In this document: positions 1 to 64,000 of the stretch, in pieces
How positions within the stretch are numbered: the first letter of the stretch is position 1
Layout: every line of letters starts with the position of its first letter
Assembly (NCBI GenBank): GCA_016286055.1
Contig: JAEERW010000010.1
Coordinates: 1-64,000, forward strand
DNA from: Bacteroidales bacterium
GTDB lineage: Bacteria; Bacteroidota; Bacteroidia; Bacteroidales; UBA3824
Direction: 5' to 3'
Length of the DNA: 64,000 bases
The notes under the pieces: generated by a model
What the model was told of the DNA's origin: nothing
Database searches by the model: none
The model's input: the letters and a program-made list of their open reading frames with translations, nothing else
Made by a program: the position numbers and the translations under genes

Positions 1-88
1 TCAAGCCGAATTATCAAATATTTACAAATATCTGTTCCCGGTATTGTAACAAAGGCGATATATCTATAACCCCATACGTCACAGCGCG
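1..88. other. Window edge, no supported gene
   Basis: Short stretch downstream of the first minus-strand gene. On the minus strand one frame is open from about position 80 to the window edge, but it is too short to judge and could be the start of a gene lying outside the window. I see no convincing promoter or terminator. Confidence 0.3.
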
Positions 89-880
89 TTAGTGCATGAT
101 GTGCGGGGTTAAATTGTCAAAAATATAACCGCCTTGTTTTATTGCCGTTCTGATTTCAGAGTCTAATTTTTCCAAATCGAAATCAGTATTCCAAAACTCG
201 TCTTCGGACATTTTTTTGTACGTTAACAAATAATCAACGCGCAGACGGCTGACAAAATAGAAATAAACACCTTCCCATATTTTTTTGTCGCAATTTATTG
301 TGTCAGAATACGTTTCACCGTTTAAAAACAAAGGCAAAGCATCAGCAGTTTTGGCTGAGGACTGATTTGCAACACAATCAGCCATACCTTCCAATTTCCA
401 ATTTGGCGCAGTTCTATACTTGAAAAATCCCAATTTTTCCTGCTGATAAGAATGTGTCAGTTCATGCGCAACAGTTCCGCTTAATGTGCGCTTGTTAAGA
501 GCCGGACTTGCGGCTTGAACTTCGTCATTGGCGATGTCCGCATCTTGTATATACATTCTGTCTAAAAATTGAAAATTTTTGCCCCGTACAGCGTTGCTGA
601 ATGTAATTGATTTTATCTTAAACTCTGTTGAACTTTTACAGAGATATACGGAATAATTTGACTTTGGCAAGGGGAATCCCTTGTCCGCAAATTTATTCAC
701 TATTTTTTGATACAAATTGTTTAAAACAGTATCGTTGGTTACAACCTCATCGTGGTAATAGATTGTGATGTTGTTAAATTCCGTCTTTGCCATGCCAATC
801 TTGTGGGACATGAAAAAAATCACAACCACCAAAATATAACATACAGTTTGTATGAGATGTTTTTTTGTTTTGCGTTTCAT
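89..880 (-). CDS. Membrane-anchored zincin-like (gluzincin) protein
   Basis: Function unknown beyond a likely zinc metallopeptidase fold. A lysine-rich N-terminus is followed by one hydrophobic segment (roughly residues 8-25 from the chosen start), so the rest should lie in the periplasm or be tethered there. The sequence AHELTHS carries an HExxH zinc motif, and about 20 residues later LEGMADCVA supplies a glutamate in the place of the third gluzincin ligand. That pattern recalls the 'peptidase MA-like' group. An upstream in-frame ATG at 919 would add 13 residues and overlap the preceding gene's stop; the ATG at 880 gives a cleaner signal-anchor, so I prefer it. It follows the gene at 909-2315 on the same strand and may be cotranscribed with it. 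Substrate unknown. Confidence 0.6.
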   Translation of the reverse strand: MKRKTKKHLIQTVCYILVVVIFFMSHKIGMAKTEFNNITIYYHDEVVTNDTVLNNLYQKIVNKFADKGFPLPKSNYSVYLCKSSTEFKIKSITFSNAVRGKNFQFLDRMYIQDADIANDEVQAASPALNKRTLSGTVAHELTHSYQQEKLGFFKYRTAPNWKLEGMADCVANQSSAKTADALPLFLNGETYSDTINCDKKIWEGVYFYFVSRLRVDYLLTYKKMSEDEFWNTDFDLEKLDSEIRTAIKQGGYIFDNLTPHIMH

Positions 881-908
881 TGTTATATAATTTTTATTTA
901 ATTCTACT

Positions 909-2315
909 TTATTCTTCAAACTCCATCAAAAACGGTGATACATGAGTGTGGTCGCCCTCTCCGTCAAAATCTATCCTCACAAATGTATCAACATAATCGT
1001 AAATCTTGTTGGTTTTTGATTGTTCTATGATTCGTTGATAATCCTCTTTTGAGCCGTAAACAACACCCGATGCATTGTGCTTTGACACTTTTACACGGTC
1101 GCCTTTATCAAAAAATACCGGATAGGGCACAAATGCATTTTCAAAACGCTCTGAATCAAGGTTTTCAACCTCGCGAGTTTGTTCATTATCCAACTCACAA
1201 GAATAAAAAGTTAAAAGATAGCCATCTTTATCAGATACCATTTCGCCAAGTTGATTTGGAATATCGTTGATAGAATCAAATTCGGTTTGATGATCAGAAT
1301 CCATATTCCTCATTCCAATGAGAGTATGCGAAACCACGGGCTTTAAGTTTGACGAAATAATTTGATATTTTCTTATAGCAAAACCATTTTCAATTTCCTT
1401 ACAATTTTTAAGAGCGGTTGCATAATCACAATAAATACCGTGAATAGAATGGTCGGGATATTGGACAATAAAAACACAATTTGGAGTGGTTTCTTTGAAT
1501 TTGTTTAATTGCAAGTTATCAAACTTAATACGCTGATTTATTTGAGTTTTAAGTTTTAAATCAGTTGTTGCAAAAGCAATTTGTTTTAATAATTCAGTTT
1601 TCTTTTCATACGGCAACGACCAATTATAAATGATAGTCGCAGTTTCAAAATCGCTAAACTTCCAATCTGTCCGTTCAATTTCCGCTTTCATCGACTTTGA
1701 AAAATAAGGCAACGAAAACAACAATTCATTATTACTGATAGTATTTTTTAGACTATTTAACATCAATAATTCCTCATCAAAATTACTGAAACACAAATAT
1801 TTATCATAATATTTAAATTCTGAACCAAGTAAATAAAGAAGCTTTGCCATAGGACATCCAGAATTGTTAAGATCATCAAACCAACTGAGTGCATATCCTA
1901 AAATACCATATTTATTTATAGCATTAATTGCCGCTTTGCAAACCTCTTGGGTGAAATCGTCAAAGTAAACAATAGTATCCAAAACAAGTTTTATATCTTC
2001 AAACTCAAAATTATGGCTATTGGGATCAGACAGGTCAGAAAAATACTGGATAACTATGTGTAAATCATTATTATTTTTGAACAATTGAACAAAATGTCCA
2101 CATGGCTCATCTTGCCAAACAAATTTACAAGAACTTTCGGATTCTTTATAATTATCTTCTTGATATTTCAAATACCAAAGTCCGCTTAAAAGCGAATTCA
2201 ACGGGTTTTCGCCAACATACGTTGACATAAAACTGTAATGTTTACCATCAACATCCATTTCAATAACCGCTATACCGACGGCTATATAATCAAATGTCAA
2301 GTTAATTGCTGCCAT
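909..2315 (-). CDS. Uncharacterised cytoplasmic protein, 468 aa
   Basis: I do not recognise this protein. It has no signal peptide or membrane segment, is rich in acidic and aromatic residues, and ends in a compact region with GDRVKVSK and a Gly/Asp-rich tail that looks like a small beta-domain. A TATTTTTG element lies 22 bases upstream of the ATG, so it is probably the first gene of a two-gene unit with the downstream zincin-like protein. The pairing of an unknown cytoplasmic protein with a secreted peptidase-like protein is seen here only; no function is inferred. Confidence 0.65.
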   Translation of the reverse strand: MAAINLTFDYIAVGIAVIEMDVDGKHYSFMSTYVGENPLNSLLSGLWYLKYQEDNYKESESSCKFVWQDEPCGHFVQLFKNNNDLHIVIQYFSDLSDPNSHNFEFEDIKLVLDTIVYFDDFTQEVCKAAINAINKYGILGYALSWFDDLNNSGCPMAKLLYLLGSEFKYYDKYLCFSNFDEELLMLNSLKNTISNNELLFSLPYFSKSMKAEIERTDWKFSDFETATIIYNWSLPYEKKTELLKQIAFATTDLKLKTQINQRIKFDNLQLNKFKETTPNCVFIVQYPDHSIHGIYCDYATALKNCKEIENGFAIRKYQIISSNLKPVVSHTLIGMRNMDSDHQTEFDSINDIPNQLGEMVSDKDGYLLTFYSCELDNEQTREVENLDSERFENAFVPYPVFFDKGDRVKVSKHNASGVVYGSKEDYQRIIEQSKTNKIYDYVDTFVRIDFDGEGDHTHVSPFLMEFEE

Positions 2316-2336
2316 ATATCATAGGTTTATCTAATG

Positions 2337-2344
2337 CAAAAATA
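2337..2344 (-). promoter_or_regulatory. TAnnTTTG -10 element for the gene at 909-2315
   Basis: On the minus strand the sequence reads TATTTTTG, matching the Bacteroidetes -10 consensus, 22 bases before the ATG at 2315. Confidence 0.5.
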
Positions 2345-2447
2345 AAAAAAATGAGCAAAAAAGCAAAAGAGTCTTTACGGTATTTTTGTCAACAATGTAG
2401 TTAGAAATATCGAAACGCCGAATTTTGGAAAAAAGTAAAAATAATAG

Positions 2448-2534
2448 AAGTATCTTCCATACAAGATAAAATCACCCCAAAAGTATCTTGCATACAAGAT
2501 AAAAAATACCAAAAAGTATCTTGTATATAAGATA
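2448..2534. repeat. Three palindromic repeats at exact 33-bp spacing (operator array)
   Basis: Three copies of a 21-base imperfect palindrome begin at 2448, 2481 and 2514. The shared core is TATCTTGCATACAAGATA with one or two changes per copy (TTCCATAC, TTGCATAC, TTGTATAT). The third copy extends into a longer near-palindrome ending GATACTT. It lies between the -35-like TTG at 2521 and the -10 element at 2542, exactly where a repressor would block RNA polymerase. The 33-bp period is close to three helical turns, so bound dimers would sit on one DNA face. Confidence 0.75.
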
Positions 2535-2549
2535 CTTTTTGTATATTTG
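2521..2549 (+). promoter_or_regulatory. Promoter of the AAA ATPase gene, overlapped by operator copy 3
   Basis: TTG at 2521-2523 and TATATTTG at 2542-2549 are separated by 18 bases, close to Bacteroidetes promoter spacing. The leader to the ATG at 2566 is short. An in-frame TTG at 2521 that would lengthen the protein falls inside this promoter and is therefore not a start. Confidence 0.6.
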
Positions 2550-2565
2550 CAGAAAAAATATTGAT

Positions 2566-3816
2566 ATGGACAAAGAGTTAGTAAGAAATATTATCGTTGA
2601 AAATCAACAACTTATACAGTCAATTGAGTTGATTGAACGTCCTTTTGAGTTTGAGGACAATGGAAACTATGTGTTTGTGGGTGTTCGTCAAGCGGGAAAA
2701 TCTTATATGCTTTATCAAAGGGCAAAACAATTGTTAAAAGCTGGTTACGACATCGACCAAATCGTTTATATCAGTTTCGACGACGAGCGTATCAACGAAA
2801 TCAAGTCAAACGAACTTGATATTATTTTACAAGCACACAGGCTTTTAACCGACTTGCAGCCTGTGTTGTTTCTCGACGAAATTCAAAATATCGATGGTTG
2901 GGAGCATTTTGCCCGTCGCCTTGCCAACGAAAAATATACTGTATATATCACAGGCAGCAATGCAAAAATGCTGAGCCGCGACATTCAAACAACCCTGGGC
3001 GGAAGATATTGGGACGTTGCGGTTTATCCGTTTTCGTTTGCAGAGTTTCTGAAAGCAAAGAACGTAAAATTGGAAAAAAAATGGCAGTTTTCAAAAACTC
3101 AGGGAACTGTGGCACGGGTATTTGAGGAGTATTTTTATTTCGGCGGATTCCCTGAATTGTTGCACATAAAAGCCCAAAGACAGTGGCTTACAAATATTTA
3201 TAACAAAATATTTTTTAGCGACATTGTGGTTCGCAATTCTGTTAGAAGTGAGGATGCTCTGCGCATTACAGTAAAACGTCTTGCCGCATGTGTAATGCAA
3301 CCCACATCTTACAACCGACTTACCAACTTGATTAAGGCTACCGGCATAAATATCAACGCCTCCACTGTTGCCAATTTTATACAATATCTAAAAGATGCGT
3401 GTCTATTGTTTTCGATAGAAAACTACGCCGACAAATTCGTTGACAAACAGACTACTAAGAAACATTATTTTGTTGACAATGGACTTTTAAACTTGTTTTT
3501 AACCAACCCCGAAACGGCTCTTTTGGAAAATATTTGTGCAATATTTTTATATAAGCATTACGGCGGCGAATTGTATTATTACAACAAAAACATAGAGGTA
3601 GATTTTTTTGTTCCTGACGAAAAAATCGGCGTTCAAGTGTCGTACAGCATCGACGACAGCGAAACACGGGAGCGTGAACTAAAAGCGTTGGCAGCCCTCA
3701 ACAATTTTATTTCTCTAAACCGGGCGTTGGTTATCACCAAAAATACAGAAGAGATTGTGGAATACCAAGGACTTAAAATTGAGATTATACCGGTTTGGAA
3801 ATGGGTGTTATCATAA
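2566..3816 (+). CDS. AAA family ATPase with DUF4143 domain
   Basis: A 416-residue protein of the AAA_14/DUF4143 type. A Walker A motif GVRQAGKS is at residues 39-46 and a Walker B motif LFLDEIQ near 101-107, followed by the sensor-like ITGSNA. The C-terminal half is the DUF4143 region; it includes VDNGLLN and a segment VDFFVPD resembling a restriction-endonuclease-like fold end (the family often carries such a domain). Members are very common in Bacteroidetes and other anaerobes but their biological role is unsettled; defence or DNA-related roles have been suggested. It is a single-gene unit: a triple operator array lies upstream and a bidirectional terminator downstream. No repressor gene is adjacent, so the regulator may act in trans or be the protein itself (inference). 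Confidence 0.85.
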   Translation: MDKELVRNIIVENQQLIQSIELIERPFEFEDNGNYVFVGVRQAGKSYMLYQRAKQLLKAGYDIDQIVYISFDDERINEIKSNELDIILQAHRLLTDLQPVLFLDEIQNIDGWEHFARRLANEKYTVYITGSNAKMLSRDIQTTLGGRYWDVAVYPFSFAEFLKAKNVKLEKKWQFSKTQGTVARVFEEYFYFGGFPELLHIKAQRQWLTNIYNKIFFSDIVVRNSVRSEDALRITVKRLAACVMQPTSYNRLTNLIKATGININASTVANFIQYLKDACLLFSIENYADKFVDKQTTKKHYFVDNGLLNLFLTNPETALLENICAIFLYKHYGGELYYYNKNIEVDFFVPDEKIGVQVSYSIDDSETRERELKALAALNNFISLNRALVITKNTEEIVEYQGLKIEIIPVWKWVLS

Positions 3817-3821
3817 AACAC

Positions 3822-3850
3822 AAAACGCCAACCTTGCTGGTCGGCGTTTT
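3822..3850. terminator. Bidirectional terminator between convergent genes
   Basis: AAAACGCC and GGCGTTTT form a stem that continues as ACC/GGT around a short loop. Runs of T follow on both strands. It separates the ATPase gene from the minus-strand lipoprotein gene. Confidence 0.7.
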
Positions 3851-3869
3851 ATAATAGAGAAATATTGTA

Positions 3870-4712
3870 CTACTTAAACAATTCCACAACTTCGGGATTC
3901 AACTGAGCCTCAATATCTTTGATGGGTAGCACTACCTCGGGCATACCTACCGCGTAGGGAGCGATTTCGTATGCTGCATAAGCAAAAACTACGTTGTTGT
4001 CAACGATATAGGGCTGATTCTGAGGTGCTGGAATGGTAAGAGTGTTGGTGGCTTCATCAAACTTGATATTCTCTTTAAAAAGAATTTCGTAAAGTTCTTT
4101 GTTGTTTTCAACCTCTAAAAACTTGCAAAGCTCAGCGGCAACTTTGTCTTGTAGTTGATCCCAAGCACCGGCTTTGAGCATATTCTGCGAAAGGTTCTTT
4201 CCGTCTGATTTTCTTATCGTTACACCAGAGCCGTATCCTTGACCGTGAACACCACCCAAAAAGTCGTATCCACCTGCGCCAAGTGTTATAACTTTATCGT
4301 TTTCAAACACTTTTGTGATATTGCTCTCGATGTAGTATTCCATCTGGATAGGAACTTCATCGGCAACGTCGTCGGTAACGGTCTTCTTAACACGCTCCAA
4401 TTTTGATGTAACTACCTTGTTGGCAAAGGTTTGTCCATCTTTGGCATCGTCGATTGAAAGATCAAAACGCTCTGCAATGATTCCTTTCAATACGTTTACC
4501 AACGCTTCTGGACCCGACACAGGAAAGTCGGCTTTGATTGTAGCATAGTGAGTGAAACCGCTTTCTTGGAAACCAACGCTATCTGTAAACTGTTGAAATT
4601 TAAGAGGTTCAGCATTGTCGGTGCTTTTAGTTTCGCCATTGTTGCCACCACCAGAGCAGCCTGTCAAAATAGCCGCGCCAAACATAAGTGAAAATGCAAG
4701 TGATTTATTCAT
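3870..4712 (-). CDS. Lipoprotein with DUF3298 (RsiV-like) domain
   Basis: The N-terminus has a lipobox (LTGC, Cys about residue 19), so this is an exported lipoprotein. The C-terminal half carries GGYDFLGGVHGQGYG, which resembles the conserved glycine-rich loop of DUF3298/DUF4163 proteins, a fold shared with the anti-sigma factor RsiV and thought to bind ligands. No membrane helix or anti-sigma domain precedes it, so it is not an anti-sigma factor as built. It follows another lipoprotein gene by 22 bases and is probably the second gene of that operon. Ligand unknown. Confidence 0.75.
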   Translation of the reverse strand: MNKSLAFSLMFGAAILTGCSGGGNNGETKSTDNAEPLKFQQFTDSVGFQESGFTHYATIKADFPVSGPEALVNVLKGIIAERFDLSIDDAKDGQTFANKVVTSKLERVKKTVTDDVADEVPIQMEYYIESNITKVFENDKVITLGAGGYDFLGGVHGQGYGSGVTIRKSDGKNLSQNMLKAGAWDQLQDKVAAELCKFLEVENNKELYEILFKENIKFDEATNTLTIPAPQNQPYIVDNNVVFAYAAYEIAPYAVGMPEVVLPIKDIEAQLNPEVVELFK

Positions 4713-4734
4713 TTTTGTGATAATTTAGATAAAA

Positions 4735-5442
4735 CTAACCTGCAATAGATGTGAATTTTTCGCCGTCCCATTTGAAAGTTCTGTCGTGTTCGCCAGCAGA
4801 TTCGGTGTCAAAGCCGTCTTTGGTAAACGAAGCAGGGTCGATATTTATCGAAGGATCAAGATATTGCACCTCTGTGCCCCAAACATTAGAAATCTTACCT
4901 TGTTCAAAATCATAGTTGGGTTCATTATTAAACATATCGTCGGAGAAAGGCAATTTGCTTACCGGAAGACGTTTGAGAGTGCCGTTTGAATAAGAGAAAA
5001 TCGACACCAAATTGCGACCCCAGCCCGGACGAGAAGAATAGAGCAACACTGTTTGACCGCCATCTTTGTTGTCGAAAAGTGCCAATGTTTCGTAGTAATA
5101 ACCGAGAGCAGAATCATTGCTTTCTTCTTCTTCTGTTGCGTTAGGATCGGGTTCGGTAGCACTGAGAACCTCATTAGTTGCGTCATCGAAAATAACCTGA
5201 GCGGCATTAGCACCCTTTTTAGTGAGTGAGCTCATAGCCTTTTCTACATTCTTTGCCGGAATGTCAAGGTATTCGGAAGTGAGATAACTGCGCCAAACGT
5301 CCTCGATAGTGCCTTTTTGAGCAACGGTATTGGTGTTGTTTTCAGAAGAATTAGTGTTGCCGCCGTTGTTTTGATTGCCCGAGCAACTGGCAAAAAGCAC
5401 TGCTGCGCTCAGCATGGTGCCATAGATAAGGTTTTTAATCAT
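4735..5442 (-). CDS. Putative lipoprotein, 235 aa, unknown function
   Basis: A signal sequence ending in FASC marks a lipoprotein; an Asn/Ser/Thr-rich linker follows, as usual for Bacteroidetes lipoproteins. The mature part is acidic (a run of Glu around residues 100-106) and I recognise no domain. The gene is first in a two-gene operon with the DUF3298 lipoprotein; a TATATTTG element lies about 50 bases upstream of its ATG. Confidence 0.7.
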   Translation of the reverse strand: MIKNLIYGTMLSAAVLFASCSGNQNNGGNTNSSENNTNTVAQKGTIEDVWRSYLTSEYLDIPAKNVEKAMSSLTKKGANAAQVIFDDATNEVLSATEPDPNATEEEESNDSALGYYYETLALFDNKDGGQTVLLYSSRPGWGRNLVSIFSYSNGTLKRLPVSKLPFSDDMFNNEPNYDFEQGKISNVWGTEVQYLDPSINIDPASFTKDGFDTESAGEHDRTFKWDGEKFTSIAG

Positions 5443-5489
5443 TGTTATTAAGTTTTTGAAATTAAATAATTTAATGTGTTTCTTCGGGG

Positions 5490-5497
5490 CAAATATA
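5490..5497 (-). promoter_or_regulatory. TATATTTG -10 element for the lipoprotein pair
   Basis: Minus-strand TATATTTG about 48 bases upstream of the ATG at 5442. The rest of the 5443-5635 gap is AT-rich with a poly-A tract and shows nothing else I can name. Confidence 0.5.
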
Positions 5498-5635
5498 AGA
5501 AAGTTTTTTAATTATAGTACTTTTACAAAAAAAAAAACGAATCTATAAACTCAAATAATTCAACAAAATGACTTCTCCTTCTTTGGTTAGAATATCTCAA
5601 TCGGCGTAGAAACACGTGCGATAGTGATGAAGTTA

Positions 5636-6388
5636 TCAAGGTAAAAATTCAGGACGGTATTCAAAGTGCATTGTATCATAATGATACCAACGTCCACCCC
5701 AAATAAAGCCGTGTTTTTCAAATATTTTCACAATCGCTAATGGAATTCGGTTGACATATTTGATGTGGTCGGTTTCTCCTTTACCCTTGTTACTCCAAAG
5801 CCAATAGTTTGAATTTGCCACATTAATATCGAATGCAATACCATAACTATGAGCACTTTGACGATTTGCACCCCTCACCTGTCGCCAATAAAACGATGAG
5901 GCTTGTAAAAGATATTTTTTGAGTTCGGGCTTGGCTTTAAGCTCCTCGTATACAGCACGTAAATGCTTATCTACACCGTTTACCGTGGTAATTGGCAGTT
6001 GCTGACCAAACCATTCGATTTTTACAAGGTGTTTTTGCACCTCGGCTGCGCTATTGCCATACATTTTTTTGAATAACGCCTCGCAACGACTTCTACCGCA
6101 ATCGTTTAAATATGCAGGTTCGGTGGCTGTGGTATCGTATGTCATCGAAAACATATCCTCAATGTCGCTATTGTCAAGCATAGTAACAAAATCTTTCTCT
6201 TTGCCATCATCGTAGGTAATCTTGGTGCCATCAGGGAAAACAATGGCATTGTCGCTGTAAGACAACTGCATATCGGGATAAGCGTCGATAATTTTCTGAG
6301 CATTGGCAGGTATACGAGCTGCAATCTGAGCCGATACTGGTGTGGCAAACATCATTGCCAAAGAAAGTGCTAATAATGTATTTTTCAT
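5636..6388 (-). CDS. M15 family D-alanyl-D-alanine carboxypeptidase
   Basis: A secreted zinc peptidase expected to trim peptidoglycan stem peptides in the periplasm. Signal peptide residues 1-20 end in VSA-Q. The VanY/M15 signature is complete: SAHSYGIAFDI gives H180 and D187, and YHYDTMHFE gives D238, H241 and E243. WGGRW just before it is also typical of the CwlK/M15C branch. The gene starts three bases after the tamB stop and is probably translated from the same transcript. Two extra cysteines near residues 97-102 may form a disulfide. Confidence 0.88.
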   Translation of the reverse strand: MKNTLLALSLAMMFATPVSAQIAARIPANAQKIIDAYPDMQLSYSDNAIVFPDGTKITYDDGKEKDFVTMLDNSDIEDMFSMTYDTTATEPAYLNDCGRSRCEALFKKMYGNSAAEVQKHLVKIEWFGQQLPITTVNGVDKHLRAVYEELKAKPELKKYLLQASSFYWRQVRGANRQSAHSYGIAFDINVANSNYWLWSNKGKGETDHIKYVNRIPLAIVKIFEKHGFIWGGRWYHYDTMHFEYRPEFLP

Positions 6389-6391
6389 AAT

Positions 6392-9300
6392 TTATGGAGT
6401 TTTAATTTTAGTTTTCTTTTTTCGGACAAATAAGTCATGACGGTTGTTGAACTCTTTTTTAAACGAGATACCAACGCCCTGAGTATAAGGAGCTTGATCA
6501 AGTTCATCTTCGTTGGCCTTATTATACACTTTAAGTTTCACTGTACCGCTCTTGTTGAGATTTACATCCACCTCTACCTCACCTACCACGTTGTTGGTAC
6601 GGTTTGATGTGGTGGTTTTAGATTCACCACCCACACCCACGTTGGTAGATACAGTTACTCGATCATCGAACAACTGGGTAGAGAGTGCCACCTCCAATTC
6701 ACTGCTTGTGGATTGGTCGCCAAGCGAATAATTAACACCCACATCCACTTTATCGCTGATGTCGCTAAGCCAATGGTTTATCTGGTTGCTGACTATCTCG
6801 CCAGGATTGTAAGTAAATAATGAATTCTCTTGGTTTTGCAAACCAGGCAACGGTTGAAACTGACTCAGCAAAAGCAAAGAAATCACTTGTTTGTTGATAT
6901 TTCCTTCATCGAGATTCGACAACTGTGTTTGAATATCGTCGTAGTTTCCATCGAGTTTAACACCAAACGAAACCTCAGGTTCGTTCAAATCTCCTTTCAT
7001 ATTCAAAAGACATTGTACAGGAACTTTTTTGTTGCGGTAATCTTCATCAACCATTAGGTTGTAGAGGTTTACACGCCTTAGCTTATACACCGCCGAAATA
7101 TCCACAACGGCATCCATCGGATCGCCATTCCAACGGAGCAACCCACCCTTCACCACTTCAAACTTTTTGCTTATCACATTCTGCATGGTAAATAAATATT
7201 CTCCTTTTTCCACGGTCAAGTTGCCAAACATGCTAAAATCTCCTGCGCTCGAAACCACAAGCCGCAGGTCACCGTTAGCCGATGCCTTAAGTATATTTCC
7301 AGTGGTTTCGTCTAATATCACCTGCACTTCGGCATCGGGAGTAACTTCAAGATTAAAATTCATTTTCAAACCCGAAAGGTCGGCTCCATGACGTTGATTT
7401 TGAAAATGGAGAGTGTCGTGCGAAACAAATGTCATAAACTCGTTAGTGGCGTCAACGTCGCTCGCACCATACATAGGAAGATAAACAATGGTATTTTTTT
7501 CAGTCTTGACACGTCCATCAACATCAATCATACGCAAGGGGTTGCCACGCAAAAAGATATTGCCCGATGCATATGCCTTGCCGTAAAAGAGCGATGTATC
7601 GGTCTGTTTGGCATTTAAAAACATAAAGTTCTTAACTGCAAGACTCAGGTTCATATCAATATCTTCAAAATTATGGTGCGCAATAGTGCCCTGCAAAATA
7701 GCACTTCCCGACTTGCGGTCGCTGTAAAGGGTTGTTTTATGGATTTTAATAAGGTTATTATCAAGAGTAATACCAAGCGAATCGTTAATATCATATTGAG
7801 TGCCAAGTGACATTATCCTGAAATTACCTCCGTGAACGCTCAACTGTGCCATCACTTTAGGGTCTTCTATTTTTCCTTTTACCCGCGCATACCCCGAAAG
7901 ATTGGTGTAATTAGATGATTTAATGTAGTTTTCGTAAAACGGACGGAAAGTATTGAAAGGCAAACTGAGAATATTAAGCGTAAAATCAATCTCCTTTGAT
8001 TGGATGTTGCACGTTCCAAAACCGTGTATCGGCATCAAGGTATCTTTATCCATTAGCTCCTTGTTGAGCAGACGACGCTTGGTAAAAATATCGATTTTTA
8101 TCAGCGAGTCAATTGGCTGAAAATCGCAATTTGCAACAACATTGCCGAGATTTACATCATTATAGACAAGATTTTCGATAGTATTGTGCGAACGGAAAAG
8201 CGGAATGTCGCCATAAACGTTTTTAACATCCGTATTGCCCGAGAGCACACCTTTTATATTTAATCCACCTACAAATTTGTTTAAAAACTCAAGGTTGAAA
8301 TTCTGAATGTTGGCGATAAAGTTTTTCTCAGGATCGGCACTAATTGTACCGTCTAAGGTTATCTGCTGGTTTTCAGCAAACAAGCCAAAATCTTTTATGT
8401 CGATATCTGTGGAATCTATCGCAACTGTGCTTTCTTTAATATCCCATTTTGAATTAAGAATATAAAGTGAACTTGGATGTACCGTGGTCTCTATAATAGG
8501 AAAATGCGACGGCAAATAATGCTGCCGCAAAACAACATTACCATTGATAGTGCCCTCATTTTTAACAGAGTCGGTATTGAACCAAGAAAACATATAAGAG
8601 GCAGTGTCGTTTCGGGCTGTTATATTAATAGATGGATTCTTGATTCTCAAATCCTTTGAAACGTCAACAGAATCGGCTGTGACATCAAGAATAAAGTCGC
8701 GGCCAAGTGCGTGAACACTAACATTCAGATTGTCGGCACAATAGTCGTTGTATTTAAGACTATCAGTTTGAATGTCGGTATAAATGTGCCGACGCAAGGT
8801 ATTAAATCCTCCTTTAATAGAAGTTCGATCGCTAATAAACAGTTCAGGTATAAAAAACTCGGTTACTGTGGAAGGATTCTTAAAATTAATTGAAAAATCG
8901 AAATTGTTGCCAAGATTGCGCTGAAAATCAGGATCATTGAATGAACTTGTGCGACGTCGGCGTGTAGTAGTTTGGGCAAGACGTTGTTTAGCCCTGTTTA
9001 CGGCTGCTGAATCTTCATAATTCAACGACGGCAAAACCATATAGGCAAAATTGCTCATAATCCGGGCCAACTGGTCGGAACGAAGAAGCCCCTTTAAATC
9101 AGCATCAACATAATCGCTCCGCAATTCAACCGAACGTAATGGCAAACCACAGATATACTGGTCGATAAAAGCCCTTACACGAAATTCGTCAATAGAAAAG
9201 AGCTCACCATCGCGCAAGAAATTTAGTTTTTCGGTGAGAATAAGGTTGCCATTAACATTGTCAACATCGGAACCTTCTAAATCGGCAGTGAGTGCAAAAT

Positions 9301-10960
9301 TAAGTACATCTATAGAATCGTGGAGAATGTTGATGCGCTTTAAATCGGCGTGTTCCACCTTTAACGAGCATTTCGCTTTTAAAATATCCCCACCAAAGTT
9401 TACAAGGCCAGCAAAATCGAGGTCGAGATTTGGATCTTTCACAGAAAACACTCCATCAAAATCCTCTCCCGAAAATTTGCCGTTGATATTCATCCCTGTA
9501 TAATTATAACCTAGCAAACCAAGCGAATCTACGGCACCTTTTACAATGCCATTGACTCCGCCGTCGGCTGTAATATAGATATTTACAGTGTCGGACGTGG
9601 TAAGTAAACCAAAATTTTCGCGGTCGCCAGTAACAGAACCAAGATTAAGTTTCTTGGCATCAATAATACCTTGAATATTAGTTACATCGTTTTCGGTTAC
9701 AAGAGTAACGTCGGTGCTGATATTACCAAGGTTTGAGGTAAGGTTGCCGTCGAGGGTTAGATTGTCGGCTTTTCCCGTCACCAGAGCCGAAAGATTCACT
9801 GTACCAAGTTCGTTAAGAGCATCAGGAAGTTCAAGAATAAGTTCATCGCTGAATGGCTTATAAAGAGTGTTGATATTATCCTGCGAAGTGGATAACTCAT
9901 TGATGTCCAAATCAAAATAAGAATGATTAATATCTGGTAATCCTTGAATAAAACCATCGGCAGTTAAACGGGTGGCATCAAGATAGGCAACTCGTAAACT
10001 TTGGATATTCAAGCTGCTAACAGGACCATAAACTACAGTGCTGATATTCGGCGCAATGCCATATCCATAGAGAGGTTCGGCAAAACGGCCGATATCGTCA
10101 ACACATAGCCTCGACCCCTCGTTGATTTTTGCTCCGAGAACAACTTTGTTGCAAAAATCTGAAAAATCGTCAAAACTATTGCAATGAAAATTAAGACTGT
10201 CGGCGCTAAGGTCGGTATTAGGAGTGCGAAGTACAAGATCCTTAAGCAATATGCCTTTGTCAGGACCTACAAAAGCGTTGGCAGCAAGTTTCCGCAATTC
10301 AAATCCGCAATGCTCTTTGGCAGTAAGAGAATCTATCTGCAAACTAATCTCAGTTTTTTCGTTGATCATAAAATTCTTGCCCAGAAGAGTAACACCGCTT
10401 AGCTGCAAATTGTCAAAATCCATAATTGGAGAATTTCCAGCCGGAGTTTTTGAAATCAAACGGTAATTGATATTTGCGAGCATCAGCTTGCCTACCTCAA
10501 TTTTAAACTTGGTATCAGAAGTGGAGGTATCCACCTGCAACGAATCATTGTCCGAGAACAAAAATGAGTAGTTATAATTGCCAGACGAGTCGGCAATCAT
10601 ATTCAACACCACGTTACGCACCTGAGCCTGAGCTATATGGTAATAGTTTTGCGATATGCCAAAAGATTTGAGCCGAGCCTCTATACTACCAGCATATAGT
10701 AATGTATCGTGGTTTAAATCAGCTACATATATATCTTTAAAATCTACGCTAAGTTTAAAAAGATTAATAAAGACCTTTGAAATGGTAATATCAGCACCAG
10801 ATTTCTCCGACAGATGAGAAGCCACCTTCTCTGCCACATAGGTTTGGGCAGTCTCACTCGACAAAACAATAGTGATAGCCGCTATGAGCAATAGTGGAAC
10901 ACCCGCCAAAGTTATCCACAATGCGGTGAAGAGCTTTTTAATTTTACTTTTAGCAGCCAT
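6392..10960 (-). CDS. tamB: TamB-family translocation/assembly or lipid-transport protein
   Basis: A very large (about 1520 residue) AsmA/TamB-type envelope protein. An N-terminal basic stretch and a single membrane helix (about residues 10-30) anchor it in the inner membrane. The long middle consists of beta-rich repeats expected to form a hydrophobic groove spanning the periplasm. The last 400 residues match the TamB (DUF490) domain, with typical phrases such as GNLTVEKGEYLFTMQNV and EVSFGVKLDG. Family members help insert outer-membrane proteins or move phospholipids to the outer membrane. I start at the ATG at 10960 rather than 10987, because the nine extra residues lie very near a TTACTTTG promoter-like element. 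It is upstream of the M15 peptidase. Confidence 0.88.
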   Translation of the reverse strand: MAAKSKIKKLFTALWITLAGVPLLLIAAITIVLSSETAQTYVAEKVASHLSEKSGADITISKVFINLFKLSVDFKDIYVADLNHDTLLYAGSIEARLKSFGISQNYYHIAQAQVRNVVLNMIADSSGNYNYSFLFSDNDSLQVDTSTSDTKFKIEVGKLMLANINYRLISKTPAGNSPIMDFDNLQLSGVTLLGKNFMINEKTEISLQIDSLTAKEHCGFELRKLAANAFVGPDKGILLKDLVLRTPNTDLSADSLNFHCNSFDDFSDFCNKVVLGAKINEGSRLCVDDIGRFAEPLYGYGIAPNISTVVYGPVSSLNIQSLRVAYLDATRLTADGFIQGLPDINHSYFDLDINELSTSQDNINTLYKPFSDELILELPDALNELGTVNLSALVTGKADNLTLDGNLTSNLGNISTDVTLVTENDVTNIQGIIDAKKLNLGSVTGDRENFGLLTTSDTVNIYITADGGVNGIVKGAVDSLGLLGYNYTGMNINGKFSGEDFDGVFSVKDPNLDLDFAGLVNFGGDILKAKCSLKVEHADLKRINILHDSIDVLNFALTADLEGSDVDNVNGNLILTEKLNFLRDGELFSIDEFRVRAFIDQYICGLPLRSVELRSDYVDADLKGLLRSDQLARIMSNFAYMVLPSLNYEDSAAVNRAKQRLAQTTTRRRRTSSFNDPDFQRNLGNNFDFSINFKNPSTVTEFFIPELFISDRTSIKGGFNTLRRHIYTDIQTDSLKYNDYCADNLNVSVHALGRDFILDVTADSVDVSKDLRIKNPSINITARNDTASYMFSWFNTDSVKNEGTINGNVVLRQHYLPSHFPIIETTVHPSSLYILNSKWDIKESTVAIDSTDIDIKDFGLFAENQQITLDGTISADPEKNFIANIQNFNLEFLNKFVGGLNIKGVLSGNTDVKNVYGDIPLFRSHNTIENLVYNDVNLGNVVANCDFQPIDSLIKIDIFTKRRLLNKELMDKDTLMPIHGFGTCNIQSKEIDFTLNILSLPFNTFRPFYENYIKSSNYTNLSGYARVKGKIEDPKVMAQLSVHGGNFRIMSLGTQYDINDSLGITLDNNLIKIHKTTLYSDRKSGSAILQGTIAHHNFEDIDMNLSLAVKNFMFLNAKQTDTSLFYGKAYASGNIFLRGNPLRMIDVDGRVKTEKNTIVYLPMYGASDVDATNEFMTFVSHDTLHFQNQRHGADLSGLKMNFNLEVTPDAEVQVILDETTGNILKASANGDLRLVVSSAGDFSMFGNLTVEKGEYLFTMQNVISKKFEVVKGGLLRWNGDPMDAVVDISAVYKLRRVNLYNLMVDEDYRNKKVPVQCLLNMKGDLNEPEVSFGVKLDGNYDDIQTQLSNLDEGNINKQVISLLLLSQFQPLPGLQNQENSLFTYNPGEIVSNQINHWLSDISDKVDVGVNYSLGDQSTSSELEVALSTQLFDDRVTVSTNVGVGGESKTTTSNRTNNVVGEVEVDVNLNKSGTVKLKVYNKANEDELDQAPYTQGVGISFKKEFNNRHDLFVRKKKTKIKTP

Positions 10961-11080
10961 ACATCTTATATTGTTATAAAAATGCAAAGTAACTAAAAAA
11001 AAGTATCACAACATTGACACCAATGTTTAAAAATTCTTATTTTTTTTAAATAAAAAATTTCATTCAATAATATAAAGTTG

Positions 11081-11088
11081 TAAATTTG
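11081..11088 (+). promoter_or_regulatory. TAAATTTG -10 element for the lipoprotein at 11122
   Basis: TAAATTTG 33 bases upstream of the ATG, divergent from the tamB promoter region. Confidence 0.5.
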
Positions 11089-11121
11089 CAACCGTAATTA
11101 ATCATAATAAACACAACCAAA

Positions 11122-11583
11122 ATGAAAAAACTCTTTACAATCTTATGCAGCGCAGCAATGCTTTGCTCGTGCGGAGGCAACCAAGGAGGCGCATCAAACG
11201 ATTCGCTTGAAGGCGTGTATTCAGTCGACATCTCCAATGCAGAATCGTTATTCGAAAACGAATTCCAAATCCCAACCGCAATGATATCATCATTGCTCTC
11301 TCAGGTAGACTTAACCGTAGAGTTTAAAGACTCCAAAGCCACTATTGACGCCGGAACAATGGCTTCAACTGTAATCAAAACCGCCACCGCTGGAAAATAT
11401 TCGCTGCCTGTATCTTTAGATTATAAAATCGAAAACGACAGCGTGTTGTACATCAAACAAGAAGGCGAAGATTTCAAAGAAGCGGGCATTGTTACACGTG
11501 TAGGCGACAATTTCGACAAAGTAATCTACAAAACCAAGTTTAAATCGGTTAGCGGCACTCTCGAACTCAACCGTCAAAAATAA
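11122..11583 (+). CDS. Small lipoprotein, 153 aa, unknown function
   Basis: Signal sequence with a lipobox (LCSC, Cys about residue 17) followed by a Gly/Asn/Ser linker. The mature part is a short, probably beta-rich domain without motifs known to me. It stands alone behind its own promoter, divergent from tamB; the A- and T-rich run just after the stop may end transcription. Confidence 0.7.
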   Translation: MKKLFTILCSAAMLCSCGGNQGGASNDSLEGVYSVDISNAESLFENEFQIPTAMISSLLSQVDLTVEFKDSKATIDAGTMASTVIKTATAGKYSLPVSLDYKIENDSVLYIKQEGEDFKEAGIVTRVGDNFDKVIYKTKFKSVSGTLELNRQK

Positions 11584-11699
11584 AGGAAATAGTAAAAAAA
11601 AATATTTTTTTTTTTCAATTCCCGAATTATTAGGCAACTAAACAAGTGTATTAACCGTTAAATAAAAGAAAAAAATTAATTTAATAAATTTATTTTATT

Positions 11700-12125
11700 A
11701 TGAAAGTATTTAAAATTTTATTCGCAGCCCTCGTAATGTCATTCATCACAACTGCTTCAAACGCACAAGGATGGATTGAGGAGGAAGATCTCCAAATCTT
11801 CGGCAACACTCGCGCTCTTTCCGCTCACAACGATGTGGTTAAGTTCGCTAAAACTAACAAAGTAACAACCCAGGAAATAACCATCACAAACACTCTCGCA
11901 GTAGAATTGGAAATTGTTGGATTTGTTTCGCCCGCAGGTGTAACAGTTCTGCCAAAAAGCAAAACCATATCCCCCAACTCTTCAAGTTCTCTCACCGTTT
12001 CGCTCTATCCCGACATTGCTGGCGATAACGTTGAAAACGAAGTTATTGTGGTAAGAACAAAACCCACAAGTGGTGCTAATTCTGGCAAAGTGGGCGAAAA
12101 AACATTCAAAATCAGATTTGAATAG
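11700..12125 (+). CDS. Secreted Ig-like (DUF1573-like) protein
   Basis: A 141-residue exported protein: signal peptide ending near SNA-Q (residue 22-23), then one domain with the pattern of an all-beta, DUF1573/ASPM-like fold, including ITITNTLAVELEIVGF and the regularly spaced hydrophobics of an Ig-like sandwich. No catalytic residues are evident. Such domains often act as adhesion or assembly modules (family knowledge). It is followed by a strong terminator, so it ends its transcript. Confidence 0.65.
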   Translation: MKVFKILFAALVMSFITTASNAQGWIEEEDLQIFGNTRALSAHNDVVKFAKTNKVTTQEITITNTLAVELEIVGFVSPAGVTVLPKSKTISPNSSSSLTVSLYPDIAGDNVENEVIVVRTKPTSGANSGKVGEKTFKIRFE

Positions 12126-12151
12126 AATTCTCCCTAAAAATAGTTTTTAAG

Positions 12152-12183
12152 AAAAGCCTCCGCCCAAACGGAGGCTTTTTTTT
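12152..12183 (+). terminator. Rho-independent terminator
   Basis: GCCTCCG and CGGAGGC pair around a CCCAAA loop and are followed by eight or more T. Confidence 0.85.
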
Positions 12184-12235
12184 AAAAAAAGAGTTTTTTT
12201 TCCTAAAAAAACTTTTCACAACCGAAAAAATTTTA

Positions 12236-12243
12236 TATATTTG
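12236..12243 (+). promoter_or_regulatory. TATATTTG -10 element for the nfeD-flotillin pair
   Basis: TATATTTG 23 bases upstream of the ATG at 12266. Confidence 0.55.
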
Positions 12244-12265
12244 TAGAAACATAACAAATAGAAAT

Positions 12266-12838
12266 ATGGAAATTTTAGAAACATGGTACGCTATGCCGTG
12301 GCTGCCCAAAATCTATTGGGGAGTGGCTGTGATAAGCACTATTGCTTTCGTCATCATTTTTGGAATGAGCCTGATGGGGTCGGATAGCGACTCCGACTCT
12401 GACGGAGATGCCGACGGCGACAACGACCTAGGGTCTTATATACTAAGTATTAAATCTATCATTGGATTTATGGTGGCAGCCTCGTGGATAGGAATAGTCA
12501 CCATCCACAACGGCCTTCCAATTTGGGTTACAATACTTGTTTCATTATTGGCGGGCGTGATAATGACAACTATAATAGTAATTTTACTCACTTTCTTTGC
12601 GCGGATGCAATATAGCGGCACACTTGCCACATCCGACACCATAGGCGCAACCGGCGAAGTATACCTTTCGATTCCTCCAACAAAAAGCGGAAAAGGCAAA
12701 GTGCAAATTAATGTTCAAAGCGCAGTGCGCACATACGATGCCATTACTCTTGGCGACGAAGAACTTCACCAACACGACAAAATTAGAGTGAAAGACATTG
12801 ACAACGACGACGTACTAATTGTAGAAAAAATATCATAA
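12266..12838 (+). CDS. NfeD-like membrane protein (YuaF type)
   Basis: Partner protein of flotillins. Residues about 14-36 form a first membrane helix, then comes a striking Asp/Ser/Gly-rich stretch (about residues 38-55) that may bind cations. Two more helices follow (about 60-80 and 88-112), and a C-terminal OB-like domain (about 120-190) contains GATGEVYL and GKVQINV, the NfeD signature. The gene stands 37 bases upstream of a flotillin gene, the usual nfeD-floT arrangement, and both probably work in organising membrane microdomains. Confidence 0.82.
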   Translation: MEILETWYAMPWLPKIYWGVAVISTIAFVIIFGMSLMGSDSDSDSDGDADGDNDLGSYILSIKSIIGFMVAASWIGIVTIHNGLPIWVTILVSLLAGVIMTTIIVILLTFFARMQYSGTLATSDTIGATGEVYLSIPPTKSGKGKVQINVQSAVRTYDAITLGDEELHQHDKIRVKDIDNDDVLIVEKIS

Positions 12839-12875
12839 CTAAATAATTTATAAAACCTTAACACATCAACAAATT

Positions 12876-14438
12876 ATGGGAGACGCAATATTTACGCTAA
12901 TATTTATAGCGTTGGTAGTCAGTTTAATATTAATAGTTTGGTTTGTAAAACGTTACAAACGATGCCCCTCCGACAAGATACTTGTAGTTTTCGGAAAAGT
13001 GGGCAAAGGCTCGGCAGGCACACGCACTGCCAAATGTATTCACGGTGGTGCGGCATTTATTTGGCCTGTAATTCAGGATTACCAATTTCTCGACCTCTCG
13101 CCTATCACCATCTCGGTAGACCTGAAAAAAGCCCTCAGTAAACAGCAGATTCGTGTAAATGTACCTTGCAACTTTATGGTGGGCATCAGCACCGAAGACG
13201 GAGTAATGAACAACGCCGCAGAACGTTTGCTCGGCATCCCTTTAGACAACATCCGCATACTTGCTGAGGATATCATTATCGGTCAGCTGCGTGTAGTAAT
13301 CGCCACCATGACCATCGAGGAAATCAACTCCAACCGAGAGATGTTTCTCCGCAATGTTTCCGACAGCGTAGAACAGGAACTTAAAAAACTCGGTTTGAAA
13401 CTTATCAACGTAAACGTAAAAGACATCACCGACGAGAGCGGCTATATCGATGCACTAGGTAAGAAAGAGGCAGAACGCGCCATCAACAAAGCCAAAATCG
13501 AGGTTGCCGAAGAACAGAAAAACGGTGCAATCGGTGAGGCAAAGTTCCGCAAAGAGCAAAGCATCGAAGTGGCAGCACAAACAGCCGAGGCACAAATCGG
13601 TGTGTCGGAATCGCAAAAAACTCAGCGTATCAAAGTGGCAGCAGCCAACTCAGAGGCGCAAGTGGGCGAGGCAGAGGCACAGAAAAACCAGCGTATCAGC
13701 ATAGCCGCAGCCAACGCAACAGCGGTTTCGGGCGAAAACGAGGCTAAAATACGCGTGGCAAGTTCAGAGGCAGAACGACGCAAAGCCGAGGCAGAGGCAA
13801 ACAAAATAGCAGTTTCGGCAGAAAGAATCAACGAGGCTGAAACTCAAAAATCGGCATACGAGGCTCAGAAACTCGCCGAACTTGCACGTGCCGACCGTGA
13901 GAAAGCCAGCAAAACAGCCGACATCATCATTCCCGCCGAAATCGAACGTCAACGAATTGAAATTGAGGCAGAAGCCGAGGCAGAACGTATCCGCCGTGTG
14001 GCAAAAGGTAACGCCGATTCTATCTACTACGAGATGGAAGCAAAGGCAAAAGGTATGATGGAGGTGCTCGCAAAACAAGCCGAAGGTTTCAACGCAATGG
14101 TAAAGGCCGCTGGCGACAACCCCGACGATGCTGTAAAGATGATGATTGCCGACAAACTCGTGGAGATTGTAAAACTCCAAACCGAGGCTGTAAAGAATAT
14201 CAAAATCGACAAGGTTACTGTTTGGGACAGCCTTTCAAACGGCAAATCAAGCACAGCCAACTTTATGTCGGGAATGTTGGGCGCACTACCTCCCATCAAC
14301 GACATTTTCAAATCGGCAGGGTTGGAACTTCCCAACTATCTCAAAGGCAAATCTACCGAAGAACCAACCGAAAAACCTGCACCCGCAGAAACCGAACACC
14401 CACAAACACCCGAAACCACCGAAGAGGTCAAGGGTTGA
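12876..14438 (+). CDS. Flotillin-like SPFH/band 7 protein
   Basis: A 520-residue scaffolding protein of membrane microdomains. One N-terminal membrane helix (about residues 5-25), an SPFH domain (about 30-200, with SVDLKKALSKQQIRV and INVNVKDITDESGYIDALG), and a long helical region rich in Ala, Glu and Lys (about 200-400) that should form a coiled coil. Within it a 22-residue unit of the form AAxxxEAQxGExEAQKxQR recurs about three times in tandem, a feature of flotillin heptad regions but unusually regular here. The tail is Pro/Thr/Glu-rich and probably disordered. Operon partner: the NfeD-like gene upstream. Confidence 0.88.
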   Translation: MGDAIFTLIFIALVVSLILIVWFVKRYKRCPSDKILVVFGKVGKGSAGTRTAKCIHGGAAFIWPVIQDYQFLDLSPITISVDLKKALSKQQIRVNVPCNFMVGISTEDGVMNNAAERLLGIPLDNIRILAEDIIIGQLRVVIATMTIEEINSNREMFLRNVSDSVEQELKKLGLKLINVNVKDITDESGYIDALGKKEAERAINKAKIEVAEEQKNGAIGEAKFRKEQSIEVAAQTAEAQIGVSESQKTQRIKVAAANSEAQVGEAEAQKNQRISIAAANATAVSGENEAKIRVASSEAERRKAEAEANKIAVSAERINEAETQKSAYEAQKLAELARADREKASKTADIIIPAEIERQRIEIEAEAEAERIRRVAKGNADSIYYEMEAKAKGMMEVLAKQAEGFNAMVKAAGDNPDDAVKMMIADKLVEIVKLQTEAVKNIKIDKVTVWDSLSNGKSSTANFMSGMLGALPPINDIFKSAGLELPNYLKGKSTEEPTEKPAPAETEHPQTPETTEEVKG

Positions 14439-14458
14439 ATTTTCTGATACCATTAACA

Positions 14459-14486
14459 GTAGAGACGCGCCATGGCACGTCTCTAC
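14459..14486. repeat. 28-bp palindrome with GTAGAGACG arms
   Basis: GTAGAGACG and CGTCTCTAC flank a CGCCATGGCA centre; only one base pair departs from full symmetry. Short palindromes of this GTAGAGACG...CGTCTCTAC type are recurrent intergenic elements in several bacterial genomes. It lies between the flotillin stop and miaA and is followed by a T-rich run, so it could also act as a terminator. Confidence 0.65.
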
Positions 14487-14516
14487 ATTTTTATTTTGCG
14501 ACATTTTAAGATATCA

Positions 14517-15434
14517 ATGAACCTCATTACAGTATTAGGTCCCACGGCGGGAGGCAAAACATCTTTTGCAGCACACCTTGCGGCAGCACTCAATACCGAA
14601 ATCATCAGCGCAGACTCTCGCCAAATTTATCGTGGAATGGACCTCGGTACAGGCAAAGACATTGCCGACTATACCGTTTGTGGCAAAACCATTCCTTACC
14701 ACTTAATCGACATTATTCCAGCAGGAACAAAATACAACGTTTTTGAATATCAACGCGAATTTTTTAAAGCGTTTGAAGAGATTTCGGCAAAAGGGAAAAC
14801 TCCGATATTATGCGGCGGAACAGGGCTTTATCTCGAATCTGCAATTCGCAACTATCAACTTATAGATGTGCCGCAAAATTCAAAATTGCGTGCCGACCTC
14901 GACAAATACTCTCTTGAAGAACTAAAAATAATGCTCGCAAAAATGCGCACACTCCACAACAACACCGACACCGACACAAAAAAACGCGCAATAAGAGCCA
15001 TTGAAATTGAAACATTTATAAAAGAAAATCCCAAGATAGTCCCCTCCTATCCTAAAATCGACTCTCTGATTTTTGGCATCAAGAATCCGCGACAAATAGA
15101 ACGCGAAAAAATCAAAATCCGCCTCCAACAACGTTTAGACGAGGGTATGGTAGAGGAGATAAAAATGCTGGTAAATTCTGGCATCAATCCCGACGACCTG
15201 ATATATTACGGTCTCGAATACAAATACGTAACTCTCTATGCCATAGGTCAATTAAAATACGAAGAGATGTTTGAGCAGCTATACATAGCAATATGTCAGT
15301 TCGCCAAACGACAAATGACATGGTTTCGACGGATGGAACGCCTCGGCATGTATATATATTGGATTGATGGTCAGTTAGATATGGAGCGGAAAATTAATTT
15401 TGCGGCTGAGGTGTTGCGCAGGAACGGATACTAA
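14517..15434 (+). CDS. miaA: tRNA dimethylallyltransferase MiaA
   Basis: Transfers an isopentenyl group from dimethylallyl diphosphate to A37 of tRNAs that read U-starting codons. The P-loop GPTAGGKT is at residues 8-15, followed by the MiaA signatures ADSRQIYRGMDLGTGK and PYHLIDI, and GGTGLYLES in the middle. I start at the ATG at 14517; an upstream in-frame start at 14472 lies inside the palindromic repeat. Length (305 residues) is normal. Its last 41 bases overlap, tail to tail, the end of queH on the other strand. Confidence 0.95.
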   Translation: MNLITVLGPTAGGKTSFAAHLAAALNTEIISADSRQIYRGMDLGTGKDIADYTVCGKTIPYHLIDIIPAGTKYNVFEYQREFFKAFEEISAKGKTPILCGGTGLYLESAIRNYQLIDVPQNSKLRADLDKYSLEELKIMLAKMRTLHNNTDTDTKKRAIRAIEIETFIKENPKIVPSYPKIDSLIFGIKNPRQIEREKIKIRLQQRLDEGMVEEIKMLVNSGINPDDLIYYGLEYKYVTLYAIGQLKYEEMFEQLYIAICQFAKRQMTWFRRMERLGMYIYWIDGQLDMERKINFAAEVLRRNGY

Positions 15435-15957
15435 ATTCGCATCCGCAATAAAGCTGGTTATAAAAGCCGTTTTCTTTCAGCAACTCGTTTCTGCGCTGTT
15501 GAAGTCCACCCTTGCGCCAATTTTTGGCAAGATAAGTAAGCGAAGGATAATTCTCAACCGCCAAATTGCCAGCAGTGTCTATCTGGTTAAGACTTTTCCA
15601 ACGCGACGACGATAACGATGAAGCTATGGTATCGAAACCATTGTCAGAAGCCACCTTGGCAGTAACCGCAAGACGAAGTTTAAAACATTCCAAACAACGA
15701 CTCCCACGTTCAGGTTGGTCTTCAAGCCCACGAATACGGTCGAGCCATGCGGCATGGTTGTATTCACCTTCCAAAAAATTGATATTAAGTTTTTTACAAT
15801 ACCGTTCTATCTCATTGCGACGAATCACATATTCTGTTTCAGGATATATATTGGGATTGTAATAAAATATAGAAGGCTGTATATCATTGTTAATCAGCCA
15901 TTCCAATATAGGTGCAGAACACGGAGCGCAACAAGCGTGCAATAGGAGTTTCATCAT
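15394..15957 (-). CDS. queH: Epoxyqueuosine reductase QueH
   Basis: Catalyses the last step of queuosine synthesis in tRNA (wobble position 34), reducing epoxyqueuosine with an Fe-S cofactor. The family cysteines are present: HACCAPCS at the N-terminus (residues 7-14 from the first Met), SRCLECFKLRL in the middle and a late CGCEFS. The start is one of two adjacent ATGs at 15957 and 15954. The -10 element lies only about 15 bases upstream, so the leader is very short. The last 41 bases overlap the end of miaA on the opposite strand. Confidence 0.9.
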   Translation of the reverse strand: MMKLLLHACCAPCSAPILEWLINNDIQPSIFYYNPNIYPETEYVIRRNEIERYCKKLNINFLEGEYNHAAWLDRIRGLEDQPERGSRCLECFKLRLAVTAKVASDNGFDTIASSLSSSRWKSLNQIDTAGNLAVENYPSLTYLAKNWRKGGLQQRRNELLKENGFYNQLYCGCEFSIRSCATPQPQN

Positions 15958-15971
15958 TATAGGTTTTTCCG

Positions 15972-15989
15972 CAAAAATATGTAATTTTG
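15972..15989. promoter_or_regulatory. Back-to-back divergent promoters, -10 elements 2 bp apart
   Basis: TATTTTTG on the minus strand (15979 to 15972) serves queH and TAATTTTG on the plus strand (15982 to 15989) serves the beta-helix gene. With only two bases between them, the two polymerases cannot bind together. Confidence 0.55.
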
Positions 15990-16004
15990 GCAAAAAAAAC
16001 AATT

Positions 16005-17336
16005 ATGCGGAAAAACATTCTAATTACAATAGTAACAATCATAATATCAGCATTTTGCTTCTGCCAAGACAATTTTGAATACAATACAGGAGCAAAACTC
16101 GATTTTTCGTGCGACACACTCAAATTCGACACAGTATTTACTGGAGAAAAAAGCAGCATTCACTTTATAAAAATCACTAACAATTCTGGTAAAAACATAA
16201 ATATCAACTCAATACGTTTAGAACACGACGACAATCAAATACATCTCAACATCAACGGTTGGCAAAGTAATTCGGCAGAAAACATCGAACTGCTCAAAGG
16301 CGACAGCATCTTTGTGTTTGCACAGGCTGAACTCAAAATAGGTACTACGAATCATTTGCTCACGAATTCTATAATTGTAAACACAGGCGGTGACAATCAG
16401 AAAGTTATAATAACCGCATACGGCATAAATGTTACAAAACTCAACGGATTGATTACCAACGACACCATTCTTCCTGCCAACACCGCTTATCTGTCGCACA
16501 AAGGAATTAAAATTGATAAAAACGCCAAACTAATTATCAAAGAGGGAGTTGCAATATATTTCAACAAAAACTGCGGAATAGACATTTCAGGGTCGCTGCA
16601 AATAGAAGGGTCTCTTGAAAAACCCGTAAAATTACAAGGAATACGCACCGAACAAGAATACAGCGAAATACCAGCACAATGGAACGGAATCGTATTCAAT
16701 GCCGAATCAAAAACCAGCGCAATTAATTATGCCACAATAAAGAACACACAAACTGCCATCTCAGCCACCAACAACCAAACGCTCACCATTTCCAACTGCA
16801 TAATAGAAAACAACTTTAACAACGGAATTACACTTGAAAACACAAACACACTTATTTACAACACATTAATACACAATTGTGGATCATCTTGCATAAGCAT
16901 CTCGGGGACAGGACAATACAAGATATTCAACTGCACTATGGCAGATTATTGGAACATCAGCTATCGCAAAAATGCAATCTTCGATTGTAATACAGATGTT
17001 CAAAACTCCGACGTGGTAGTGGCAAACTCAATCATCGACGGCAACCATGACAATGAGATAGAAATAAATCAAAAGAGTAATATAATATTCGACAACTGTC
17101 TAATTAAAAGCAATTTAAACCAACAAAACCACTACAACAACTGCACCATTAACCTCGATCCCGAATTTGAAAATCCTGCATCAGCAAACTACATATTGAT
17201 GCCCTCCTCCCCTGCCAAAGACATTGCAAACTACGGATATATAATGCTTTACGATTATCTCGCAACAGATTACTATGGCAATTCACGCACCAACGACAAA
17301 AATCCAGACGCTGGATTTGCCGAATGTATTAAATAA
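16005..17336 (+). CDS. Secreted right-handed beta-helix protein
   Basis: An exported protein of about 443 residues. A signal peptide (about residues 1-21) ends near FCQ. Residues 25-140 resemble an Ig-like DUF1573-type domain (FDTVFTGEKSSIHFIKITN). The remainder has the short, regular turns of a parallel beta-helix, with many Asn at turn positions and phrases such as ISNCIIENN and VVANSIIDGN; the end NPDAGFAE is typical of Bacteroidetes 'right-handed parallel beta-helix repeat' proteins. No catalytic residues could be assigned, so polysaccharide binding or lyase activity is only a possibility. It ends at a strong terminator. Confidence 0.75.
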   Translation: MRKNILITIVTIIISAFCFCQDNFEYNTGAKLDFSCDTLKFDTVFTGEKSSIHFIKITNNSGKNININSIRLEHDDNQIHLNINGWQSNSAENIELLKGDSIFVFAQAELKIGTTNHLLTNSIIVNTGGDNQKVIITAYGINVTKLNGLITNDTILPANTAYLSHKGIKIDKNAKLIIKEGVAIYFNKNCGIDISGSLQIEGSLEKPVKLQGIRTEQEYSEIPAQWNGIVFNAESKTSAINYATIKNTQTAISATNNQTLTISNCIIENNFNNGITLENTNTLIYNTLIHNCGSSCISISGTGQYKIFNCTMADYWNISYRKNAIFDCNTDVQNSDVVVANSIIDGNHDNEIEINQKSNIIFDNCLIKSNLNQQNHYNNCTINLDPEFENPASANYILMPSSPAKDIANYGYIMLYDYLATDYYGNSRTNDKNPDAGFAECIK

Positions 17337-17402
17337 CCATATTTTCACAGATGGCACAATTGTTGATTTTCATTCAGTAGATTAGTTAGGTTGGTTAATT
17401 TG

Positions 17403-17445
17403 GTGTCGCTTGCAGATTTTTTGGCTGTGGCGACACTTTTTTTTT
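17403..17445 (+). terminator. Terminator after the beta-helix gene
   Basis: GTGTCGC (17403-17409) pairs with GCGACAC (17430-17436) and is followed by nine T. The T-run merges directly into the next promoter. Confidence 0.75.
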
Positions 17446-17446
17446 A

Positions 17447-17454
17447 TATATTTG
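17447..17454 (+). promoter_or_regulatory. TATATTTG -10 element for the GWxTD gene
   Basis: TATATTTG 31 bases upstream of the ATG at 17486, directly abutting the T-run of the preceding terminator. Confidence 0.55.
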
Positions 17455-17485
17455 CCGCAGAATACAACATATAATTCAGAAATAT

Positions 17486-18787
17486 ATGAAAAAACTAATC
17501 ATAATAGCACTAACTGCTTGGATTTCGACATTTTGCACCAGTTGCAGAATGCTCAGTCAAAAAAACAAAGAACCCGAAAAACACATATCGGCTATTGCTG
17601 CCGGCACTACGCAGTTAGCCCAGATGTACAATCCCAGTAGCACCACAATACACCCAAAAGTGTTTGTTAAAAAGAACGACACCACCGACATCGACCTCTT
17701 CGTTATCATCAACGACTCAGAACTTCTGTTTTCAAAAGCAAACGCACAAAACCAGCAATTAGCAAAAGTAAAGGTGTTTTACAAAATAATGGAATCGTTT
17801 GAAAGCGGCACAATGATCGACACAAGCATGAGAATCGTCTCCATAGCCAAAACAGCCACTCCTAAGACATTCGCCATAAAACTTAAACTCAAACACGTAG
17901 ACCTACCCAAATTTGTGGTTCAAACCACTATCACCGACCTTGTGCGCGGAAAAATGAATATCAGTTTCAACACTGTAGACAAATATGACTCTACCGGCAT
18001 CGACAATTTCAACGTCACCTACACCACCGATGGCCAGCCGTTTCAAAAAAATTATGCCGACCTTGGCACACAACTCACAATAAAATACAACAACACTCCC
18101 GGACTACACCTTATATATAATACTGTATTACCTGTCGACAGTACAATACCAAAATCACCATACGCCACCCTCGCATTCTACAACGACAGCACAATACACG
18201 TTGATACTGAGGCAAAACCATTGCAATACTCATTTACAATTGAAAAACCTGGTATATATTTTACAACAGCAGATTCGGTTAATCAAAAAGGATTCGCCAT
18301 CCCATGCTTCGGAAACGACCATCCAAACGTAACCACTCCCGACGATATGCTCAAAACTATCAAATACCTCTGCACCGATGAAGAATACGCTACAATCAAA
18401 GAAAAGCCTTCAAAAAAACTTGCCGTTGACGATTTTTGGTATTCGTGCACTAAAGACATCAAAAAGTCGAAAGAACTTATCAGAGTATACTATACACGAG
18501 CTGTATTTGCAAACATATTTTTCACCGACCATCGTCAGGGAATGTTAACCGACCGAGGAATGGTATACATCGTAATGGGACCGCCCCAAATGATGGCTAT
18601 CACCAGCAAAGCCGAAATTTGGACATATCACGACCGTAAAGAAGACCGCAAAATAAAATTCGTTTTCCGCAAACGGCAAACCACGCTCACAACGCCCGAA
18701 TACAGGCTTTACCGCAGCACTGAGTTTAAACCATATTGGGATTTTGCAGTTGACACTTGGCGCAAAGGTAACATTTACACTTTCTAA
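17486..18787 (+). CDS. GWxTD-domain lipoprotein
   Basis: Lipoprotein of 433 residues: signal ending in FCTSC (Cys about residue 20). The N-terminal two thirds are beta-rich. The C-terminal region matches the GWxTD domain found across Bacteroidetes and Acidobacteria: FWYS, then RVYYTRAVFANIFF, then TDRGMVYIVMGPP. The eponymous GWxTD is degenerate here (GMLTD). The function of the family is not established. It stands alone between a terminator and the pckA promoter. Confidence 0.8.
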   Translation: MKKLIIIALTAWISTFCTSCRMLSQKNKEPEKHISAIAAGTTQLAQMYNPSSTTIHPKVFVKKNDTTDIDLFVIINDSELLFSKANAQNQQLAKVKVFYKIMESFESGTMIDTSMRIVSIAKTATPKTFAIKLKLKHVDLPKFVVQTTITDLVRGKMNISFNTVDKYDSTGIDNFNVTYTTDGQPFQKNYADLGTQLTIKYNNTPGLHLIYNTVLPVDSTIPKSPYATLAFYNDSTIHVDTEAKPLQYSFTIEKPGIYFTTADSVNQKGFAIPCFGNDHPNVTTPDDMLKTIKYLCTDEEYATIKEKPSKKLAVDDFWYSCTKDIKKSKELIRVYYTRAVFANIFFTDHRQGMLTDRGMVYIVMGPPQMMAITSKAEIWTYHDRKEDRKIKFVFRKRQTTLTTPEYRLYRSTEFKPYWDFAVDTWRKGNIYTF

Positions 18788-18836
18788 ATTTAACAAAATC
18801 TTAAAAACAGCAAGCCCAAACAATCAAAATTTTAAC

Positions 18837-18844
18837 TAAATTTG
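18837..18844 (+). promoter_or_regulatory. TAAATTTG -10 element for pckA
   Basis: TAAATTTG 43 bases upstream of the pckA ATG, leaving an AT-rich leader. Confidence 0.55.
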
Positions 18845-18887
18845 CATTGTTTACCTTAGAAAACAATTTTAAAATAAATACTTAAAA

Positions 18888-20501
18888 ATGAGTAAATTAG
18901 ATTTAACAAAGTACGGAATTGCAGGTTCTACTGTAATCGCACACAACCCTTCTTACGAAGATCTTTACAAAGCTGAAATTAACCCCGCTCTCGAGGGTTA
19001 CGAAAAAGGTCAAGAGACCGAACTCAAAGCCGTTAACGTTATGACCGGTATCTTTACCGGACGTTCACCTAAAGACAAATACATTGTTGACAACGACGAA
19101 AGCCACAACAACGTATGGTGGACTTCTGACGCTTACAAAAACGACAACCACCCCATGAGCGAAGACGTATGGGCTAAGGTTAAAGCTATCGCTGTTAAAG
19201 AACTTTCTAACAAAAACCTTTACGTTGTAGACGCATTCTGCGGTGCTAACGAAGCTACCCGTCTTGCAGTTCGCTTTGTGCTCGAAGTTGCTTGGCAGGC
19301 TCACTTCATCAAAAACATGTTTATCCAACCCACCGAAGAAGAACTCAAAAATTTTGAGCCTAACTTTGTAATCTACAACGCTTCTAAAGCAAAAGTTGAA
19401 AACTATAAAGAACTTGGTCTCAACTCTGAAACTTGCGTTGCATTCAACACAAAGAGCCGCGAACAGGTTATCATCAACACTTGGTACGGTGGTGAAATGA
19501 AAAAAGGTATGTTCTCTATGCAGAACTACTACCTCCCCCTCAAAGGAATCGCTTCGATGCACTGCTCTGCCAACACCGATATGGAAGGCAAAAACACTGC
19601 TATCTTCTTCGGTCTTTCTGGCACAGGCAAAACCACCCTTTCTACCGACCCGAAACGTCTCCTTATCGGTGACGACGAGCACGGCTGGGACGACGAAGGC
19701 GTATTCAACCTCGAAGGCGGATGCTACGCTAAAGTTATCAACCTTTCTAAGGAAAACGAGCCCGACATCTACGGCGCTATCAAACGCGACGCCCTCTTGG
19801 AAAACGTTACTGTTGACAAAAACGGCAAAATCGATTTCGCAGATAAGAGCGTAACAGAAAACACCCGCGTTTCTTACCCGATCGACCACATCAACAACAT
19901 CGTTAAGAAAGTAGCTGGCAAGAGCGCTGGTCCTGCTGCTAAGAATGTTATCTTCCTTTCAGCAGACGCTTTCGGTGTTCTTCCTCCCGTATCTATCCTC
20001 ACTCCCGAACAAACTCAGTACTACTTCCTCTCTGGCTTCACCGCTAAATTGGCTGGTACAGAGCGCGGAATCACCGAACCCACCCCGACCTTCTCGGCTT
20101 GCTTCGGTCAGGCATTCCTCGAACTCCACCCCACAAAATACGCTGAGGAGCTCGTTAAGAAGATGAAAAAATCGGGTGCTAAGGCTTACTTAGTTAACAC
20201 TGGTTGGAACGGTACCGGCAAACGTATCTCTATTCCTGATACACGTGGTATCATCGACGCCATCCTCGACGGTTCTATCCTCAAAGCTGAAACCAAGAAG
20301 ATCCCCTTCTTCGACTTTGAAGTTCCCACCGCACTTCCCAAAGTTAATCCCGCAATTCTTGACCCCCGCGACACTTACGCTAGCGCTTCTGAATGGGAAA
20401 CAAAGGCAAAAGACCTCGCTGGACGTTTCATCAAGAACTTTGAGAAATACACCACCAACGAAGCCGGCAAGGCACTCGTTGCAGCTGGTCCTAAATTGTA
20501 G
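18888..20501 (+). CDS. pckA: Phosphoenolpyruvate carboxykinase (ATP)
   Basis: Interconverts oxaloacetate and phosphoenolpyruvate; in anaerobic Bacteroidetes it often runs toward CO2 fixation for succinate formation. 537 residues, full length. Motifs: [11 protein letters not shown] near residue 60, the P-loop [10 protein letters not shown] beginning at 242, then IGDDEHGW and [10 protein letters not shown], all diagnostic of the ATP-dependent family. Codon use differs from its neighbours: GCT, GGT, AAC, TAC and GAC dominate, the bias of a highly expressed gene. It has its own promoter and terminator. Confidence 0.96.
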
Positions 20502-20529
20502 TTTTTAAACAACAATTAGTTATATAAAA

Positions 20530-20559
20530 CCTTCGGCAAAACGCCGGAGGTTTTTTTTT
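20530..20559 (+). terminator. Terminator of pckA
   Basis: CCTTCGGC pairs with GCCGGAGG (one T-G pair) and is followed by nine T. Confidence 0.85.
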
Positions 20560-20630
20560 GAATGTATATCCAACCGATACTTGCAATAAAAAAAACAGCC
20601 TTTTTTGATACTACCTATAAAAAATTTTTA

Positions 20631-20668
20631 TAAATTTGGCGCATAAAAAACAAAAGGAATTATATTTG
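20631..20668 (+). promoter_or_regulatory. Two tandem -10 elements before the aspartate kinase gene
   Basis: TAAATTTG at 20631-20638 and TATATTTG at 20661-20668 stand exactly 30 bases apart, both on the plus strand, giving two possible transcripts for lysC-thrC. No leader peptide or attenuator hairpin is visible in the 42 bases before the ATG. Confidence 0.5.
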
Positions 20669-20710
20669 CAAAATATTTAATAAAGGATAATTACAATTTC
20701 AAATCCACAG

Positions 20711-22078
20711 ATGAAAGTTTTAAAATTCGGAGGAACATCGGTTTCCACAGTAGAAACAGTAAAAAATATCAGTGCGATATTAAAAAAAACAGATGAAAAC
20801 CAGATTATAGTTTGCTCAGCTTTGAGCAAAGTAACCAACATGCTCGAAGAAGCAGCAGATAAAGCATCCAAAAAAGACACCACATATAAAAACGTTTGTA
20901 CAGAGATAAAAAAACGTCACCACGACTTTATCGACCAGCTTTTCAGCGTAGATGAGCAAGGCGACCTCAAACAAACAATCGACGGGCACATCTCAGACCT
21001 TGAAAAGGTGTTAGAGGCTATTTATATGCTCAACGAATTATCGCAAAGGGCATATTACATAATTGTAAGCTTTGGCGAAAAAATGTCGAATGCCATTATT
21101 TACAAATATCTTTCGATACACAATGGAAGCGTAGGCTACTTGGATTCGTCGCAAGTGATAATCACCAAGTTTGAAAACGGCAAGGAGGATGTAAACCGCT
21201 CGCAAACATACAAAAACATCGCAGCATCTTACAATCCCGATTACAAAATCACCGTAGCCCCCGGGTTCATATCTCGCAACGAAAAAGGATACGCCACTAC
21301 ACTTGGACGCGGCGGAAGCGACTTTACAGCAGCACTTTACGCAGCAGCACTAAAAGCCGATCTGCTTGAAATATGGACCGATGTAAGCGGAATATATACC
21401 GCCGACCCGCGCAAGATTAAAAATGCACGTCCGCTTGAAAAAATGTCGTACCGCGAAGTACTTGAACTTTCAAACCTCGGTGCAAAAGTTATCTATGCTC
21501 CAACTGTTAAGCCAGTTTTGGACGCCAATATTCCTATGGTGATACTCAACACATTCTATCCCGAAGAAAAAGGTACATTAGTAACCACAGCCACCGACAC
21601 CAAAACTCCTGTAAAATCATTCTCAACAATGGACAATATAGCCATGTTGACATTCACAGGCACAGGTCTTGTTGGAAACAACGGCATAGCAGGAAGATTG
21701 TTCAACGCTCTGCGCGATGTAAACGTGATAATTATTTCGCAAGCTTGCTCCGAAATGGCTATCAACATAGTAATCAACGATAAAGATGCCGACAGAGCCA
21801 AAGAAGCCATCTTAAAAGAATTCGACTTTGAAATAAAAGGAAAGAAATGCATCAACCCGATTGAAGCCGAAAGAGGCTACACAATACTCGCAATGGTAGG
21901 CGAAGGAATGAAAAACGCTGCCGGAGTTACAGGAAGAGCATTTACAACATTAGGCAACAACAACGTCAACATCCATTTGATTGCGCAAGGCAGCAGCGAA
22001 ATCAACGTTTCAATAGTGATAAAGAGCAGCGACGCTCAAAAAGCATTAGAAGCTCTACACAACGAATTTTTTAAATAG
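20711..22078 (+). CDS. lysC: Aspartate kinase (monofunctional, ACT-regulated)
   Basis: First step of the aspartate pathway (phosphorylation of aspartate) leading to lysine, threonine and methionine. KFGGTSV at residues 4-10 is the kinase signature; GRGGSDFTAAL and WTDVSGIYTADPR are the substrate and ATP segments. Two ACT domains at the C-terminus (after about residue 310) imply feedback control by an amino acid. It has no homoserine dehydrogenase domain. It lies 13 bases upstream of threonine synthase, so threonine control is likely (inference). Confidence 0.93.
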   Translation: MKVLKFGGTSVSTVETVKNISAILKKTDENQIIVCSALSKVTNMLEEAADKASKKDTTYKNVCTEIKKRHHDFIDQLFSVDEQGDLKQTIDGHISDLEKVLEAIYMLNELSQRAYYIIVSFGEKMSNAIIYKYLSIHNGSVGYLDSSQVIITKFENGKEDVNRSQTYKNIAASYNPDYKITVAPGFISRNEKGYATTLGRGGSDFTAALYAAALKADLLEIWTDVSGIYTADPRKIKNARPLEKMSYREVLELSNLGAKVIYAPTVKPVLDANIPMVILNTFYPEEKGTLVTTATDTKTPVKSFSTMDNIAMLTFTGTGLVGNNGIAGRLFNALRDVNVIIISQACSEMAINIVINDKDADRAKEAILKEFDFEIKGKKCINPIEAERGYTILAMVGEGMKNAAGVTGRAFTTLGNNNVNIHLIAQGSSEINVSIVIKSSDAQKALEALHNEFFK

Positions 22079-22091
22079 TAACTTACAGAAA

Positions 22092-23390
22092 ATGAAATAT
22101 ATAAGTTCACGCGACAAAAACCATATAGTATCGTTCGAGGAGGCAGTAAAACGAGGACTCGCACCCAACAAAGGTCTTTATATGCCTCAGGAATACATCA
22201 AAATGGACGATGATTTTTACGCCAACCTTTTTGATATGAGCCTCCAAGAGATTGGATATCAAGTAGGGAAAAAATATGTTGGCGACGAAATTCCAGATGC
22301 CGACTTCAAAACACTCTGCAACGAAGTGCTCAATTTCGACATTCCTCTGGTAATGGTAAAAGACAACATATACTCGTTGGAACTTTTCCACGGACCCACG
22401 TGCGCCTTCAAAGATGTAGGTGCAAGGTTTATGGCGCGCTGTCTTGGATATTTCTCACAAAAAAACAAAGAGAAGACCGTAATTCTTGTTGCCACATCAG
22501 GCGATACAGGAAGCGCAGTAGCAAGAGGCTTCCTTAATGTTCCAGGTGTAGATGTGATAATCCTCTACCCCAGCGGCAAGGTAAGCGAAATTCAAGAAAA
22601 ACAACTTACAACCAACGGAGGAAACATCACAGCTTTGGAAGTTAACGGAGTATTCGACGATTGCCAGAGACTTGTGAAAACTGCGTTTGCAAATTTCGAC
22701 ACCAAAAACCGTTTCCACCTTACATCGGCAAACTCAATCAACATAGCCCGTCTGATACCACAGAGTTTCTACTACTATTACGCCGTGGCGCAAGCAAAAG
22801 ACTACGACACAGCAATTTGCGTACCGAGCGGAAACTTCGGCAATCTAACAGGCGGAATACTTGCTTGGAAATCAGGACTTACTATAAAACAATTCGTAGC
22901 CGCCACCAATATCAACGACACTGTACCAAATTATTTGGAATCAGGTATATACACACCAAAACCGTCGAAGCAGACAATATCTAACGCTATGGACGTTGGC
23001 GATCCAAGCAACTTTGAACGTTTGGATCTCATCTTCGACCATGACTCAAAAAAAATGCACCAAACAATTGAGGGATACAGTTTTACCGATGATCAGACAC
23101 GCAAAAAAATAAAACAGGTAAAAGACCTTTATGGCTACACTCTCGACCCCCACGGTGCAGTCGGATACTTAGGTATCGAAAAATATATAGCGGCAAACCC
23201 AGGTACAAAGGGCATTTTCTTAGAAACAGCCCACCCCGCCAAATTCTTAGACGTGGTGAAAGACGTTACCGGAATCTCACCCGATCTGCCGCCCACGCTG
23301 CAAGAATGCATGAAAAAAACTAAAAAGTCAATAAAAATTGACAACAAGTACGAAGATTTGGCTCAAATTTTGACGCAAAAATATTTGTAA
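22092..23390 (+). CDS. thrC: Threonine synthase
   Basis: PLP enzyme converting O-phosphohomoserine to threonine. The PLP lysine is K107 in GPTCAFKDVGARF, and VATSGDTGSAV forms the phosphate-binding loop. 432 residues, the usual length for this subfamily. It starts 13 bases after the aspartate kinase stop, in an operon that lacks homoserine kinase and homoserine dehydrogenase, which must be encoded elsewhere. Confidence 0.95.
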   Translation: MKYISSRDKNHIVSFEEAVKRGLAPNKGLYMPQEYIKMDDDFYANLFDMSLQEIGYQVGKKYVGDEIPDADFKTLCNEVLNFDIPLVMVKDNIYSLELFHGPTCAFKDVGARFMARCLGYFSQKNKEKTVILVATSGDTGSAVARGFLNVPGVDVIILYPSGKVSEIQEKQLTTNGGNITALEVNGVFDDCQRLVKTAFANFDTKNRFHLTSANSINIARLIPQSFYYYYAVAQAKDYDTAICVPSGNFGNLTGGILAWKSGLTIKQFVAATNINDTVPNYLESGIYTPKPSKQTISNAMDVGDPSNFERLDLIFDHDSKKMHQTIEGYSFTDDQTRKKIKQVKDLYGYTLDPHGAVGYLGIEKYIAANPGTKGIFLETAHPAKFLDVVKDVTGISPDLPPTLQECMKKTKKSIKIDNKYEDLAQILTQKYL

Positions 23391-23495
23391 AACAAAAAAA
23401 AGTCATTTTAAGTAACTTTAAAAAACATTAATCCGTTTAAATTCTCGGAAACTAACAGACAAACAAAGTAAACCACCTCTTAAAAGTAGGCAAAA

Positions 23496-24647
23496 ATGTC
23501 AGGACAAGACACAGCGCGAAACAAAGAAATAGCATACCAACTAACAAAGTATGTATCCAACGACAGCCTTGAGTACATATATAGAGGTAATGTAAACTCG
23601 GCAATAGCCGAAAACATACTGTGCCTCGCAGAAAACAACATAGGTCAAAGCCGCGAAAAGATTCTCATCCGAAAGCGCATCTACTTTATCATGGTTGAAT
23701 GTCTGCAAAACATCACCCGCCATCAAGAAAAAATCAACGACCGAAAAAACGAGAACGAAGGACTCTTCATAATGCGCAAAAAGAAATTTGCGTACTATAT
23801 CACATCAGGCAATCTTATAAAGAACGACACAATCGAAAGCCTTAAAGAAAAAATCGAGAAAATAAATAACTTAGACGCTGAAAAACTCAAAGAGTATTCG
23901 CGTCAGGTGCTCGACAACGGCACTTTCTCATCAAAAGGTGGTGCCGGACTCGGACTAATAGAAATGGCACGTAAGTCGGGACGCAAATTCCGGTACGAAT
24001 TTGTTAAATTAGACGATGAATACTCGTTCTTCTACTTACATTTAAGCATTCCTTACAACAAAATTCAATGTCAGGAAGAAGACAGCGAGGAAGAGCGTAA
24101 AGAATATGAACAATGGTCGGTAAAAGATATAATTAAGTTTCACAAGATACTCACCAACCACAACATACTGCTCAATTTCAATGGCATACTAAAACAAGAC
24201 AACCTCAAAAACTTGATGAGCATACTCAGCCGCCAGATTACCACATCTAAAATATTGAAAACCAGAGTCTACAGCACCATGATTGAGATATTGCAAAATA
24301 TTCTTCAACATGCCGACAACAAAGACCAAAATCATGATGATGGCAATTATGGAATGTTCTTCATCAGCCAGGAGCAGCAACACCTATTGCTAAGCGCAGC
24401 CAACTATATCAAAAACGATAAGATTCCAAAGCTAAAACAACTGCTTGAATATGCCAACCACGCCGACAAAGAACAACGTCAGCAGCTGATACGCACAGGA
24501 GAGCCAGGCCACGGATTTGCTACTCTCGTCAACAAAAGCCATCACCCTTTGGAGTATAGTTTCACTACAATCGACAACTCTACAAGCTTGTATTCCATCA
24601 CAATAAGGCTTGAAAAAGACAGTGATATAGACGACAACGCTTTCTAA
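23496..24647 (+). CDS. Double SiaB-like (DUF6272) kinase-domain protein
   Basis: I read this as two SiaB-family kinase domains fused in one chain. Domain 1 (about 1-190) has an N-box-like ECLQN ending at N72 and a glycine loop KGGAGLGLIEMA near 148-158. Domain 2 (about 205-375) repeats the plan with EILQN ending at N268 and GEPGHGFATLV near 335-345. The two are joined by an acidic, Glu-rich linker (about 191-206). SiaB proteins have a GHKL-type ATPase fold and phosphorylate SiaC proteins (known in Pseudomonas). The glycine loop of domain 2 is less standard, so it may bind without catalysing (inference). It is followed directly by two tRNA genes and a chemoreceptor. SiaB/SiaC genes recur at 53-56 kb. 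Confidence 0.72.
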   Translation: MSGQDTARNKEIAYQLTKYVSNDSLEYIYRGNVNSAIAENILCLAENNIGQSREKILIRKRIYFIMVECLQNITRHQEKINDRKNENEGLFIMRKKKFAYYITSGNLIKNDTIESLKEKIEKINNLDAEKLKEYSRQVLDNGTFSSKGGAGLGLIEMARKSGRKFRYEFVKLDDEYSFFYLHLSIPYNKIQCQEEDSEEERKEYEQWSVKDIIKFHKILTNHNILLNFNGILKQDNLKNLMSILSRQITTSKILKTRVYSTMIEILQNILQHADNKDQNHDDGNYGMFFISQEQQHLLLSAANYIKNDKIPKLKQLLEYANHADKEQRQQLIRTGEPGHGFATLVNKSHHPLEYSFTTIDNSTSLYSITIRLEKDSDIDDNAF

Positions 24648-24725
24648 CAAAAAAATCATCAAAAAAATACAAAAAAATTTGCACGGGTTGTAAAAAAGCA
24701 TTTACTTTGCACCCGAAATCAGAAA

Positions 24726-24802
24726 GGCCTCGTAGCTCAACTGAATAGAGCATTTGACTACGGATCAAAAGGTTGTGGGTTTGAATCCCGCCGAGGTCAC
24801 CA
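24726..24802 (+). tRNA. tRNA-Arg (ACG), CCA encoded
   Basis: Full cloverleaf: acceptor GGCCTCG with CGAGGTC (one G-U), D-arm GCTC/GAGC, anticodon stem TTTGA/TCAAA with loop CTACGGA (anticodon ACG, read as ICG), T-arm GTGGG/CCCGC around TTTGAAT, discriminator A and an encoded CCA. Confidence 0.92.
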
Positions 24803-24810
24803 AATATTTT

Positions 24811-24884
24811 GGCCCCTTAGCTCAACTGAATAGAGTATTTGACTACGGATCAAAAGGTTGCAGGTTTGAATCCTGCAGGGGTCA
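24811..24884 (+). tRNA. tRNA-Arg (ACG), second copy, no encoded CCA
   Basis: Near-copy of the previous tRNA, eight bases downstream. Anticodon arm identical; the acceptor stem (GGCCCCT with AGGGGTC) and T-stem (GCAGG with CCTGC) differ by paired, compensating changes. After discriminator A the genome reads CTA, not CCA. Confidence 0.92.
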
Positions 24885-24887
24885 CTA

Positions 24888-24916
24888 ACGGAAACCATTC
24901 GGTTTCCGTTTTTTTT
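24888..24916 (+). terminator. Terminator after the tRNA pair
   Basis: ACGGAAACC and GGTTTCCGT pair around ATTC and run into eight T. Confidence 0.88.
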
Positions 24917-25045
24917 CACTTTTTTTTAAAAAAAAAACTCCAAAATATTTTTTTTGCACAGAATTTGATTTTATATTAGTAGAATGAATTATAACAAAAA
25001 CTATTAAATTAAAAAATTGAATAAACCACTAATTTATAGACAATT

Positions 25046-26857
25046 ATGACAGATACTAAGGATGAATACAAAGTGAAGTTTTCGTTGAAAAACAAAATAT
25101 TGCTGCTTGTTTTACCGGCTACTATCATTTTAATGACTGTAATGATGATAGTAAACTACAAAATGTCAGTAAACAAACAGTTGGAAACCACCGAAAACTT
25201 TGTAACAGAGATTGTCCGCAGAGGTTCAATAGAGGTAACCAACAACCTTTCAGCTATCAAATCTCGCCTTCAAGGCATTGCAGAAAGTTACCAAGTGCAG
25301 ACAATGGACTGGAATCAAATGCAAGGTTACTTGAAAGAACAAGCACAAAAAAACAGCGACAAATTTAGCCTATTATTTGTAATAAAACCCGATGGCCACT
25401 ATTATATAGCAGGTAAAGGTCTTGCAGAAAAGAAGTTAGACGACCGCGAATACTTCAAAAACATCATGAACAAAGGTGCTAACTTTGCCATGACCAACCC
25501 CGACCTAAGTAAATCTACTGGTGAAAAAAAATATACACTTGCAGTTCCTATAACTTTCGAAGGCAGAGTTGTGGGTATTCTTGCAGGAAACATCAGCCTT
25601 TCTACATTATCTAATATTGTTAAAGATATGAACATAGGCAACCATGGCACCAGTTTCATAGTTGACGGCAACACCACTTTTATTGGGCACAAAGACGAAT
25701 CAATTCTTATGAACGCTAAACTTGAAGGATTATCCGACGACGACGAAGGATTGCCAGAAGTAGTAAAAGCCATAAAAACGGGAGGTACAGCAGCCCAATA
25801 CGTTAAATCTCCCGAAGGTAATGCTGACTTTATGATTTGCTACCCAATTGAAGAAACTCCAAACTGGTCACTTGTAGGCACAGTATCTAAGGAAGAAATT
25901 ATGGAGCCTGCAAGAATCATTTTGCGAAATATGATCATTTTCCTATTCATCACTATTGCCATAATATTAATAGGTATCTGGTTTGGTATTCACAAAATTA
26001 TTTCAAAACCGATTGATTGGCTAACTTCTACCATCAAAAACATCTCCGAAGGTAATCTTCACCAAAAATTCAATATTCATTCCGAAGACGAAATTGGTTT
26101 GATTTGCACCAACTTGCAGATAATGAGCGACAAAATATCTACAATCGTTCTTTCAATTAAAGAAGGATCTGAAGCTCTCGCTGCACATAGCGAACAGGTA
26201 AACGCTCTCTCTCAACAACTTACAAGAGGATCAAATGAGCAGTCGGCAAGCATCGAAGACCTATCATCAACGATGCAAGAGATGTCGAGCAATATCGACC
26301 AGAACTCACAGAATGCAACAGAAACCAACAAAATGTCGAAAAAGGCTCTCGACCTATTCACCGATGTTGTTAAAAACCTCGATGATGTATACTCCACAAA
26401 TAAAGACATTGCAGAAAAAATTGAAATTGTCAACGACATAGCTTTCCAAACAAATATTCTTGCTCTCAACGCAGCTGTTGAGGCTGCCCGCGCAGGTGAA
26501 TCAGGAAAAGGTTTCGCTGTGGTTGCTAGCGAAGTAAGAAAACTTGCTGAACACAGCAAAAAAGCAGCAGACGAAATTGTAGACCTAGCCCAGCAAGGAT
26601 TGAGAGTATCAGAAAATGCAAACAGCTCAATGCACAAAGCTCTGCCAAGTATCGAAAAAACCACTACACTCGTAAACGAAATTGCTACAGCAAGCAACGA
26701 GCAAAACTCTGGTGCTTCTCAAATCAACACCTCTATTATTAAACTTAACAACGTAATTAGAGAAAACCAATCCTCAAGCGAACAATTGGCTTCTAGTGCC
26801 GAAGAACTTGAACAACAAGCAGAAAACCTGCAAACATTAGTAGAGTTTTTCAAATAA
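25046..26857 (+). CDS. Methyl-accepting chemotaxis protein (dCache-type)
   Basis: A transmembrane chemoreceptor of 603 residues. TM1 about 17-37, a periplasmic double-Cache sensor domain (about 40-285, with ADxNP-like and DREYFKNI segments), TM2 about 292-315, a HAMP domain (about 316-370) and a methyl-accepting signalling domain (about 380-603). The signalling hairpin tip is well kept: [35 protein letters not shown]. Known role: ligand sensing to a CheA-CheW kinase. No che genes are in the window, and a secreted protein gene follows 23 bases later. Confidence 0.93.
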
Positions 26858-26880
26858 ACAAACCCAATACACAGAGCAGT

Positions 26881-28854
26881 ATGAACAAAGTTTATTTATT
26901 AACCACAATACTGCACTTGTGCATTACGGGTACTATATTGGCACAAGACAACAATTATCTCACATTCAAATCGTTGGATAACAATGTTGAGATTTCATTA
27001 ACAAAAAAAGGGTCGTTGGCCACAGAACTCTACTATTCAACTAATGGAGGTGATACATGGTCTGAAAAATGGGATGGATCAGCTATAACGATAGCCAAAG
27101 ATGCCTATGTCTGCTTTAAGGGCAGTAACACAACATTTTACTCCACTTCATCAAAAAACGTAAAATTCAACATTACAGGAGGAAGTGTTGAGGCATCGGG
27201 AAGTATTATGAGTCTCCTCGATGGAACAGGATTGACCAAAGAAATCTCCGAAAAAAATTGCTTTTTCAAACTATTTGAAAACTGCACCACTCTTGTTTCT
27301 GCACCCGAATTATCTGCCGAAACAATCTCAGAAGGATGCTACAATTCAATGTTCTCAGGTTGTGTAGCATTAATCAAAGTTCCTAAAATTGCCGCAAAAA
27401 CTTTGGTAAAAGATTGTTTCAAAAATTTATTTACGGGATGTTCGTCGTTAAACAAAATCGAGGTTTGTTTCACAAATTGGCAAGACAATGGAAATAATTG
27501 CACAACAAGTTGGACCAAAGGACTACCCCAAGAGGGCATTTTCATCTGTCCCACCGATTTGGAATACACCCGCTCAAAAGGGACATCAACCAACAATATT
27601 CCATCCAAATGGTTGATTAATCCTCATGATGTAAATAAAATAGGGGCAAATGCAGATGCAATTGAAATATCGCAAACCACATTTTCACACAAAGACCAAG
27701 TAAAATTTACAATCAACTGCGCCTCGGGATATACATCAAACATCACAGCAATAGAAAAAACTACCCAAAATCCAATTACGGTAAATACCAACAAGAATGA
27801 TTACAGTTTTGAAATGCCGTACGACGATGTTGAACTCTCGGTAACCTTTGCTTTAATTCCTCCTGAAATATACACCATCACCACCGACAACCACACAACT
27901 TCAAATTTAACAGAAGCCAATAAAACCGATCTAATTAAAATTTACGCCTCCGACCTTACCTCCTCAGGTTACGAACTAGAAAAAATATTGGTAAATGGCA
28001 AATCCATAACATTTTACAAATATTTCTGCAATTTTTTGATGAGTGATTACAAGGCGGATGTAGAAATTACAACTCAATACAAACCAATTAGTTACAAGAT
28101 TAAAACTGGGAAAAATGTAAACTGCGAACAAAACTCTGCTATTGTTGACGACATCGTAAACTTTACCGTCGACAATATGAGCGAGGATGAAATATATTTG
28201 GAAAAGGTATTGGTAAATGGAAAACAAGTTGAAATAAAAGACTTTGCAGGCTCAGTCAAGATGTCAGACTACATCTCTGACATTAACATTGAGGCGGTTT
28301 ACATCAAATATCATTCTATCAAAACAGATGAAAACATTTCGGAGATTTCGCACACAAAAGCCCAAAAGGACGAACTGATTCAGTTTAAAATTAAACCCGC
28401 CGATGATGGTTGCGAGGCGTTGGTATACGTCAACTCGCGAAGATTGTATCCAACCGAAAACATAAACTACTCTTTTTCAATGTTTGACTATGATGTGGAA
28501 ATATATGTTGAATATCAAGATATCAACATTGAAGAACCTGATACACAAGAAGACGAAGAAGAACAAACCGAACCCGAAATCTCCAAAAAGAAAAAGCCGA
28601 CAGCATTAAACAAGGTGAAAATTTATCCCTCGTTGGCAAAAGAGGGTGAAACAGTTACAATTTCGCTCGAAAACTTTGATTCAGAATATCTTACAGATTC
28701 AGAAATAATAATTTGCAATAATATGGGCAATATAATGCAAACCATTGATAATCCTCAGGAAACCATCAAGATAACGCTTCCGCAAGGTCTATACAAAGGC
28801 GTACTTATCAGCGGGGACAAAAAATTCTCGTTTGCATTTTTAATCACCAAATAA
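26881..28854 (+). CDS. Secreted multi-repeat surface protein, probable T9SS cargo
   Basis: Signal peptide (about residues 1-21, ending ILA-Q). The first third contains short leucine-rich-like turns reminiscent of BspA-type repeats (APELSAETISEGCYNSMF and relatives). The middle has about four copies of an 80-residue beta-repeat, each ending in a phrase like MSDYKADVEITTQY, similar to divergent InlB B-repeats. An acidic Glu/Thr linker precedes a C-terminal domain of about 80 residues (KVKIYPSLAKEGETVTI ... GLYKGVLISGDKKFSFAF) that fits the type A sorting domain of type IX secretion. Inference: exported to the cell surface. It lies 23 bases after the chemoreceptor and is probably cotranscribed. 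Confidence 0.72.
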   Translation: MNKVYLLTTILHLCITGTILAQDNNYLTFKSLDNNVEISLTKKGSLATELYYSTNGGDTWSEKWDGSAITIAKDAYVCFKGSNTTFYSTSSKNVKFNITGGSVEASGSIMSLLDGTGLTKEISEKNCFFKLFENCTTLVSAPELSAETISEGCYNSMFSGCVALIKVPKIAAKTLVKDCFKNLFTGCSSLNKIEVCFTNWQDNGNNCTTSWTKGLPQEGIFICPTDLEYTRSKGTSTNNIPSKWLINPHDVNKIGANADAIEISQTTFSHKDQVKFTINCASGYTSNITAIEKTTQNPITVNTNKNDYSFEMPYDDVELSVTFALIPPEIYTITTDNHTTSNLTEANKTDLIKIYASDLTSSGYELEKILVNGKSITFYKYFCNFLMSDYKADVEITTQYKPISYKIKTGKNVNCEQNSAIVDDIVNFTVDNMSEDEIYLEKVLVNGKQVEIKDFAGSVKMSDYISDINIEAVYIKYHSIKTDENISEISHTKAQKDELIQFKIKPADDGCEALVYVNSRRLYPTENINYSFSMFDYDVEIYVEYQDINIEEPDTQEDEEEQTEPEISKKKKPTALNKVKIYPSLAKEGETVTISLENFDSEYLTDSEIIICNNMGNIMQTIDNPQETIKITLPQGLYKGVLISGDKKFSFAFLITK

Positions 28855-28885
28855 TCAGCAATTTATCTTAAACACATCTAATAAT

Positions 28886-31225
28886 ATGAACAAATCAATT
28901 ATTATGTCCACACTATCTGCGGCAATACTCACTGCATCAAGCAGTTGCAACCAAACACCACCGCAACTCGGAACAGCCTCTATCGACGAGGTGATTGCGG
29001 CTATGACCATCGAAGAGAAGGCTCTTATGCTTATTGGCGCAGGTATGGATCCAAGCCAAGAAAAAACTTCGTTTGTTGGAAGCACCGAACAAAAAGTACC
29101 CGGCGCGGCAGGTATCACACGTGCTATTCCTCGGTTGGGCATTCCGTCAATAGTGCTTGCCGACGGTCCCGCAGGTTTGAGAATAAAACCTAAGCGCGAC
29201 AACGACGAAAACACTTACTATTGCACGGCATTTCCTATCGCCACTACCCTATCGTCTACTTGGAACACCGAACTTGTAAAAGAAGTAGGCGAATCAATTG
29301 GAAATGAGGTACTTGAATATGGCGTTGATGTTATTCTTTCGCCGGGTGCAAATATTCACCGCAACCCTTTGTGCGGTAGAAACTACGAGTATTACAGCGA
29401 AGACCCTGTGCTTGCCGGCAAAACCGCAAGCGCACTTATCAACGGTATTCAAAGTCTCGGCGTGGGCACTTCCATTAAGCACTTTGCTGGCAACAGTCAG
29501 GAAACCAACCGTATGAACAACGATGCCCGTATTACACAACGTGCTTTGCGCGAAATTTATCTGCGTCAGTTTCAAATTGCAATACGCGAGTCAAATCCTT
29601 GGACTGTAATGACTTCGTACAACTTTATCAACGGTTCGTACTCGTCGGAAAACCGCGAACTTGTTCACGATATTCTTCGCGACGAATGGAAATACGACGG
29701 ACTTGTAATGACCGATTGGTTTGCTGGCACAAATCCTGTTAATCAGGTAATTTCGGGTAACGACCTTCTTATGCCCGGTGTCAACAATCAATACGAAAAG
29801 ATTGTTGAGGGTATGAAAAACGGCTCGCTCAAAATCGAATATGTTGACGAAAATGTAAAACGTATTTTGGAGTTGGTTTTAAAATCTCCCACATTCAAAA
29901 AATATCAATATTCTAACAAACCAAACCTCGAAGAACACGCAAAAATCACACGTCAGGCTGCAAGCGAAGGCATTGTGCTGCTGACAAATAAAAACAACGC
30001 TCTGCCTATCAAAGGCGGTAAGGCTGCACTTTTCGGAGTTACATCTTACACTTTTTACTCAGGCGGCACAGGTAGCGGCGATGTTAACGAGGCTTACACA
30101 GTTTCGCTCTGCGAGGGTCTTGAAAACCAAGGCTTTACCATCGACGAAAAACTCAAAAACATCTATATTCCAGCAATCGACAAACAGCGCGAGGATTTTA
30201 AATCTAATCCCGCAAACAAGGATGGCTTGGTGTATACCTTTAATCCTGTGGACTTTGTAATCGACGATGCTCAAATTAAAGAGTTTGCAAAAACCAACGA
30301 CGTGGCATTTATCACCATCGGACGTGTTTCGGGTGAATTCCGCGACCGCAGAATTGCTGATTTCTATCTCTCCGACAATGAAAAAACCCTCCTCACCAAG
30401 GTTCAAAAGGCATTCAAGGCACTCGGCAAAAAGACCATCGTAATTCTCAATATTGGTGGCGTAATCGAAACCGCTTCGTGGAAGGATATTCCCGATGCAA
30501 TTGTGTTGCCGTGGATGGGCGGTCAAGAAGGTGGAAACGCTGTGGCTGACGTAGTTACAGGTGCGGTTAATCCTTCGGGACGTTTGCCGATGACCTTCCC
30601 CATTGACTATTTTGATGTTCCCGGTGCTAAAAACTTCCCATACGACTATCCCGCCGATGCCCGCTCGATGTTTGATACTCACGACGACAACCAAAACCGC
30701 GAAAACTTCGACTACACCAACTATTTGGAAGATATTTTTGTAGGCTACCGTTACTACAACACATTCGGCAAAAAGACCTCGTTCCCGTTTGGTTACGGTT
30801 TGTCGTACAGCGATTTTGAATTCTCGGATGTAAAAATTCAAACAGCCGGTGGCGATTTCCAAATTTCGTTAAACGTAAAGAACACAGGAAGTTGCGAAGG
30901 TAAAACCGTTGTAGAACTTTTCGCAAAATATCCCGAATCAGAACAGTCATCGCCCAAGTACGAACTCAAAGCATTTGCCAAAACAAACTCTCTGATGCCG
31001 GGCGAATCTCAGCCTGTGGTTCTCACTGTTAACTCTGCCGATTTGGCATATTTCGACGCAGCACAAAATCAATGGACTGCCCCTGCCGGTGAATACACAT
31101 TCTTCATTGGCAAATCTGCCGAAGATATTGTTACTGAGGTAAAATCACAATTACTCACACCTTACGAAAGCAAGGTTAACGACGTAATGAAACCAAAAGT
31201 GGATTTGGATGTTATGAAGAATTAA
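28886..31225 (+). CDS. GH3 family beta-glycosidase (lipoprotein)
   Basis: Exo-acting glycoside hydrolase of family 3, beta-glucosidase/xylosidase branch. A lipobox SSSC near residue 21 makes it a lipoprotein. Catalytic (beta/alpha)8 domain about 30-340: LADGPAGLRI, KHFAGNSQETNR and the nucleophile D277 in VMTDWFAG. The second alpha/beta domain follows (GGVIETASWKDIPDAIVLPWMGGQEGG), then an Fn3-like C-terminal domain (about 660-760, with GYGLSYSDFEFS just before). The exact sugar cannot be read from sequence. Ends at a strong bidirectional terminator. Confidence 0.92.
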   Translation: MNKSIIMSTLSAAILTASSSCNQTPPQLGTASIDEVIAAMTIEEKALMLIGAGMDPSQEKTSFVGSTEQKVPGAAGITRAIPRLGIPSIVLADGPAGLRIKPKRDNDENTYYCTAFPIATTLSSTWNTELVKEVGESIGNEVLEYGVDVILSPGANIHRNPLCGRNYEYYSEDPVLAGKTASALINGIQSLGVGTSIKHFAGNSQETNRMNNDARITQRALREIYLRQFQIAIRESNPWTVMTSYNFINGSYSSENRELVHDILRDEWKYDGLVMTDWFAGTNPVNQVISGNDLLMPGVNNQYEKIVEGMKNGSLKIEYVDENVKRILELVLKSPTFKKYQYSNKPNLEEHAKITRQAASEGIVLLTNKNNALPIKGGKAALFGVTSYTFYSGGTGSGDVNEAYTVSLCEGLENQGFTIDEKLKNIYIPAIDKQREDFKSNPANKDGLVYTFNPVDFVIDDAQIKEFAKTNDVAFITIGRVSGEFRDRRIADFYLSDNEKTLLTKVQKAFKALGKKTIVILNIGGVIETASWKDIPDAIVLPWMGGQEGGNAVADVVTGAVNPSGRLPMTFPIDYFDVPGAKNFPYDYPADARSMFDTHDDNQNRENFDYTNYLEDIFVGYRYYNTFGKKTSFPFGYGLSYSDFEFSDVKIQTAGGDFQISLNVKNTGSCEGKTVVELFAKYPESEQSSPKYELKAFAKTNSLMPGESQPVVLTVNSADLAYFDAAQNQWTAPAGEYTFFIGKSAEDIVTEVKSQLLTPYESKVNDVMKPKVDLDVMKN

Positions 31226-31247
31226 GGAATTGAACCATATAAAACAA

Positions 31248-31283
31248 AAAATCCGTCAGCCATTGCAGCCGACGGATTTTTTT
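31248..31283. terminator. Bidirectional terminator
   Basis: AAAATCCGTC pairs with GACGGATTTT around a 13-base loop; T-runs on both strands. It separates the convergent GH3 and transporter genes. Confidence 0.85.
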
Positions 31284-31302
31284 ATAGAAATAGTTAAAAA
31301 AT

Positions 31303-32976
31303 CTACACAAAAAACAGCACCATCAATTCTGCTATCAGCACTCTGAAAAACATTGTGAGCGGATAAACTGTGGCGTAACCTACCGCAGGAGCGTCTTTTG
31401 ATGTGAGTCCGTTGGCGTAGGCAAGGGCTGGCGGGTCGGTGTGACTGCCTGCTATTACACCCGTTAAGGTAAAGTAATTGACTTTGCAGAATTTATAGCC
31501 AACTATGCCCATTATCAAAAGCGGTAAGAAGGTGATTATAAAGCCATAGCCTACCCAAGAGTAACCGCCGTTGACAATAGTATCCCAAAATCCGTTTCCG
31601 GCGTTTAATCCCACACAGGCAAGGAATAGCGAAATACCTATTTCACTAAGCATAAGATTTGCGCTTTGAGTGGTGTAAGTGATTAATTTCCATTTATATC
31701 CAAACTTAGCAATAAGTATCGAAATAATCAGCGGACCACCAGCCAAACCAAGTTTAAACGGCTGCGGAACTCCCGGAATTGCAACAGGAATACTGCCGAG
31801 AATTACTCCAATGGCAATGCCGATAAAAATGGTGATAAGGTTGGGTTGATTGAGGCGTTTTACCGAGTTGCCAAGCACTTTTTCAACACTTGCAATGTTG
31901 ATGTCTGTACCCACAACGTTAACTTGGTCGCCGATTTGAAGCACAAGTTCCTCAGATGCCACAAGGTCAACGCCTGAACGGTTTACACGTGTAATATTGC
32001 ATCCGTAAAGTTTGCGCAACTGCAACGAACCGAGGCGTTTACCGTTGACTTCCTCTTTTGTTACTAAAATTCTACTACTGATAAACGAACTGTTAGCCAA
32101 AACCCACTGTTTGCGCTGTAAATCAATGGCTTTACCTATAAAAGCGGTAATAGTGTCAATGTCGGTAGGATTGGCAATTACAAATATCTTGTCGTTTTCT
32201 TTAAGCACGGTTTCCGAAGTGGCAAGGCTTATTTGATTGGTTTCGTTGTCCCAATGGCGCGAAACTATAAAATGACGATCGGGGAAAAGTTTTACAAGTT
32301 CTTTGATTGTTTTTCCAAAAACCGAAGGATTAAGAACCTGCATCGAGATACCTGTGGCAGACTTTTGAGCGTCTTTGGCGAGAGTTTCAATCTGCTCGTT
32401 CTCCTTTTTAAAATCCACTTTGAAAAGCACTTTTACAACTATCATCGTAAGGATTATGCCAATTACGCCGAGGGGATAAGCCACAGCGTAACCCATTGCC
32501 ATAGTGGAATTTACATCGCCAGTCATTTCTTTAAAAGCCTGTTGGGCAGCACCAAGACCCGGAGTATTGGTAACAGCACCCGACATAATGCCCACCATAG
32601 TAGGAATATCGATACCAGTGGCAAAACCAATTATCAGGGCAGTAATTGCGCCCAAAAATACAACGCCAACAGCCAGGAGGTTGAGCGTCATTCCGCCTTT
32701 CTTAAACGATGAGAAAAAACTCGGGCCTACCTGCATACCTATTGCGTAGACAAAAAGAATAAGTCCGAAATCGCGCAGAAAATCAAGGAGTTTTGGGTCG
32801 ATTTTTAATCCAAGATGCCCGCAGATGATGCCCACAAACAAAATAAATGTGGCTCCGAGCGAAATACCTTTGATTTTGATTTTACCGAAAAGAATGCCAG
32901 CCGAAACTATTACGGCAAGCAAAAGTATGGAGTGTCCCACACTTGTACCTGATATTAATTCGTTAATCCAATTCAT
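31303..32976 (-). CDS. AspT/YidE-type transporter with RCK_C domains
   Basis: Inner-membrane transporter of the aspartate:alanine exchanger family. Two similar halves of about five to six membrane helices surround a cytoplasmic insert (about 190-375) with two TrkA-C-like regulatory domains. Family duplication motifs are visible: GAVTNTPGLGAAQQAF in the first half and GVIAGSHTDPPALAYA in the second. 557 residues, normal. Substrate cannot be named from sequence. Own promoter TAATTTTG is 17-24 bases upstream. Confidence 0.87.
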   Translation of the reverse strand: MNWINELISGTSVGHSILLLAVIVSAGILFGKIKIKGISLGATFILFVGIICGHLGLKIDPKLLDFLRDFGLILFVYAIGMQVGPSFFSSFKKGGMTLNLLAVGVVFLGAITALIIGFATGIDIPTMVGIMSGAVTNTPGLGAAQQAFKEMTGDVNSTMAMGYAVAYPLGVIGIILTMIVVKVLFKVDFKKENEQIETLAKDAQKSATGISMQVLNPSVFGKTIKELVKLFPDRHFIVSRHWDNETNQISLATSETVLKENDKIFVIANPTDIDTITAFIGKAIDLQRKQWVLANSSFISSRILVTKEEVNGKRLGSLQLRKLYGCNITRVNRSGVDLVASEELVLQIGDQVNVVGTDINIASVEKVLGNSVKRLNQPNLITIFIGIAIGVILGSIPVAIPGVPQPFKLGLAGGPLIISILIAKFGYKWKLITYTTQSANLMLSEIGISLFLACVGLNAGNGFWDTIVNGGYSWVGYGFIITFLPLLIMGIVGYKFCKVNYFTLTGVIAGSHTDPPALAYANGLTSKDAPAVGYATVYPLTMFFRVLIAELMVLFFV

Positions 32977-32992
32977 ATCTTTAAATTTTGCG

Positions 32993-33000
32993 CAAAATTA
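32993..33000 (-). promoter_or_regulatory. TAATTTTG -10 element for the AspT-like transporter
   Basis: Minus-strand TAATTTTG, 16 bases before the ATG at 32976. Confidence 0.5.
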
Positions 33001-33095
33001 TACAATCGCGCGGAAACTAACATTAATTCAATATTATGTTATTAGACTTGGCAATAGATTAAAACGATAGCCACAATCGGCATTTACGATAGCCG

Positions 33096-34448
33096 TTAGG
33101 AATTATTTTCGATACTTTTAAAAATATCGAGAATCTGTTCACGAAGCCATCTGAGGCACTCAAACGACTTTTTGTTGCGGTTAAATGTGTAGCGCCACAT
33201 AGCCAAAACACGTTTTACCTCCTCAAAATAATGAAAGGCAAAAATACCCGTTGGCGGCAGCAACAGCATATAAATCAACCTGATAAGCCACGAATCGGTA
33301 AATTGACACAACAAAAAGAATATCAGCGGATAAAATATCAGCGGAAACACAAACATATACACCGCAAAGCGTATCGAAGTGTGAAAATTCTTGTCTTTGA
33401 TTTTGCGGGTAAACAGGTCAGGCGTATGGTACGGTAGAAAATTGTTAACAGCACCAAACAATGCCACCGGCGACATTGCTATTAGAATTACCGTTCGCAA
33501 AAGCACACCGGGAATAGTAAAGCGGCGGCGGATAATCCAATCGCGGAGGTTTTCTTGTTGCAAAAGTTTGCGGTAGTCGCTAAGACAGCCGTTGAGTTTG
33601 TGAAACGTGTCTAAATCGTTGTTTTTCAGAGTGTCCATCAATTTTACAACCTGCTGACCGGCATAAATACGGTTTTTAAAATTGTTGACAAGTTTGCGCT
33701 CTTTTTTCACGAGATAAGGCGCATAAACAAGTCGGGCGGTTTCAAAATTGTCGTACTCTTCGTTGTTTTCAATATTGATAATCAACGATTTAAGTTCGTT
33801 TGAAATATCGGTTATCAATTCGTGATTAGCCTTTTGGGGATTTTCGAGATAAAGGTCGCGGTAATCCTCCACATTGATGGGCTTTCCAAAATTGATAAAA
33901 GCATTGGTGCGAAACGAAAAATAATCTTGATAATTGATACCCACAGGCACTATTTTAACGCCGAGAGTATAGTTAGAAGCCTCCTCTGCCATAAAAGCAA
34001 TTCGCGTTATGCCCTTTTTGAGCGGACGCAAACGGCGGCGACCAACGTGGCTTGCCTCAGGATATATCACAAGGTAACGCTTTTTGCGTAGCACCTGAAC
34101 CGATTTTTCAAAAATTTCATCGTTTTGTTTGAGACTCTCACGACCGTCGCGCATACGAAAAATGGGGAGAATTTTCATAAAAAAGAGCAAACGGCGGACA
34201 AATTGTCCCGCAAAAATATCGGCACGAGCCATAAAAACAGGTTGCCAATTCTTAACACTGAGGATGATAAGAGCGTCCATAAGTGCGTTTTGATGGTTTG
34301 GCGCAAAAATAACCGCACCCTCTTTGGGAATATTCTCCAAGCCCGACGTGTACACCTTTTTATAAAAGACGTGGTTGTGCATAAAACTTGCAAACGGCTT
34401 CAACAGCGCGTACAACCAACTAAAATCCTCTACATTTTTAATTTTCAT
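33096..34448 (-). CDS. PlsC-like glycerolphosphate acyltransferase
   Basis: Membrane acyltransferase of the 1-acyl-glycerol-3-phosphate acyltransferase superfamily. The active-site block reads FAPNHQNALMD (H52, D58), one residue longer between His and Asp than the classical HX4D, a variant I associate with Bacteroidetes homologues. IYPEASH is the counterpart of the FPEGT block. Residues about 330-400 hold two or more membrane helices. The acyl acceptor is not known. A TACATTTG element is about 32 bases upstream of the ATG. Confidence 0.82.
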   Translation of the reverse strand: MKIKNVEDFSWLYALLKPFASFMHNHVFYKKVYTSGLENIPKEGAVIFAPNHQNALMDALIILSVKNWQPVFMARADIFAGQFVRRLLFFMKILPIFRMRDGRESLKQNDEIFEKSVQVLRKKRYLVIYPEASHVGRRRLRPLKKGITRIAFMAEEASNYTLGVKIVPVGINYQDYFSFRTNAFINFGKPINVEDYRDLYLENPQKANHELITDISNELKSLIINIENNEEYDNFETARLVYAPYLVKKERKLVNNFKNRIYAGQQVVKLMDTLKNNDLDTFHKLNGCLSDYRKLLQQENLRDWIIRRRFTIPGVLLRTVILIAMSPVALFGAVNNFLPYHTPDLFTRKIKDKNFHTSIRFAVYMFVFPLIFYPLIFFLLCQFTDSWLIRLIYMLLLPPTGIFAFHYFEEVKRVLAMWRYTFNRNKKSFECLRWLREQILDIFKSIENNS

Positions 34449-34479
34449 ATTACCCTCTGCTATGGCACATTTTCAGGTG

Positions 34480-34487
34480 CAAATGTA
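34480..34487 (-). promoter_or_regulatory. TACATTTG -10 element for the acyltransferase
   Basis: Minus-strand TACATTTG about 32 bases upstream of the ATG at 34448. Confidence 0.5.
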
Positions 34488-34535
34488 GTTATTTTTTGTT
34501 TCTGCAAAAAATTAAGTACACCTTATTTATTAACC

Positions 34536-36332
34536 TCAATACACCTTAAACCCCTCAGTTTTGAACCCTGTGCCGTGAGGATATTTGGCATTAATGCGGA
34601 CGGGAAGGCGGCCTTTGAAGGGCAATTCGCCAAAAATCATCTCTCCTGCAATGCGGCGGGCAAGCGGAGTATCGTCGTAAGCCACTAAGATGGCGGCAAA
34701 ATTATCGTTTTTAGGATTAAACTTGGTGAAACCCATAGGGTTGGTAAAAATACCAAGAACCACAGGTGTTGTTTTAGCCAATGTTTCGGCAAAATTTATC
34801 GAATTGGCAGTAAATCCAAACCTCGGAGGATAGGCATTGCAATTGTGAAAGCCAATTATCACAAGGTCGTAGGTTTTTAAGGTGTCGGAAAGTGTGGTAA
34901 ACGATGCTGGCTCTGCCTCTTTTTCGATAGTAAAAACATCCAAATTGGTAAACCTACGGAGCGAAATTTCAAACTCGGTTTCCTCGGCGGTCTTGCCAAT
35001 CGACACGGCGGCTATGCGTTTAGAGGATAAATCTTTGAGCGGTAAAAGGTTGTCGCGGTTTTTGATAAGGGTAATGGAATTTTCAACTATCTGAGATTGA
35101 AGGTTTTGTGCATAATCGTTATTGAGGTCTTGATAAAGATTTTCGGTGCTTACAGGTTGAAAATTATCCAAACCGAGTTGTTTTTTGGCGAGAAGAATTT
35201 TTTTGCAACGGATGTCGATTTCCTTTTGCGAAATATAACCCGAATCGCGTGCGGCAATAATGCCATTGTAAGCCGCCACAAAATCTTTCGGCTGCAAAAA
35301 CACGTCGACACCTGCCTTGAACGCCTTTATTTCAAGTTCGCCCGAGGGATAATTGCGGCTAACGCCCTGCATAGCAAGTGCATCGGTGAATACAAGTCCT
35401 TGAAAACCAAGATTTTTTTTGAGCAGTTTTGAAATAATGTTTTCTGAAATGCTCGACGGAGTTTGCGAAATAGAATCGTCGTAAGCCTCCACAAAAAGAT
35501 GTCCCACCATAACGCCTTTTACTCCATTGTTAATCAGATATTTAAACGGATATAGTTCAAAAGTGTCGATACGCTGTTTGTCGCCTTTGATAATTGGAAG
35601 GTCGTAGTGCGAATCGGTAACGGTATTGCCGTGACCCGGAAAATGTTTGGCTGTGGTGAGTATTCCGCCATCTTGCATACCCGACATTATGGCGAGCGAT
35701 TTGCGTGCAACTTCCTGTTTATCACTACCAAACGAGCGGTTTACAATCACTGAGTTGCCGGGATTGTCGTAAATATCCACACACGGTGCAAAATCGATAT
35801 TTACCCCAAGGCGACGGCACTGACGGGCAATTTCAAGTCCGGTTTTGTATACAAGGTCTTCGTTTTCGATGGCGCCGAGAGTTAGTTGACGGGGATACGA
35901 AATTGTGCTGTCTAACCTCATTCCCAAGCCCCATTCGGCATCTTGGGCTATCATCAGCGGCACTTTTGAAATGCTCTGCAATTTGTTGGTAATTGCAGCC
36001 TGACGGTTTGGTCCGCCGTAAAAAAACAGCACACCGCCAATGTGATAGTCGGTTACATATTGCTCCACGTTTTTGTAAAGTTTGTCGGCGGCACCCCATT
36101 TGCTGCTCACTTCTACCATAAACAACTGACCCACACGCTCATCGGGAGTCATAGTGGCAAAAACAGAATCTACCCAACGGTTGTGCACCGCACTGTCGCC
36201 GTGGGGCGAATAGGCAAAGTTTCGCGCGTAGGTTACAGGAAAGAAATATAACAGCGATATAGATAGAACTACTGTGAAAATCAATGTTTTAAGCGCAAAA
36301 AACGCTGCGTTTTTTAAGGTTGTCCTTTTCAT
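34536..36332 (-). CDS. GH3 beta-N-acetylhexosaminidase (NagZ-like)
   Basis: Exported member of the NagZ branch of GH3, expected to release N-acetylglucosamine from peptidoglycan fragments. An N-terminal membrane segment (about residues 10-30) leads the catalytic domain. The NagZ signature KHFPGHGNTVTDSHYDLP carries the His general acid/base, and VFTDALAM holds the nucleophile Asp. A second alpha/beta domain follows; the beta-lactamase-like domain often fused in Bacteroidetes relatives is absent. I start at the ATG at 36332; an upstream in-frame ATG at 36398 lies before a TATCTTAG promoter-like element. Confidence 0.87.
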   Translation of the reverse strand: MKRTTLKNAAFFALKTLIFTVVLSISLLYFFPVTYARNFAYSPHGDSAVHNRWVDSVFATMTPDERVGQLFMVEVSSKWGAADKLYKNVEQYVTDYHIGGVLFFYGGPNRQAAITNKLQSISKVPLMIAQDAEWGLGMRLDSTISYPRQLTLGAIENEDLVYKTGLEIARQCRRLGVNIDFAPCVDIYDNPGNSVIVNRSFGSDKQEVARKSLAIMSGMQDGGILTTAKHFPGHGNTVTDSHYDLPIIKGDKQRIDTFELYPFKYLINNGVKGVMVGHLFVEAYDDSISQTPSSISENIISKLLKKNLGFQGLVFTDALAMQGVSRNYPSGELEIKAFKAGVDVFLQPKDFVAAYNGIIAARDSGYISQKEIDIRCKKILLAKKQLGLDNFQPVSTENLYQDLNNDYAQNLQSQIVENSITLIKNRDNLLPLKDLSSKRIAAVSIGKTAEETEFEISLRRFTNLDVFTIEKEAEPASFTTLSDTLKTYDLVIIGFHNCNAYPPRFGFTANSINFAETLAKTTPVVLGIFTNPMGFTKFNPKNDNFAAILVAYDDTPLARRIAGEMIFGELPFKGRLPVRINAKYPHGTGFKTEGFKVY

Positions 36333-36396
36333 TTTTAGGGTGAATAATTTTTGCACTAAGATACAAAAATTTTTTTTGCAGCATATAATTGTTAGC

Positions 36397-36426
36397 AAAA
36401 AAAACAGCCGTCAAAAACGACGGCTG
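36397..36426 (-). terminator. Terminator of ndk
   Basis: CAGCCGTC and GACGGCTG pair around AAAAAC; on the minus strand the stem is followed by eight T. Confidence 0.82.
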
Positions 36427-36455
36427 CAAAAAATGTCATTATTGTTGCCCAAAAC

Positions 36456-36923
36456 CTACTCGGCTTTGTTGATATCGTGCAACTGAATGATTCCACCACC
36501 TGCGTTAACAATCTCGCGGGCAGAGAAATAGAAGAAAATTTCGTTCAAAGCGTTGGCGTCGCTGTCAGAACCGTGAACAGCATTGTGCTGAACTGATTCT
36601 GCGTATTTACGGCGGATAGTACCGATTTCAGCCTTAGCAGGATCGGTTGCGCCCATAAGTTTGCGCCAATCGGCTACTGCGTTGTCTTTTTCAAGTACGG
36701 CTGCGTAGATAGGGCCAGAGGTCATAAATTCTACCAATCCGTCGAAAAATGGTTTTCCCTTGTGTACGAAATAGAAGGCTTCTGCCTCGTTCTTGCTGAG
36801 TTGCAATTTCTTACAAGCGAGGATTTTGAATCCGTGCTGATGAACTTCTAAAAAAATCTGCTCTGCGAACTCGTTTTTTACCGCATTGGGTTTAATCAAC
36901 ATTAATGTATGTCTTCCACTCAT
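36456..36923 (-). CDS. ndk: Nucleoside diphosphate kinase
   Basis: Balances nucleoside triphosphate pools by phosphate transfer through an active-site histidine. LMLIKPNAV at the N-terminus and NAVHGSDSDANA (the phosphorylated His) are diagnostic. About 155 residues from the ATG at 36923; the longer frame from 36977 runs through the promoter and is rejected. The gene has short extra segments relative to the usual 140-residue enzyme. Confidence 0.95.
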   Translation of the reverse strand: MSGRHTLMLIKPNAVKNEFAEQIFLEVHQHGFKILACKKLQLSKNEAEAFYFVHKGKPFFDGLVEFMTSGPIYAAVLEKDNAVADWRKLMGATDPAKAEIGTIRRKYAESVQHNAVHGSDSDANALNEIFFYFSAREIVNAGGGIIQLHDINKAE

Positions 36924-36945
36924 TTTTGATTTGTTTTTAAATTTA

Positions 36946-36973
36946 TATATTTGCAAAAATTTCTGCAAAGGTA
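36946..36973. promoter_or_regulatory. Face-to-face promoters of ndk and the DHH phosphoesterase
   Basis: TATATTTG on plus (36946-36953) and TACCTTTG on minus (36973 to 36966) point at each other across 12 bases. Each transcript would begin inside the other promoter, so firing should be mutually exclusive. Confidence 0.5.
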
Positions 36974-37001
36974 GCAATTTGATTAATTTTATAAAACAAA
37001 A

Positions 37002-38015
37002 ATGGAATTATTTGAAAAAAAATCTGTTGAAGAGATAAAAGATTTGCTCGATAAGGCAAAAAAAGTGGTTATAACAGCGCACCTCAACCCCGACGGCGAC
37101 GCTCTCGGATCGTCGCTCGCACTTTACAACTACCTCAAAGACAAGAAAGAATGTTGCGTAATACTGCCAAACAACATCCCCGACACCTTTAAATGGATGC
37201 CCGGATGCAACGAAATATTAATTTACAACCACGACGAAAACGCCGCCAAGGTTTCGGAAGCCGATATGATTTTTGCCCTCGACTACAACACGTCGTCGCG
37301 CGTGGACAAGATGCAAAAGGTGCTGGAAGATAGCCCCGCCGTAAAAGTGATGATCGACCACCATCCCAACCCGCAACGCGAAATTTTCAAATACATTTTT
37401 TCCGACCCCGAGGCCGCTGCCACTTGCGAATTGCTTTACCTATTTTTTGAAGCGTGCGGTTTTGAAGTCTCTAACGATTCTGCAATTTGCTTATTTACAG
37501 GACTTACCACCGATACAGGATGTTTTCAGTTTAACTGCACTGGTCAGCGCACATTTGAAGTGGCATCAAAACTTGCCGCAATGCCCATCGACCGAGCCGA
37601 AATTATCCACCACATCTACGATTCGTATTCCGAAGGTCGTATGCGCCTGCAAGGTTACGTCCTCAGCAAAAAAATGGTGGTTTTTGAAAAATACCACACA
37701 GCCTACATTATGCTCACAAAAGCCGAAGCCGACAAATTCGACTACCGTGTGGGCGACACCGAAGGCTTTGTAAATCTGCCACTTAGCATTGAGCACGTAA
37801 AATTTTCGGCATTCTTTATGGAAAGAGACGGCATTATACGCTGCTCGTTCCGCTCAAAAGGCGGTTTTAAGGTAAACACCATTGCCGAGCGTTATTTCAA
37901 CGGCGGCGGACACGACAACGCTGCTGGCGGAAAATCGTTTAAACCATTGGAAGAGGTGGTAAAACGTTTTGTTTCGCTGCTCCCAAAAATCACAAAAGAA
38001 ATTCAAGACAAATGA
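37002..38015 (+). CDS. DHH/DHHA1 phosphoesterase (NrnA-like)
   Basis: Predicted oligoribonuclease or PAP/cyclic-dinucleotide phosphatase. The metal-binding motifs of the DHH family are all there: NPDGDALGS (about residues 29-37), ALDYNTS, and DHHPNP, and the C-terminal DHHA1 domain carries GGGHDNAAGG. 337 residues, typical of NrnA. It could act on nanoRNA, pAp or pApA; sequence alone does not decide. It overlaps the next gene by four bases (ATGA), so the two are cotranslated. Confidence 0.88.
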   Translation: MELFEKKSVEEIKDLLDKAKKVVITAHLNPDGDALGSSLALYNYLKDKKECCVILPNNIPDTFKWMPGCNEILIYNHDENAAKVSEADMIFALDYNTSSRVDKMQKVLEDSPAVKVMIDHHPNPQREIFKYIFSDPEAAATCELLYLFFEACGFEVSNDSAICLFTGLTTDTGCFQFNCTGQRTFEVASKLAAMPIDRAEIIHHIYDSYSEGRMRLQGYVLSKKMVVFEKYHTAYIMLTKAEADKFDYRVGDTEGFVNLPLSIEHVKFSAFFMERDGIIRCSFRSKGGFKVNTIAERYFNGGGHDNAAGGKSFKPLEEVVKRFVSLLPKITKEIQDK

Positions 38016-38521
38016 AGCACACACCTTATATATTAGTAGCACTATTTTTGGCGGCTTGCTCGCAGACTCCCAACAACACAAAAAAACCGCAGGAGTACAG
38101 TATGTTTAACGAAAATCTCATCACAGCCAACAAATATCTCGTTAAACAGGATATGGAGCAAATTGAAAACTACATAAAACGCCGCAATTGGCAAATGGAC
38201 ACTGCCGACGGTGGTATCCGCTATATGATTACCAAGCACGGCGAAGGCCTTAGCGTAGAGCAAGATCCAAACGTAATCCTCTCCTACCGAATAGAACTTC
38301 TCGACGGCACTCTCTGCTACGACAGCCAAACCGACGGCAAGCAAAACCTCGTAGCAGGCAGCAGCGAAATGATTGTTGGATTGATTAAGGCATTTAAATT
38401 TCTTCGTCACGGCGACGAGGCTGTGCTGATACTGCCTCCTCACGCCGCCAAAGGTCTTGTAGGTGATTTAAACAAAATTCCACCCCATTCGGTGATAGTG
38501 TATTATTTGGGGATTGAGTAA
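38012..38521 (+). CDS. FKBP-type peptidyl-prolyl isomerase lipoprotein (GldI-like)
   Basis: Exported lipoprotein (lipobox LAAC, Cys about residue 16) with one FKBP domain (about 80-168: LSYRIELLDGTLCYDS, GLIKAFKFLRHGDEAVLILPPHAAKG). It resembles GldI, an isomerase linked to gliding and type IX secretion in Bacteroidetes, though it is also found in non-gliding members. Translationally coupled to the DHH phosphoesterase by a four-base overlap. Confidence 0.78.
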   Translation: MKHTPYILVALFLAACSQTPNNTKKPQEYSMFNENLITANKYLVKQDMEQIENYIKRRNWQMDTADGGIRYMITKHGEGLSVEQDPNVILSYRIELLDGTLCYDSQTDGKQNLVAGSSEMIVGLIKAFKFLRHGDEAVLILPPHAAKGLVGDLNKIPPHSVIVYYLGIE

Positions 38522-38546
38522 TGCATAATTCATAATGCATAATTGA

Positions 38547-38858
38547 TTATTTAACTTTTTTAGCCTGAGCCATAGGGTCTTGACGGCAATCCCAAAAGGC
38601 AACTATATAAATAGTATTATTACGAACATAATAAACCATTTTGTTGCGATTAGCCACAATTATACTTCGATAAGTTTCTGACCTATCAGAAAATAGAGGA
38701 TCGATAGTACCCATCTCAGGTTGTTGTGCAAGCAATTTAACTGTTCTTTTAATAGCCGCCATAAATTTCTTTTTCGCATTAGTGCCAAAATAAAAAATCA
38801 GATAGGCAACTATATCAGTAACATTCTGTCTTGCAGGTTTTTGCCAAATACATCTCAT
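38547..38858 (-). CDS. ParE/RelE-family toxin
   Basis: 103-residue protein with the ParE/RelE fold pattern: an N-terminal basic helix pair (KPARQNVTDIVAYL), then PEMGTIDP, RSIIVANRNKMVYYV and a final strand TIYIVAFWDCRQDP. The last segment is the classic C-terminus of plasmid-stabilisation toxins. It may poison gyrase (ParE) or ribosome-bound mRNA (RelE); which one cannot be read. It overlaps the upstream antitoxin gene by four bases. Confidence 0.82.
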   Translation of the reverse strand: MRCIWQKPARQNVTDIVAYLIFYFGTNAKKKFMAAIKRTVKLLAQQPEMGTIDPLFSDRSETYRSIIVANRNKMVYYVRNNTIYIVAFWDCRQDPMAQAKKVK

Positions 38859-39172
38859 ACCGCCTCACACATTTTCTGTTTTTTACGAGCCGGACGTTTT
38901 TTATCGATATATTTTGTCTTCAACTCATCATACTTTCTAAATTCCTCGTCAAGTTCTTTCATAAATTCTTCGTGAGGAATGCCTTTCCCCTCAGCAATCT
39001 CTTTTTCAGCCTCGTCAAGCATAGCATTAACTTCTTCCATCGTATAAGGACGAAAACGTGGGTCGTTATCATCAGAATGCCAACGAAGTTCTTCTCCAAG
39101 ATAACGCATTTCGTCAGGAGTCAGAGTTTCAAGAAGATAAGACAATAATCCATCAAGGGCTTCCTTTTTCAT
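38855..39172 (-). CDS. Putative antitoxin of the ParE-type module
   Basis: 105 residues, strongly charged. The N-terminal part (LLETLTPDEMRYLGEELRW) looks helical, the middle is acidic and the end is a basic tail (KKRPARKKQK). No standard ribbon-helix-helix motif is obvious, so the antitoxin family is uncertain. Position (first gene, ATGA overlap with the toxin) supports the antitoxin call. A TATATTTG element lies 28 bases upstream. Confidence 0.65.
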   Translation of the reverse strand: MKKEALDGLLSYLLETLTPDEMRYLGEELRWHSDDNDPRFRPYTMEEVNAMLDEAEKEIAEGKGIPHEEFMKELDEEFRKYDELKTKYIDKKRPARKKQKMCEAV

Positions 39173-39199
39173 GGTTCTATTATATTAAAGTTACTACCG

Positions 39200-39207
39200 C
39201 AAATATA
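39200..39207 (-). promoter_or_regulatory. TATATTTG -10 element of the toxin-antitoxin operon
   Basis: Minus-strand TATATTTG about 28 bases upstream of the antitoxin ATG. Confidence 0.55.
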
Positions 39208-39228
39208 CATTTTTTATAATTAAACACA

Positions 39229-39258
39229 AAAAAAAACGGAATTGTTCCGTCAATTCCG
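39229..39258 (-). terminator. Terminator downstream of parE
   Basis: CGGAATTG and CAATTCCG pair around TTCCGT; on the minus strand nine T follow. It lies about 200 bases past the parE stop and just before the toxin-antitoxin promoter. Confidence 0.72.
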
Positions 39259-39378
39259 CTTTTTACTTCAAAAACTTAAATCAATAAAATGTTTAACCAA
39301 AAATCTGCGCAATCACTGCGGAGAATGTACAATTATAAACGGTGACCGTGAACAGATGTTTTGGCTAAAATCTTAAAA

Positions 39379-39437
39379 TTTGTTAAGTTAACATTCTTAT
39401 AATGTGAAAGGTAGAATAATTACACTAACTTAACAAA
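39379..39437. repeat. 12-bp inverted repeat after parE
   Basis: TTTGTTAAGTTA (39379-39390) and TAACTTAACAAA (39426-39437) are perfect complements around a 35-base loop. It sits in the 290-base gap between parE and the toxin-antitoxin pair. A shorter ACGGT-G-ACCGT palindrome lies near 39339. No coding potential is seen in the gap. Confidence 0.6.
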
Positions 39438-39463
39438 CCAACCGTTTTTGAGGTCAAAAAATA

Positions 39464-41359
39464 CTATTCTTCGTTGTCGGCAATGCGTGTTTCGGGCAGT
39501 TCTTCCTCCTCAATGCGGTCTTCTTCGATAACAAGGTTGTCGATAATGAAGTTTTGACGCTCAGGAGTATTCTTGCCCATATAGAAGTTCATAAGTTCCT
39601 GAATTTGATCTTCTTTTTTAATCAAAACCGGTTCGATACGCATTTCAGGACCGATAAAGTGCTTAAACTCGTCGGGCGAAATCTCTCCAAGACCTTTGAA
39701 TCGGGTCATCTCAGGATTTTTGCCGCACGCCGCAATTGCAGCAAGTTTCTCCTCGTCGCTGTAACAATAGAAAGTTTTCTGCTTGTTGCGAACGCGGAAA
39801 AGAGGTGTCTGCAATATATAAAGGTGCTTGTTTTTGATAACCTCGGGGAAGAAATTCAAGAAAAACGTAATCATCAGCAAACGGATGTGCATACCGTCCA
39901 CATCGGCATCGGTGGCAATTACCACACGGTTGTAACGGATGTTTTCGATACCCTCCTCAATGTTGAGAGCCGCCTGCAAAAGGTTGAACTCCTCGTTTTC
40001 GTAAACCACTTTTTTGGTGAGTCCAAAACAGTTGAGCGGCTTACCACGAAGCGAGAACACAGCCTGAGTGTTAACGTCGCGGCTCTTAGTTATGCTTCCG
40101 CTCGCCGAATCACCCTCGGTGATAAATATGGTAGATTCTGATTTGCGTTTGTCGCTACTATTGAAATGCACATTGCAGTCGCGCAGTTTACGGTTGTGAA
40201 GGTTCACCTTTTTGGCACGTTCGCGGGCAATTTTTTGAATACCCGAAATAGCCTTGCGGTCGCGCTCGTTGTCCTGAATTTTTTTGAGGAGAATCTGCGC
40301 CGTTTCGGGATTCTTGTGCAGATAGTTGTCGAGTTCGCGGGTAACGAAATTCATCATAAAGTTTCGGATGCTCTCGCCGTTGGGACTCATATTTTTGCTG
40401 CCGAGTTTGGTCTTGGTCTGACTTTCAAACACAGGTTCCTCAACCTTGATGCTCACGGCCGCCGCTATCGACGCCTTAATATCGTTAACGTCAAATTCTT
40501 TTTTATAAAAGTCGCGCACAGTTTTAATCAACGCCTCGCGGAATGCCATCAAGTGCGTGCCGCCTTGCGTTGTGTGCTGACCGTTAACAAACGAATAATA
40601 CTCCTCAGAGAACTTATTATTGTGGGTCATTGCAATCTCAACGTCCTGACCTACAAGGTGTATGATAGGATAAATACCCTCGGTGCTCATATTTTCGTTC
40701 AAAAGGTCCAACAGACCGTTTTTGCTCTGATATTGCTCGCCATTGTAAATAATAGTTAACCCACGGTTGAGGTAGGTGTAATTTTTGAGCATCGGCACAA
40801 TATAGTCGTCCAAAAAGTTGTAGTTTACAAACAACTCTTTATCAGGAATAAACGAAGTTTCAGTGCCGTTTTTTTCGTTAGATGCGCAAATGGGGTCGTC
40901 CTCTAAGCAAACGCCCTTAGAGAAAACCACACGCTTGCACTGACCGTCGCGAAACGAACGAATCATAAAGTTGGTAGACAATGCGTTAACAGCCTTGATA
41001 CCCACGCCGTTGAGACCCACAGATTTTTTAAACACGCTGCTGTCGTATTTTGCGCCGGTGTTCATCTGCGAAGCCACGTCAACCACCTTGCCAAGCGGAA
41101 TACCACGACCATAGTCGCGAACCACCACGCGCGAATCTTGAATCGAAACCTCAATTTTTTTGCCATAGCCCATCATAAACTCGTCGATAGAGTTGTCGAT
41201 GGTCTCTTTTAGAAGCACGTAGATACCGTCATCGGCAGATTGACCGTCGCCAAGTTTACCGATATACATACCCGGACGGCGGCGTATATGTTCGTTCCAC
41301 TCTAAGTGAACAATCTTATCATCAGTGTATTCCTGCGTTTGTTGCAAAAGATCTTCCAT
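39464..41359 (-). CDS. parE: DNA topoisomerase IV subunit B (ParE-type)
   Basis: ATPase subunit of a type IIA topoisomerase, 631 residues. GHKL ATPase: [10 protein letters not shown] near 52-61, DYGRGIP and [13 protein letters not shown]. The TOPRIM region has [11 protein letters not shown] and [12 protein letters not shown]. Its length and sequence favour the second GyrB-like protein of Bacteroidetes (topoisomerase IV) over GyrB. The usual partner parC is not adjacent in this window. Own TAAATTTG element 42 bases upstream. Confidence 0.88.
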
Positions 41360-41400
41360 TGTAACGTTAAGATTTTAAGTAAAATTTATCCTTTCAGCGG

Positions 41401-41408
41401 CAAATTTA
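41401..41408 (-). promoter_or_regulatory. TAAATTTG -10 element for parE
   Basis: Minus-strand TAAATTTG about 42 bases upstream of the ATG at 41359. Confidence 0.5.
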
Positions 41409-41473
41409 TAAAGATTTTTTTGAAAACAAGATTAAAATGACAATTTTATGTAGCAAAAATTTTTCAACAGCCT

Positions 41474-42397
41474 TCAACTATCAGGATTACAATATTTTCC
41501 GTCGATTTTTTCAGGCTCAAAATGAATAGAAATATGAGTAGATTCGCCAAATTCTTTTTTCAATTCCTGCTCAATGTTTGACGCGTGGCAATGCGCGAGA
41601 TAAAGCGAAATATTAGCCGGCATACGAAAATGCATCTCAATGGCAATACGGCTACCAATTTTGCGAGTTCTAAGTCCGTGAACATCACTTACTTCGGGTT
41701 CTGATTCGGCAATCTCCACAATACGGTTTTCCACATCGGGCGGAAGGCTTTTTTCCAAAAGTTCGCCCGTGGCCTGCGCTATCAAGTCGAAAGCGGTTTT
41801 GATGATAAAGAAACTTACAAAAACGGCTGCCACTGGGTCGAGCACAGCCCATTTTTCGCCCAAACCAAACGCAGCACCCACGCCAACTGCGGTGGCAATC
41901 GACGAAAAAGCGTCGGTACGGTGATGCCAAGCATTAGCCACAACTGCCTGAGATTCAACCTCTCTGCCCACCTTTACGGTAAACCTATAAGCCCACTCTT
42001 TGAGAGCGATACTCAGCAAAGCCACCACCAAAGCCACCGCGCCGGGCACAGGCAGCACCTCGCCAATAAACGCGTTGTAAATGCTCACCGCGCCGTTGTA
42101 GAGAATCATCACGCCCACAAAAAACAGCAAAATACCGATAGAGGCGGTGGCGAGAGTCTCATATTTTCCGTGACCATAATCGTGATCCTCGTCCTGCGGT
42201 TTTGAACTCAGTTTTACAAAAGCCATCACCACAAAATCGGTGAGAAAATCCGACAGCGAATGTACTGCATCGGCAATCATCGCCGCCGATCCGCCCAAAA
42301 TACCCGCCACAAACTTAGCCACCAGCAGCACACAGTTAACAGCACTGCCTTTGAGGGTTACACGATAAATCTTTTTTTCACGAAGAGAAGTGTCCAT
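41474..42397 (-). CDS. Cation diffusion facilitator (FieF/ZitB-like)
   Basis: Inner-membrane divalent metal/proton antiporter. Six predicted helices; metal sites DAVHSLSD in helix 2 and HHRTDAFSS in helix 5 (HxxxD). A cytoplasmic C-terminal domain (about 215-300) contains VSDVHGLRTRKIG and ends with a His-containing strand ISIHFEP. Zn, Fe or Mn are all possible. Stands alone, with no clear promoter of the TAnnTTTG type in front; coding repeats of the neighbouring gene lie just upstream. Confidence 0.9.
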   Translation of the reverse strand: MDTSLREKKIYRVTLKGSAVNCVLLVAKFVAGILGGSAAMIADAVHSLSDFLTDFVVMAFVKLSSKPQDEDHDYGHGKYETLATASIGILLFFVGVMILYNGAVSIYNAFIGEVLPVPGAVALVVALLSIALKEWAYRFTVKVGREVESQAVVANAWHHRTDAFSSIATAVGVGAAFGLGEKWAVLDPVAAVFVSFFIIKTAFDLIAQATGELLEKSLPPDVENRIVEIAESEPEVSDVHGLRTRKIGSRIAIEMHFRMPANISLYLAHCHASNIEQELKKEFGESTHISIHFEPEKIDGKYCNPDS

Positions 42398-42437
42398 AAT
42401 AGATGATAGAAAAATGTTCAGTAATAAGATGGTTAAA

Positions 42438-42491
42438 ATTTACAGGTTCATTTACAGGATCATTTATGGTATCATTTACAGGTTCATTTTG
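42438..42491. repeat. 12-bp tandem repeats spanning the stop codon of the AlbA-type gene
   Basis: Four to five units of the form CATTTACAGGTT / CATTTATGGTAT run across and beyond the TGA at 42484-42486. In another frame on the minus strand they spell NEPVNDTINDPVNEPVN, the same tetrapeptide series that is encoded inside the gene 180 bases upstream. Confidence 0.7.
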
Positions 42492-43839
42492 GTAAAAGAA
42501 TCTTCCAATAACCATTTTTATTTGCGCCGACACGTGCAATAAAACCCAAATTTGATAAAATACGCAAATCACGCTTTATAGTTGGTTTTGAGACATTTAA
42601 TTTCTCGATTAATTCCAAAGTTGTGATTTGTGGATTGGTAGAAATGTATTTTAAAATTTGTTTCTGTCTATCATTTACAGGGTCAATTATGGTATCATTT
42701 ATGGTATCATTTGTGGTATCATTTATGGTATCATTAGGTCTATAAATAATAGTATTTAAGCCGCCACAGGTGAACTCAAAAACAGGACGCCGCATTTTAG
42801 CGTCATCAAACGCATTGCACACCTTCTCGATGCCGCGACCCCAAGTTTCGATAAATCCGGCACGGTAAAAAGCAGCCGAAATAAGTTTGTTCCTCGGTTT
42901 CGACTTATGGGGTTTAAGAAGATCGTCGGGTATCATTCCATCTGGCAAAAAACCGTCGTCCCAAAGTTCAATACGGTCATTGTAAACTTTCATCTGAATC
43001 GCCACGCCCATATAATCCTTGTGACAAATAGCGTTGTTGATAAGTTCGCGGAGCGCATCTTCGGGTATCTCCAATCGCTCAACACGTTGGAGACCCTCAT
43101 AATGTATATTGGAAATCAAATACTTAGACCGTAAAAGTTCTATCACTCTCTCGGTCATTTGAATAATATTACCTTCCACAATATCCTGAAACATCAAGTC
43201 GCTTTCCGAGACACCAAACCTTCCAATTTTAAACTCGGAGCCAGGGAAATAACGCTGAGGATTATCGGCAAAAAGCAAGATAGCGGCATTACGGATTTTT
43301 CCGTCGTCGGTAATGAGGTTGAGGTTTTCAAGAACGGTTTCGGTAGAATCGGCAAGCGCACTTGCAGGCATACGGGAGGCTCTAACGGCGTGATTCAAAA
43401 AGTAATCCACAGCAGTGCGGCTAATGCGTTTGAGTGTGGCGGTTTCGTGCGGCATATCGTCCCACGACCTACCCAACTTTTTGAGCAAAAACTGTTGCAA
43501 GGCAATGCCTTTAAGTTCCTGTTTGGTGGAACCGCTGCGGTAATGGTAGATGCCGTTGAGCGAAATCGGGATGTTGCTCGGTTGAACCTTGATTTCGAGA
43601 TAATGCTTTTTATCCTTAGTCAAAATGTTGACATCGGCCACAATGCCAAGGTGGGTGGCTATCTTGTTTGGAATATCCTCAGAAAGACGATGGATATTCT
43701 CCAAGCCCTTGACATTGCCACTGTCGTCAACACCTATATATATAGTGCCGCCCTGAGCATTGGCAAAACCGCAAATCCATTTGAGATACTCATCGCGCCA
43801 CAACTGTTTGAACTCTATATTTTGAGATTCGGTATCCAT
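42484..43839 (-). CDS. AlbA_2 (Schlafen-like) / HATPase_c_4 / winged-helix regulator
   Basis: 451 residues. An N-terminal AlbA_2 domain (about 1-120) is shown by ESQNIEFKQ and FANAQGGTIYIGVDDSG. A middle ATPase-like domain contains ALRELINNAICHKDY (N-box) and WGRGIEKV (G-box). A low-complexity run of Asn-Asp-Thr-Ile tetrapeptides (about 372-392) leads to a winged helix (about 393-451: TTLELIEKLNVSKPTIKRDL). Family members are widespread putative transcription regulators or defence-like ATP-binding proteins; their function is not settled. The tetrapeptide run is encoded by 12-bp repeats, and a second, out-of-frame copy lies at the stop codon, hinting at a once longer C-terminus. Confidence 0.82.
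   Translation of the reverse strand: MDTESQNIEFKQLWRDEYLKWICGFANAQGGTIYIGVDDSGNVKGLENIHRLSEDIPNKIATHLGIVADVNILTKDKKHYLEIKVQPSNIPISLNGIYHYRSGSTKQELKGIALQQFLLKKLGRSWDDMPHETATLKRISRTAVDYFLNHAVRASRMPASALADSTETVLENLNLITDDGKIRNAAILLFADNPQRYFPGSEFKIGRFGVSESDLMFQDIVEGNIIQMTERVIELLRSKYLISNIHYEGLQRVERLEIPEDALRELINNAICHKDYMGVAIQMKVYNDRIELWDDGFLPDGMIPDDLLKPHKSKPRNKLISAAFYRAGFIETWGRGIEKVCNAFDDAKMRRPVFEFTCGGLNTIIYRPNDTINDTTNDTINDTIIDPVNDRQKQILKYISTNPQITTLELIEKLNVSKPTIKRDLRILSNLGFIARVGANKNGYWKILLPK
42670..42735. repeat. In-frame 12-bp coding repeats (Asn-Asp-Thr-Ile)
   Basis: At least five units close to TATCATTTATGG, each four codons long on the minus strand, so gain or loss keeps the frame. Copy number could vary by slippage. 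Confidence 0.72.
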
Positions 43840-43903
43840 AGTATGACTATATTGTGGGGCAAAATTAAGGAAAAAGAATAGACATTATACCAATTTTCGG
43901 CTA

Positions 43904-43984
43904 ATTTACTTTCAAAAAGTAAATCTGCAAAACATTTTATCACTTTTTTTCTGCAAATTTGTTTTTCAAAAGTAAATTTGCAAA
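43904..43984. promoter_or_regulatory. Operator-like palindrome and direct repeat upstream of the PrrC/RloC-like gene
   Basis: ATTTACTTT and AAAGTAAAT (43904-43924) form a perfect 9-bp palindrome around CAA. A sequence TTTCAAAA(A)GTAAATYTGCAAA occurs at 43910-43931 and again at 43964-43984. The second copy contains TAAATTTG, itself a promoter-like box. The stretch lies between the divergent AlbA-type and PrrC/RloC-like genes. Confidence 0.55.
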
Positions 43985-44082
43985 GAATGTAAAGTATACA
44001 AGTAGTTTTTTGGGGGAGAGAAAACACGAAAAAAGAAAGTAAAATAAACGCTTAATTTGATACACTTTTCAAAAAAATCATT

Positions 44083-44090
44083 ATATTTGC
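44083..44090 (+). promoter_or_regulatory. TATATTTG -10 element for the PrrC/RloC-like gene
   Basis: TATATTTG 13 bases before the ATG at 44104, leaving a leader of only a few bases. Confidence 0.55.
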
Positions 44091-44103
44091 AAAAAAACAA
44101 ATT

Positions 44104-45573
44104 ATGATTACAAAAATTGAATATATAAAAAATTGTGGAAAATTTGTGGACTTCCAAAATGGAAGAGACACAGATTGGGATGGCATGTTTAAAAAAGTTA
44201 ATACCATATACGCATGCAACGGATTAGGCAAAACAACTATTGCTCAAATATTTACATCATTAAGAGGTAATTATTCTCGTTTAAAACACAAAAAAAATGT
44301 ATGTTCCACAGAAGATATTAGCGTATCATTAAAGATTGATAATAAAAACCTCTATTATGACAAATTTTGGCGCGATAATAATACAGGGAAATATATACCA
44401 ATATCTACAATTGATGTTTTCGATCATTATTTTACAGATAATTTTTTGAATATAAATATTAATAATTATTTATATGAATCTGTATTTCTAGATACTGAAC
44501 ATTTATGGACACACTATAAAGAGTTAGAATCAAATAGAGATACAATAAAAAAACAAATTGATAATAAAAAAAGGCAATTGAACTCACTATTTTACATTGA
44601 AAATGAGACCCAAACTATTACTTTTAATAAAAGTACATTCAATAATGAGTTAAAAGAACTTAATCGCAAAATCGAAGTAATTGACATTGAATTAAAAAAA
44701 GAATACGAGAAAGTCAATTCTGAAATTAATAAATCATTATTGTGTATACAATATATTGATGCTATTAATAAATATTTAAACCAGTTCGGTACTGATTTTA
44801 AAATATGTCAACTATTCATATCAAATAGTAAAAATAAAACAATTAGTTTTTCCGCCACAATAAATGAACATATTTTAGATGAGAACACTATTAATCATGC
44901 CCCAAGCGAAGGAGATAAAACTGCTTTATCTTTGGCTTTTTTTTTAGCATATCTCGATATTTTACCTGAAAACGAAGTCGAAAAAAGGATTATTGTATTT
45001 GATGATCCTTTTGCAAGTTTTGATGATAATAGAAAAGAGGCAACACTTACTTCTCTTCAAAGGTTAACAAAAAAATGCAACCAATTATTTCTTTTAAGCC
45101 ATGATTTATCTTTCATAAAAAAGTTTTCAGATAAATTAAAAAATAATTTGCTCAATTTAAAAATATTTAATGACAAAAAAAACAAAACAAGTTCTTTAAA
45201 AATACAAAACATATCAGAAGATTCCATTTCAGGTATTGTAAAAGATTTTATGAATTTAAAACAATATTCAGACGGGACAAATGATGTTGATCCAAAATGC
45301 GTAGGTATGTCTATAAGAAGTCTAATAGAAGGTTTTTTACGAATAAAGTACTATGATGTTGTAAACTCTCTTCAAGGAATAGTAATGGCAGGACATATTA
45401 TAAGAGGAATTGAAGAACAACATCGTCTTGATAATGCTATTATTCAAGAGTTACGTGCTCTGGTAGATTATTCAAACGGGTTCCATCATCCAGATATTGA
45501 CGGAGAAAGAATAAATGAAACCGAATTAAGTCAATATGTTACTCGCACGCTTGCTGTCTTGAATAAATTTTAA
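44104..45573 (+). CDS. AAA ATPase related to PrrC/RloC (putative anticodon-nuclease-like)
   Basis: 489 residues. The ATPase is of the AAA_13/ABC type: a variant P-loop ACNGLGKTT (37-45), a short coiled coil (about 135-205), an ABC-like signature SEGDKTALSLAFF (268-280), Walker B IIVFDDPFASFDD (296-308) and the switch His in LSHD (332-334). The C-terminal third has R405-x3-E409 followed by H440, very close to the R-x3-E ... H spacing of the PrrC anticodon nuclease (known triad). An alternative is a HEPN-like end (NGFHH, 458-462). RloC's long zinc-hook coiled coil is missing, so length matches PrrC better. The gene is visibly AT-richer (many AAT, ATA, TTA codons) than its neighbours, suggesting transfer. 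No restriction-modification genes flank it. Confidence 0.65.
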   Translation: MITKIEYIKNCGKFVDFQNGRDTDWDGMFKKVNTIYACNGLGKTTIAQIFTSLRGNYSRLKHKKNVCSTEDISVSLKIDNKNLYYDKFWRDNNTGKYIPISTIDVFDHYFTDNFLNININNYLYESVFLDTEHLWTHYKELESNRDTIKKQIDNKKRQLNSLFYIENETQTITFNKSTFNNELKELNRKIEVIDIELKKEYEKVNSEINKSLLCIQYIDAINKYLNQFGTDFKICQLFISNSKNKTISFSATINEHILDENTINHAPSEGDKTALSLAFFLAYLDILPENEVEKRIIVFDDPFASFDDNRKEATLTSLQRLTKKCNQLFLLSHDLSFIKKFSDKLKNNLLNLKIFNDKKNKTSSLKIQNISEDSISGIVKDFMNLKQYSDGTNDVDPKCVGMSIRSLIEGFLRIKYYDVVNSLQGIVMAGHIIRGIEEQHRLDNAIIQELRALVDYSNGFHHPDIDGERINETELSQYVTRTLAVLNKF

Positions 45574-45580
45574 ATATTTT

Positions 45581-45610
45581 TTGATATTTCAATTTTTATT
45601 CATATTTTTG
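45581..45610 (+). promoter_or_regulatory. Promoter of a putative small RNA
   Basis: TTG at 45581-45583 and TATTTTTG at 45603-45610 with a 19-base spacer, the textbook Bacteroidetes arrangement, in a region without a following plus-strand gene start for over 200 bases. Confidence 0.55.
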
Positions 45611-45616
45611 CAATTG

Positions 45617-45740
45617 ATCACAATTGAAACTGATAATAATAATTGAATGATATTATTCATTCAATACGAATTGCAGCGGGTGTAGGTCAGCACGCATACT
45701 TTATGTATGAAGATAAGGTTCGAATCCTTTGCTGCTTTTT
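45617..45740 (+). ncRNA. Putative small RNA with hairpin and tRNA-like fold
   Basis: Downstream of the promoter comes a perfect 9-bp hairpin (ATTGAATGA/TCATTCAAT, 45642-45665). Then follows a 63-base tRNA-like block (45673-45735): closing stem GCAGC/GCTGC, a D-arm-like GTG..CAC with TAGGTCAG, an arm CATAC/GTATG, and a textbook T-arm AGG-TTCGAAT-CCT. A T-run follows at once. It is about ten bases short of a true tRNA and the acceptor stem is poor, so it is either a degenerate tRNA or a tRNA mimic. If the middle arm is read with a 7-base loop its centre would be UUA. No family is recognised. Confidence 0.45.
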
Positions 45741-45832
45741 CTTTTAAAACACTTTTCGTATAAGAAGCAATATAGAACAAATCTTGAAATTGCAAACATG
45801 TTAGCAAATAAACTGTTTTTTCTCAAATAGTC

Positions 45833-45949
45833 ATGGTTTTGCAGGAAGAAGATCAAACTTTTATAACCAATAATTTGTACTCGGATGAAATAGTCACGGC
45901 AATGGTTGATGATTTTTTTAATAAATTTGCTGTAATTAAAGTAATTTAA
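45833..45949 (+). CDS. Possible 38-aa peptide coupled to the DUF1848 gene
   Basis: Short frame starting ATG at 45833 whose TAA shares its last A with the ATG of the next gene (TAATG), the arrangement of translational coupling. The peptide is acidic at first (VLQEEDQ) and hydrophobic at the end. A TAAATTTG element at 45922-45929 lies inside it and could give the next gene its own transcript, which would make this frame unnecessary. Could equally be chance. Confidence 0.3.
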   Translation: MVLQEEDQTFITNNLYSDEIVTAMVDDFFNKFAVIKVI

Positions 45950-46998
45950 TGGACACAAAACCAACAATCATCGACCATCTCGGCATAGAGCACGAAGCCA
46001 CAGACCCCGTCATCATCTCCGCTTCGCGCTCAACCGATATCCCTGCCTTTTATGCAAAATGGTTTTTCAACCGTTTGAAGGCGGGTTATTGCGTTTGGTA
46101 CAATCCCTTCAATCAAAAGCAAAAAATATATGTTTCGTTTGCCAACTGCAAGTTTGTGGTGTTCTGGACTAAGAATCCCGAACCTATAATACCATATCTC
46201 AAAGAGTTAGACGATCGAGGTATTCGTTATTATTTTCAATATACACTCAACGACTACGAAAACGAGCGGTTTGAGCCGTGCGTTCCAAAACTCGAAAACC
46301 GTATCGAAATATTTAGAAAACTATCGGAAATGATTGGCAAAGAGCGTGTTATTTGGCGTTTCGACCCTTTGATAATTACACCTACCCTTTCTCCGAGAGA
46401 TTTGCTGAAACGCATTTGGAACATCGGAAACAGGATTTTCGGCTGTACAGAAAAACTCGTTTTCTCATTTGTTGACGTTGAGGCATACAAAAAAGTTCAA
46501 AACAATTTTGTAAAAGAATCTCCGAATTTTTTCAACAAAGACAATGTTTTGTCCGCTGAATTTAACGCCGCGCAACAAAATGAACTTGTTGAAGGCTTAA
46601 AAAAATGTCAAACCGCTTGGAAAGAAAAAGGCTGGGACATCACGCTTGCCACCTGTGCTGAAAAATCTGATTTTCAAGGTATTGAACACAATCATTGCAT
46701 CGATAGTGCATTAATAGAACATATTTGCAAAGATGACCCGCAGATGGTATATTATCTACATACGGGCAAACTTGTAGAGCCTGATATTTTTGGACAGATA
46801 CCTCCATTGCCTAAAAAAGAGAAAAAAATGAAAGATCCAGGGCAGCGGAAAATCTGCGGCTGTATGATAAGCAAGGATATTGGTATGTACAACACTTGCC
46901 GCCATTTTTGCGTCTATTGTTATGCTAATACAAGCAAAGAGATTGTGTTGAAAAATAAGGAACGGCACAACGATGATTCTGAAAGTATCATCGAATAG
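45949..46998 (+). CDS. DUF1848 protein with C-terminal radical-SAM-like cysteine cluster
   Basis: 349 residues. The N-terminus SASRSTDIPAFYAKWF and FWTKNPEPI are DUF1848 hallmarks, and the core resembles a TIM-barrel-like radical SAM enzyme. The cysteine cluster is at the C-terminus: C303, C305, then C317-x3-C321-x2-C324 (CRHFCVYCYAN), the order expected for a 4Fe-4S SAM cluster but at the opposite end from most radical SAM enzymes. Reaction unknown. A 63-residue gene follows 12 bases later. Confidence 0.85.
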   Translation: MDTKPTIIDHLGIEHEATDPVIISASRSTDIPAFYAKWFFNRLKAGYCVWYNPFNQKQKIYVSFANCKFVVFWTKNPEPIIPYLKELDDRGIRYYFQYTLNDYENERFEPCVPKLENRIEIFRKLSEMIGKERVIWRFDPLIITPTLSPRDLLKRIWNIGNRIFGCTEKLVFSFVDVEAYKKVQNNFVKESPNFFNKDNVLSAEFNAAQQNELVEGLKKCQTAWKEKGWDITLATCAEKSDFQGIEHNHCIDSALIEHICKDDPQMVYYLHTGKLVEPDIFGQIPPLPKKEKKMKDPGQRKICGCMISKDIGMYNTCRHFCVYCYANTSKEIVLKNKERHNDDSESIIE

Positions 46999-47010
46999 AT
47001 CATTAATCTA

Positions 47011-47202
47011 ATGACAATTATCCCATTCCCCTATGAATCCACAAGCAAAACCATCATCCGCCATTCCGGGTCACGAGATATGCAGCCGGTTGAAGGCAGT
47101 TTTTCCAAGAGCAATTACAAAAACTATAAAATACGATTTGTAGTCAGTGGCGAATGGGCTCCAAAAGTAGAATTGGCACAAAATAATGACTTGCCGTTTT
47201 AA
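47011..47202 (+). CDS. Small protein, 63 aa, unknown
   Basis: Starts 12 bases after the DUF1848 stop on the same strand and ends with WAPKVELAQNNDLPF. Composition looks protein-like (mixed charged and aromatic residues), but I recognise no family. It may be a real small partner or the remnant of a larger gene. The 150 bases after it hold no further frame. Confidence 0.4.
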   Translation: MTIIPFPYESTSKTIIRHSGSRDMQPVEGSFSKSNYKNYKIRFVVSGEWAPKVELAQNNDLPF

Positions 47203-47313
47203 CTGAGTTTTGGCGCAATCTCGATTACAGTAGGTGAAATTGTCAAATAAAAAACAACAAGTGATTTATTGAAATCCATCACCCAAATGGTTGCAGACAT
47301 TCAAGTTTTTCAT

Positions 47314-47321
47314 TATATTTG
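47314..47321 (+). promoter_or_regulatory. TATATTTG -10 element for the DUF3737 gene
   Basis: TATATTTG 29 bases before the ATG at 47351; it shows that an upstream in-frame start at 47291 is not used. Confidence 0.55.
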
Positions 47322-47350
47322 TAATCTACTTAATACGAATAAATAATAAA

Positions 47351-48202
47351 ATGAATATAATTGAAAATCAATACTTTGAAGGAGAACGACCACTATATTA
47401 CGCTAAGGATTTACTGTTGAAGAATGTAACTATCGGCACAGGCGAAAGCGCATTGAAGGAGACCGAAAATATCACCGCCGAACATTGCTCTTTTAATGGC
47501 AAATATCCGTTTTGGATTACAAACGGCTTTAAAATCAGCAACTGCCATTTTAAAGATGGCGCAAGAGCGGCTCTGTGGTATTCCAACGATTTGGAAATGA
47601 CCGACACCATAATCGACGCTCCTAAAATGTTCCGCGACAGTTGCCGTCTAAAACTCAACAATGTGCAACTCACCGACGCGCAAGAAACTTTTTGGCACTG
47701 TCACGGCGTGTCGCTCAAAAACTGCTCTGCCGAAAACGCACCTTATATATTTATGCATTGCAGCGACATCGAAATCGACAACTACCGTCAAAATGGCAAC
47801 TATTCGTTTCAATACTGCAAAAATATCGTTATCCGCAACTCCGGACTCCACACTAAAGACGCTTTTTGGAACAGCGAAAACGTTACAATCTACAATTCTA
47901 CCATCATCGGCGAATATCTTGCTTGGCACAGCCGCAATGTAACGCTAATCAACTGTACCATAGGCGAAACGCAGCCGTTATGCTATGCCGAAAACCTCAA
48001 ACTCGAAAACTGCCGGTTTCTTCCCGATGCCGACCTCGCTTTTGAATATTCTTCGGTTAACGCAACAATCGAAGGCAAAATCACAAGCGTCAAAAACCCA
48101 AAATCGGGCTCCATCACCGCCGACCAAATTGGCGAAATAATCCTTGACGGAAACATCAAACCTCCGGCAGACTGTGTTATAACGGAGAGAGGTAAATGCT
48201 AA
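47351..48202 (+). CDS. DUF3737 family protein
   Basis: 283 residues, cytoplasmic. The repeated short strands with NC or NS turns (FNGKYPFWITNGFKISNCHFK, ENVTIYNSTIIGEYLAW and similar) predict a right-handed beta-helix. The opening NQYFEGERPLYYAKDL and the many aromatic turn residues are characteristic of DUF3737, a family of unknown function found in gut anaerobes. Its last four bases overlap the convergent DUF3791 gene. Confidence 0.82.
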   Translation: MNIIENQYFEGERPLYYAKDLLLKNVTIGTGESALKETENITAEHCSFNGKYPFWITNGFKISNCHFKDGARAALWYSNDLEMTDTIIDAPKMFRDSCRLKLNNVQLTDAQETFWHCHGVSLKNCSAENAPYIFMHCSDIEIDNYRQNGNYSFQYCKNIVIRNSGLHTKDAFWNSENVTIYNSTIIGEYLAWHSRNVTLINCTIGETQPLCYAENLKLENCRFLPDADLAFEYSSVNATIEGKITSVKNPKSGSITADQIGEIILDGNIKPPADCVITERGKC

Positions 48203-48405
48203 CGAGCCTTAATCTCATTCAAAACATCGTCGGCAATATACAAATCTCCAAAGGTATAAAGCATAGTAGAAGCATTGTACAAATTGTTGCAGGTATTTGA
48301 CTTATAAAAAATATCCATAGCGTTTTCGATACTGATATTCAACTTGTTAGCAATTATCAGTATAATATTGGCAATTTTGTCGGATAATAAAACGTCGGGC
48401 AACAT
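48199..48405 (-). CDS. DUF3791-like small protein
   Basis: 68 residues, helical. DKIANIILIIANKLNISIENAMDIFYKSNT and a final DLYIADDVLNEIK match the plan of DUF3791 proteins, which accompany DUF3990 genes. Third gene of the trio, two bases after the DUF3990 stop. Probably an antitoxin-like or adaptor partner (inference). Confidence 0.65.
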   Translation of the reverse strand: MLPDVLLSDKIANIILIIANKLNISIENAMDIFYKSNTCNNLYNASTMLYTFGDLYIADDVLNEIKAR

Positions 48406-48407
48406 AA

Positions 48408-48893
48408 TTATAATGATTGAGATGACATAAATACTAAATAATTATCAATTATCTCTTGATTAATTATACAAATTTGATTATTTAATTTAAGATAAGCAAG
48501 ACGACGAAGAGCATCCTCGTGCGAAATATATCCATTATAATACAACTCAACAGTAACAGCCACACGGTCGTCGGCAACTCCGCCTTCGATAATATCATAA
48601 TCTTTCCAAAGATTATTACCCCTACGGTTTGAGCATACAAAATCAAGCCATTCTTTGTTGTAAGATGGAAATTTTAAACACCTATATTTACTTTCAACTT
48701 GTTGGTTATCAAACGAATATATATTCAAAACAGGTTGCTCATTACGTTTAAGTGCAACGATTTGAGCCCATTGTTCGGCTTGATTTTTTAAGTCGGTTAC
48801 ATAAAAACCTTCGCCAAAGTCTAAATGTTTACGTCCCAAATCAGACCGTGGATGCTCAATTATTTGCGTTGCACCGTGAAAAACCTGTCTCAT
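48408..48893 (-). CDS. DUF3990 (ADP-ribosyltransferase-like) protein
   Basis: 161 residues. HGATQIIEHPRSDLGRKHLDFGEGFYVTD carries the core of DUF3990, a family related in fold to ADP-ribosyltransferases; the later DYDIIEGGVADDRV is also conserved. If active it would modify a cellular target with ADP-ribose, consistent with a toxin role, but this is unproven for the family. It overlaps the upstream gene by four bases and is followed at two bases by another small helical protein. Confidence 0.75.
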   Translation of the reverse strand: MRQVFHGATQIIEHPRSDLGRKHLDFGEGFYVTDLKNQAEQWAQIVALKRNEQPVLNIYSFDNQQVESKYRCLKFPSYNKEWLDFVCSNRRGNNLWKDYDIIEGGVADDRVAVTVELYYNGYISHEDALRRLAYLKLNNQICIINQEIIDNYLVFMSSQSL

Positions 48894-49135
48894 TTATTCT
48901 CTCTATTTTTTAGTGCTTCCAAAATATCATCAACAGCATTTTCAATACTCTGAGTATGCAAAACATTATAATATTTTAGAATATATTTAGAAATTAAACC
49001 ATATTTTTGTAAACGAGCATACATTAGTTGTGGCGAAATTTGTTCCTTATCGGCTGCTCGCGATATACAAGTGGCAGCAAAACTGCACTTTAACTGATCT
49101 TCCGCAGGATACGGCATATAATTTTCTTGATTCAT
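48890..49135 (-). CDS. DUF3791-like small protein (upstream partner)
   Basis: 82 residues from the ATG at 49135. SPQLMYARLQKYGLISKYILKYYNVLHTQSIENAVDDILEAL is the helical pattern of DUF3791-type partners. First gene of the trio; ATGA overlap with the DUF3990 gene. An in-frame start at 49249 would run through the -10 element at 49152-49159 and is rejected. Confidence 0.65.
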   Translation of the reverse strand: MNQENYMPYPAEDQLKCSFAATCISRAADKEQISPQLMYARLQKYGLISKYILKYYNVLHTQSIENAVDDILEALKNRENK

Positions 49136-49151
49136 AAATAAATCTTTTCCG

Positions 49152-49200
49152 CAAATATAATAAATAAAGTGTTTTAGTATAGCATTTTTCACTATATTTG
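49152..49200. promoter_or_regulatory. Divergent promoters of the DUF3990 trio and malY-like gene
   Basis: TATATTTG on minus (49159 to 49152), 17 bases before the ATG at 49135, and TATATTTG on plus (49193-49200), 12 bases before the ATG at 49212. Confidence 0.55.
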
Positions 49201-49211
49201 CGAAAAAAGAT

Positions 49212-50384
49212 ATGATGAACCACATACATTTTATAAACCGCAGAAACACCGACTGTTACAAATGGGATTCGGTGAAAAACAACGCCGATTTTGTGCCGCT
49301 GTGGGTGGCTGATATGGATATTGCCACGCCAGAACCTATCGTAAAGACTATTGTAAACCGCGCTCAACATCCCGCTTACGGATATGTAAAAGTGCCAAAA
49401 AGATATTACGACGCTGTAACTCAATGGTTTGACACTCAGCACGGATGGAAAATCAATAGCGAGGACATTATCTACACCACAGGCGTAATTCCTGCGGTTT
49501 CGGCTGTGATTAAGGCAGTTACAAAGCCTGGCGACAATGTAATACTTTTTACACCTGTATACAATCATTTTTACTCGTCGATACGCAACAACGAATGTAA
49601 AATGGTTTCGTGTCCGCTAATTGCCGACGACAGCAATGTTTATCATATTGATTTTGAAGCATTTGAAAACATTTGTAAAACCCAAGGCGGAATACTTTTG
49701 CTCTGCAATCCTCACAACCCGACTTCAAGGGTGTTTACTCCCGAAGAATTAGACAAAATTGTGCAGATATGTCTGAAATACAATATCTTTGTAATTTCCG
49801 ACGAGATACATTGCGAAATCGTAATGCCCGGTTTTGAATATACGCCTTTTGGCAAAATAGCCGACAAATATCCGCTCAAATACGCCGTATGTAACTCACC
49901 TTCAAAGACTTTCAATACGGCAAGTCTGCAAATTGCCAACATCATCTGCAAAGATTCTGAAATAAGGGCAAAGATAGACCGCGCTATCAACATCAACGAA
50001 TGTTGCGATGTTAATCCATTTGGTTTTGAGGCACTTATCACAGGTTACACCAATGCTGATTGTAAAGAATACATCAAGCAACTTAACCAAACAATATTCA
50101 ACCATTACGAAATGGCAAAACAGTTGCTTGAAACACAGACTTCGGTGAAAATCACGCCGTTAGAAGGCACTTACCTAATGTGGATAAAGTGCAGCGAAAT
50201 AGGGCGCAAAGCGTTTGAAATGGAAAAAGAATTGATAACAAAATATAAAGTTTGGCTAAATCCGGGAACGCTTTACGGCGAAGAAGGTGAAGGTTATATG
50301 CGTATTAACCTTGCCACATCACCCAAACTGCTAAAAGAGGGCATTTCTCGATTTATAAATTATTATAAAGATTTGGTGAAATGA
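49212..50384 (+). CDS. MalY/PatB-type PLP aminotransferase, cystathionine beta-lyase
   Basis: Fold-type I PLP enzyme of 390 residues, expected to cleave cystathionine or cysteine-like C-S bonds. The MalY/PatB opening PLWVADMDIATPEPI is present; NPHNPTSRV, SDEIHCEIV and the PLP lysine K232 in SPSKTFNTASLQIAN follow in order. Overlaps the next gene by four bases. Confidence 0.92.
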   Translation: MMNHIHFINRRNTDCYKWDSVKNNADFVPLWVADMDIATPEPIVKTIVNRAQHPAYGYVKVPKRYYDAVTQWFDTQHGWKINSEDIIYTTGVIPAVSAVIKAVTKPGDNVILFTPVYNHFYSSIRNNECKMVSCPLIADDSNVYHIDFEAFENICKTQGGILLLCNPHNPTSRVFTPEELDKIVQICLKYNIFVISDEIHCEIVMPGFEYTPFGKIADKYPLKYAVCNSPSKTFNTASLQIANIICKDSEIRAKIDRAININECCDVNPFGFEALITGYTNADCKEYIKQLNQTIFNHYEMAKQLLETQTSVKITPLEGTYLMWIKCSEIGRKAFEMEKELITKYKVWLNPGTLYGEEGEGYMRINLATSPKLLKEGISRFINYYKDLVK

Positions 50385-51880
50385 AAAAGACATTGTTGAT
50401 ATTTTTTGCGTTGATAACCTGCGCTGTCGATATTTACGCCCAAAAATGCGTTACATCATCGTTTACCGCCGAACAGATGGCTTTGATGAAAAAAGACGGC
50501 ATTAAACCAGTATCAATCAGTTTTTTAGGTGGCAATTCGCGCAATTTTTACGGCTATAACCTTCCCGACAAGTTAGACACACTTTGGCAAATTGTTCTTG
50601 GAGAAGGCGTGAGTCCCGCTTACGGATACAACAAGGTTTGGAAAGGTGCAGGATGGACAGGTCAACCGCTGATTATCAACGAGAAAGGTCGCACATTTTT
50701 GATTCAAGGAGCATTTGATTACAGCATCCGCAAAATCGACGCACTCACCGGCGAAGTAGTTTGGCGCACAGTTTTCGATGATATTCTCAAAGCCACAGGA
50801 ACATTTTGCGTAAATCGCCACGCCAAAGATTTAGAAAACCGCTACATCATAATTCAAGGCAGCCGCAAAGGTTGGGACAAGGATTCGTCGAGCGCACTCT
50901 GCACAAGTCTCCGCGCAGTTTCGTACACCACAGGCAAGATACTTTGGCAGTTAAACTCCGTTGCCACAGATTGTTACAGTCGCGATGTTGACGCTTCGGC
51001 TCTTGTGGTTGGCGACACAGCATACATTCCGCTCGAAAACGGATATTTCACAGTTTTCAACCCAGACCCAGCAAAAGCCACTATGAAAGACGGCGTATTA
51101 CAACCCGAAGTTTACCGTCAGATACTCCTATATAATCAGGAAGATATAGCCACACGAGGCACCGACCTTGTGCCCGAGGCCTCTCCCACCCTGCTTGGCA
51201 ACCGCATTTACATACCTTGCAGCACAGGTTGGATTCACGGTTATAATATAAATAAAGGTGTGATTGATTGGAAAATCTTTATCGGACCCGACATCGACGG
51301 CACAATGCCCGTTACCCGCGACAATTGTCTGCTTGTGGCTATGGAAAAACAGTACATCAAAGGCAGCGCAGGCGTAATGAAAATCAATCCAGCAAAAAGT
51401 CCTGAGAATGCTGTGGAATGGTTTTTCCCAGTTGCCGATCTGCATTATTCGCATTGGGACGGCGGTGTGATTGGCTCGGTAACAATCTCAGATTCGTACT
51501 CAAAAAAAGACAACTTGGCAATATTCAACGACCTTGAAGGTTATCTCTATATACTTGATAATATGCAACTTGACGGAGATAAAAAAGTACTTGGTCCCGA
51601 CAGCCTCACCCTCTACCCTACTCCCAAACTGCTTTGCAAACAACAAACTTACCTCACCATTGCCACCCCTGTAACCGATGGCAAGCGCATTGCCGCACCC
51701 ACCGACAAAGGCTTTTATCTATTTGATATTCAAAAAGATAAAAAATCAGGTCTAATCACATTAAAACAATTAGACCTGATTCCAACGCTTCCTGCCGATG
51801 CCACACCGTCGTTTTACAACAAAATGCTGTTTGTACCTACCTACGACGGCAATATGGTTGGGTTAGGAAGGAAAAAATAA
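50381..51880 (+). CDS. Secreted PQQ-like beta-propeller protein
   Basis: Signal peptide (about residues 1-20, IYA-Q) followed by a beta-propeller with PQQ-type blades (IDALTGEVVWRTVF, TTGKILWQLNS, NINKGVIDWKIF). No BamB lipobox, so it is periplasmic or surface-exposed rather than a BamB lipoprotein. Translationally coupled (ATGA) to the MalY-type gene, an unexpected pairing whose meaning is unknown. Confidence 0.78.
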   Translation: MKKTLLIFFALITCAVDIYAQKCVTSSFTAEQMALMKKDGIKPVSISFLGGNSRNFYGYNLPDKLDTLWQIVLGEGVSPAYGYNKVWKGAGWTGQPLIINEKGRTFLIQGAFDYSIRKIDALTGEVVWRTVFDDILKATGTFCVNRHAKDLENRYIIIQGSRKGWDKDSSSALCTSLRAVSYTTGKILWQLNSVATDCYSRDVDASALVVGDTAYIPLENGYFTVFNPDPAKATMKDGVLQPEVYRQILLYNQEDIATRGTDLVPEASPTLLGNRIYIPCSTGWIHGYNINKGVIDWKIFIGPDIDGTMPVTRDNCLLVAMEKQYIKGSAGVMKINPAKSPENAVEWFFPVADLHYSHWDGGVIGSVTISDSYSKKDNLAIFNDLEGYLYILDNMQLDGDKKVLGPDSLTLYPTPKLLCKQQTYLTIATPVTDGKRIAAPTDKGFYLFDIQKDKKSGLITLKQLDLIPTLPADATPSFYNKMLFVPTYDGNMVGLGRKK

Positions 51881-51917
51881 TTTCACCATAATCACTAATT
51901 ATTTAATTCACATCACA

Positions 51918-53099
51918 ATGAAAGACTTTAAATTTTACGCTCCAACCTACGTGCAATTTGGACGCGACGCCGAACTAAAAACCGGAGAACTGGTAAAAAA
52001 ATTTGGCGGCAAAAAAGTATTGCTCCATTACGGCGGTCAAAGTGCCATTAAATCAGGACTTTTGCAGCGAGTAGAAGATTCACTCACCCAAAGCGGAATA
52101 CAATTTGTAAAACTCGGCGGCGTTGTGCCCAACCCTCGCGTTTCGTTGGTTAGAGAGGGAATCGAACTCTGCAAAAAAGAGAACATCGACTTTCTTTTGG
52201 CAGTAGGCGGCGGCTCGGTAATTGATTCGTGCAAAGCCATCAGTGCAGGACGTTTTTACAATGGCGACGTTTGGGATCTTTATCTTCGCAAAGGCGTTGC
52301 TACTGAGTATCTTCCTTTGGGATGCGTACTTACAATTCCGGCGGCAGGCAGCGAAATGAGCGACGGCTCGGTAATCACCAACGAAGATGGAGGACTCAAA
52401 AAAGACTACTGCGTTGACGAGTTCAGATGCAAATTTGCAGTAATGAACCCCGAACTCACATACACACTTCCGGCTTGGCAAACTGCGTGCGGCGTTACCG
52501 ACATTATGATGCACACTATGGAACGCTATTTTTCAAAAGACGACGAAATGGAAATCACCAACTCGCTTGCCGAAGCCGTTTTGCGCACTGCCAAAAGTCA
52601 GGTTAAAATTGCCCTTGCCAACCCCACCGACTACACAAGCCGCGCACAAATAATGTGGGCAGGCAGCGTTGCACACAACGACCTCACAGGATGCGGCACA
52701 TCGGGCGATTGGGCAACACATATGCTCGAACACGAACTCAGCGGAATGTTCGACGTTAGTCACGGCGCAGGTTTGGCAGCAATGTGGGGAAGTTGGGCGC
52801 GTTACACAATGCACGAAAACATTGCACGTTTTGCTCGCTTTGCCGTAAACGTTATGGGCGTGGAACAAGATTTTCATTCGCAAGAAGCCACAGCCGAGGC
52901 AGGCATCAAAGCAATGGAAGAATTCTATCACTCAATCGGAATGCCCACATCGATTCACGAACTCATCGGCAAAGAAATTTCCGACAAAGAAATCGAAGAA
53001 ATGGCAGACAAATGCAGCAACAACGGCACACAAACCATCGGCAGCCTCAAAGTGCTCAACCGCCAAGATATGATAAATATCTACAAAATGGCTAAATAG
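51918..53099 (+). CDS. Iron-containing alcohol dehydrogenase (YqhD/BDH-like)
   Basis: 393-residue group III alcohol dehydrogenase, probably NADPH-linked aldehyde reduction. NAD-binding GGGSVIDSCKAI near residues 95-106; metal ligands are supplied by Asp in ACGVTDIMMHTMER and His residues in MLEHELSG and DVSHGAGLA. The YqhD-like opening FYAPTYVQFG is present. Ends at a terminator. Confidence 0.9.
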   Translation: MKDFKFYAPTYVQFGRDAELKTGELVKKFGGKKVLLHYGGQSAIKSGLLQRVEDSLTQSGIQFVKLGGVVPNPRVSLVREGIELCKKENIDFLLAVGGGSVIDSCKAISAGRFYNGDVWDLYLRKGVATEYLPLGCVLTIPAAGSEMSDGSVITNEDGGLKKDYCVDEFRCKFAVMNPELTYTLPAWQTACGVTDIMMHTMERYFSKDDEMEITNSLAEAVLRTAKSQVKIALANPTDYTSRAQIMWAGSVAHNDLTGCGTSGDWATHMLEHELSGMFDVSHGAGLAAMWGSWARYTMHENIARFARFAVNVMGVEQDFHSQEATAEAGIKAMEEFYHSIGMPTSIHELIGKEISDKEIEEMADKCSNNGTQTIGSLKVLNRQDMINIYKMAK

Positions 53100-53121
53100 C
53101 ATTAAATAATTATAAAGTGAA

Positions 53122-53153
53122 AACGCCGTTTGAATATATCAGACGGCGTTTTT
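53122..53153 (+). terminator. Terminator after the alcohol dehydrogenase
   Basis: AACGCCGT pairs with ACGGCGTT around 13 bases and runs into T. Confidence 0.78.
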
Positions 53154-53178
53154 ATTATTATAAAGGTTAATCATTTGC

Positions 53179-53233
53179 AAAAAAAAGCATCCGGCTTGGT
53201 CGTCCGGATGCCAAATCAGGCCTCACGCCTGAT
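53179..53233 (-). terminator. Double-hairpin terminator of the SiaB/SiaC operon
   Basis: ATCAGGC/GCCTGAT (53215-53233) and GCATCCGG/CCGGATGC (53187-53211) form two consecutive stems; on the minus strand the second is followed by eight T. Confidence 0.78.
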
Positions 53234-53257
53234 ATTTTCGAAAAGGAATAATAAATG

Positions 53258-53641
53258 TCATTCAAATGGGACCATGTCGATTTTCAGGTTAGAACCGTAA
53301 ATATAATCCTTAATATCATCACGCATATCGGCATCGTCCTTAAAAAAATACCATACCACTTTCACTTTTCCACCTCTTTCCTCAAACCTTTTCAACACGC
53401 CAAGCATATTAAGAATCCACTTCGACGTGCTGGTGTTAAAGTATTTAAGTTGTAGAATAAATTCAATTTTCTCCGCTTGTTTAAGATAATCGGTAAGCCA
53501 TTGGAGCAAAGGTGAGTAAAACTTAGAAGTCTCCTCCAAAAACGACTCTCCTTTGATAATGCATCTTCCGGTTTGGGCGTTGAAATCAACCGCCGGCTCG
53601 ATGTAAACTTCACGCTTCTCTTCGATGAGTATATTTTCCAT
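53258..53641 (-). CDS. SiaC-like (DUF1987) phosphoprotein, copy 3
   Basis: 127 residues. DUF1987 proteins are small alpha/beta switches phosphorylated by a SiaB kinase and dephosphorylated by a SiaA (SpoIIE-type) phosphatase. The phospho-acceptor motif is intact: KYFNTSTSK with T70. The upstream PAVDFNAQTGRCIIKGESFLEET is the family's N-terminal half. Last gene of the operon, 20 bases after copy 2; no SiaB lies between them. Confidence 0.8.
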   Translation of the reverse strand: MENILIEEKREVYIEPAVDFNAQTGRCIIKGESFLEETSKFYSPLLQWLTDYLKQAEKIEFILQLKYFNTSTSKWILNMLGVLKRFEERGGKVKVVWYFFKDDADMRDDIKDYIYGSNLKIDMVPFE

Positions 53642-53661
53642 CGTGTTGCGGCGAAAAAAAG

Positions 53662-54051
53662 TTAGAACGGGATAATATTGATATTCAGACCAGTATCAAT
53701 CATATAGTCCTCAATATCCTCCTGCATATCAGAATCATTTTCGTCGTAGTGCCAGTTAACTGTCACCTCTCCACCTTCATCTTCATAATCTTTGAGCACG
53801 TTGAGCAAGTCCAATATGCATCGCGACGTACTTGTATTAAAATACGTGAGTTTGATAATGAAGGCGATGGGTTTCTTTATCTTTGTGGTAAATTCCACAA
53901 GCCAGTCTACGAGGGGTTTGTAAAACTCCGCAGTATCTTCCAAGAACGATTCGCCTGACAATTCACAGATACCGGTCTGTGCGTCGAACTTCACCGTTGG
54001 TGTGAAGAAATTTTTGTGCGATCCCTCTATTTCAATATTTTCTAATTCCAT
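53662..54051 (-). CDS. SiaC-like (DUF1987) phosphoprotein, copy 2
   Basis: 129 residues, same plan as its neighbours: TPTVKFDAQTGICELSGESFLEDT, then TYFNTSTSR with phospho-acceptor T73. The segments near the acceptor are nearly identical between copies 2 and 3, while N- and C-termini differ, so they may have separate partners. It follows a SiaB-like gene by 43 bases. Confidence 0.8.
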   Translation of the reverse strand: MELENIEIEGSHKNFFTPTVKFDAQTGICELSGESFLEDTAEFYKPLVDWLVEFTTKIKKPIAFIIKLTYFNTSTSRCILDLLNVLKDYEDEGGEVTVNWHYDENDSDMQEDIEDYMIDTGLNINIIPF

Positions 54052-54094
54052 TTTCGATTCGTGTTAATGATGACCAATTTATTTTCCTTTTCTA

Positions 54095-54673
54095 CTAATT
54101 ATTTCTAAAGTTATCCTTAGATATTTTAACCGCAAGCGAGAAGAAAGATTCGTCGTCGTTTACGGGAGTGAGTTCGATGTCGAGGGGACTTTCGGCGGTA
54201 AGAGCCACCTGAATAAGTCCGATGTTACCGCTGTTGGGCTTGCCTTCGTTGGCAAGACGCCTTTGTTCGCGGCGGTATTCACGTAGGCTTTCACGGTCGA
54301 GCGAGTTGATAGTCTCGCATTTTTCGATCACTGGCACTATATCGGTGTTGTGAACCACGTTGCCGGTTACAAATGTGTAGTAATCGCCAAATTCACCAAC
54401 CACAAGTGTTCCCATTCCAACCGATTTGCCGCTTTCAAGTTTGCAACATTCAGCGCTGTAGAGCCATACGTTTTGAGCAAGTTCCATAAAGACCTTGAAA
54501 ATCTTGTTCTTGGCCTTGTCGCTGCCTTCGTTGGTAACAAGGAGAATATTCTCGCCTATCACCGTCATTATCCTTTCGTCAATTGGACCTTTGTACGAAA
54601 CCAAGATGTTCTGATTCATCAGGTTATGGTACTCATAAAGGCTGAAATCGTATTTGTCTTTTTTCTTAACCAT
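54095..54673 (-). CDS. SiaB-like (DUF6272) protein kinase, copy 2
   Basis: 192 residues with a GHKL-type plan: N-box MELAQN ending at N68, a GMGTL strand near 86-90, and a G-box-like NSGNIGLIQVAL (148-158). The Pseudomonas homologue phosphorylates SiaC. Preceded by its own TATATTTG element, so it heads a unit B2-C2-C3. C-terminal residues lack any other domain. Confidence 0.78.
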   Translation of the reverse strand: MVKKKDKYDFSLYEYHNLMNQNILVSYKGPIDERIMTVIGENILLVTNEGSDKAKNKIFKVFMELAQNVWLYSAECCKLESGKSVGMGTLVVGEFGDYYTFVTGNVVHNTDIVPVIEKCETINSLDRESLREYRREQRRLANEGKPNSGNIGLIQVALTAESPLDIELTPVNDDESFFSLAVKISKDNFRNN

Positions 54674-54698
54674 ATCAAAGTCAATTTTAGGTCAGATG

Positions 54699-54706
54699 CA
54701 AATATA
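54699..54706 (-). promoter_or_regulatory. Internal TATATTTG -10 element, second SiaB/SiaC unit
   Basis: Minus-strand TATATTTG about 26 bases before the ATG of the second SiaB gene, splitting the cluster into B1-C1 and B2-C2-C3 units. Confidence 0.55.
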
Positions 54707-54752
54707 AACTTAATTTCTTTTATATTAAAATATTAGCGTACAATTATTGTCA

Positions 54753-55145
54753 TTATTCTACCTCGGATATTGGTATAATGTTGATATCCAAGCCGGTTTC
54801 GAGTATAAAATCTTCTACTTCTTCGAGTTCTTCTTCCGAATCATCGTAGTACCAGTTAACTTCAACCTCGCCGCCCTCTTTCTGGTATTTTTTGAGCATA
54901 TCAAGAATGTCAACAAGGCACTTTGAACTACTTGTATTAAAGTAACTAAGCCTGAAGTTGAATTTGAGAGGACCTTTCACCGTTTCGGTGTATTCTTTTA
55001 TCCACGCAAAAAGCGGAGTATAGAATTTGATGGTCTCCTCCAAATATGATTCGCCCTCAAGTTCGCAGATTCCTGTTTTGGAATCGAAGTTTACCGTGGG
55101 TACGAAGAATGCTTCGTGTACGCCTTTAATATGAATGTCGTTCAT
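54753..55145 (-). CDS. SiaC-like (DUF1987) phosphoprotein, copy 1
   Basis: 130 residues. Phospho-acceptor motif SYFNTSSSK with T71; VPTVNFDSKTGICELEGESYLEET in the N-terminal half. More acidic at the C-terminus (EEELEEVEDF) than the other two copies. It follows the first SiaB gene by 44 bases and precedes a 79-base gap with an internal promoter. Confidence 0.8.
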   Translation of the reverse strand: MNDIHIKGVHEAFFVPTVNFDSKTGICELEGESYLEETIKFYTPLFAWIKEYTETVKGPLKFNFRLSYFNTSSSKCLVDILDMLKKYQKEGGEVEVNWYYDDSEEELEEVEDFILETGLDINIIPISEVE

Positions 55146-55189
55146 TTTGTTTCTAAGTTTTTATTAACAATTTGTACGTTCATACAAAA

Positions 55190-55720
55190 CTATTTGTTTA
55201 TCTTAACACTGACTATATAAAAATAATTGTTGTCTTCGCATTTTACCACTCCATACTCAATCGGGTTGTCGGCGGTTAGTGCCACCTGAATAAGACCGAT
55301 GTTGCCGCCGCCCTTGTTGCTCGCCGGCATATTGCGTTGAAGCCTACGGTATTCGCGTAGTTTGTCGCGAGTCATGGAGTTGATGTTGTCGCATTTCTCA
55401 ATAACTGGGATAATGCTCTCCATTGTGGTTTTGTTTCCAGTAGAAAACTGGAAATAGTCGTCGTATTCTTTGATAAGCATTGTGCCTACGCCCATCGATT
55501 CGCCCGACGAGTTGGGCTCGCGCTCGAGACTATACTGAGATATGTTCTGAGCCAATTCCAAAAATATCTTGAATACTTTCTTGGTAACCTTGTCATTAGA
55601 TGTAAGCGTACCTTCTATACCCTGAGCCAAAATGGTGAGGATTTCAGAGTCGAACAATCCTGTGTATGAAATACACACATTGTCGGTGGCTCTTCTTTTA
55701 TTTGTAGTTACGCTTTCCAT
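55190..55720 (-). CDS. SiaB-like (DUF6272) protein kinase, copy 1
   Basis: 176 residues from the ATG at 55720 (an upstream in-frame ATG at 55759 would add 13 residues). N-box FLELAQN ending at N59, GVGTML strand, and G-box GGGNIGLIQVAL (137-148), closely matching copy 2. Basic N-terminal residues (NKRRA). First gene of the cluster on this strand; a TATTTTTG element about 175 bases upstream may be its promoter. Confidence 0.78.
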   Translation of the reverse strand: MESVTTNKRRATDNVCISYTGLFDSEILTILAQGIEGTLTSNDKVTKKVFKIFLELAQNISQYSLEREPNSSGESMGVGTMLIKEYDDYFQFSTGNKTTMESIIPVIEKCDNINSMTRDKLREYRRLQRNMPASNKGGGNIGLIQVALTADNPIEYGVVKCEDNNYFYIVSVKINK

Positions 55721-56154
55721 ATCTGTATTTATTTTTTTTCGTAATAAATCAATAATCAAACCAATTTTGATTCAGAGACTCCTTTTTTTAGCCTCAAAAT
55801 CATATTAAATAAAATATCTATTTGATTATCAGAATGTTAAATAGCATAAAAAAAATAATTTTTTATTACTAAACATAGTATCTAATAACATCTCAAAAAT
55901 ATTAAATATTTCTATATGTATGCAAATTTTTTTGTAATAAAATTAACGCAAAGTTTATTTTTTTTTGTAGGAAACGCAAAAAATGTTTGTAAGATGATTT
56001 ATTTATTTGATTATTAGATATTTACAAAATTATTACTTTATCCTCGACAACTATATATATTAATAAGGTGTGAACACGCGATAAAAAATGTTAAACTTAT
56101 CGGTTTTTATAAAAAAGAGAACTATATTTGCATCAAGATAAAGAAAAAAGAGAC
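55721..56154. other. 434-base AT-rich intergenic region
   Basis: Long, strongly AT-rich gap between the divergent SiaB and esterase genes. I can support two promoter boxes: TATTTTTG on minus (55901 to 55894), which would give the SiaB gene a leader of about 165 bases, and TATATTTG on plus (56123-56130). No frame, terminator or known RNA motif stands out; the long leader could hold a regulatory structure, but I see no clear hairpin. Confidence 0.5.
56123..56130 (+). promoter_or_regulatory. TATATTTG -10 element for the esterase-hydrolase-phosphatase unit
   Basis: TATATTTG 25 bases before the ATG at 56155; an in-frame TTG at 56128 lies inside it and is not a start. Confidence 0.55.
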
Positions 56155-56940
56155 ATGAAAAACATCATTTTTACATTGGCACTAATAACGGCTACGTGCG
56201 CATTATACGCTCAGCAGCCCGACGAGCAACTACGAAAGCACTTTGCAAAGTGCTATTTTACCGACACATGCAACACGGTGTTGCCTTACCGCTTGCTGTC
56301 ACCCTTAAATGTTGATTCCACCAAAAAGTATCCTGTGGTGCTGTTTCTTCATGGCGCGGGCGAACGCGGCAACGACAACGAAGCGCAACTCACCTATATG
56401 GATAAGATTTTCGGTAGCAATAGTTTCCGTCAGAAATATCCTTGCTACGTAATTCTACCACAGTGCGCCGAAAATTTCCGTTGGTGCGAAACCGACTGGA
56501 CTCTGCCCTCGCACACCATGCCCGACACTATTTCGGTGTATCTAAATGCCGCTAACCAATTGTTAGACAGTATTGTAAAGGCTGTTAACGCCGACACCTC
56601 ACGACTATATATCACAGGCATGTCGATGGGCGGATTTGGCACTTGGGATTTGATTTCGCGATATCCTAATAAGTTTGCTGCAGCAGTGCCTATTTGCGGA
56701 GGTGCCGACCTCAATATGGCGTGCATTCTAAAAGATATGCCTATAAAAACATATCACGGCTCGGTAGATAAACTCGTAAAAGTAACCCGCACACGCAACA
56801 TGACCATTGCTATACACAAATGCGGAGGCAACAAAATAGACTACACAGAACTCACAGGCAAGGGACATCTTATTTGGAATCAAGTATATAACATGCCTTC
56901 AACATTTCAATGGATGTTTGCCCAAAAGAAAAATAAATAA
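56155..56940 (+). CDS. Secreted alpha/beta-hydrolase esterase
   Basis: 261 residues with signal peptide (about 1-18, LYA-Q). Catalytic triad visible: S157 in GMSMGG, Asp in HGSVDKLV, His in GKGHLIW. The oxyanion segment FLHGAGERGND is typical of the PHB-depolymerase/feruloyl-esterase-like group. Substrate unknown. First of three plus-strand genes with tiny gaps (2 and 28 bases) ending in the SpoIIE-type phosphatase. Confidence 0.85.
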   Translation: MKNIIFTLALITATCALYAQQPDEQLRKHFAKCYFTDTCNTVLPYRLLSPLNVDSTKKYPVVLFLHGAGERGNDNEAQLTYMDKIFGSNSFRQKYPCYVILPQCAENFRWCETDWTLPSHTMPDTISVYLNAANQLLDSIVKAVNADTSRLYITGMSMGGFGTWDLISRYPNKFAAAVPICGGADLNMACILKDMPIKTYHGSVDKLVKVTRTRNMTIAIHKCGGNKIDYTELTGKGHLIWNQVYNMPSTFQWMFAQKKNK

Positions 56941-56942
56941 CC

Positions 56943-57713
56943 ATGAAACCTCTTTGGAAATTTATAGGAATTTTAGCCGCAACTACCGCAATATTAGCGG
57001 CTTATTCGTTTAGTGGCACTCGCGCCCAGATTGCAGGAGCCGAAATTAAACCTTCGGACATGAAAACATTTATGTGCGGCGACACTACTCCTGTATACGC
57101 CACAGAAATGTACACTTCGGAATACACACCGCAAACAGGCATCGACAGCACGTCGCAGACCATTCTGCTTATTGGCGACAGTATGTTGGAACAATTTCGC
57201 TGGCGTCTGCGTGATTATTGCGCCGAAAACGGACATCAGATGCAATCGGTAATTTGGTATAGTTCGCAAAGCGAATGGTATGGCAAAACCGACACGCTCA
57301 AATACTTTATCAACAAGTTTAAACCCACATACGTGATATTGATTCTCGGTGCCAACGAACTTTTTGTGCGCGACATCATAACCAAACGCACTCCGTATGT
57401 AAAACACATTATAGAACAGATAGATACAATTCCGTTTATATGGGTGGGACCGCCCAACTGGAAAGAAGACACAGGCATCAACGAAATGATAGTTTCAAAC
57501 GTTGGTAGTCGTCAATACTATCCGTCTAAAAACTTGAAATACAAGCGATATGCCGACGGTGCACATCCAAAACCAGAATCCGCCTCTATGTGGTGCGATT
57601 CGGTGGCAAAATTCATAATGGAAAAAAGCCGCCACCCTATTTTGTTGAATCCTCCTACAAAAAAATATACAGGCTCGCCTAATTCTACTATTTTGCAACC
57701 GTGGAAACAATAA
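56943..57713 (+). CDS. Membrane-anchored SGNH/GDSL hydrolase
   Basis: 256 residues. N-terminal membrane helix or signal (about 6-25). SGNH blocks: LLIGDSMLEQ (Ser), LILGANE (block III-like) and DGAHP (Asp-His pair). Members of this SGNH group are often O-acetyl esterases or transferases acting on polysaccharides. It follows the esterase by two bases, so the two may act on one acylated glycan (inference). Confidence 0.8.
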   Translation: MKPLWKFIGILAATTAILAAYSFSGTRAQIAGAEIKPSDMKTFMCGDTTPVYATEMYTSEYTPQTGIDSTSQTILLIGDSMLEQFRWRLRDYCAENGHQMQSVIWYSSQSEWYGKTDTLKYFINKFKPTYVILILGANELFVRDIITKRTPYVKHIIEQIDTIPFIWVGPPNWKEDTGINEMIVSNVGSRQYYPSKNLKYKRYADGAHPKPESASMWCDSVAKFIMEKSRHPILLNPPTKKYTGSPNSTILQPWKQ

Positions 57714-57741
57714 AATTTGTAAATTATTAACACACAACAAC

Positions 57742-59214
57742 ATGCCAGATATTAACACTATCCAACCATATCTTTTAAGCCCCAATATTGGGATTATTGT
57801 AGATATTGTGGCATTAGTGGTTATTGTTGTGCTAGTTATAAAAATAATCCGCGACTACCGAATCATTAAAGCCAGCCATATTTTTTCTGAACTTTCGCAA
57901 TCGGCCGAAATTCCTATATTCATCATCGACGACTTACATCACTTATATTGGACCAACGCCGAACAAGTATCGTATCTCACCAATATCAACCACAATAGGG
58001 CTCTCGCATTATTTTTTGCCGATGCCACAGCAGTAGGCAAACTCAACGAGTGCTTTGCAACTGGCATTTCACAGCATATCGAAAAGTCTTTCAAAATTGG
58101 TGACAAAACATTTTGGTTTCTCATCACGCTGGCAAAACTAAAATCTAAAAACCTTGTTTCAGGATTCTTGTCGGATATTACCGAACAAAAATCAGCCTCG
58201 CAAAAGATAGAAAACCTGCAACGCGAAATGCAAATGCAAAACGAAATGCTGTCGATAATAACAGCACAGCTCGAAGTGCAGCAGGCGGCTATGAAAGAGC
58301 AAAACGAAGTGCTCACCCGACAGCACCAAACCCTCGAAATGCAAGCACGTATGCTCAAAACCAACAACGAGGAACTGGAACTGCGCAACAAACTGATTAC
58401 CAAAAAGAACAATTATATCACCGACAGCATACGGTATGCACAAACCATTCAGGAGGCTCTTTTGCCAAGCGACAAGCAGATGCGAGGATTCTTCGACAAC
58501 TTTGTAATTTACCGTCCCAAGGATATTGTATCGGGAGATTTCTACTGGTTTGCTGTTACCGATAATTATATTTTCACAGTTATGGGCGACTGTACAGGGC
58601 ATGGTGTGCCGGGTGCATTTATGAGCATGATAGGCGTAAGACTGCTCGGTGAACTGATAACCGAAAACAAGATAGACCGCCCTTCGGTAATTCTCGAAGC
58701 CATGAACGACAAGATTGTGGCTGCGCTCAAACAAGACACCACCGAAAACACCGACGGAATGGATATTGCCATTTGCCGTTTTAAACGAGTATTTGATGGC
58801 GACCACGACTACGAACTTAAATTCGCAGGAGCAAAACAGCCAGTGTACCTACTACGACAAGGCAGCACCGAAGTGGAGTCGATTCCTTCCGACCGTAGAG
58901 GCATTGGAGGGCAAGCGGCTTATTCGGATGTATTCTTCTTTGAGGATTACGACTATAATCTCAATATCGGCGACCGCATCTACTTGTCGACCGACGGAAT
59001 CAAAGACCAGAACAACCTTATGCGTAAACGCTTTGGAACCAACCGTTTAAAGATGATTCTCCAATATACCTCCACAGAAAAAATCACCGACCAAAAACGC
59101 TTTATCGAAGAGGTACTCAACCATTGGCAAGGACTTGAAGAACAACGCGACGACATTTCGTTATGGGGAATAGAACTTGGAGATAAAATTCTTTTGCCAG
59201 AAAGTACGCTATGA
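57742..59214 (+). CDS. Membrane SpoIIE-type PP2C phosphatase (SiaA-like)
   Basis: 490 residues. One membrane helix (about 17-35), a PAS-like sensor segment (about 50-145), a long coiled coil (about 148-225, rich in Gln/Met/Glu) and a SpoIIE/PP2C domain (about 240-485). Metal and substrate motifs: PKDIVSGDFYW, MGDCTGHGVPGAFMSMI and LSTDGIKDQ. In the Sia system such a phosphatase removes phosphate from SiaC. Its place 2 kb from three SiaC genes, reading away from them, makes it the likely phosphatase of the switch. The DUF of the sensor ligand is unknown. Confidence 0.85.
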   Translation: MPDINTIQPYLLSPNIGIIVDIVALVVIVVLVIKIIRDYRIIKASHIFSELSQSAEIPIFIIDDLHHLYWTNAEQVSYLTNINHNRALALFFADATAVGKLNECFATGISQHIEKSFKIGDKTFWFLITLAKLKSKNLVSGFLSDITEQKSASQKIENLQREMQMQNEMLSIITAQLEVQQAAMKEQNEVLTRQHQTLEMQARMLKTNNEELELRNKLITKKNNYITDSIRYAQTIQEALLPSDKQMRGFFDNFVIYRPKDIVSGDFYWFAVTDNYIFTVMGDCTGHGVPGAFMSMIGVRLLGELITENKIDRPSVILEAMNDKIVAALKQDTTENTDGMDIAICRFKRVFDGDHDYELKFAGAKQPVYLLRQGSTEVESIPSDRRGIGGQAAYSDVFFFEDYDYNLNIGDRIYLSTDGIKDQNNLMRKRFGTNRLKMILQYTSTEKITDQKRFIEEVLNHWQGLEEQRDDISLWGIELGDKILLPESTL

Positions 59215-59234
59215 ATTTGAAAATTGATAATTAA

Positions 59235-60476
59235 TTATCTGAAATTAACCACCTTAGCAGGTTCCATCTTGCTAATAGCCATACTCGGTAAAACCAACAT
59301 AATGCTCATTACCAACAGTGTTCCAAAATCAATGGCTATGAAATACCAAAACTGAAATTCCGCTGGCACATGGTCGACATAATACGACTGAGGGTCAAGC
59401 CCAACAAGATGAAAACACTGTTCTAGAAGAATCAAAACAGCCGCCACTATGTTGCCAATAATAACACCTTTGCCTGTAATATACATCGATTGAATAATAA
59501 AAATCTTGCGTATCAGCCAGTTGCAACTTCCAACAGCCTTCATTATACCTATCATAGCGGCTCGCTCAAAAATAATAATAAGCATGGCGGTTGACATATT
59601 AACAAAAGCCACAAAAAACATAATGCCCAATATCACATACACGTTCATCTCTGTAAGTGTAATCCAATCAAATAGTTGACGATTATTTTCTTTAACATTT
59701 GTAACTCTGAGCATACTACCGTCTTCGGCTATCTGATATCCGGCATACTCCTGCACAAGAGCGGTCATCTCATCGAGTTTTGCAAAATCGTCGATCATCA
59801 CCTCAAAACCAGAAATCTGATTATCATTCCATGAATTAAGTTTCTGAATGTCTGACATATCGCTAAAACAAAACATCTTGTCGTACTCTTCAAGTCCAGT
59901 TTGGTAGATGCCCGAAACTGTATACTTGCGCATCCTTGGAGGGTCTTGCACAAAATAGGCTACCAACTTGCTTCCCACCGAAAGATTAAGAAGGTCGGCC
60001 ATACGTTTTGAAATAAGCATAGCATCCGATTTATCACCGTCAACAATTTTGGGAACAGAACCTTCTACCAGGTTGTCTTCAAAAAAACCAAAATCATACT
60101 CCTGTCCAACTCCCTTGATAACAACCCCGAGAATATCGGCACCCGATTTCAAAATAGCGGGTTTCATCACATAACGCTGAATATGTTTGATACCGTCCTC
60201 GTTTTCAATAGCAGGATAAAAATCTTGATGAGAACTTATGGGCATAGTTTCATAATTGCCGCCAGATTCGCGATTTACAATATTTACACACGAACCAAAA
60301 CCCACCACCTTGTCCATAATTTCGTCTTTGAAACCGATAATTACCGACATCGAAACTATCATCACAGCCACACTGATGGCAACTGCGGCAACGGCAATCT
60401 TCACCACAGTAGACGAAACGCCTTTATTATATGTCTTGCCCGATATTCTGCGGGCTATAAACCATTCTAATTTCAA
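59235..60476 (-). CDS. LolC/E-like ABC transporter permease (FtsX-type), TTG start
   Basis: About 414 residues. Opening KLEWFIARRISGKTYNKGVSST is typical of LolC/E-type lipoprotein-releasing permeases; four membrane helices (about 27-50 and three between about 275 and 400) surround a periplasmic MacB-like domain. I place the start at TTG 60476: the ATG at 60518 lies upstream of the TAACTTTG promoter element and cannot be in the transcript. No ATPase gene adjoins it, so LolD must be elsewhere. Converges on the phosphatase gene across a GATAATTAATTATC palindrome. Confidence 0.83.
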   Translation of the reverse strand: MKLEWFIARRISGKTYNKGVSSTVVKIAVAAVAISVAVMIVSMSVIIGFKDEIMDKVVGFGSCVNIVNRESGGNYETMPISSHQDFYPAIENEDGIKHIQRYVMKPAILKSGADILGVVIKGVGQEYDFGFFEDNLVEGSVPKIVDGDKSDAMLISKRMADLLNLSVGSKLVAYFVQDPPRMRKYTVSGIYQTGLEEYDKMFCFSDMSDIQKLNSWNDNQISGFEVMIDDFAKLDEMTALVQEYAGYQIAEDGSMLRVTNVKENNRQLFDWITLTEMNVYVILGIMFFVAFVNMSTAMLIIIFERAAMIGIMKAVGSCNWLIRKIFIIQSMYITGKGVIIGNIVAAVLILLEQCFHLVGLDPQSYYVDHVPAEFQFWYFIAIDFGTLLVMSIMLVLPSMAISKMEPAKVVNFR

Positions 60477-60499
60477 ATCTATTGCACTTTTTTTCGCGA

Positions 60500-60566
60500 C
60501 AAAGTTAAACAAAAGCAAATATTATCTCAAAAAAATGCGCAGTTTATCTAAATTTTAATACATTTG
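60500..60566. promoter_or_regulatory. Divergent promoters of the LolC-like and MlaD genes
   Basis: TAACTTTG on minus (60507 to 60500) for the permease, and TACATTTG on plus (60559-60566), 21 bases before the MlaD ATG. Confidence 0.55.
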
Positions 60567-60586
60567 CAAACTAATTAACGCAAAAA

Positions 60587-61555
60587 ATGGAAAAAAGAAC
60601 ACTCATAAAGATTGGCATTGTGGCAGTAATATCGCTCACACTGCTTGTTTGGGGATTGAGTTTTCTCAAAGGAGAAAACCTCTTCTCCACCGAAAACGAA
60701 TACATAGCCATTTACGACAAAATCGACGGTCTGCAAGAGTCAAATCCTGTAACCCTCAGCGGTTTCAAAATCGGAAAGGTAACCTCAATAGACTTTGCCG
60801 GTGACGACAAGATGAGCATTGCCGTTAAATTGCACATTATCAACGATTTCAACATTCCCAAAGGCACAACTGCCAAAATTGTGAATATGGACATCATGGG
60901 TACAAAGGGCATAGAAATCATCTGTCCAAAGTCTTACGATGGCTATCACGAAAACGGCGACACCCTCAAAGCCTCGCGCGAAGGCGGAATACTTGACCAG
61001 ATGTTGGAATTGGTGCTGCCAATGAAAGACGACCTTGTAGGATTTTTATCCGCTTCTGACTCTGTGATGCACTCGCTCAACGTACTTCTCAACGAAAACA
61101 ACAGAGAAAACATAAGCGCAAGTCTCGGCAACCTCCGTGTGCTAACATCGCACCTGAGCCAAAACTCAAACCGTATCGACAGCATTATGCGCAACCTCAC
61201 CAAGGCAAGCAACAGCCTCGGACAAAACAGCGGCAACATAGATCGAGCCATCAACAATTTTGCTACACTCAGCGACACGCTTGCGCAATTAAATCTTAAT
61301 CAAGCAATTGTAAACGCACAACAATCGCTCGAACAATTAAACGTTTTGCTCAATTCAATCAACAACGGCAACGGAAGCATTTCTAAGATTATCAAAAGCG
61401 ACAGCATCTACAATAGTCTTGAACGTGCTAGCGCCCAACTCGACATCATATTAAACGAATTTGAAAAGAACCCCAAAAAATATATCAACTTATCTGTTTT
61501 CGGCGGCAAAGACAAATCGCAGAAAAAGAACAAAAAGAACCAACAGCAGCAATGA
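60587..61555 (+). CDS. MlaD/MCE-domain lipid transport protein
   Basis: 322 residues: membrane anchor (about 6-25), MCE domain (about 37-115: YDKIDGLQESNPVTLSGFKIGKV, GTKGIEI), then a long helical tail with Asn/Ser-rich heptads (about 150-300) that can trimerise or hexamerise. Lys/Gln-rich C-terminus. Known role: moving phospholipids between the two membranes. ATGA overlap with the following cinA-type gene. No MlaE/F genes in view. Confidence 0.9.
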   Translation: MEKRTLIKIGIVAVISLTLLVWGLSFLKGENLFSTENEYIAIYDKIDGLQESNPVTLSGFKIGKVTSIDFAGDDKMSIAVKLHIINDFNIPKGTTAKIVNMDIMGTKGIEIICPKSYDGYHENGDTLKASREGGILDQMLELVLPMKDDLVGFLSASDSVMHSLNVLLNENNRENISASLGNLRVLTSHLSQNSNRIDSIMRNLTKASNSLGQNSGNIDRAINNFATLSDTLAQLNLNQAIVNAQQSLEQLNVLLNSINNGNGSISKIIKSDSIYNSLERASAQLDIILNEFEKNPKKYINLSVFGGKDKSQKKNKKNQQQQ

Positions 61556-62040
61556 CACCTCCCAACCAAGCCGAAATATTAATTGACCTACTAAGAAATC
61601 ACAATGCAACATTCTGTACAGCAGAGAGTTGTACAGGAGGCAACATTTCGGCTGTGCTTACCCGCATACCCGGTTGTAGCGATGTGTTCAAAGGGGCGGC
61701 TGTTACATATTGCAACGAAGCCAAGCAGAATATACTCGGAGTGTCGCCGCTAACATTAGAAACCTACACCGCAGTAAGCCTTGAAACTGTAAAAGAGATG
61801 GCAGAAGGCGCACTAAATCTATACAACACCGACTATGCGGCATCGGTGTCGGGATGTGCTGGACCTGGTGGAGGAACACCAGATATTCCCGTGGGCACTA
61901 TCTGTTTTGGATTTGCTGCCAAAGGCAAAGAGACGATAGTACAAAAAATTATCTTCAAAGGTAGCCGTATCGACAACATCAACCAAGCCACTGCGCATGT
62001 GATTGATACAATGATAAATATTATTGGTTCAAAGGCTTAG
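61552..62040 (+). CDS. CinA-C / PncC nicotinamide-nucleotide amidase
   Basis: 162 residues, single CinA C-terminal domain. TAESCTGGNISA, GAAVTYCNEAKQNILGV and SVSGCAGPGGGTPDIPVGTI are diagnostic. Deamidates NMN in the pyridine nucleotide cycle. Coupled by four bases to the MCE gene; its last 20 bases overlap the convergent ATP-grasp gene. Confidence 0.92.
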   Translation: MTPPNQAEILIDLLRNHNATFCTAESCTGGNISAVLTRIPGCSDVFKGAAVTYCNEAKQNILGVSPLTLETYTAVSLETVKEMAEGALNLYNTDYAASVSGCAGPGGGTPDIPVGTICFGFAAKGKETIVQKIIFKGSRIDNINQATAHVIDTMINIIGSKA

Positions 62041-63199
62041 CCAAGATACCAGCGGCAAATCGCTGAGCATTAGAAGGAGTCATCCTCAAAAAACCTGACA
62101 CAAGTTTACCATCATCAAAAACAGGTTTTTGTTGTGCAAACTGCTCTATATCAGTATCTTGCAACACATAAAAATCGGCAATCGAATTATCAGCCACAAG
62201 GTGCGACACATCCATTGCAAGGCGTCCCATACTGTAACGGCAGTTAACCTCCACACATGGATTAATCTTCAATCCGCCTTCGTTTTCGGAATATACCATA
62301 CAATCGATACCCAAAGGACCATTGTAAATATCGCAATATGGCGAATGGGCAAGGCACCTTTTCAAGATGTTGACAAAATTTTCGGCAACAGAGAGATCAA
62401 AAAACTCTACTTCATCGTATTTTTTAACCTTACTACAACGATAAAAACCGCTTTCGGTAGTTTCAAAACGTGAAAAACCACGGAACACAGGCTTATGACC
62501 CACAATATCAAAATGTGCCGAAAAATCACGCACCTTGTTAAACAGAGGTTCGCATGCCACGCCACCCTGCGATTTAATAACAAAGTTGGTCCATTGCAAA
62601 ATATTACTGCTTAGATCGTTGCGACGGAATATTCTAACACCGCGACCACTGCTGCCATAGAGCGCCTTAAAAACTACACCACCAAATCGGTTTGTGGCAT
62701 AGTTAAAATATTCGATAGCACGTTTAGCATCATTTGTTACAAAAGGGGCTTGTTGCTCAGTGGGAAAGATATCTAAATGATTGCTTTTTTCAACAAACAA
62801 GCGAAACAATTCAGTAGATGTTTTGCGGTTGAAAAGCATTTTTTGCGAAGGCTTAAAACCAAATCCATAATTCGCTGGGAACATAGATTTAAACCTTTCG
62901 GCAATGTGCCAAGCACGAGGAGAGTGTCCCCAAGGCTCAAAACCATCAAAACTTACATCTGACAAAGGAAGTCGGCTATCAGATTTGATGAAACATACGT
63001 TATAATAATTTCTCCAAAACGAAATAAAATCCTCGTTAGGAATCTGATTCACAATTATATAATCACCGTTATTGCTAAAAAACATAGGCAACACCGACAA
63101 ATCGTCTTCGATCATAGCGGGATTTTTGGGCAATTGGAAGAAAGGCGAACCATTAGCCACCTCCAACTCACATCCCGGGTTAAACAATCGAAGTTTCAT
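62021..63199 (-). CDS. ATP-grasp-like protein, unknown substrate
   Basis: 392 residues. VVFKALYGSSGRGVRIF forms the ATP-grasp glycine-rich loop, and GPLGIDCMVYSENEGGLKINPCVEVNCRYSMG is the metal/ADP end with Asp, Glu and Asn ligands. The opening RLFNPGCELEVANG is a pattern I associate with an uncharacterised Bacteroidetes family. Substrates (two components joined by an amide or ester) cannot be read. Starts two bases after the LptD gene ends, so it shares its transcript. Confidence 0.78.
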   Translation of the reverse strand: MKLRLFNPGCELEVANGSPFFQLPKNPAMIEDDLSVLPMFFSNNGDYIIVNQIPNEDFISFWRNYYNVCFIKSDSRLPLSDVSFDGFEPWGHSPRAWHIAERFKSMFPANYGFGFKPSQKMLFNRKTSTELFRLFVEKSNHLDIFPTEQQAPFVTNDAKRAIEYFNYATNRFGGVVFKALYGSSGRGVRIFRRNDLSSNILQWTNFVIKSQGGVACEPLFNKVRDFSAHFDIVGHKPVFRGFSRFETTESGFYRCSKVKKYDEVEFFDLSVAENFVNILKRCLAHSPYCDIYNGPLGIDCMVYSENEGGLKINPCVEVNCRYSMGRLAMDVSHLVADNSIADFYVLQDTDIEQFAQQKPVFDDGKLVSGFLRMTPSNAQRFAAGILAKPLNQ

Positions 63200-63201
63200 A
63201 A

Positions 63202-64000
63202 TCAGTTGTCGCGCCAGTTTTGATTACGTTTATATTCAAAGCCTTGGAATAGATGCGATTTGAATGCAAGAGTAAAGTTGTAGCTCTTATACACACCAAA
63301 CGGAATAATATAAAAACTAAGACCAAAGCAATGCAAATCGCGCGTTACAGAGAGCGACGAAGTAGAGAATTTACCTTCTTGAATATCATATCCTGAGGAA
63401 ATACTCATACTCCATTTATCGGTAAAAGTAACTGAACCAGAAATATTAATAATCTGACTAACAGTAGCAGGCTTTCGCGAAGGTTTTGCATAAGAAAAAG
63501 AGTATGTGCCGCTAATAGACCAAGGTATACTATAATAAGCATATTCATTGTTGTCTTGTTCGCTACGTTTTTTACGATCAAGAAGTTGTTGACGTTCAAG
63601 ACGACGCTCTTCCACCTCCTCGGCTGTTGCCACAATGTTGCCATAATCATCCACTTCGGCTTCATCACCGTAATCGGCAGACAATTTACTATCGGAATTA
63701 CTCGATGACTTATCTCGTGCAAAGGTTTTATTATCAATAGTATAAGAAGTAGAAATATTAACATCTGTAATTCTACCCCATCTACGACCATTTGTTTCTT
63801 TCATTAAATAGAACCGAGTTTTACGACCTGCACTATCAAGCATATAAGGGTCTAATTTGGCATTAAAATTAATGTTGGTTTTGTCAAACAAACGTGTACC
63901 AGCTTTAATAGTTATAATAGATAGCTTGCACGAATCGGCAGCAAGATTGTAAGAACCACTAATATCAAAGGACTCCAACAATTTAATTTTAGTATAATCA
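63202..64000 (-). CDS. lptD: LptD-like LPS assembly protein, C-terminal part
   Basis: The frame is open to the window edge, so the 5' part is missing. About 266 residues are visible: beta-barrel strands with alternating aromatic residues, an acidic/charged loop (about 3 kDa, with EEVEERRLERQQLLDRK), and the last strands YNFTLAFKSHLFQGFEYKRNQNWRDN-like end, typical of Bacteroidetes 'putative LPS assembly protein LptD'. It inserts lipopolysaccharide into the outer leaflet. Two bases separate it from the ATP-grasp gene. Confidence 0.78.
   Translation of the reverse strand, partial: DYTKIKLLESFDISGSYNLAADSCKLSIITIKAGTRLFDKTNINFNAKLDPYMLDSAGRKTRFYLMKETNGRRWGRITDVNISTSYTIDNKTFARDKSSSNSDSKLSADYGDEAEVDDYGNIVATAEEVEERRLERQQLLDRKKRSEQDNNEYAYYSIPWSISGTYSFSYAKPSRKPATVSQIINISGSVTFTDKWSMSISSGYDIQEGKFSTSSLSVTRDLHCFGLSFYIIPFGVYKSYNFTLAFKSHLFQGFEYKRNQNWRDN

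Follow-up and report, generated by a model that had tools for sequence, protein, structure and literature searches.

Partner switches of the RsbU-RsbW-RsbV and SpoIIE-SpoIIAB-SpoIIAA types are built from a GHKL kinase, a STAS-like phosphoprotein and a phosphatase of the SpoIIE type. Closest to the locus considered here is the SiaA-SiaB-SiaC-SiaD system of Pseudomonas aeruginosa (PMC7647112, PMC8457831; PDB 6kko, 6k4f and 7e6g). According to these papers, SiaC, which resembles an anti-sigma factor antagonist, is phosphorylated at T68 and SiaB E61 is the predicted catalytic residue (PMC7647112), and DUF1987 proteins are suggested to commonly modulate adjacent proteins (PMC8457831). No SiaC output other than the Pseudomonas diguanylate cyclase SiaD was found described in the literature searched.

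A gut Bacteroidales bacterium carries a gene block which, together with a nearby SpoIIE gene, resembles this Pseudomonas biofilm switch. Within the window (the whole stretch of 64,000 nt that was analysed), the ORF map places two SiaB-type kinases and three SiaC-type phosphoproteins in tandem on the minus strand in the order B1-C1-B2-C2-C3, as the preliminary description had proposed. All five match their Pfam families far above the cut-offs (26.6 bits for DUF6272, PF19788; 24.5 bits for SiaC/DUF1987, PF09345): B1 (55190..55759, with a mechanically called TTG start) scores 100 bits, C1 (54753..55145) 134, B2 (54095..54673) 106, C2 (53662..54051) 137 and C3 (53258..53641) 114. The phosphatase gene (57742..59214, plus strand; PF07228, 67.6 bits, and alignable with other SpoIIE proteins), for which we infer a SiaA-like role, lies 2 kb from the block as the last member of a divergent, syntenically conserved set that begins with a putative secreted esterase of the Abhydrolase_2 family (56128..56940, plus strand; PF02230, 37.5 bits) and an SGNH/DUF459-like protein (56943..57713, plus strand; PF04311, 21 bits, below the cut-off of 27.2). 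The esterase and SGNH proteins were dropped as effector candidates and counted merely as SpoIIE neighbours, because both look exported by eye and could hardly bind a cytosolic SiaC. A tandem double-DUF6272 SiaB of the same family (23496..24647, plus strand) forms a separate locus with no adjacent SiaC. Scanning positions 49000-64000 with Rfam gave no match at the gathering threshold.

The assignment of this locus to the SiaB/SiaC/SpoIIE family of switches is supported by several lines of evidence. In a PDB sequence search C2 retrieves Pseudomonas SiaC (6kko, 6kkp, 7e6g and 6k4f) at E 2e-16 (1.9e-16 for 6kko_C), with an alignment that spans the NTSS acceptor, and B2 retrieves SiaB (6kko_A) at E 4.6e-12. 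The AF2 model of B1 (pLDDT 81.7) has SiaB of 6kko as its top match (E 1e-9), followed by UsfX/SpoIIAB-type kinases. The E..QN kinase motif is invariant among 20 aligned SiaB proteins, and its Glu in the window kinases was placed by eye opposite SiaB E61. Alignment confirmed that the acceptor is intact in all three SiaC proteins (NTSSS in C1, NTSTS in C2 and C3), and the alignment, backed by the Pfam matches and, for C2, by the PDB search, places a phosphorylatable Thr at the T68-equivalent position. The acceptor is Thr in 12 and Ser in 4 of the 16 SiaC proteins of the same genome; among 227 SiaC ORFs from the collected loci, a set that counts some contigs twice, it is Thr in 215 and Ser in 10, and two do not match the motif. 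The phosphatase possesses the motifs GDFYWF, GDCTGHG, STDG and RDD and, as read by eye, a single hydrophobic segment at the N-terminus and a linker of the DITEQK type. Of the membrane PP2C phosphatase with a PAS-like sensor that had been described from the sequence, the SpoIIE part thus stands, and the PAS-like part falls short of Pfam at E 0.01.

The predicted fold of B1, like that of SpoIIAB, RsbW and UsfX, and the likeness of SiaC to an anti-sigma factor antagonist (PMC7647112) would suit a different role, in which SiaB acts as anti-sigma and SiaC as anti-anti-sigma factor and the output is transcription, following RsbW/RsbV or SpoIIAB/SpoIIAA logic. A sigma-70-like protein was also seen by eye upstream of two related loci (L094 and L105). 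However, SiaB is by far the closest structure to B1, and no sigma factor was recognised beside the window block by eye, the way in which the neighbours of other loci were likewise judged; we regard this role as improbable.

The order B-C-B-C is retained in all 16 loci of the genus. C3 is present in 13 of them, the contigs of the other three stopping at or near C2, and SpoIIE is divergent to the block in 12, the remaining four being short contigs. Where called in these loci, C2 is the most conserved member (90-99%) and C3 the fastest evolving (51-97%). Other families have a split block or a SpoIIE gene on its strand: one genome (G033) has B1-C1-B2-C2-C3-SpoIIE on a single strand, and in another (G053) SpoIIE-B-B2-C2-C3 lie together, with B1-C1 elsewhere. 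Linkage of a SpoIIE phosphatase to kinase and SiaC thus persists, with divergent genes in the host genus and co-directional ones in G033 and G053.

In a tree built on a chosen subset of loci, C1, C2 and C3 each make up a clade of their own that covers more than one family, and the B1- and B2-type kinases follow them in the genus, G033 and G053, in line with the paralogous switches proposed earlier. Across 147 distinct adjacent pairs (from 165, after dropping repeats and SiaC shorter than 105 aa), SiaB distances correlate with SiaC distances at r=0.81, and none of 500 permutations exceeded 0.08; common descent contributes to this correlation. A motif table of SiaB/SiaC subtypes was left unused, as 40 single-domain pairs fell into its class 'other'. 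Since the three SiaC clades span families, and since G053 has B1-C1 at a different place from B2-C2-C3, the modules are old; this in turn favours a pairing of B1 with C1 and of B2 with C2 and C3 over general cross-talk. The pairing is not clean, however: in L077-L082 the kinases are sister to B2, one locus (L083) combines SiaC of the C1 and C2 types with a kinase of the B1 type, and in three (L076, L085 and L087) a single C2-type SiaC is accompanied by kinases of both types. Such mixing, the close tandem arrangement and the identity of C1 and C3 to C2 (53% and 48%, respectively) are what one would expect if the extra copies were redundant and raised the dosage of a single switch, with cross-talk throughout. 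The separate clades, the split in G053 and the promoter-like element described below argue against duplicates of this kind, which we consider rather unlikely, and the locus is best read as two switch modules of old origin with SpoIIE feeding into both.

An internal promoter had been proposed to divide B1-C1 from B2-C2-C3, and the gap between C1 and B2 (54674..54752, minus strand) indeed contains a promoter-like TATATTTG at -33 from the B2 start. This TAnnTTTG(CA) element, which we take to be the Bacteroides -7 element, precedes B2 in all 15 genus loci examined (the window and 14 others; L060 and L062 were omitted because of ambiguous ORFs), at -29 to -35 except in L064, where it lies at -10, probably because the start was called too far upstream. 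Upstream of B2 the window shows no clear -33 box, and across the block a generic sigma-70 scan gave no excess over shuffles (13 versus 11.1). A second promoter-like sequence, TTTG-N21-TATTTTTG, was found by pattern search upstream of B1 (55894..55926, minus strand); the pattern has 15 matches in the window versus 4.7 expected by chance.

The multiplication of the target, already remarked on in the block, extends to the whole genome: it encodes 16 SiaC, has 11 genes with 16 DUF6272 domains between them and gives 46 SpoIIE matches (about 45 genes), and 17 congeners have 12-20 SiaC apiece. An output other than c-di-GMP had been suggested from the lack of a GGDEF protein, and this now holds genome-wide: a search that was positive in 8 of 14 control genomes detected no GGDEF domain in this genome, which is 99.17% complete. 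In a sample of 59 genomes of the order, GGDEF was found in one, which has no SiaC, and in none of the 35 SiaC-positive ones. SiaC, DUF6272 and TerB/ABC-2 exporter genes (TerB-ABC) occur in the identical 35 genomes, from 18 of 42 families; all 35 have at least 4 SpoIIE matches and all 24 others 0-2. TerB-ABC counts here are lower bounds, and SpoIIE scoring was limited to 45 candidates.

It follows that canonical SiaABCD signalling, in which SiaC would activate an unlinked GGDEF diguanylate cyclase, is strongly disfavoured and very improbable here, despite the family identity with P. aeruginosa SiaB and SiaC. Its arrangement does exist in the same phylum outside the class: GGDEF comes after SpoIIE-SiaB-SiaC in L194, L195, L197 and L200, in the last of which the reading frames of SpoIIE, SiaB and GGDEF are broken or split. 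Four of the seven SiaC loci collected from f71 thus have GGDEF beside SiaC, and L196, L198 and L199 do not. In the phylum sample 16 of 17 SiaC-positive genomes outside the class have GGDEF, these counts being lower bounds, since not every candidate was scored (the host genome has at least 11 SiaC in phylum scoring versus 16 in the full search). As GGDEF is common outside the class (201 of 203 positives, of 395 genomes), this association is no test of linkage, and only operon adjacency was used.

No effector gene is adjacent to the window block: the gene convergent with C3 encodes an iron alcohol dehydrogenase, and no TerB/ABC-2 gene lies 3' of the block's SiaC genes. Of 79 related loci, 37 have the first gene outside the switch that comes after SiaC on the opposite strand and 36 have it on the same strand; in 6 it falls beyond the contig end. 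Only 14 of the 36 same-strand genes belong to a family seen in at least two loci. Among these neighbours, operons like B2-C2-C3, with kinases sister to B2 (L077-L082), precede same-strand DUF481, ssb-like and gldE-like (CNNM/CBS) genes in L077-L081, L082 ending after DUF481, and in G053 ssb-like, gldE-like and gldD genes follow B2-C2-C3 (ssb and gldE were named by eye, GldD by a Pfam match). Envelope or gliding machinery, either the DUF481 barrel or the GldE/GldD context, might accordingly be the effector of C2 and C3 in place of an exporter. Yet Bacteroidota commonly have ssb-gldE-gldD as a housekeeping order, no such gene was identified next to the window block, and the DUF481 proteins look exported, so that they could hardly bind cytosolic SiaC directly; we consider this output unlikely, if less so than the other alternatives.

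The most likely effector in the best-conserved node of the network is a TerB/ABC-2 exporter, which takes the operon place of the GGDEF protein SiaD. Of the 18 SiaC-positive families of the order, 14 have TerB-ABC 3' of a SiaC and on its strand (G052 and G024 entered from coordinates), and TerB-ABC forms the operon tail after SpoIIE-SiaB-SiaC in three further loci of the class (L190-L192). The host genome has at least four TerB-ABC genes (on contigs C35, C5, C5 and C24), none at the window block. In the phylum sample, where counts are lower bounds, no TerB-ABC was among the scored matches in 14 of 22 SiaC-positive genomes, and a TerB-ABC match occurred with no SiaC among the scored matches in G405 (784 bits), G198 and G238 (both partial). 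Only one SiaC of the wider window-type class lies upstream of TerB-ABC (L128); for the window locus, an exporter output may be proposed by analogy with paralogues of another clade.

A phosphothreonine-binding FHA domain was sought in the TerB-ABC N-terminus and rejected, with no Foldseek match at E 0.001: the model (pLDDT 72.5, built from 5 sequences) gave as best hit 2h5n, a Porphyromonas protein of unknown function (E 0.025), FHA chains filling much of the remaining list. Pfam detects no FHA in TerB-ABC proteins, and the canonical phosphate-binding residues are not evident by eye in their alignment; for these reasons the region is named FHA-like only. Pfam TerB matches one protein (L150, E 2e-6), and the host-genome TerB-ABC protein does not match at E 0.001.

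Gene families, conserved order, acceptor and kinase motifs, clades, the lack of GGDEF and co-occurrence, all obtained by computation, point to a two-module Ser/Thr partner switch of the SiaA-SiaB-SiaC type that probably does not act via c-di-GMP and is one node of a network. The membrane SpoIIE would sense a cue and dephosphorylate C1, C2 and C3, although it could act on other substrates instead; B1 would re-phosphorylate C1, and B2 both C2 and C3, on the conserved Thr. Unphosphorylated SiaC would then bind effectors whose genes lie at other sites of the genome and switch them, and two transcription units, if separate, would allow the modules to be set separately, the locus being one node among 16 SiaC, 11 SiaB and about 45 SpoIIE genes. 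More tentatively, the output of SiaABC may have changed in the order and its relatives, so that SiaC, unphosphorylated or Thr-phosphorylated, gates TerB/FHA-like/ABC-2 exporters, the head having expanded into a phospho-network across the genome (as many as 20 SiaC and at least 45 SpoIIE matches) that replaces c-di-GMP signalling and includes the window locus as one node.

If this is true, a group of gut and environmental bacteria with no GGDEF found would rely instead on dozens of Thr partner switches, some of them with exporters as output. In genomes of one family of the class (f52), where one SiaC was found each, the question is reduced to one operon whose output is directly testable. The modulation of adjacent proteins by DUF1987 proteins, as suggested in PMC8457831, likewise becomes testable outside c-di-GMP.

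The window locus shares the kinds of kinase, phosphoprotein and phosphatase with RsbU-RsbW-RsbV and SpoIIE-SpoIIAB-SpoIIAA, but no sigma partner was recognised beside it, and SiaC and DUF6272 are separate Pfam families. With the SpoIIE-SiaB-SiaC-TerB/ABC-2 operon of the order and f52, of which literature searches retrieved no description, it has in common the phosphatase-kinase-SiaC head and the lack of a detected GGDEF; that operon differs in having one kinase and one SiaC of another SiaB/SiaC clade, and an effector candidate within the operon. As in P. aeruginosa SiaABCD, the acceptor Thr occupies the same aligned SiaC position, the kinases have the SiaB fold with the E..QN motif and a SpoIIE/PP2C phosphatase lies nearby; unlike that system, in a genome with no GGDEF found, the window has two kinases and three SiaC proteins, a divergent phosphatase 2 kb away and a place in a network of 16 SiaC.

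The locus comprises five tandem minus-strand genes, in the order B1 (55190-55759), C1 (54753-55145), B2 (54095-54673), C2 (53662-54051) and C3 (53258-53641). Pfam assigns C1-C3 to the SiaC family (114-137 bits) and B1 and B2 to the SiaB family, DUF6272 (100 and 106 bits). By sequence alone, C2 matches the solved Pseudomonas SiaC (E 2e-16) and B2 the solved SiaB (entry 6kko, E 5e-12), while the AlphaFold model of B1 (pLDDT 81.7) has 6kko as its top match, followed by UsfX/SpoIIAB/RsbW-type kinases; the SiaB/SiaC/SpoIIE locus of the preliminary description is real. The E..QN kinase motif is invariant across 20 aligned SiaB sequences, and the acceptor threonine is retained in C1, C2 and C3, as had been claimed. 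The SpoIIE protein (57742-59214), in which alignment identifies PP2C motifs, is encoded third in a divergent gene set (esterase, SGNH/DUF459-like protein, SpoIIE) with internal gaps of 2 and 28 bases.

Elsewhere in the window, a plus-strand gene with no adjoining SiaC (23496-24647) encodes a tandem double-DUF6272 SiaB protein; its second domain has partly lost the ATP-lid glycine motif, which suggests a kinase joined to a partly degenerate kinase. Downstream of it, also on the plus strand, 25046-26857 encodes a protein that by eye resembles methyl-accepting chemotaxis proteins. Two small overlapping minus-strand ORFs (48408-49249) are presumably a DUF3990/DUF3791 pair, judged by eye.

The B1-C1-B2-C2-C3 locus is a conserved unit. 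Among 16 loci, sampled from all but one of the 17 congeners, the B-C-B-C order is universal; a third SiaC is found in 13 (the remaining three contigs stop at or near C2) and the divergent SpoIIE in 12. The four loci without this SpoIIE are on short contigs, and the esterase is still visible in two of them. The outer flanks vary between species. Where called, C2 is the slowest-evolving protein (90-99%) and C3 the fastest (51-97%). The internal promoter proposed earlier is upheld as a conserved element, TAnnTTTG, ahead of B2 in all 15 genus loci examined: it lies between -29 and -35 in 14 of them and at -10 in the other, whose start call is probably too far upstream; its promoter activity stays predicted. 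In G033, which belongs to a different family, the gap measures 17 bases and no such element precedes B2.

G033 carries B1-C1-B2-C2-C3 followed by a same-strand SpoIIE protein that also bears Reg_prop and Y_Y_Y domains, and in G053 a SpoIIE-B-B2-C2-C3 run is accompanied by a B1-C1 pair located apart. A SpoIIE phosphatase with the same two domains (L067:7891-11331) resembles the sensors of Bacteroides hybrid regulators. The B-C-C arrangement recurs in other Bacteroidales (L077-L079, L081-L083; L080 starts at the SiaC). In trees, C1, C2 and C3 form separate clades that cross family boundaries, and kinases of B1 and B2 type track them in the genus, G033 and G053. The exceptions are L077-L082, whose kinases are sister to B2, L083, where a kinase of B1 type accompanies SiaC proteins of C1 and C2 type, and L076, L085 and L087, with both kinase types and one C2-type SiaC. 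SiaB and SiaC distance matrices correlate across 147 distinct adjacent pairs (r=0.81; at most 0.08 in 500 permutations), a value to which common descent contributes. For the window locus, the simplest reading is that B1 would act on C1, and B2 on C2 and C3. Single polypeptides of 505-519 aa combining two SiaB domains with one SiaC occur at L175, L177 and L178.

The window's source genome encodes 16 SiaC proteins. Its 16 DUF6272 domains are spread over 11 genes, of which five have the tandem double-domain architecture, and SpoIIE is matched 46 times, with a single gene in two halves accounting for two of the matches. A hydroxyl acceptor is kept in all 16 SiaC (Thr in 12, Ser in 4). No GGDEF domain was found in this genome, and the earlier proposal that the output is not c-di-GMP was thus right. 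Five SpoIIE genes lie in a run next to what by eye resemble phage genes (L214:6209-14861, contig C22), and a small RsbW-like ATPase, also recognized by eye, is encoded close to a solitary SiaC that lacks a neighbouring SiaB (L011:12393-12788). Possible further effectors are a PAS histidine kinase (L015), a Gate/nucleoside-recognition protein (L012) and a UbiD decarboxylase (L019), each encoded immediately downstream of another SiaC gene.

In an order-wide sample of 59 genomes (18 from the genus, own included, and one from each of 41 other families), SiaC, DUF6272 and a TerB/ABC-2 exporter protein occupy an identical set of 35 genomes in 18 of 42 families; the chance of such matching is ~3e-12 if families are independent, which they are not fully. 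Each of these 35 has at least four SpoIIE matches and each of the other 24 at most two; GGDEF is present in a single genome, one devoid of SiaC. Over the 18 families, SiaC number correlates with that of DUF6272 (Spearman 0.89), SpoIIE (0.72; with SpoIIE scored on at most 45 candidates) and TerB/ABC (0.67). In a phylum sample of 395 genomes, where counts are lower bounds, SiaC was detected in 22 and TerB/ABC in 11. Both occur in eight, five from the window's class (TerB/ABC at least 1142 bits) and three from family f90 (partial-model matches of ~500 bits); 14 SiaC-positive genomes have no TerB/ABC match, and TerB/ABC is found without SiaC in G405 (784 bits) and, as partial matches, in G198 and G238. 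GGDEF is matched in 16 of the 17 SiaC-positive genomes outside the class and in none of the five within it, own included.

At the window locus itself, SpoIIE would dephosphorylate C1-C3, opposed by B1 and B2, and unphosphorylated SiaC would act on an effector encoded elsewhere; we consider this switch probable. No effector gene adjoins the window SiaC proteins, whose clade is separate in trees and distances from most TerB/ABC-linked SiaC. A TerB/ABC gene follows a SiaC of the wider window type at one relative only (L128), and B2-C2-C3-like operons are followed by DUF481, ssb-like and gldE-like genes at L077-L081 and by ssb-like, gldE-like and gldD genes in G053. Of 79 related loci, 37 have the first non-switch gene past SiaC on the opposite strand and 36 have it on the SiaC strand; in six it falls beyond the contig. 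An exporter and an envelope or gliding output are therefore both candidates for the window, and exporters as the general output are a tentative, somewhat doubtful proposition.

In the order, TerB/ABC follows SiaC on the same strand in 14 of the 18 SiaC-positive families (read from coordinates in G052 and G024); the two genes are convergent in G050 and G055, and gene order was left unassigned in G021 and G026. The protein combines a TerB domain (Pfam, L150), an ABC ATPase, an ABC-2 membrane part and a weakly FHA-like part. Its position and co-occurrence make it the likely effector of its operon's SiaC, with putative binding. Pfam places CheR, CheB and a GAF protein upstream of SpoIIE at L150, as also seen by eye at L152 and L166, which may represent a chemosensory-like input to the SpoIIE-SiaB-SiaC-TerB/ABC switch.

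In P. aeruginosa, SiaA and SiaB cycle SiaC at T68 (PMC7647112) and SiaC activates SiaD (PMC8457831); a Campylobacterota survey cites SiaABCD as a case in which PP2C/STAS and c-di-GMP signalling merge (PMC9239204). Among the titles and abstract openings listed, in a literature set with most subscription papers and preprints outside its coverage, we found no description of a Bacteroidales SiaABC network, no paper on DUF6272 or on partner switching with SpoIIE in Bacteroidetes, and only PMC8457831 for DUF1987 or its family name. The order-wide network and the difference between GGDEF and exporter operons raise the interest beyond what the locus alone showed. Inside the class, three genomes of family f52 have SpoIIE-SiaB-SiaC-TerB/ABC, each with one SiaC match and no GGDEF match, whereas outside it, though still within the phylum, four family f71 genomes have GGDEF after SpoIIE-SiaB-SiaC (L194, L195, L197 and L200, the last with broken frames) and three other f71 loci have no GGDEF next to SiaC; the SpoIIE-SiaB-SiaC-GGDEF order of f71 is the Pseudomonas arrangement.
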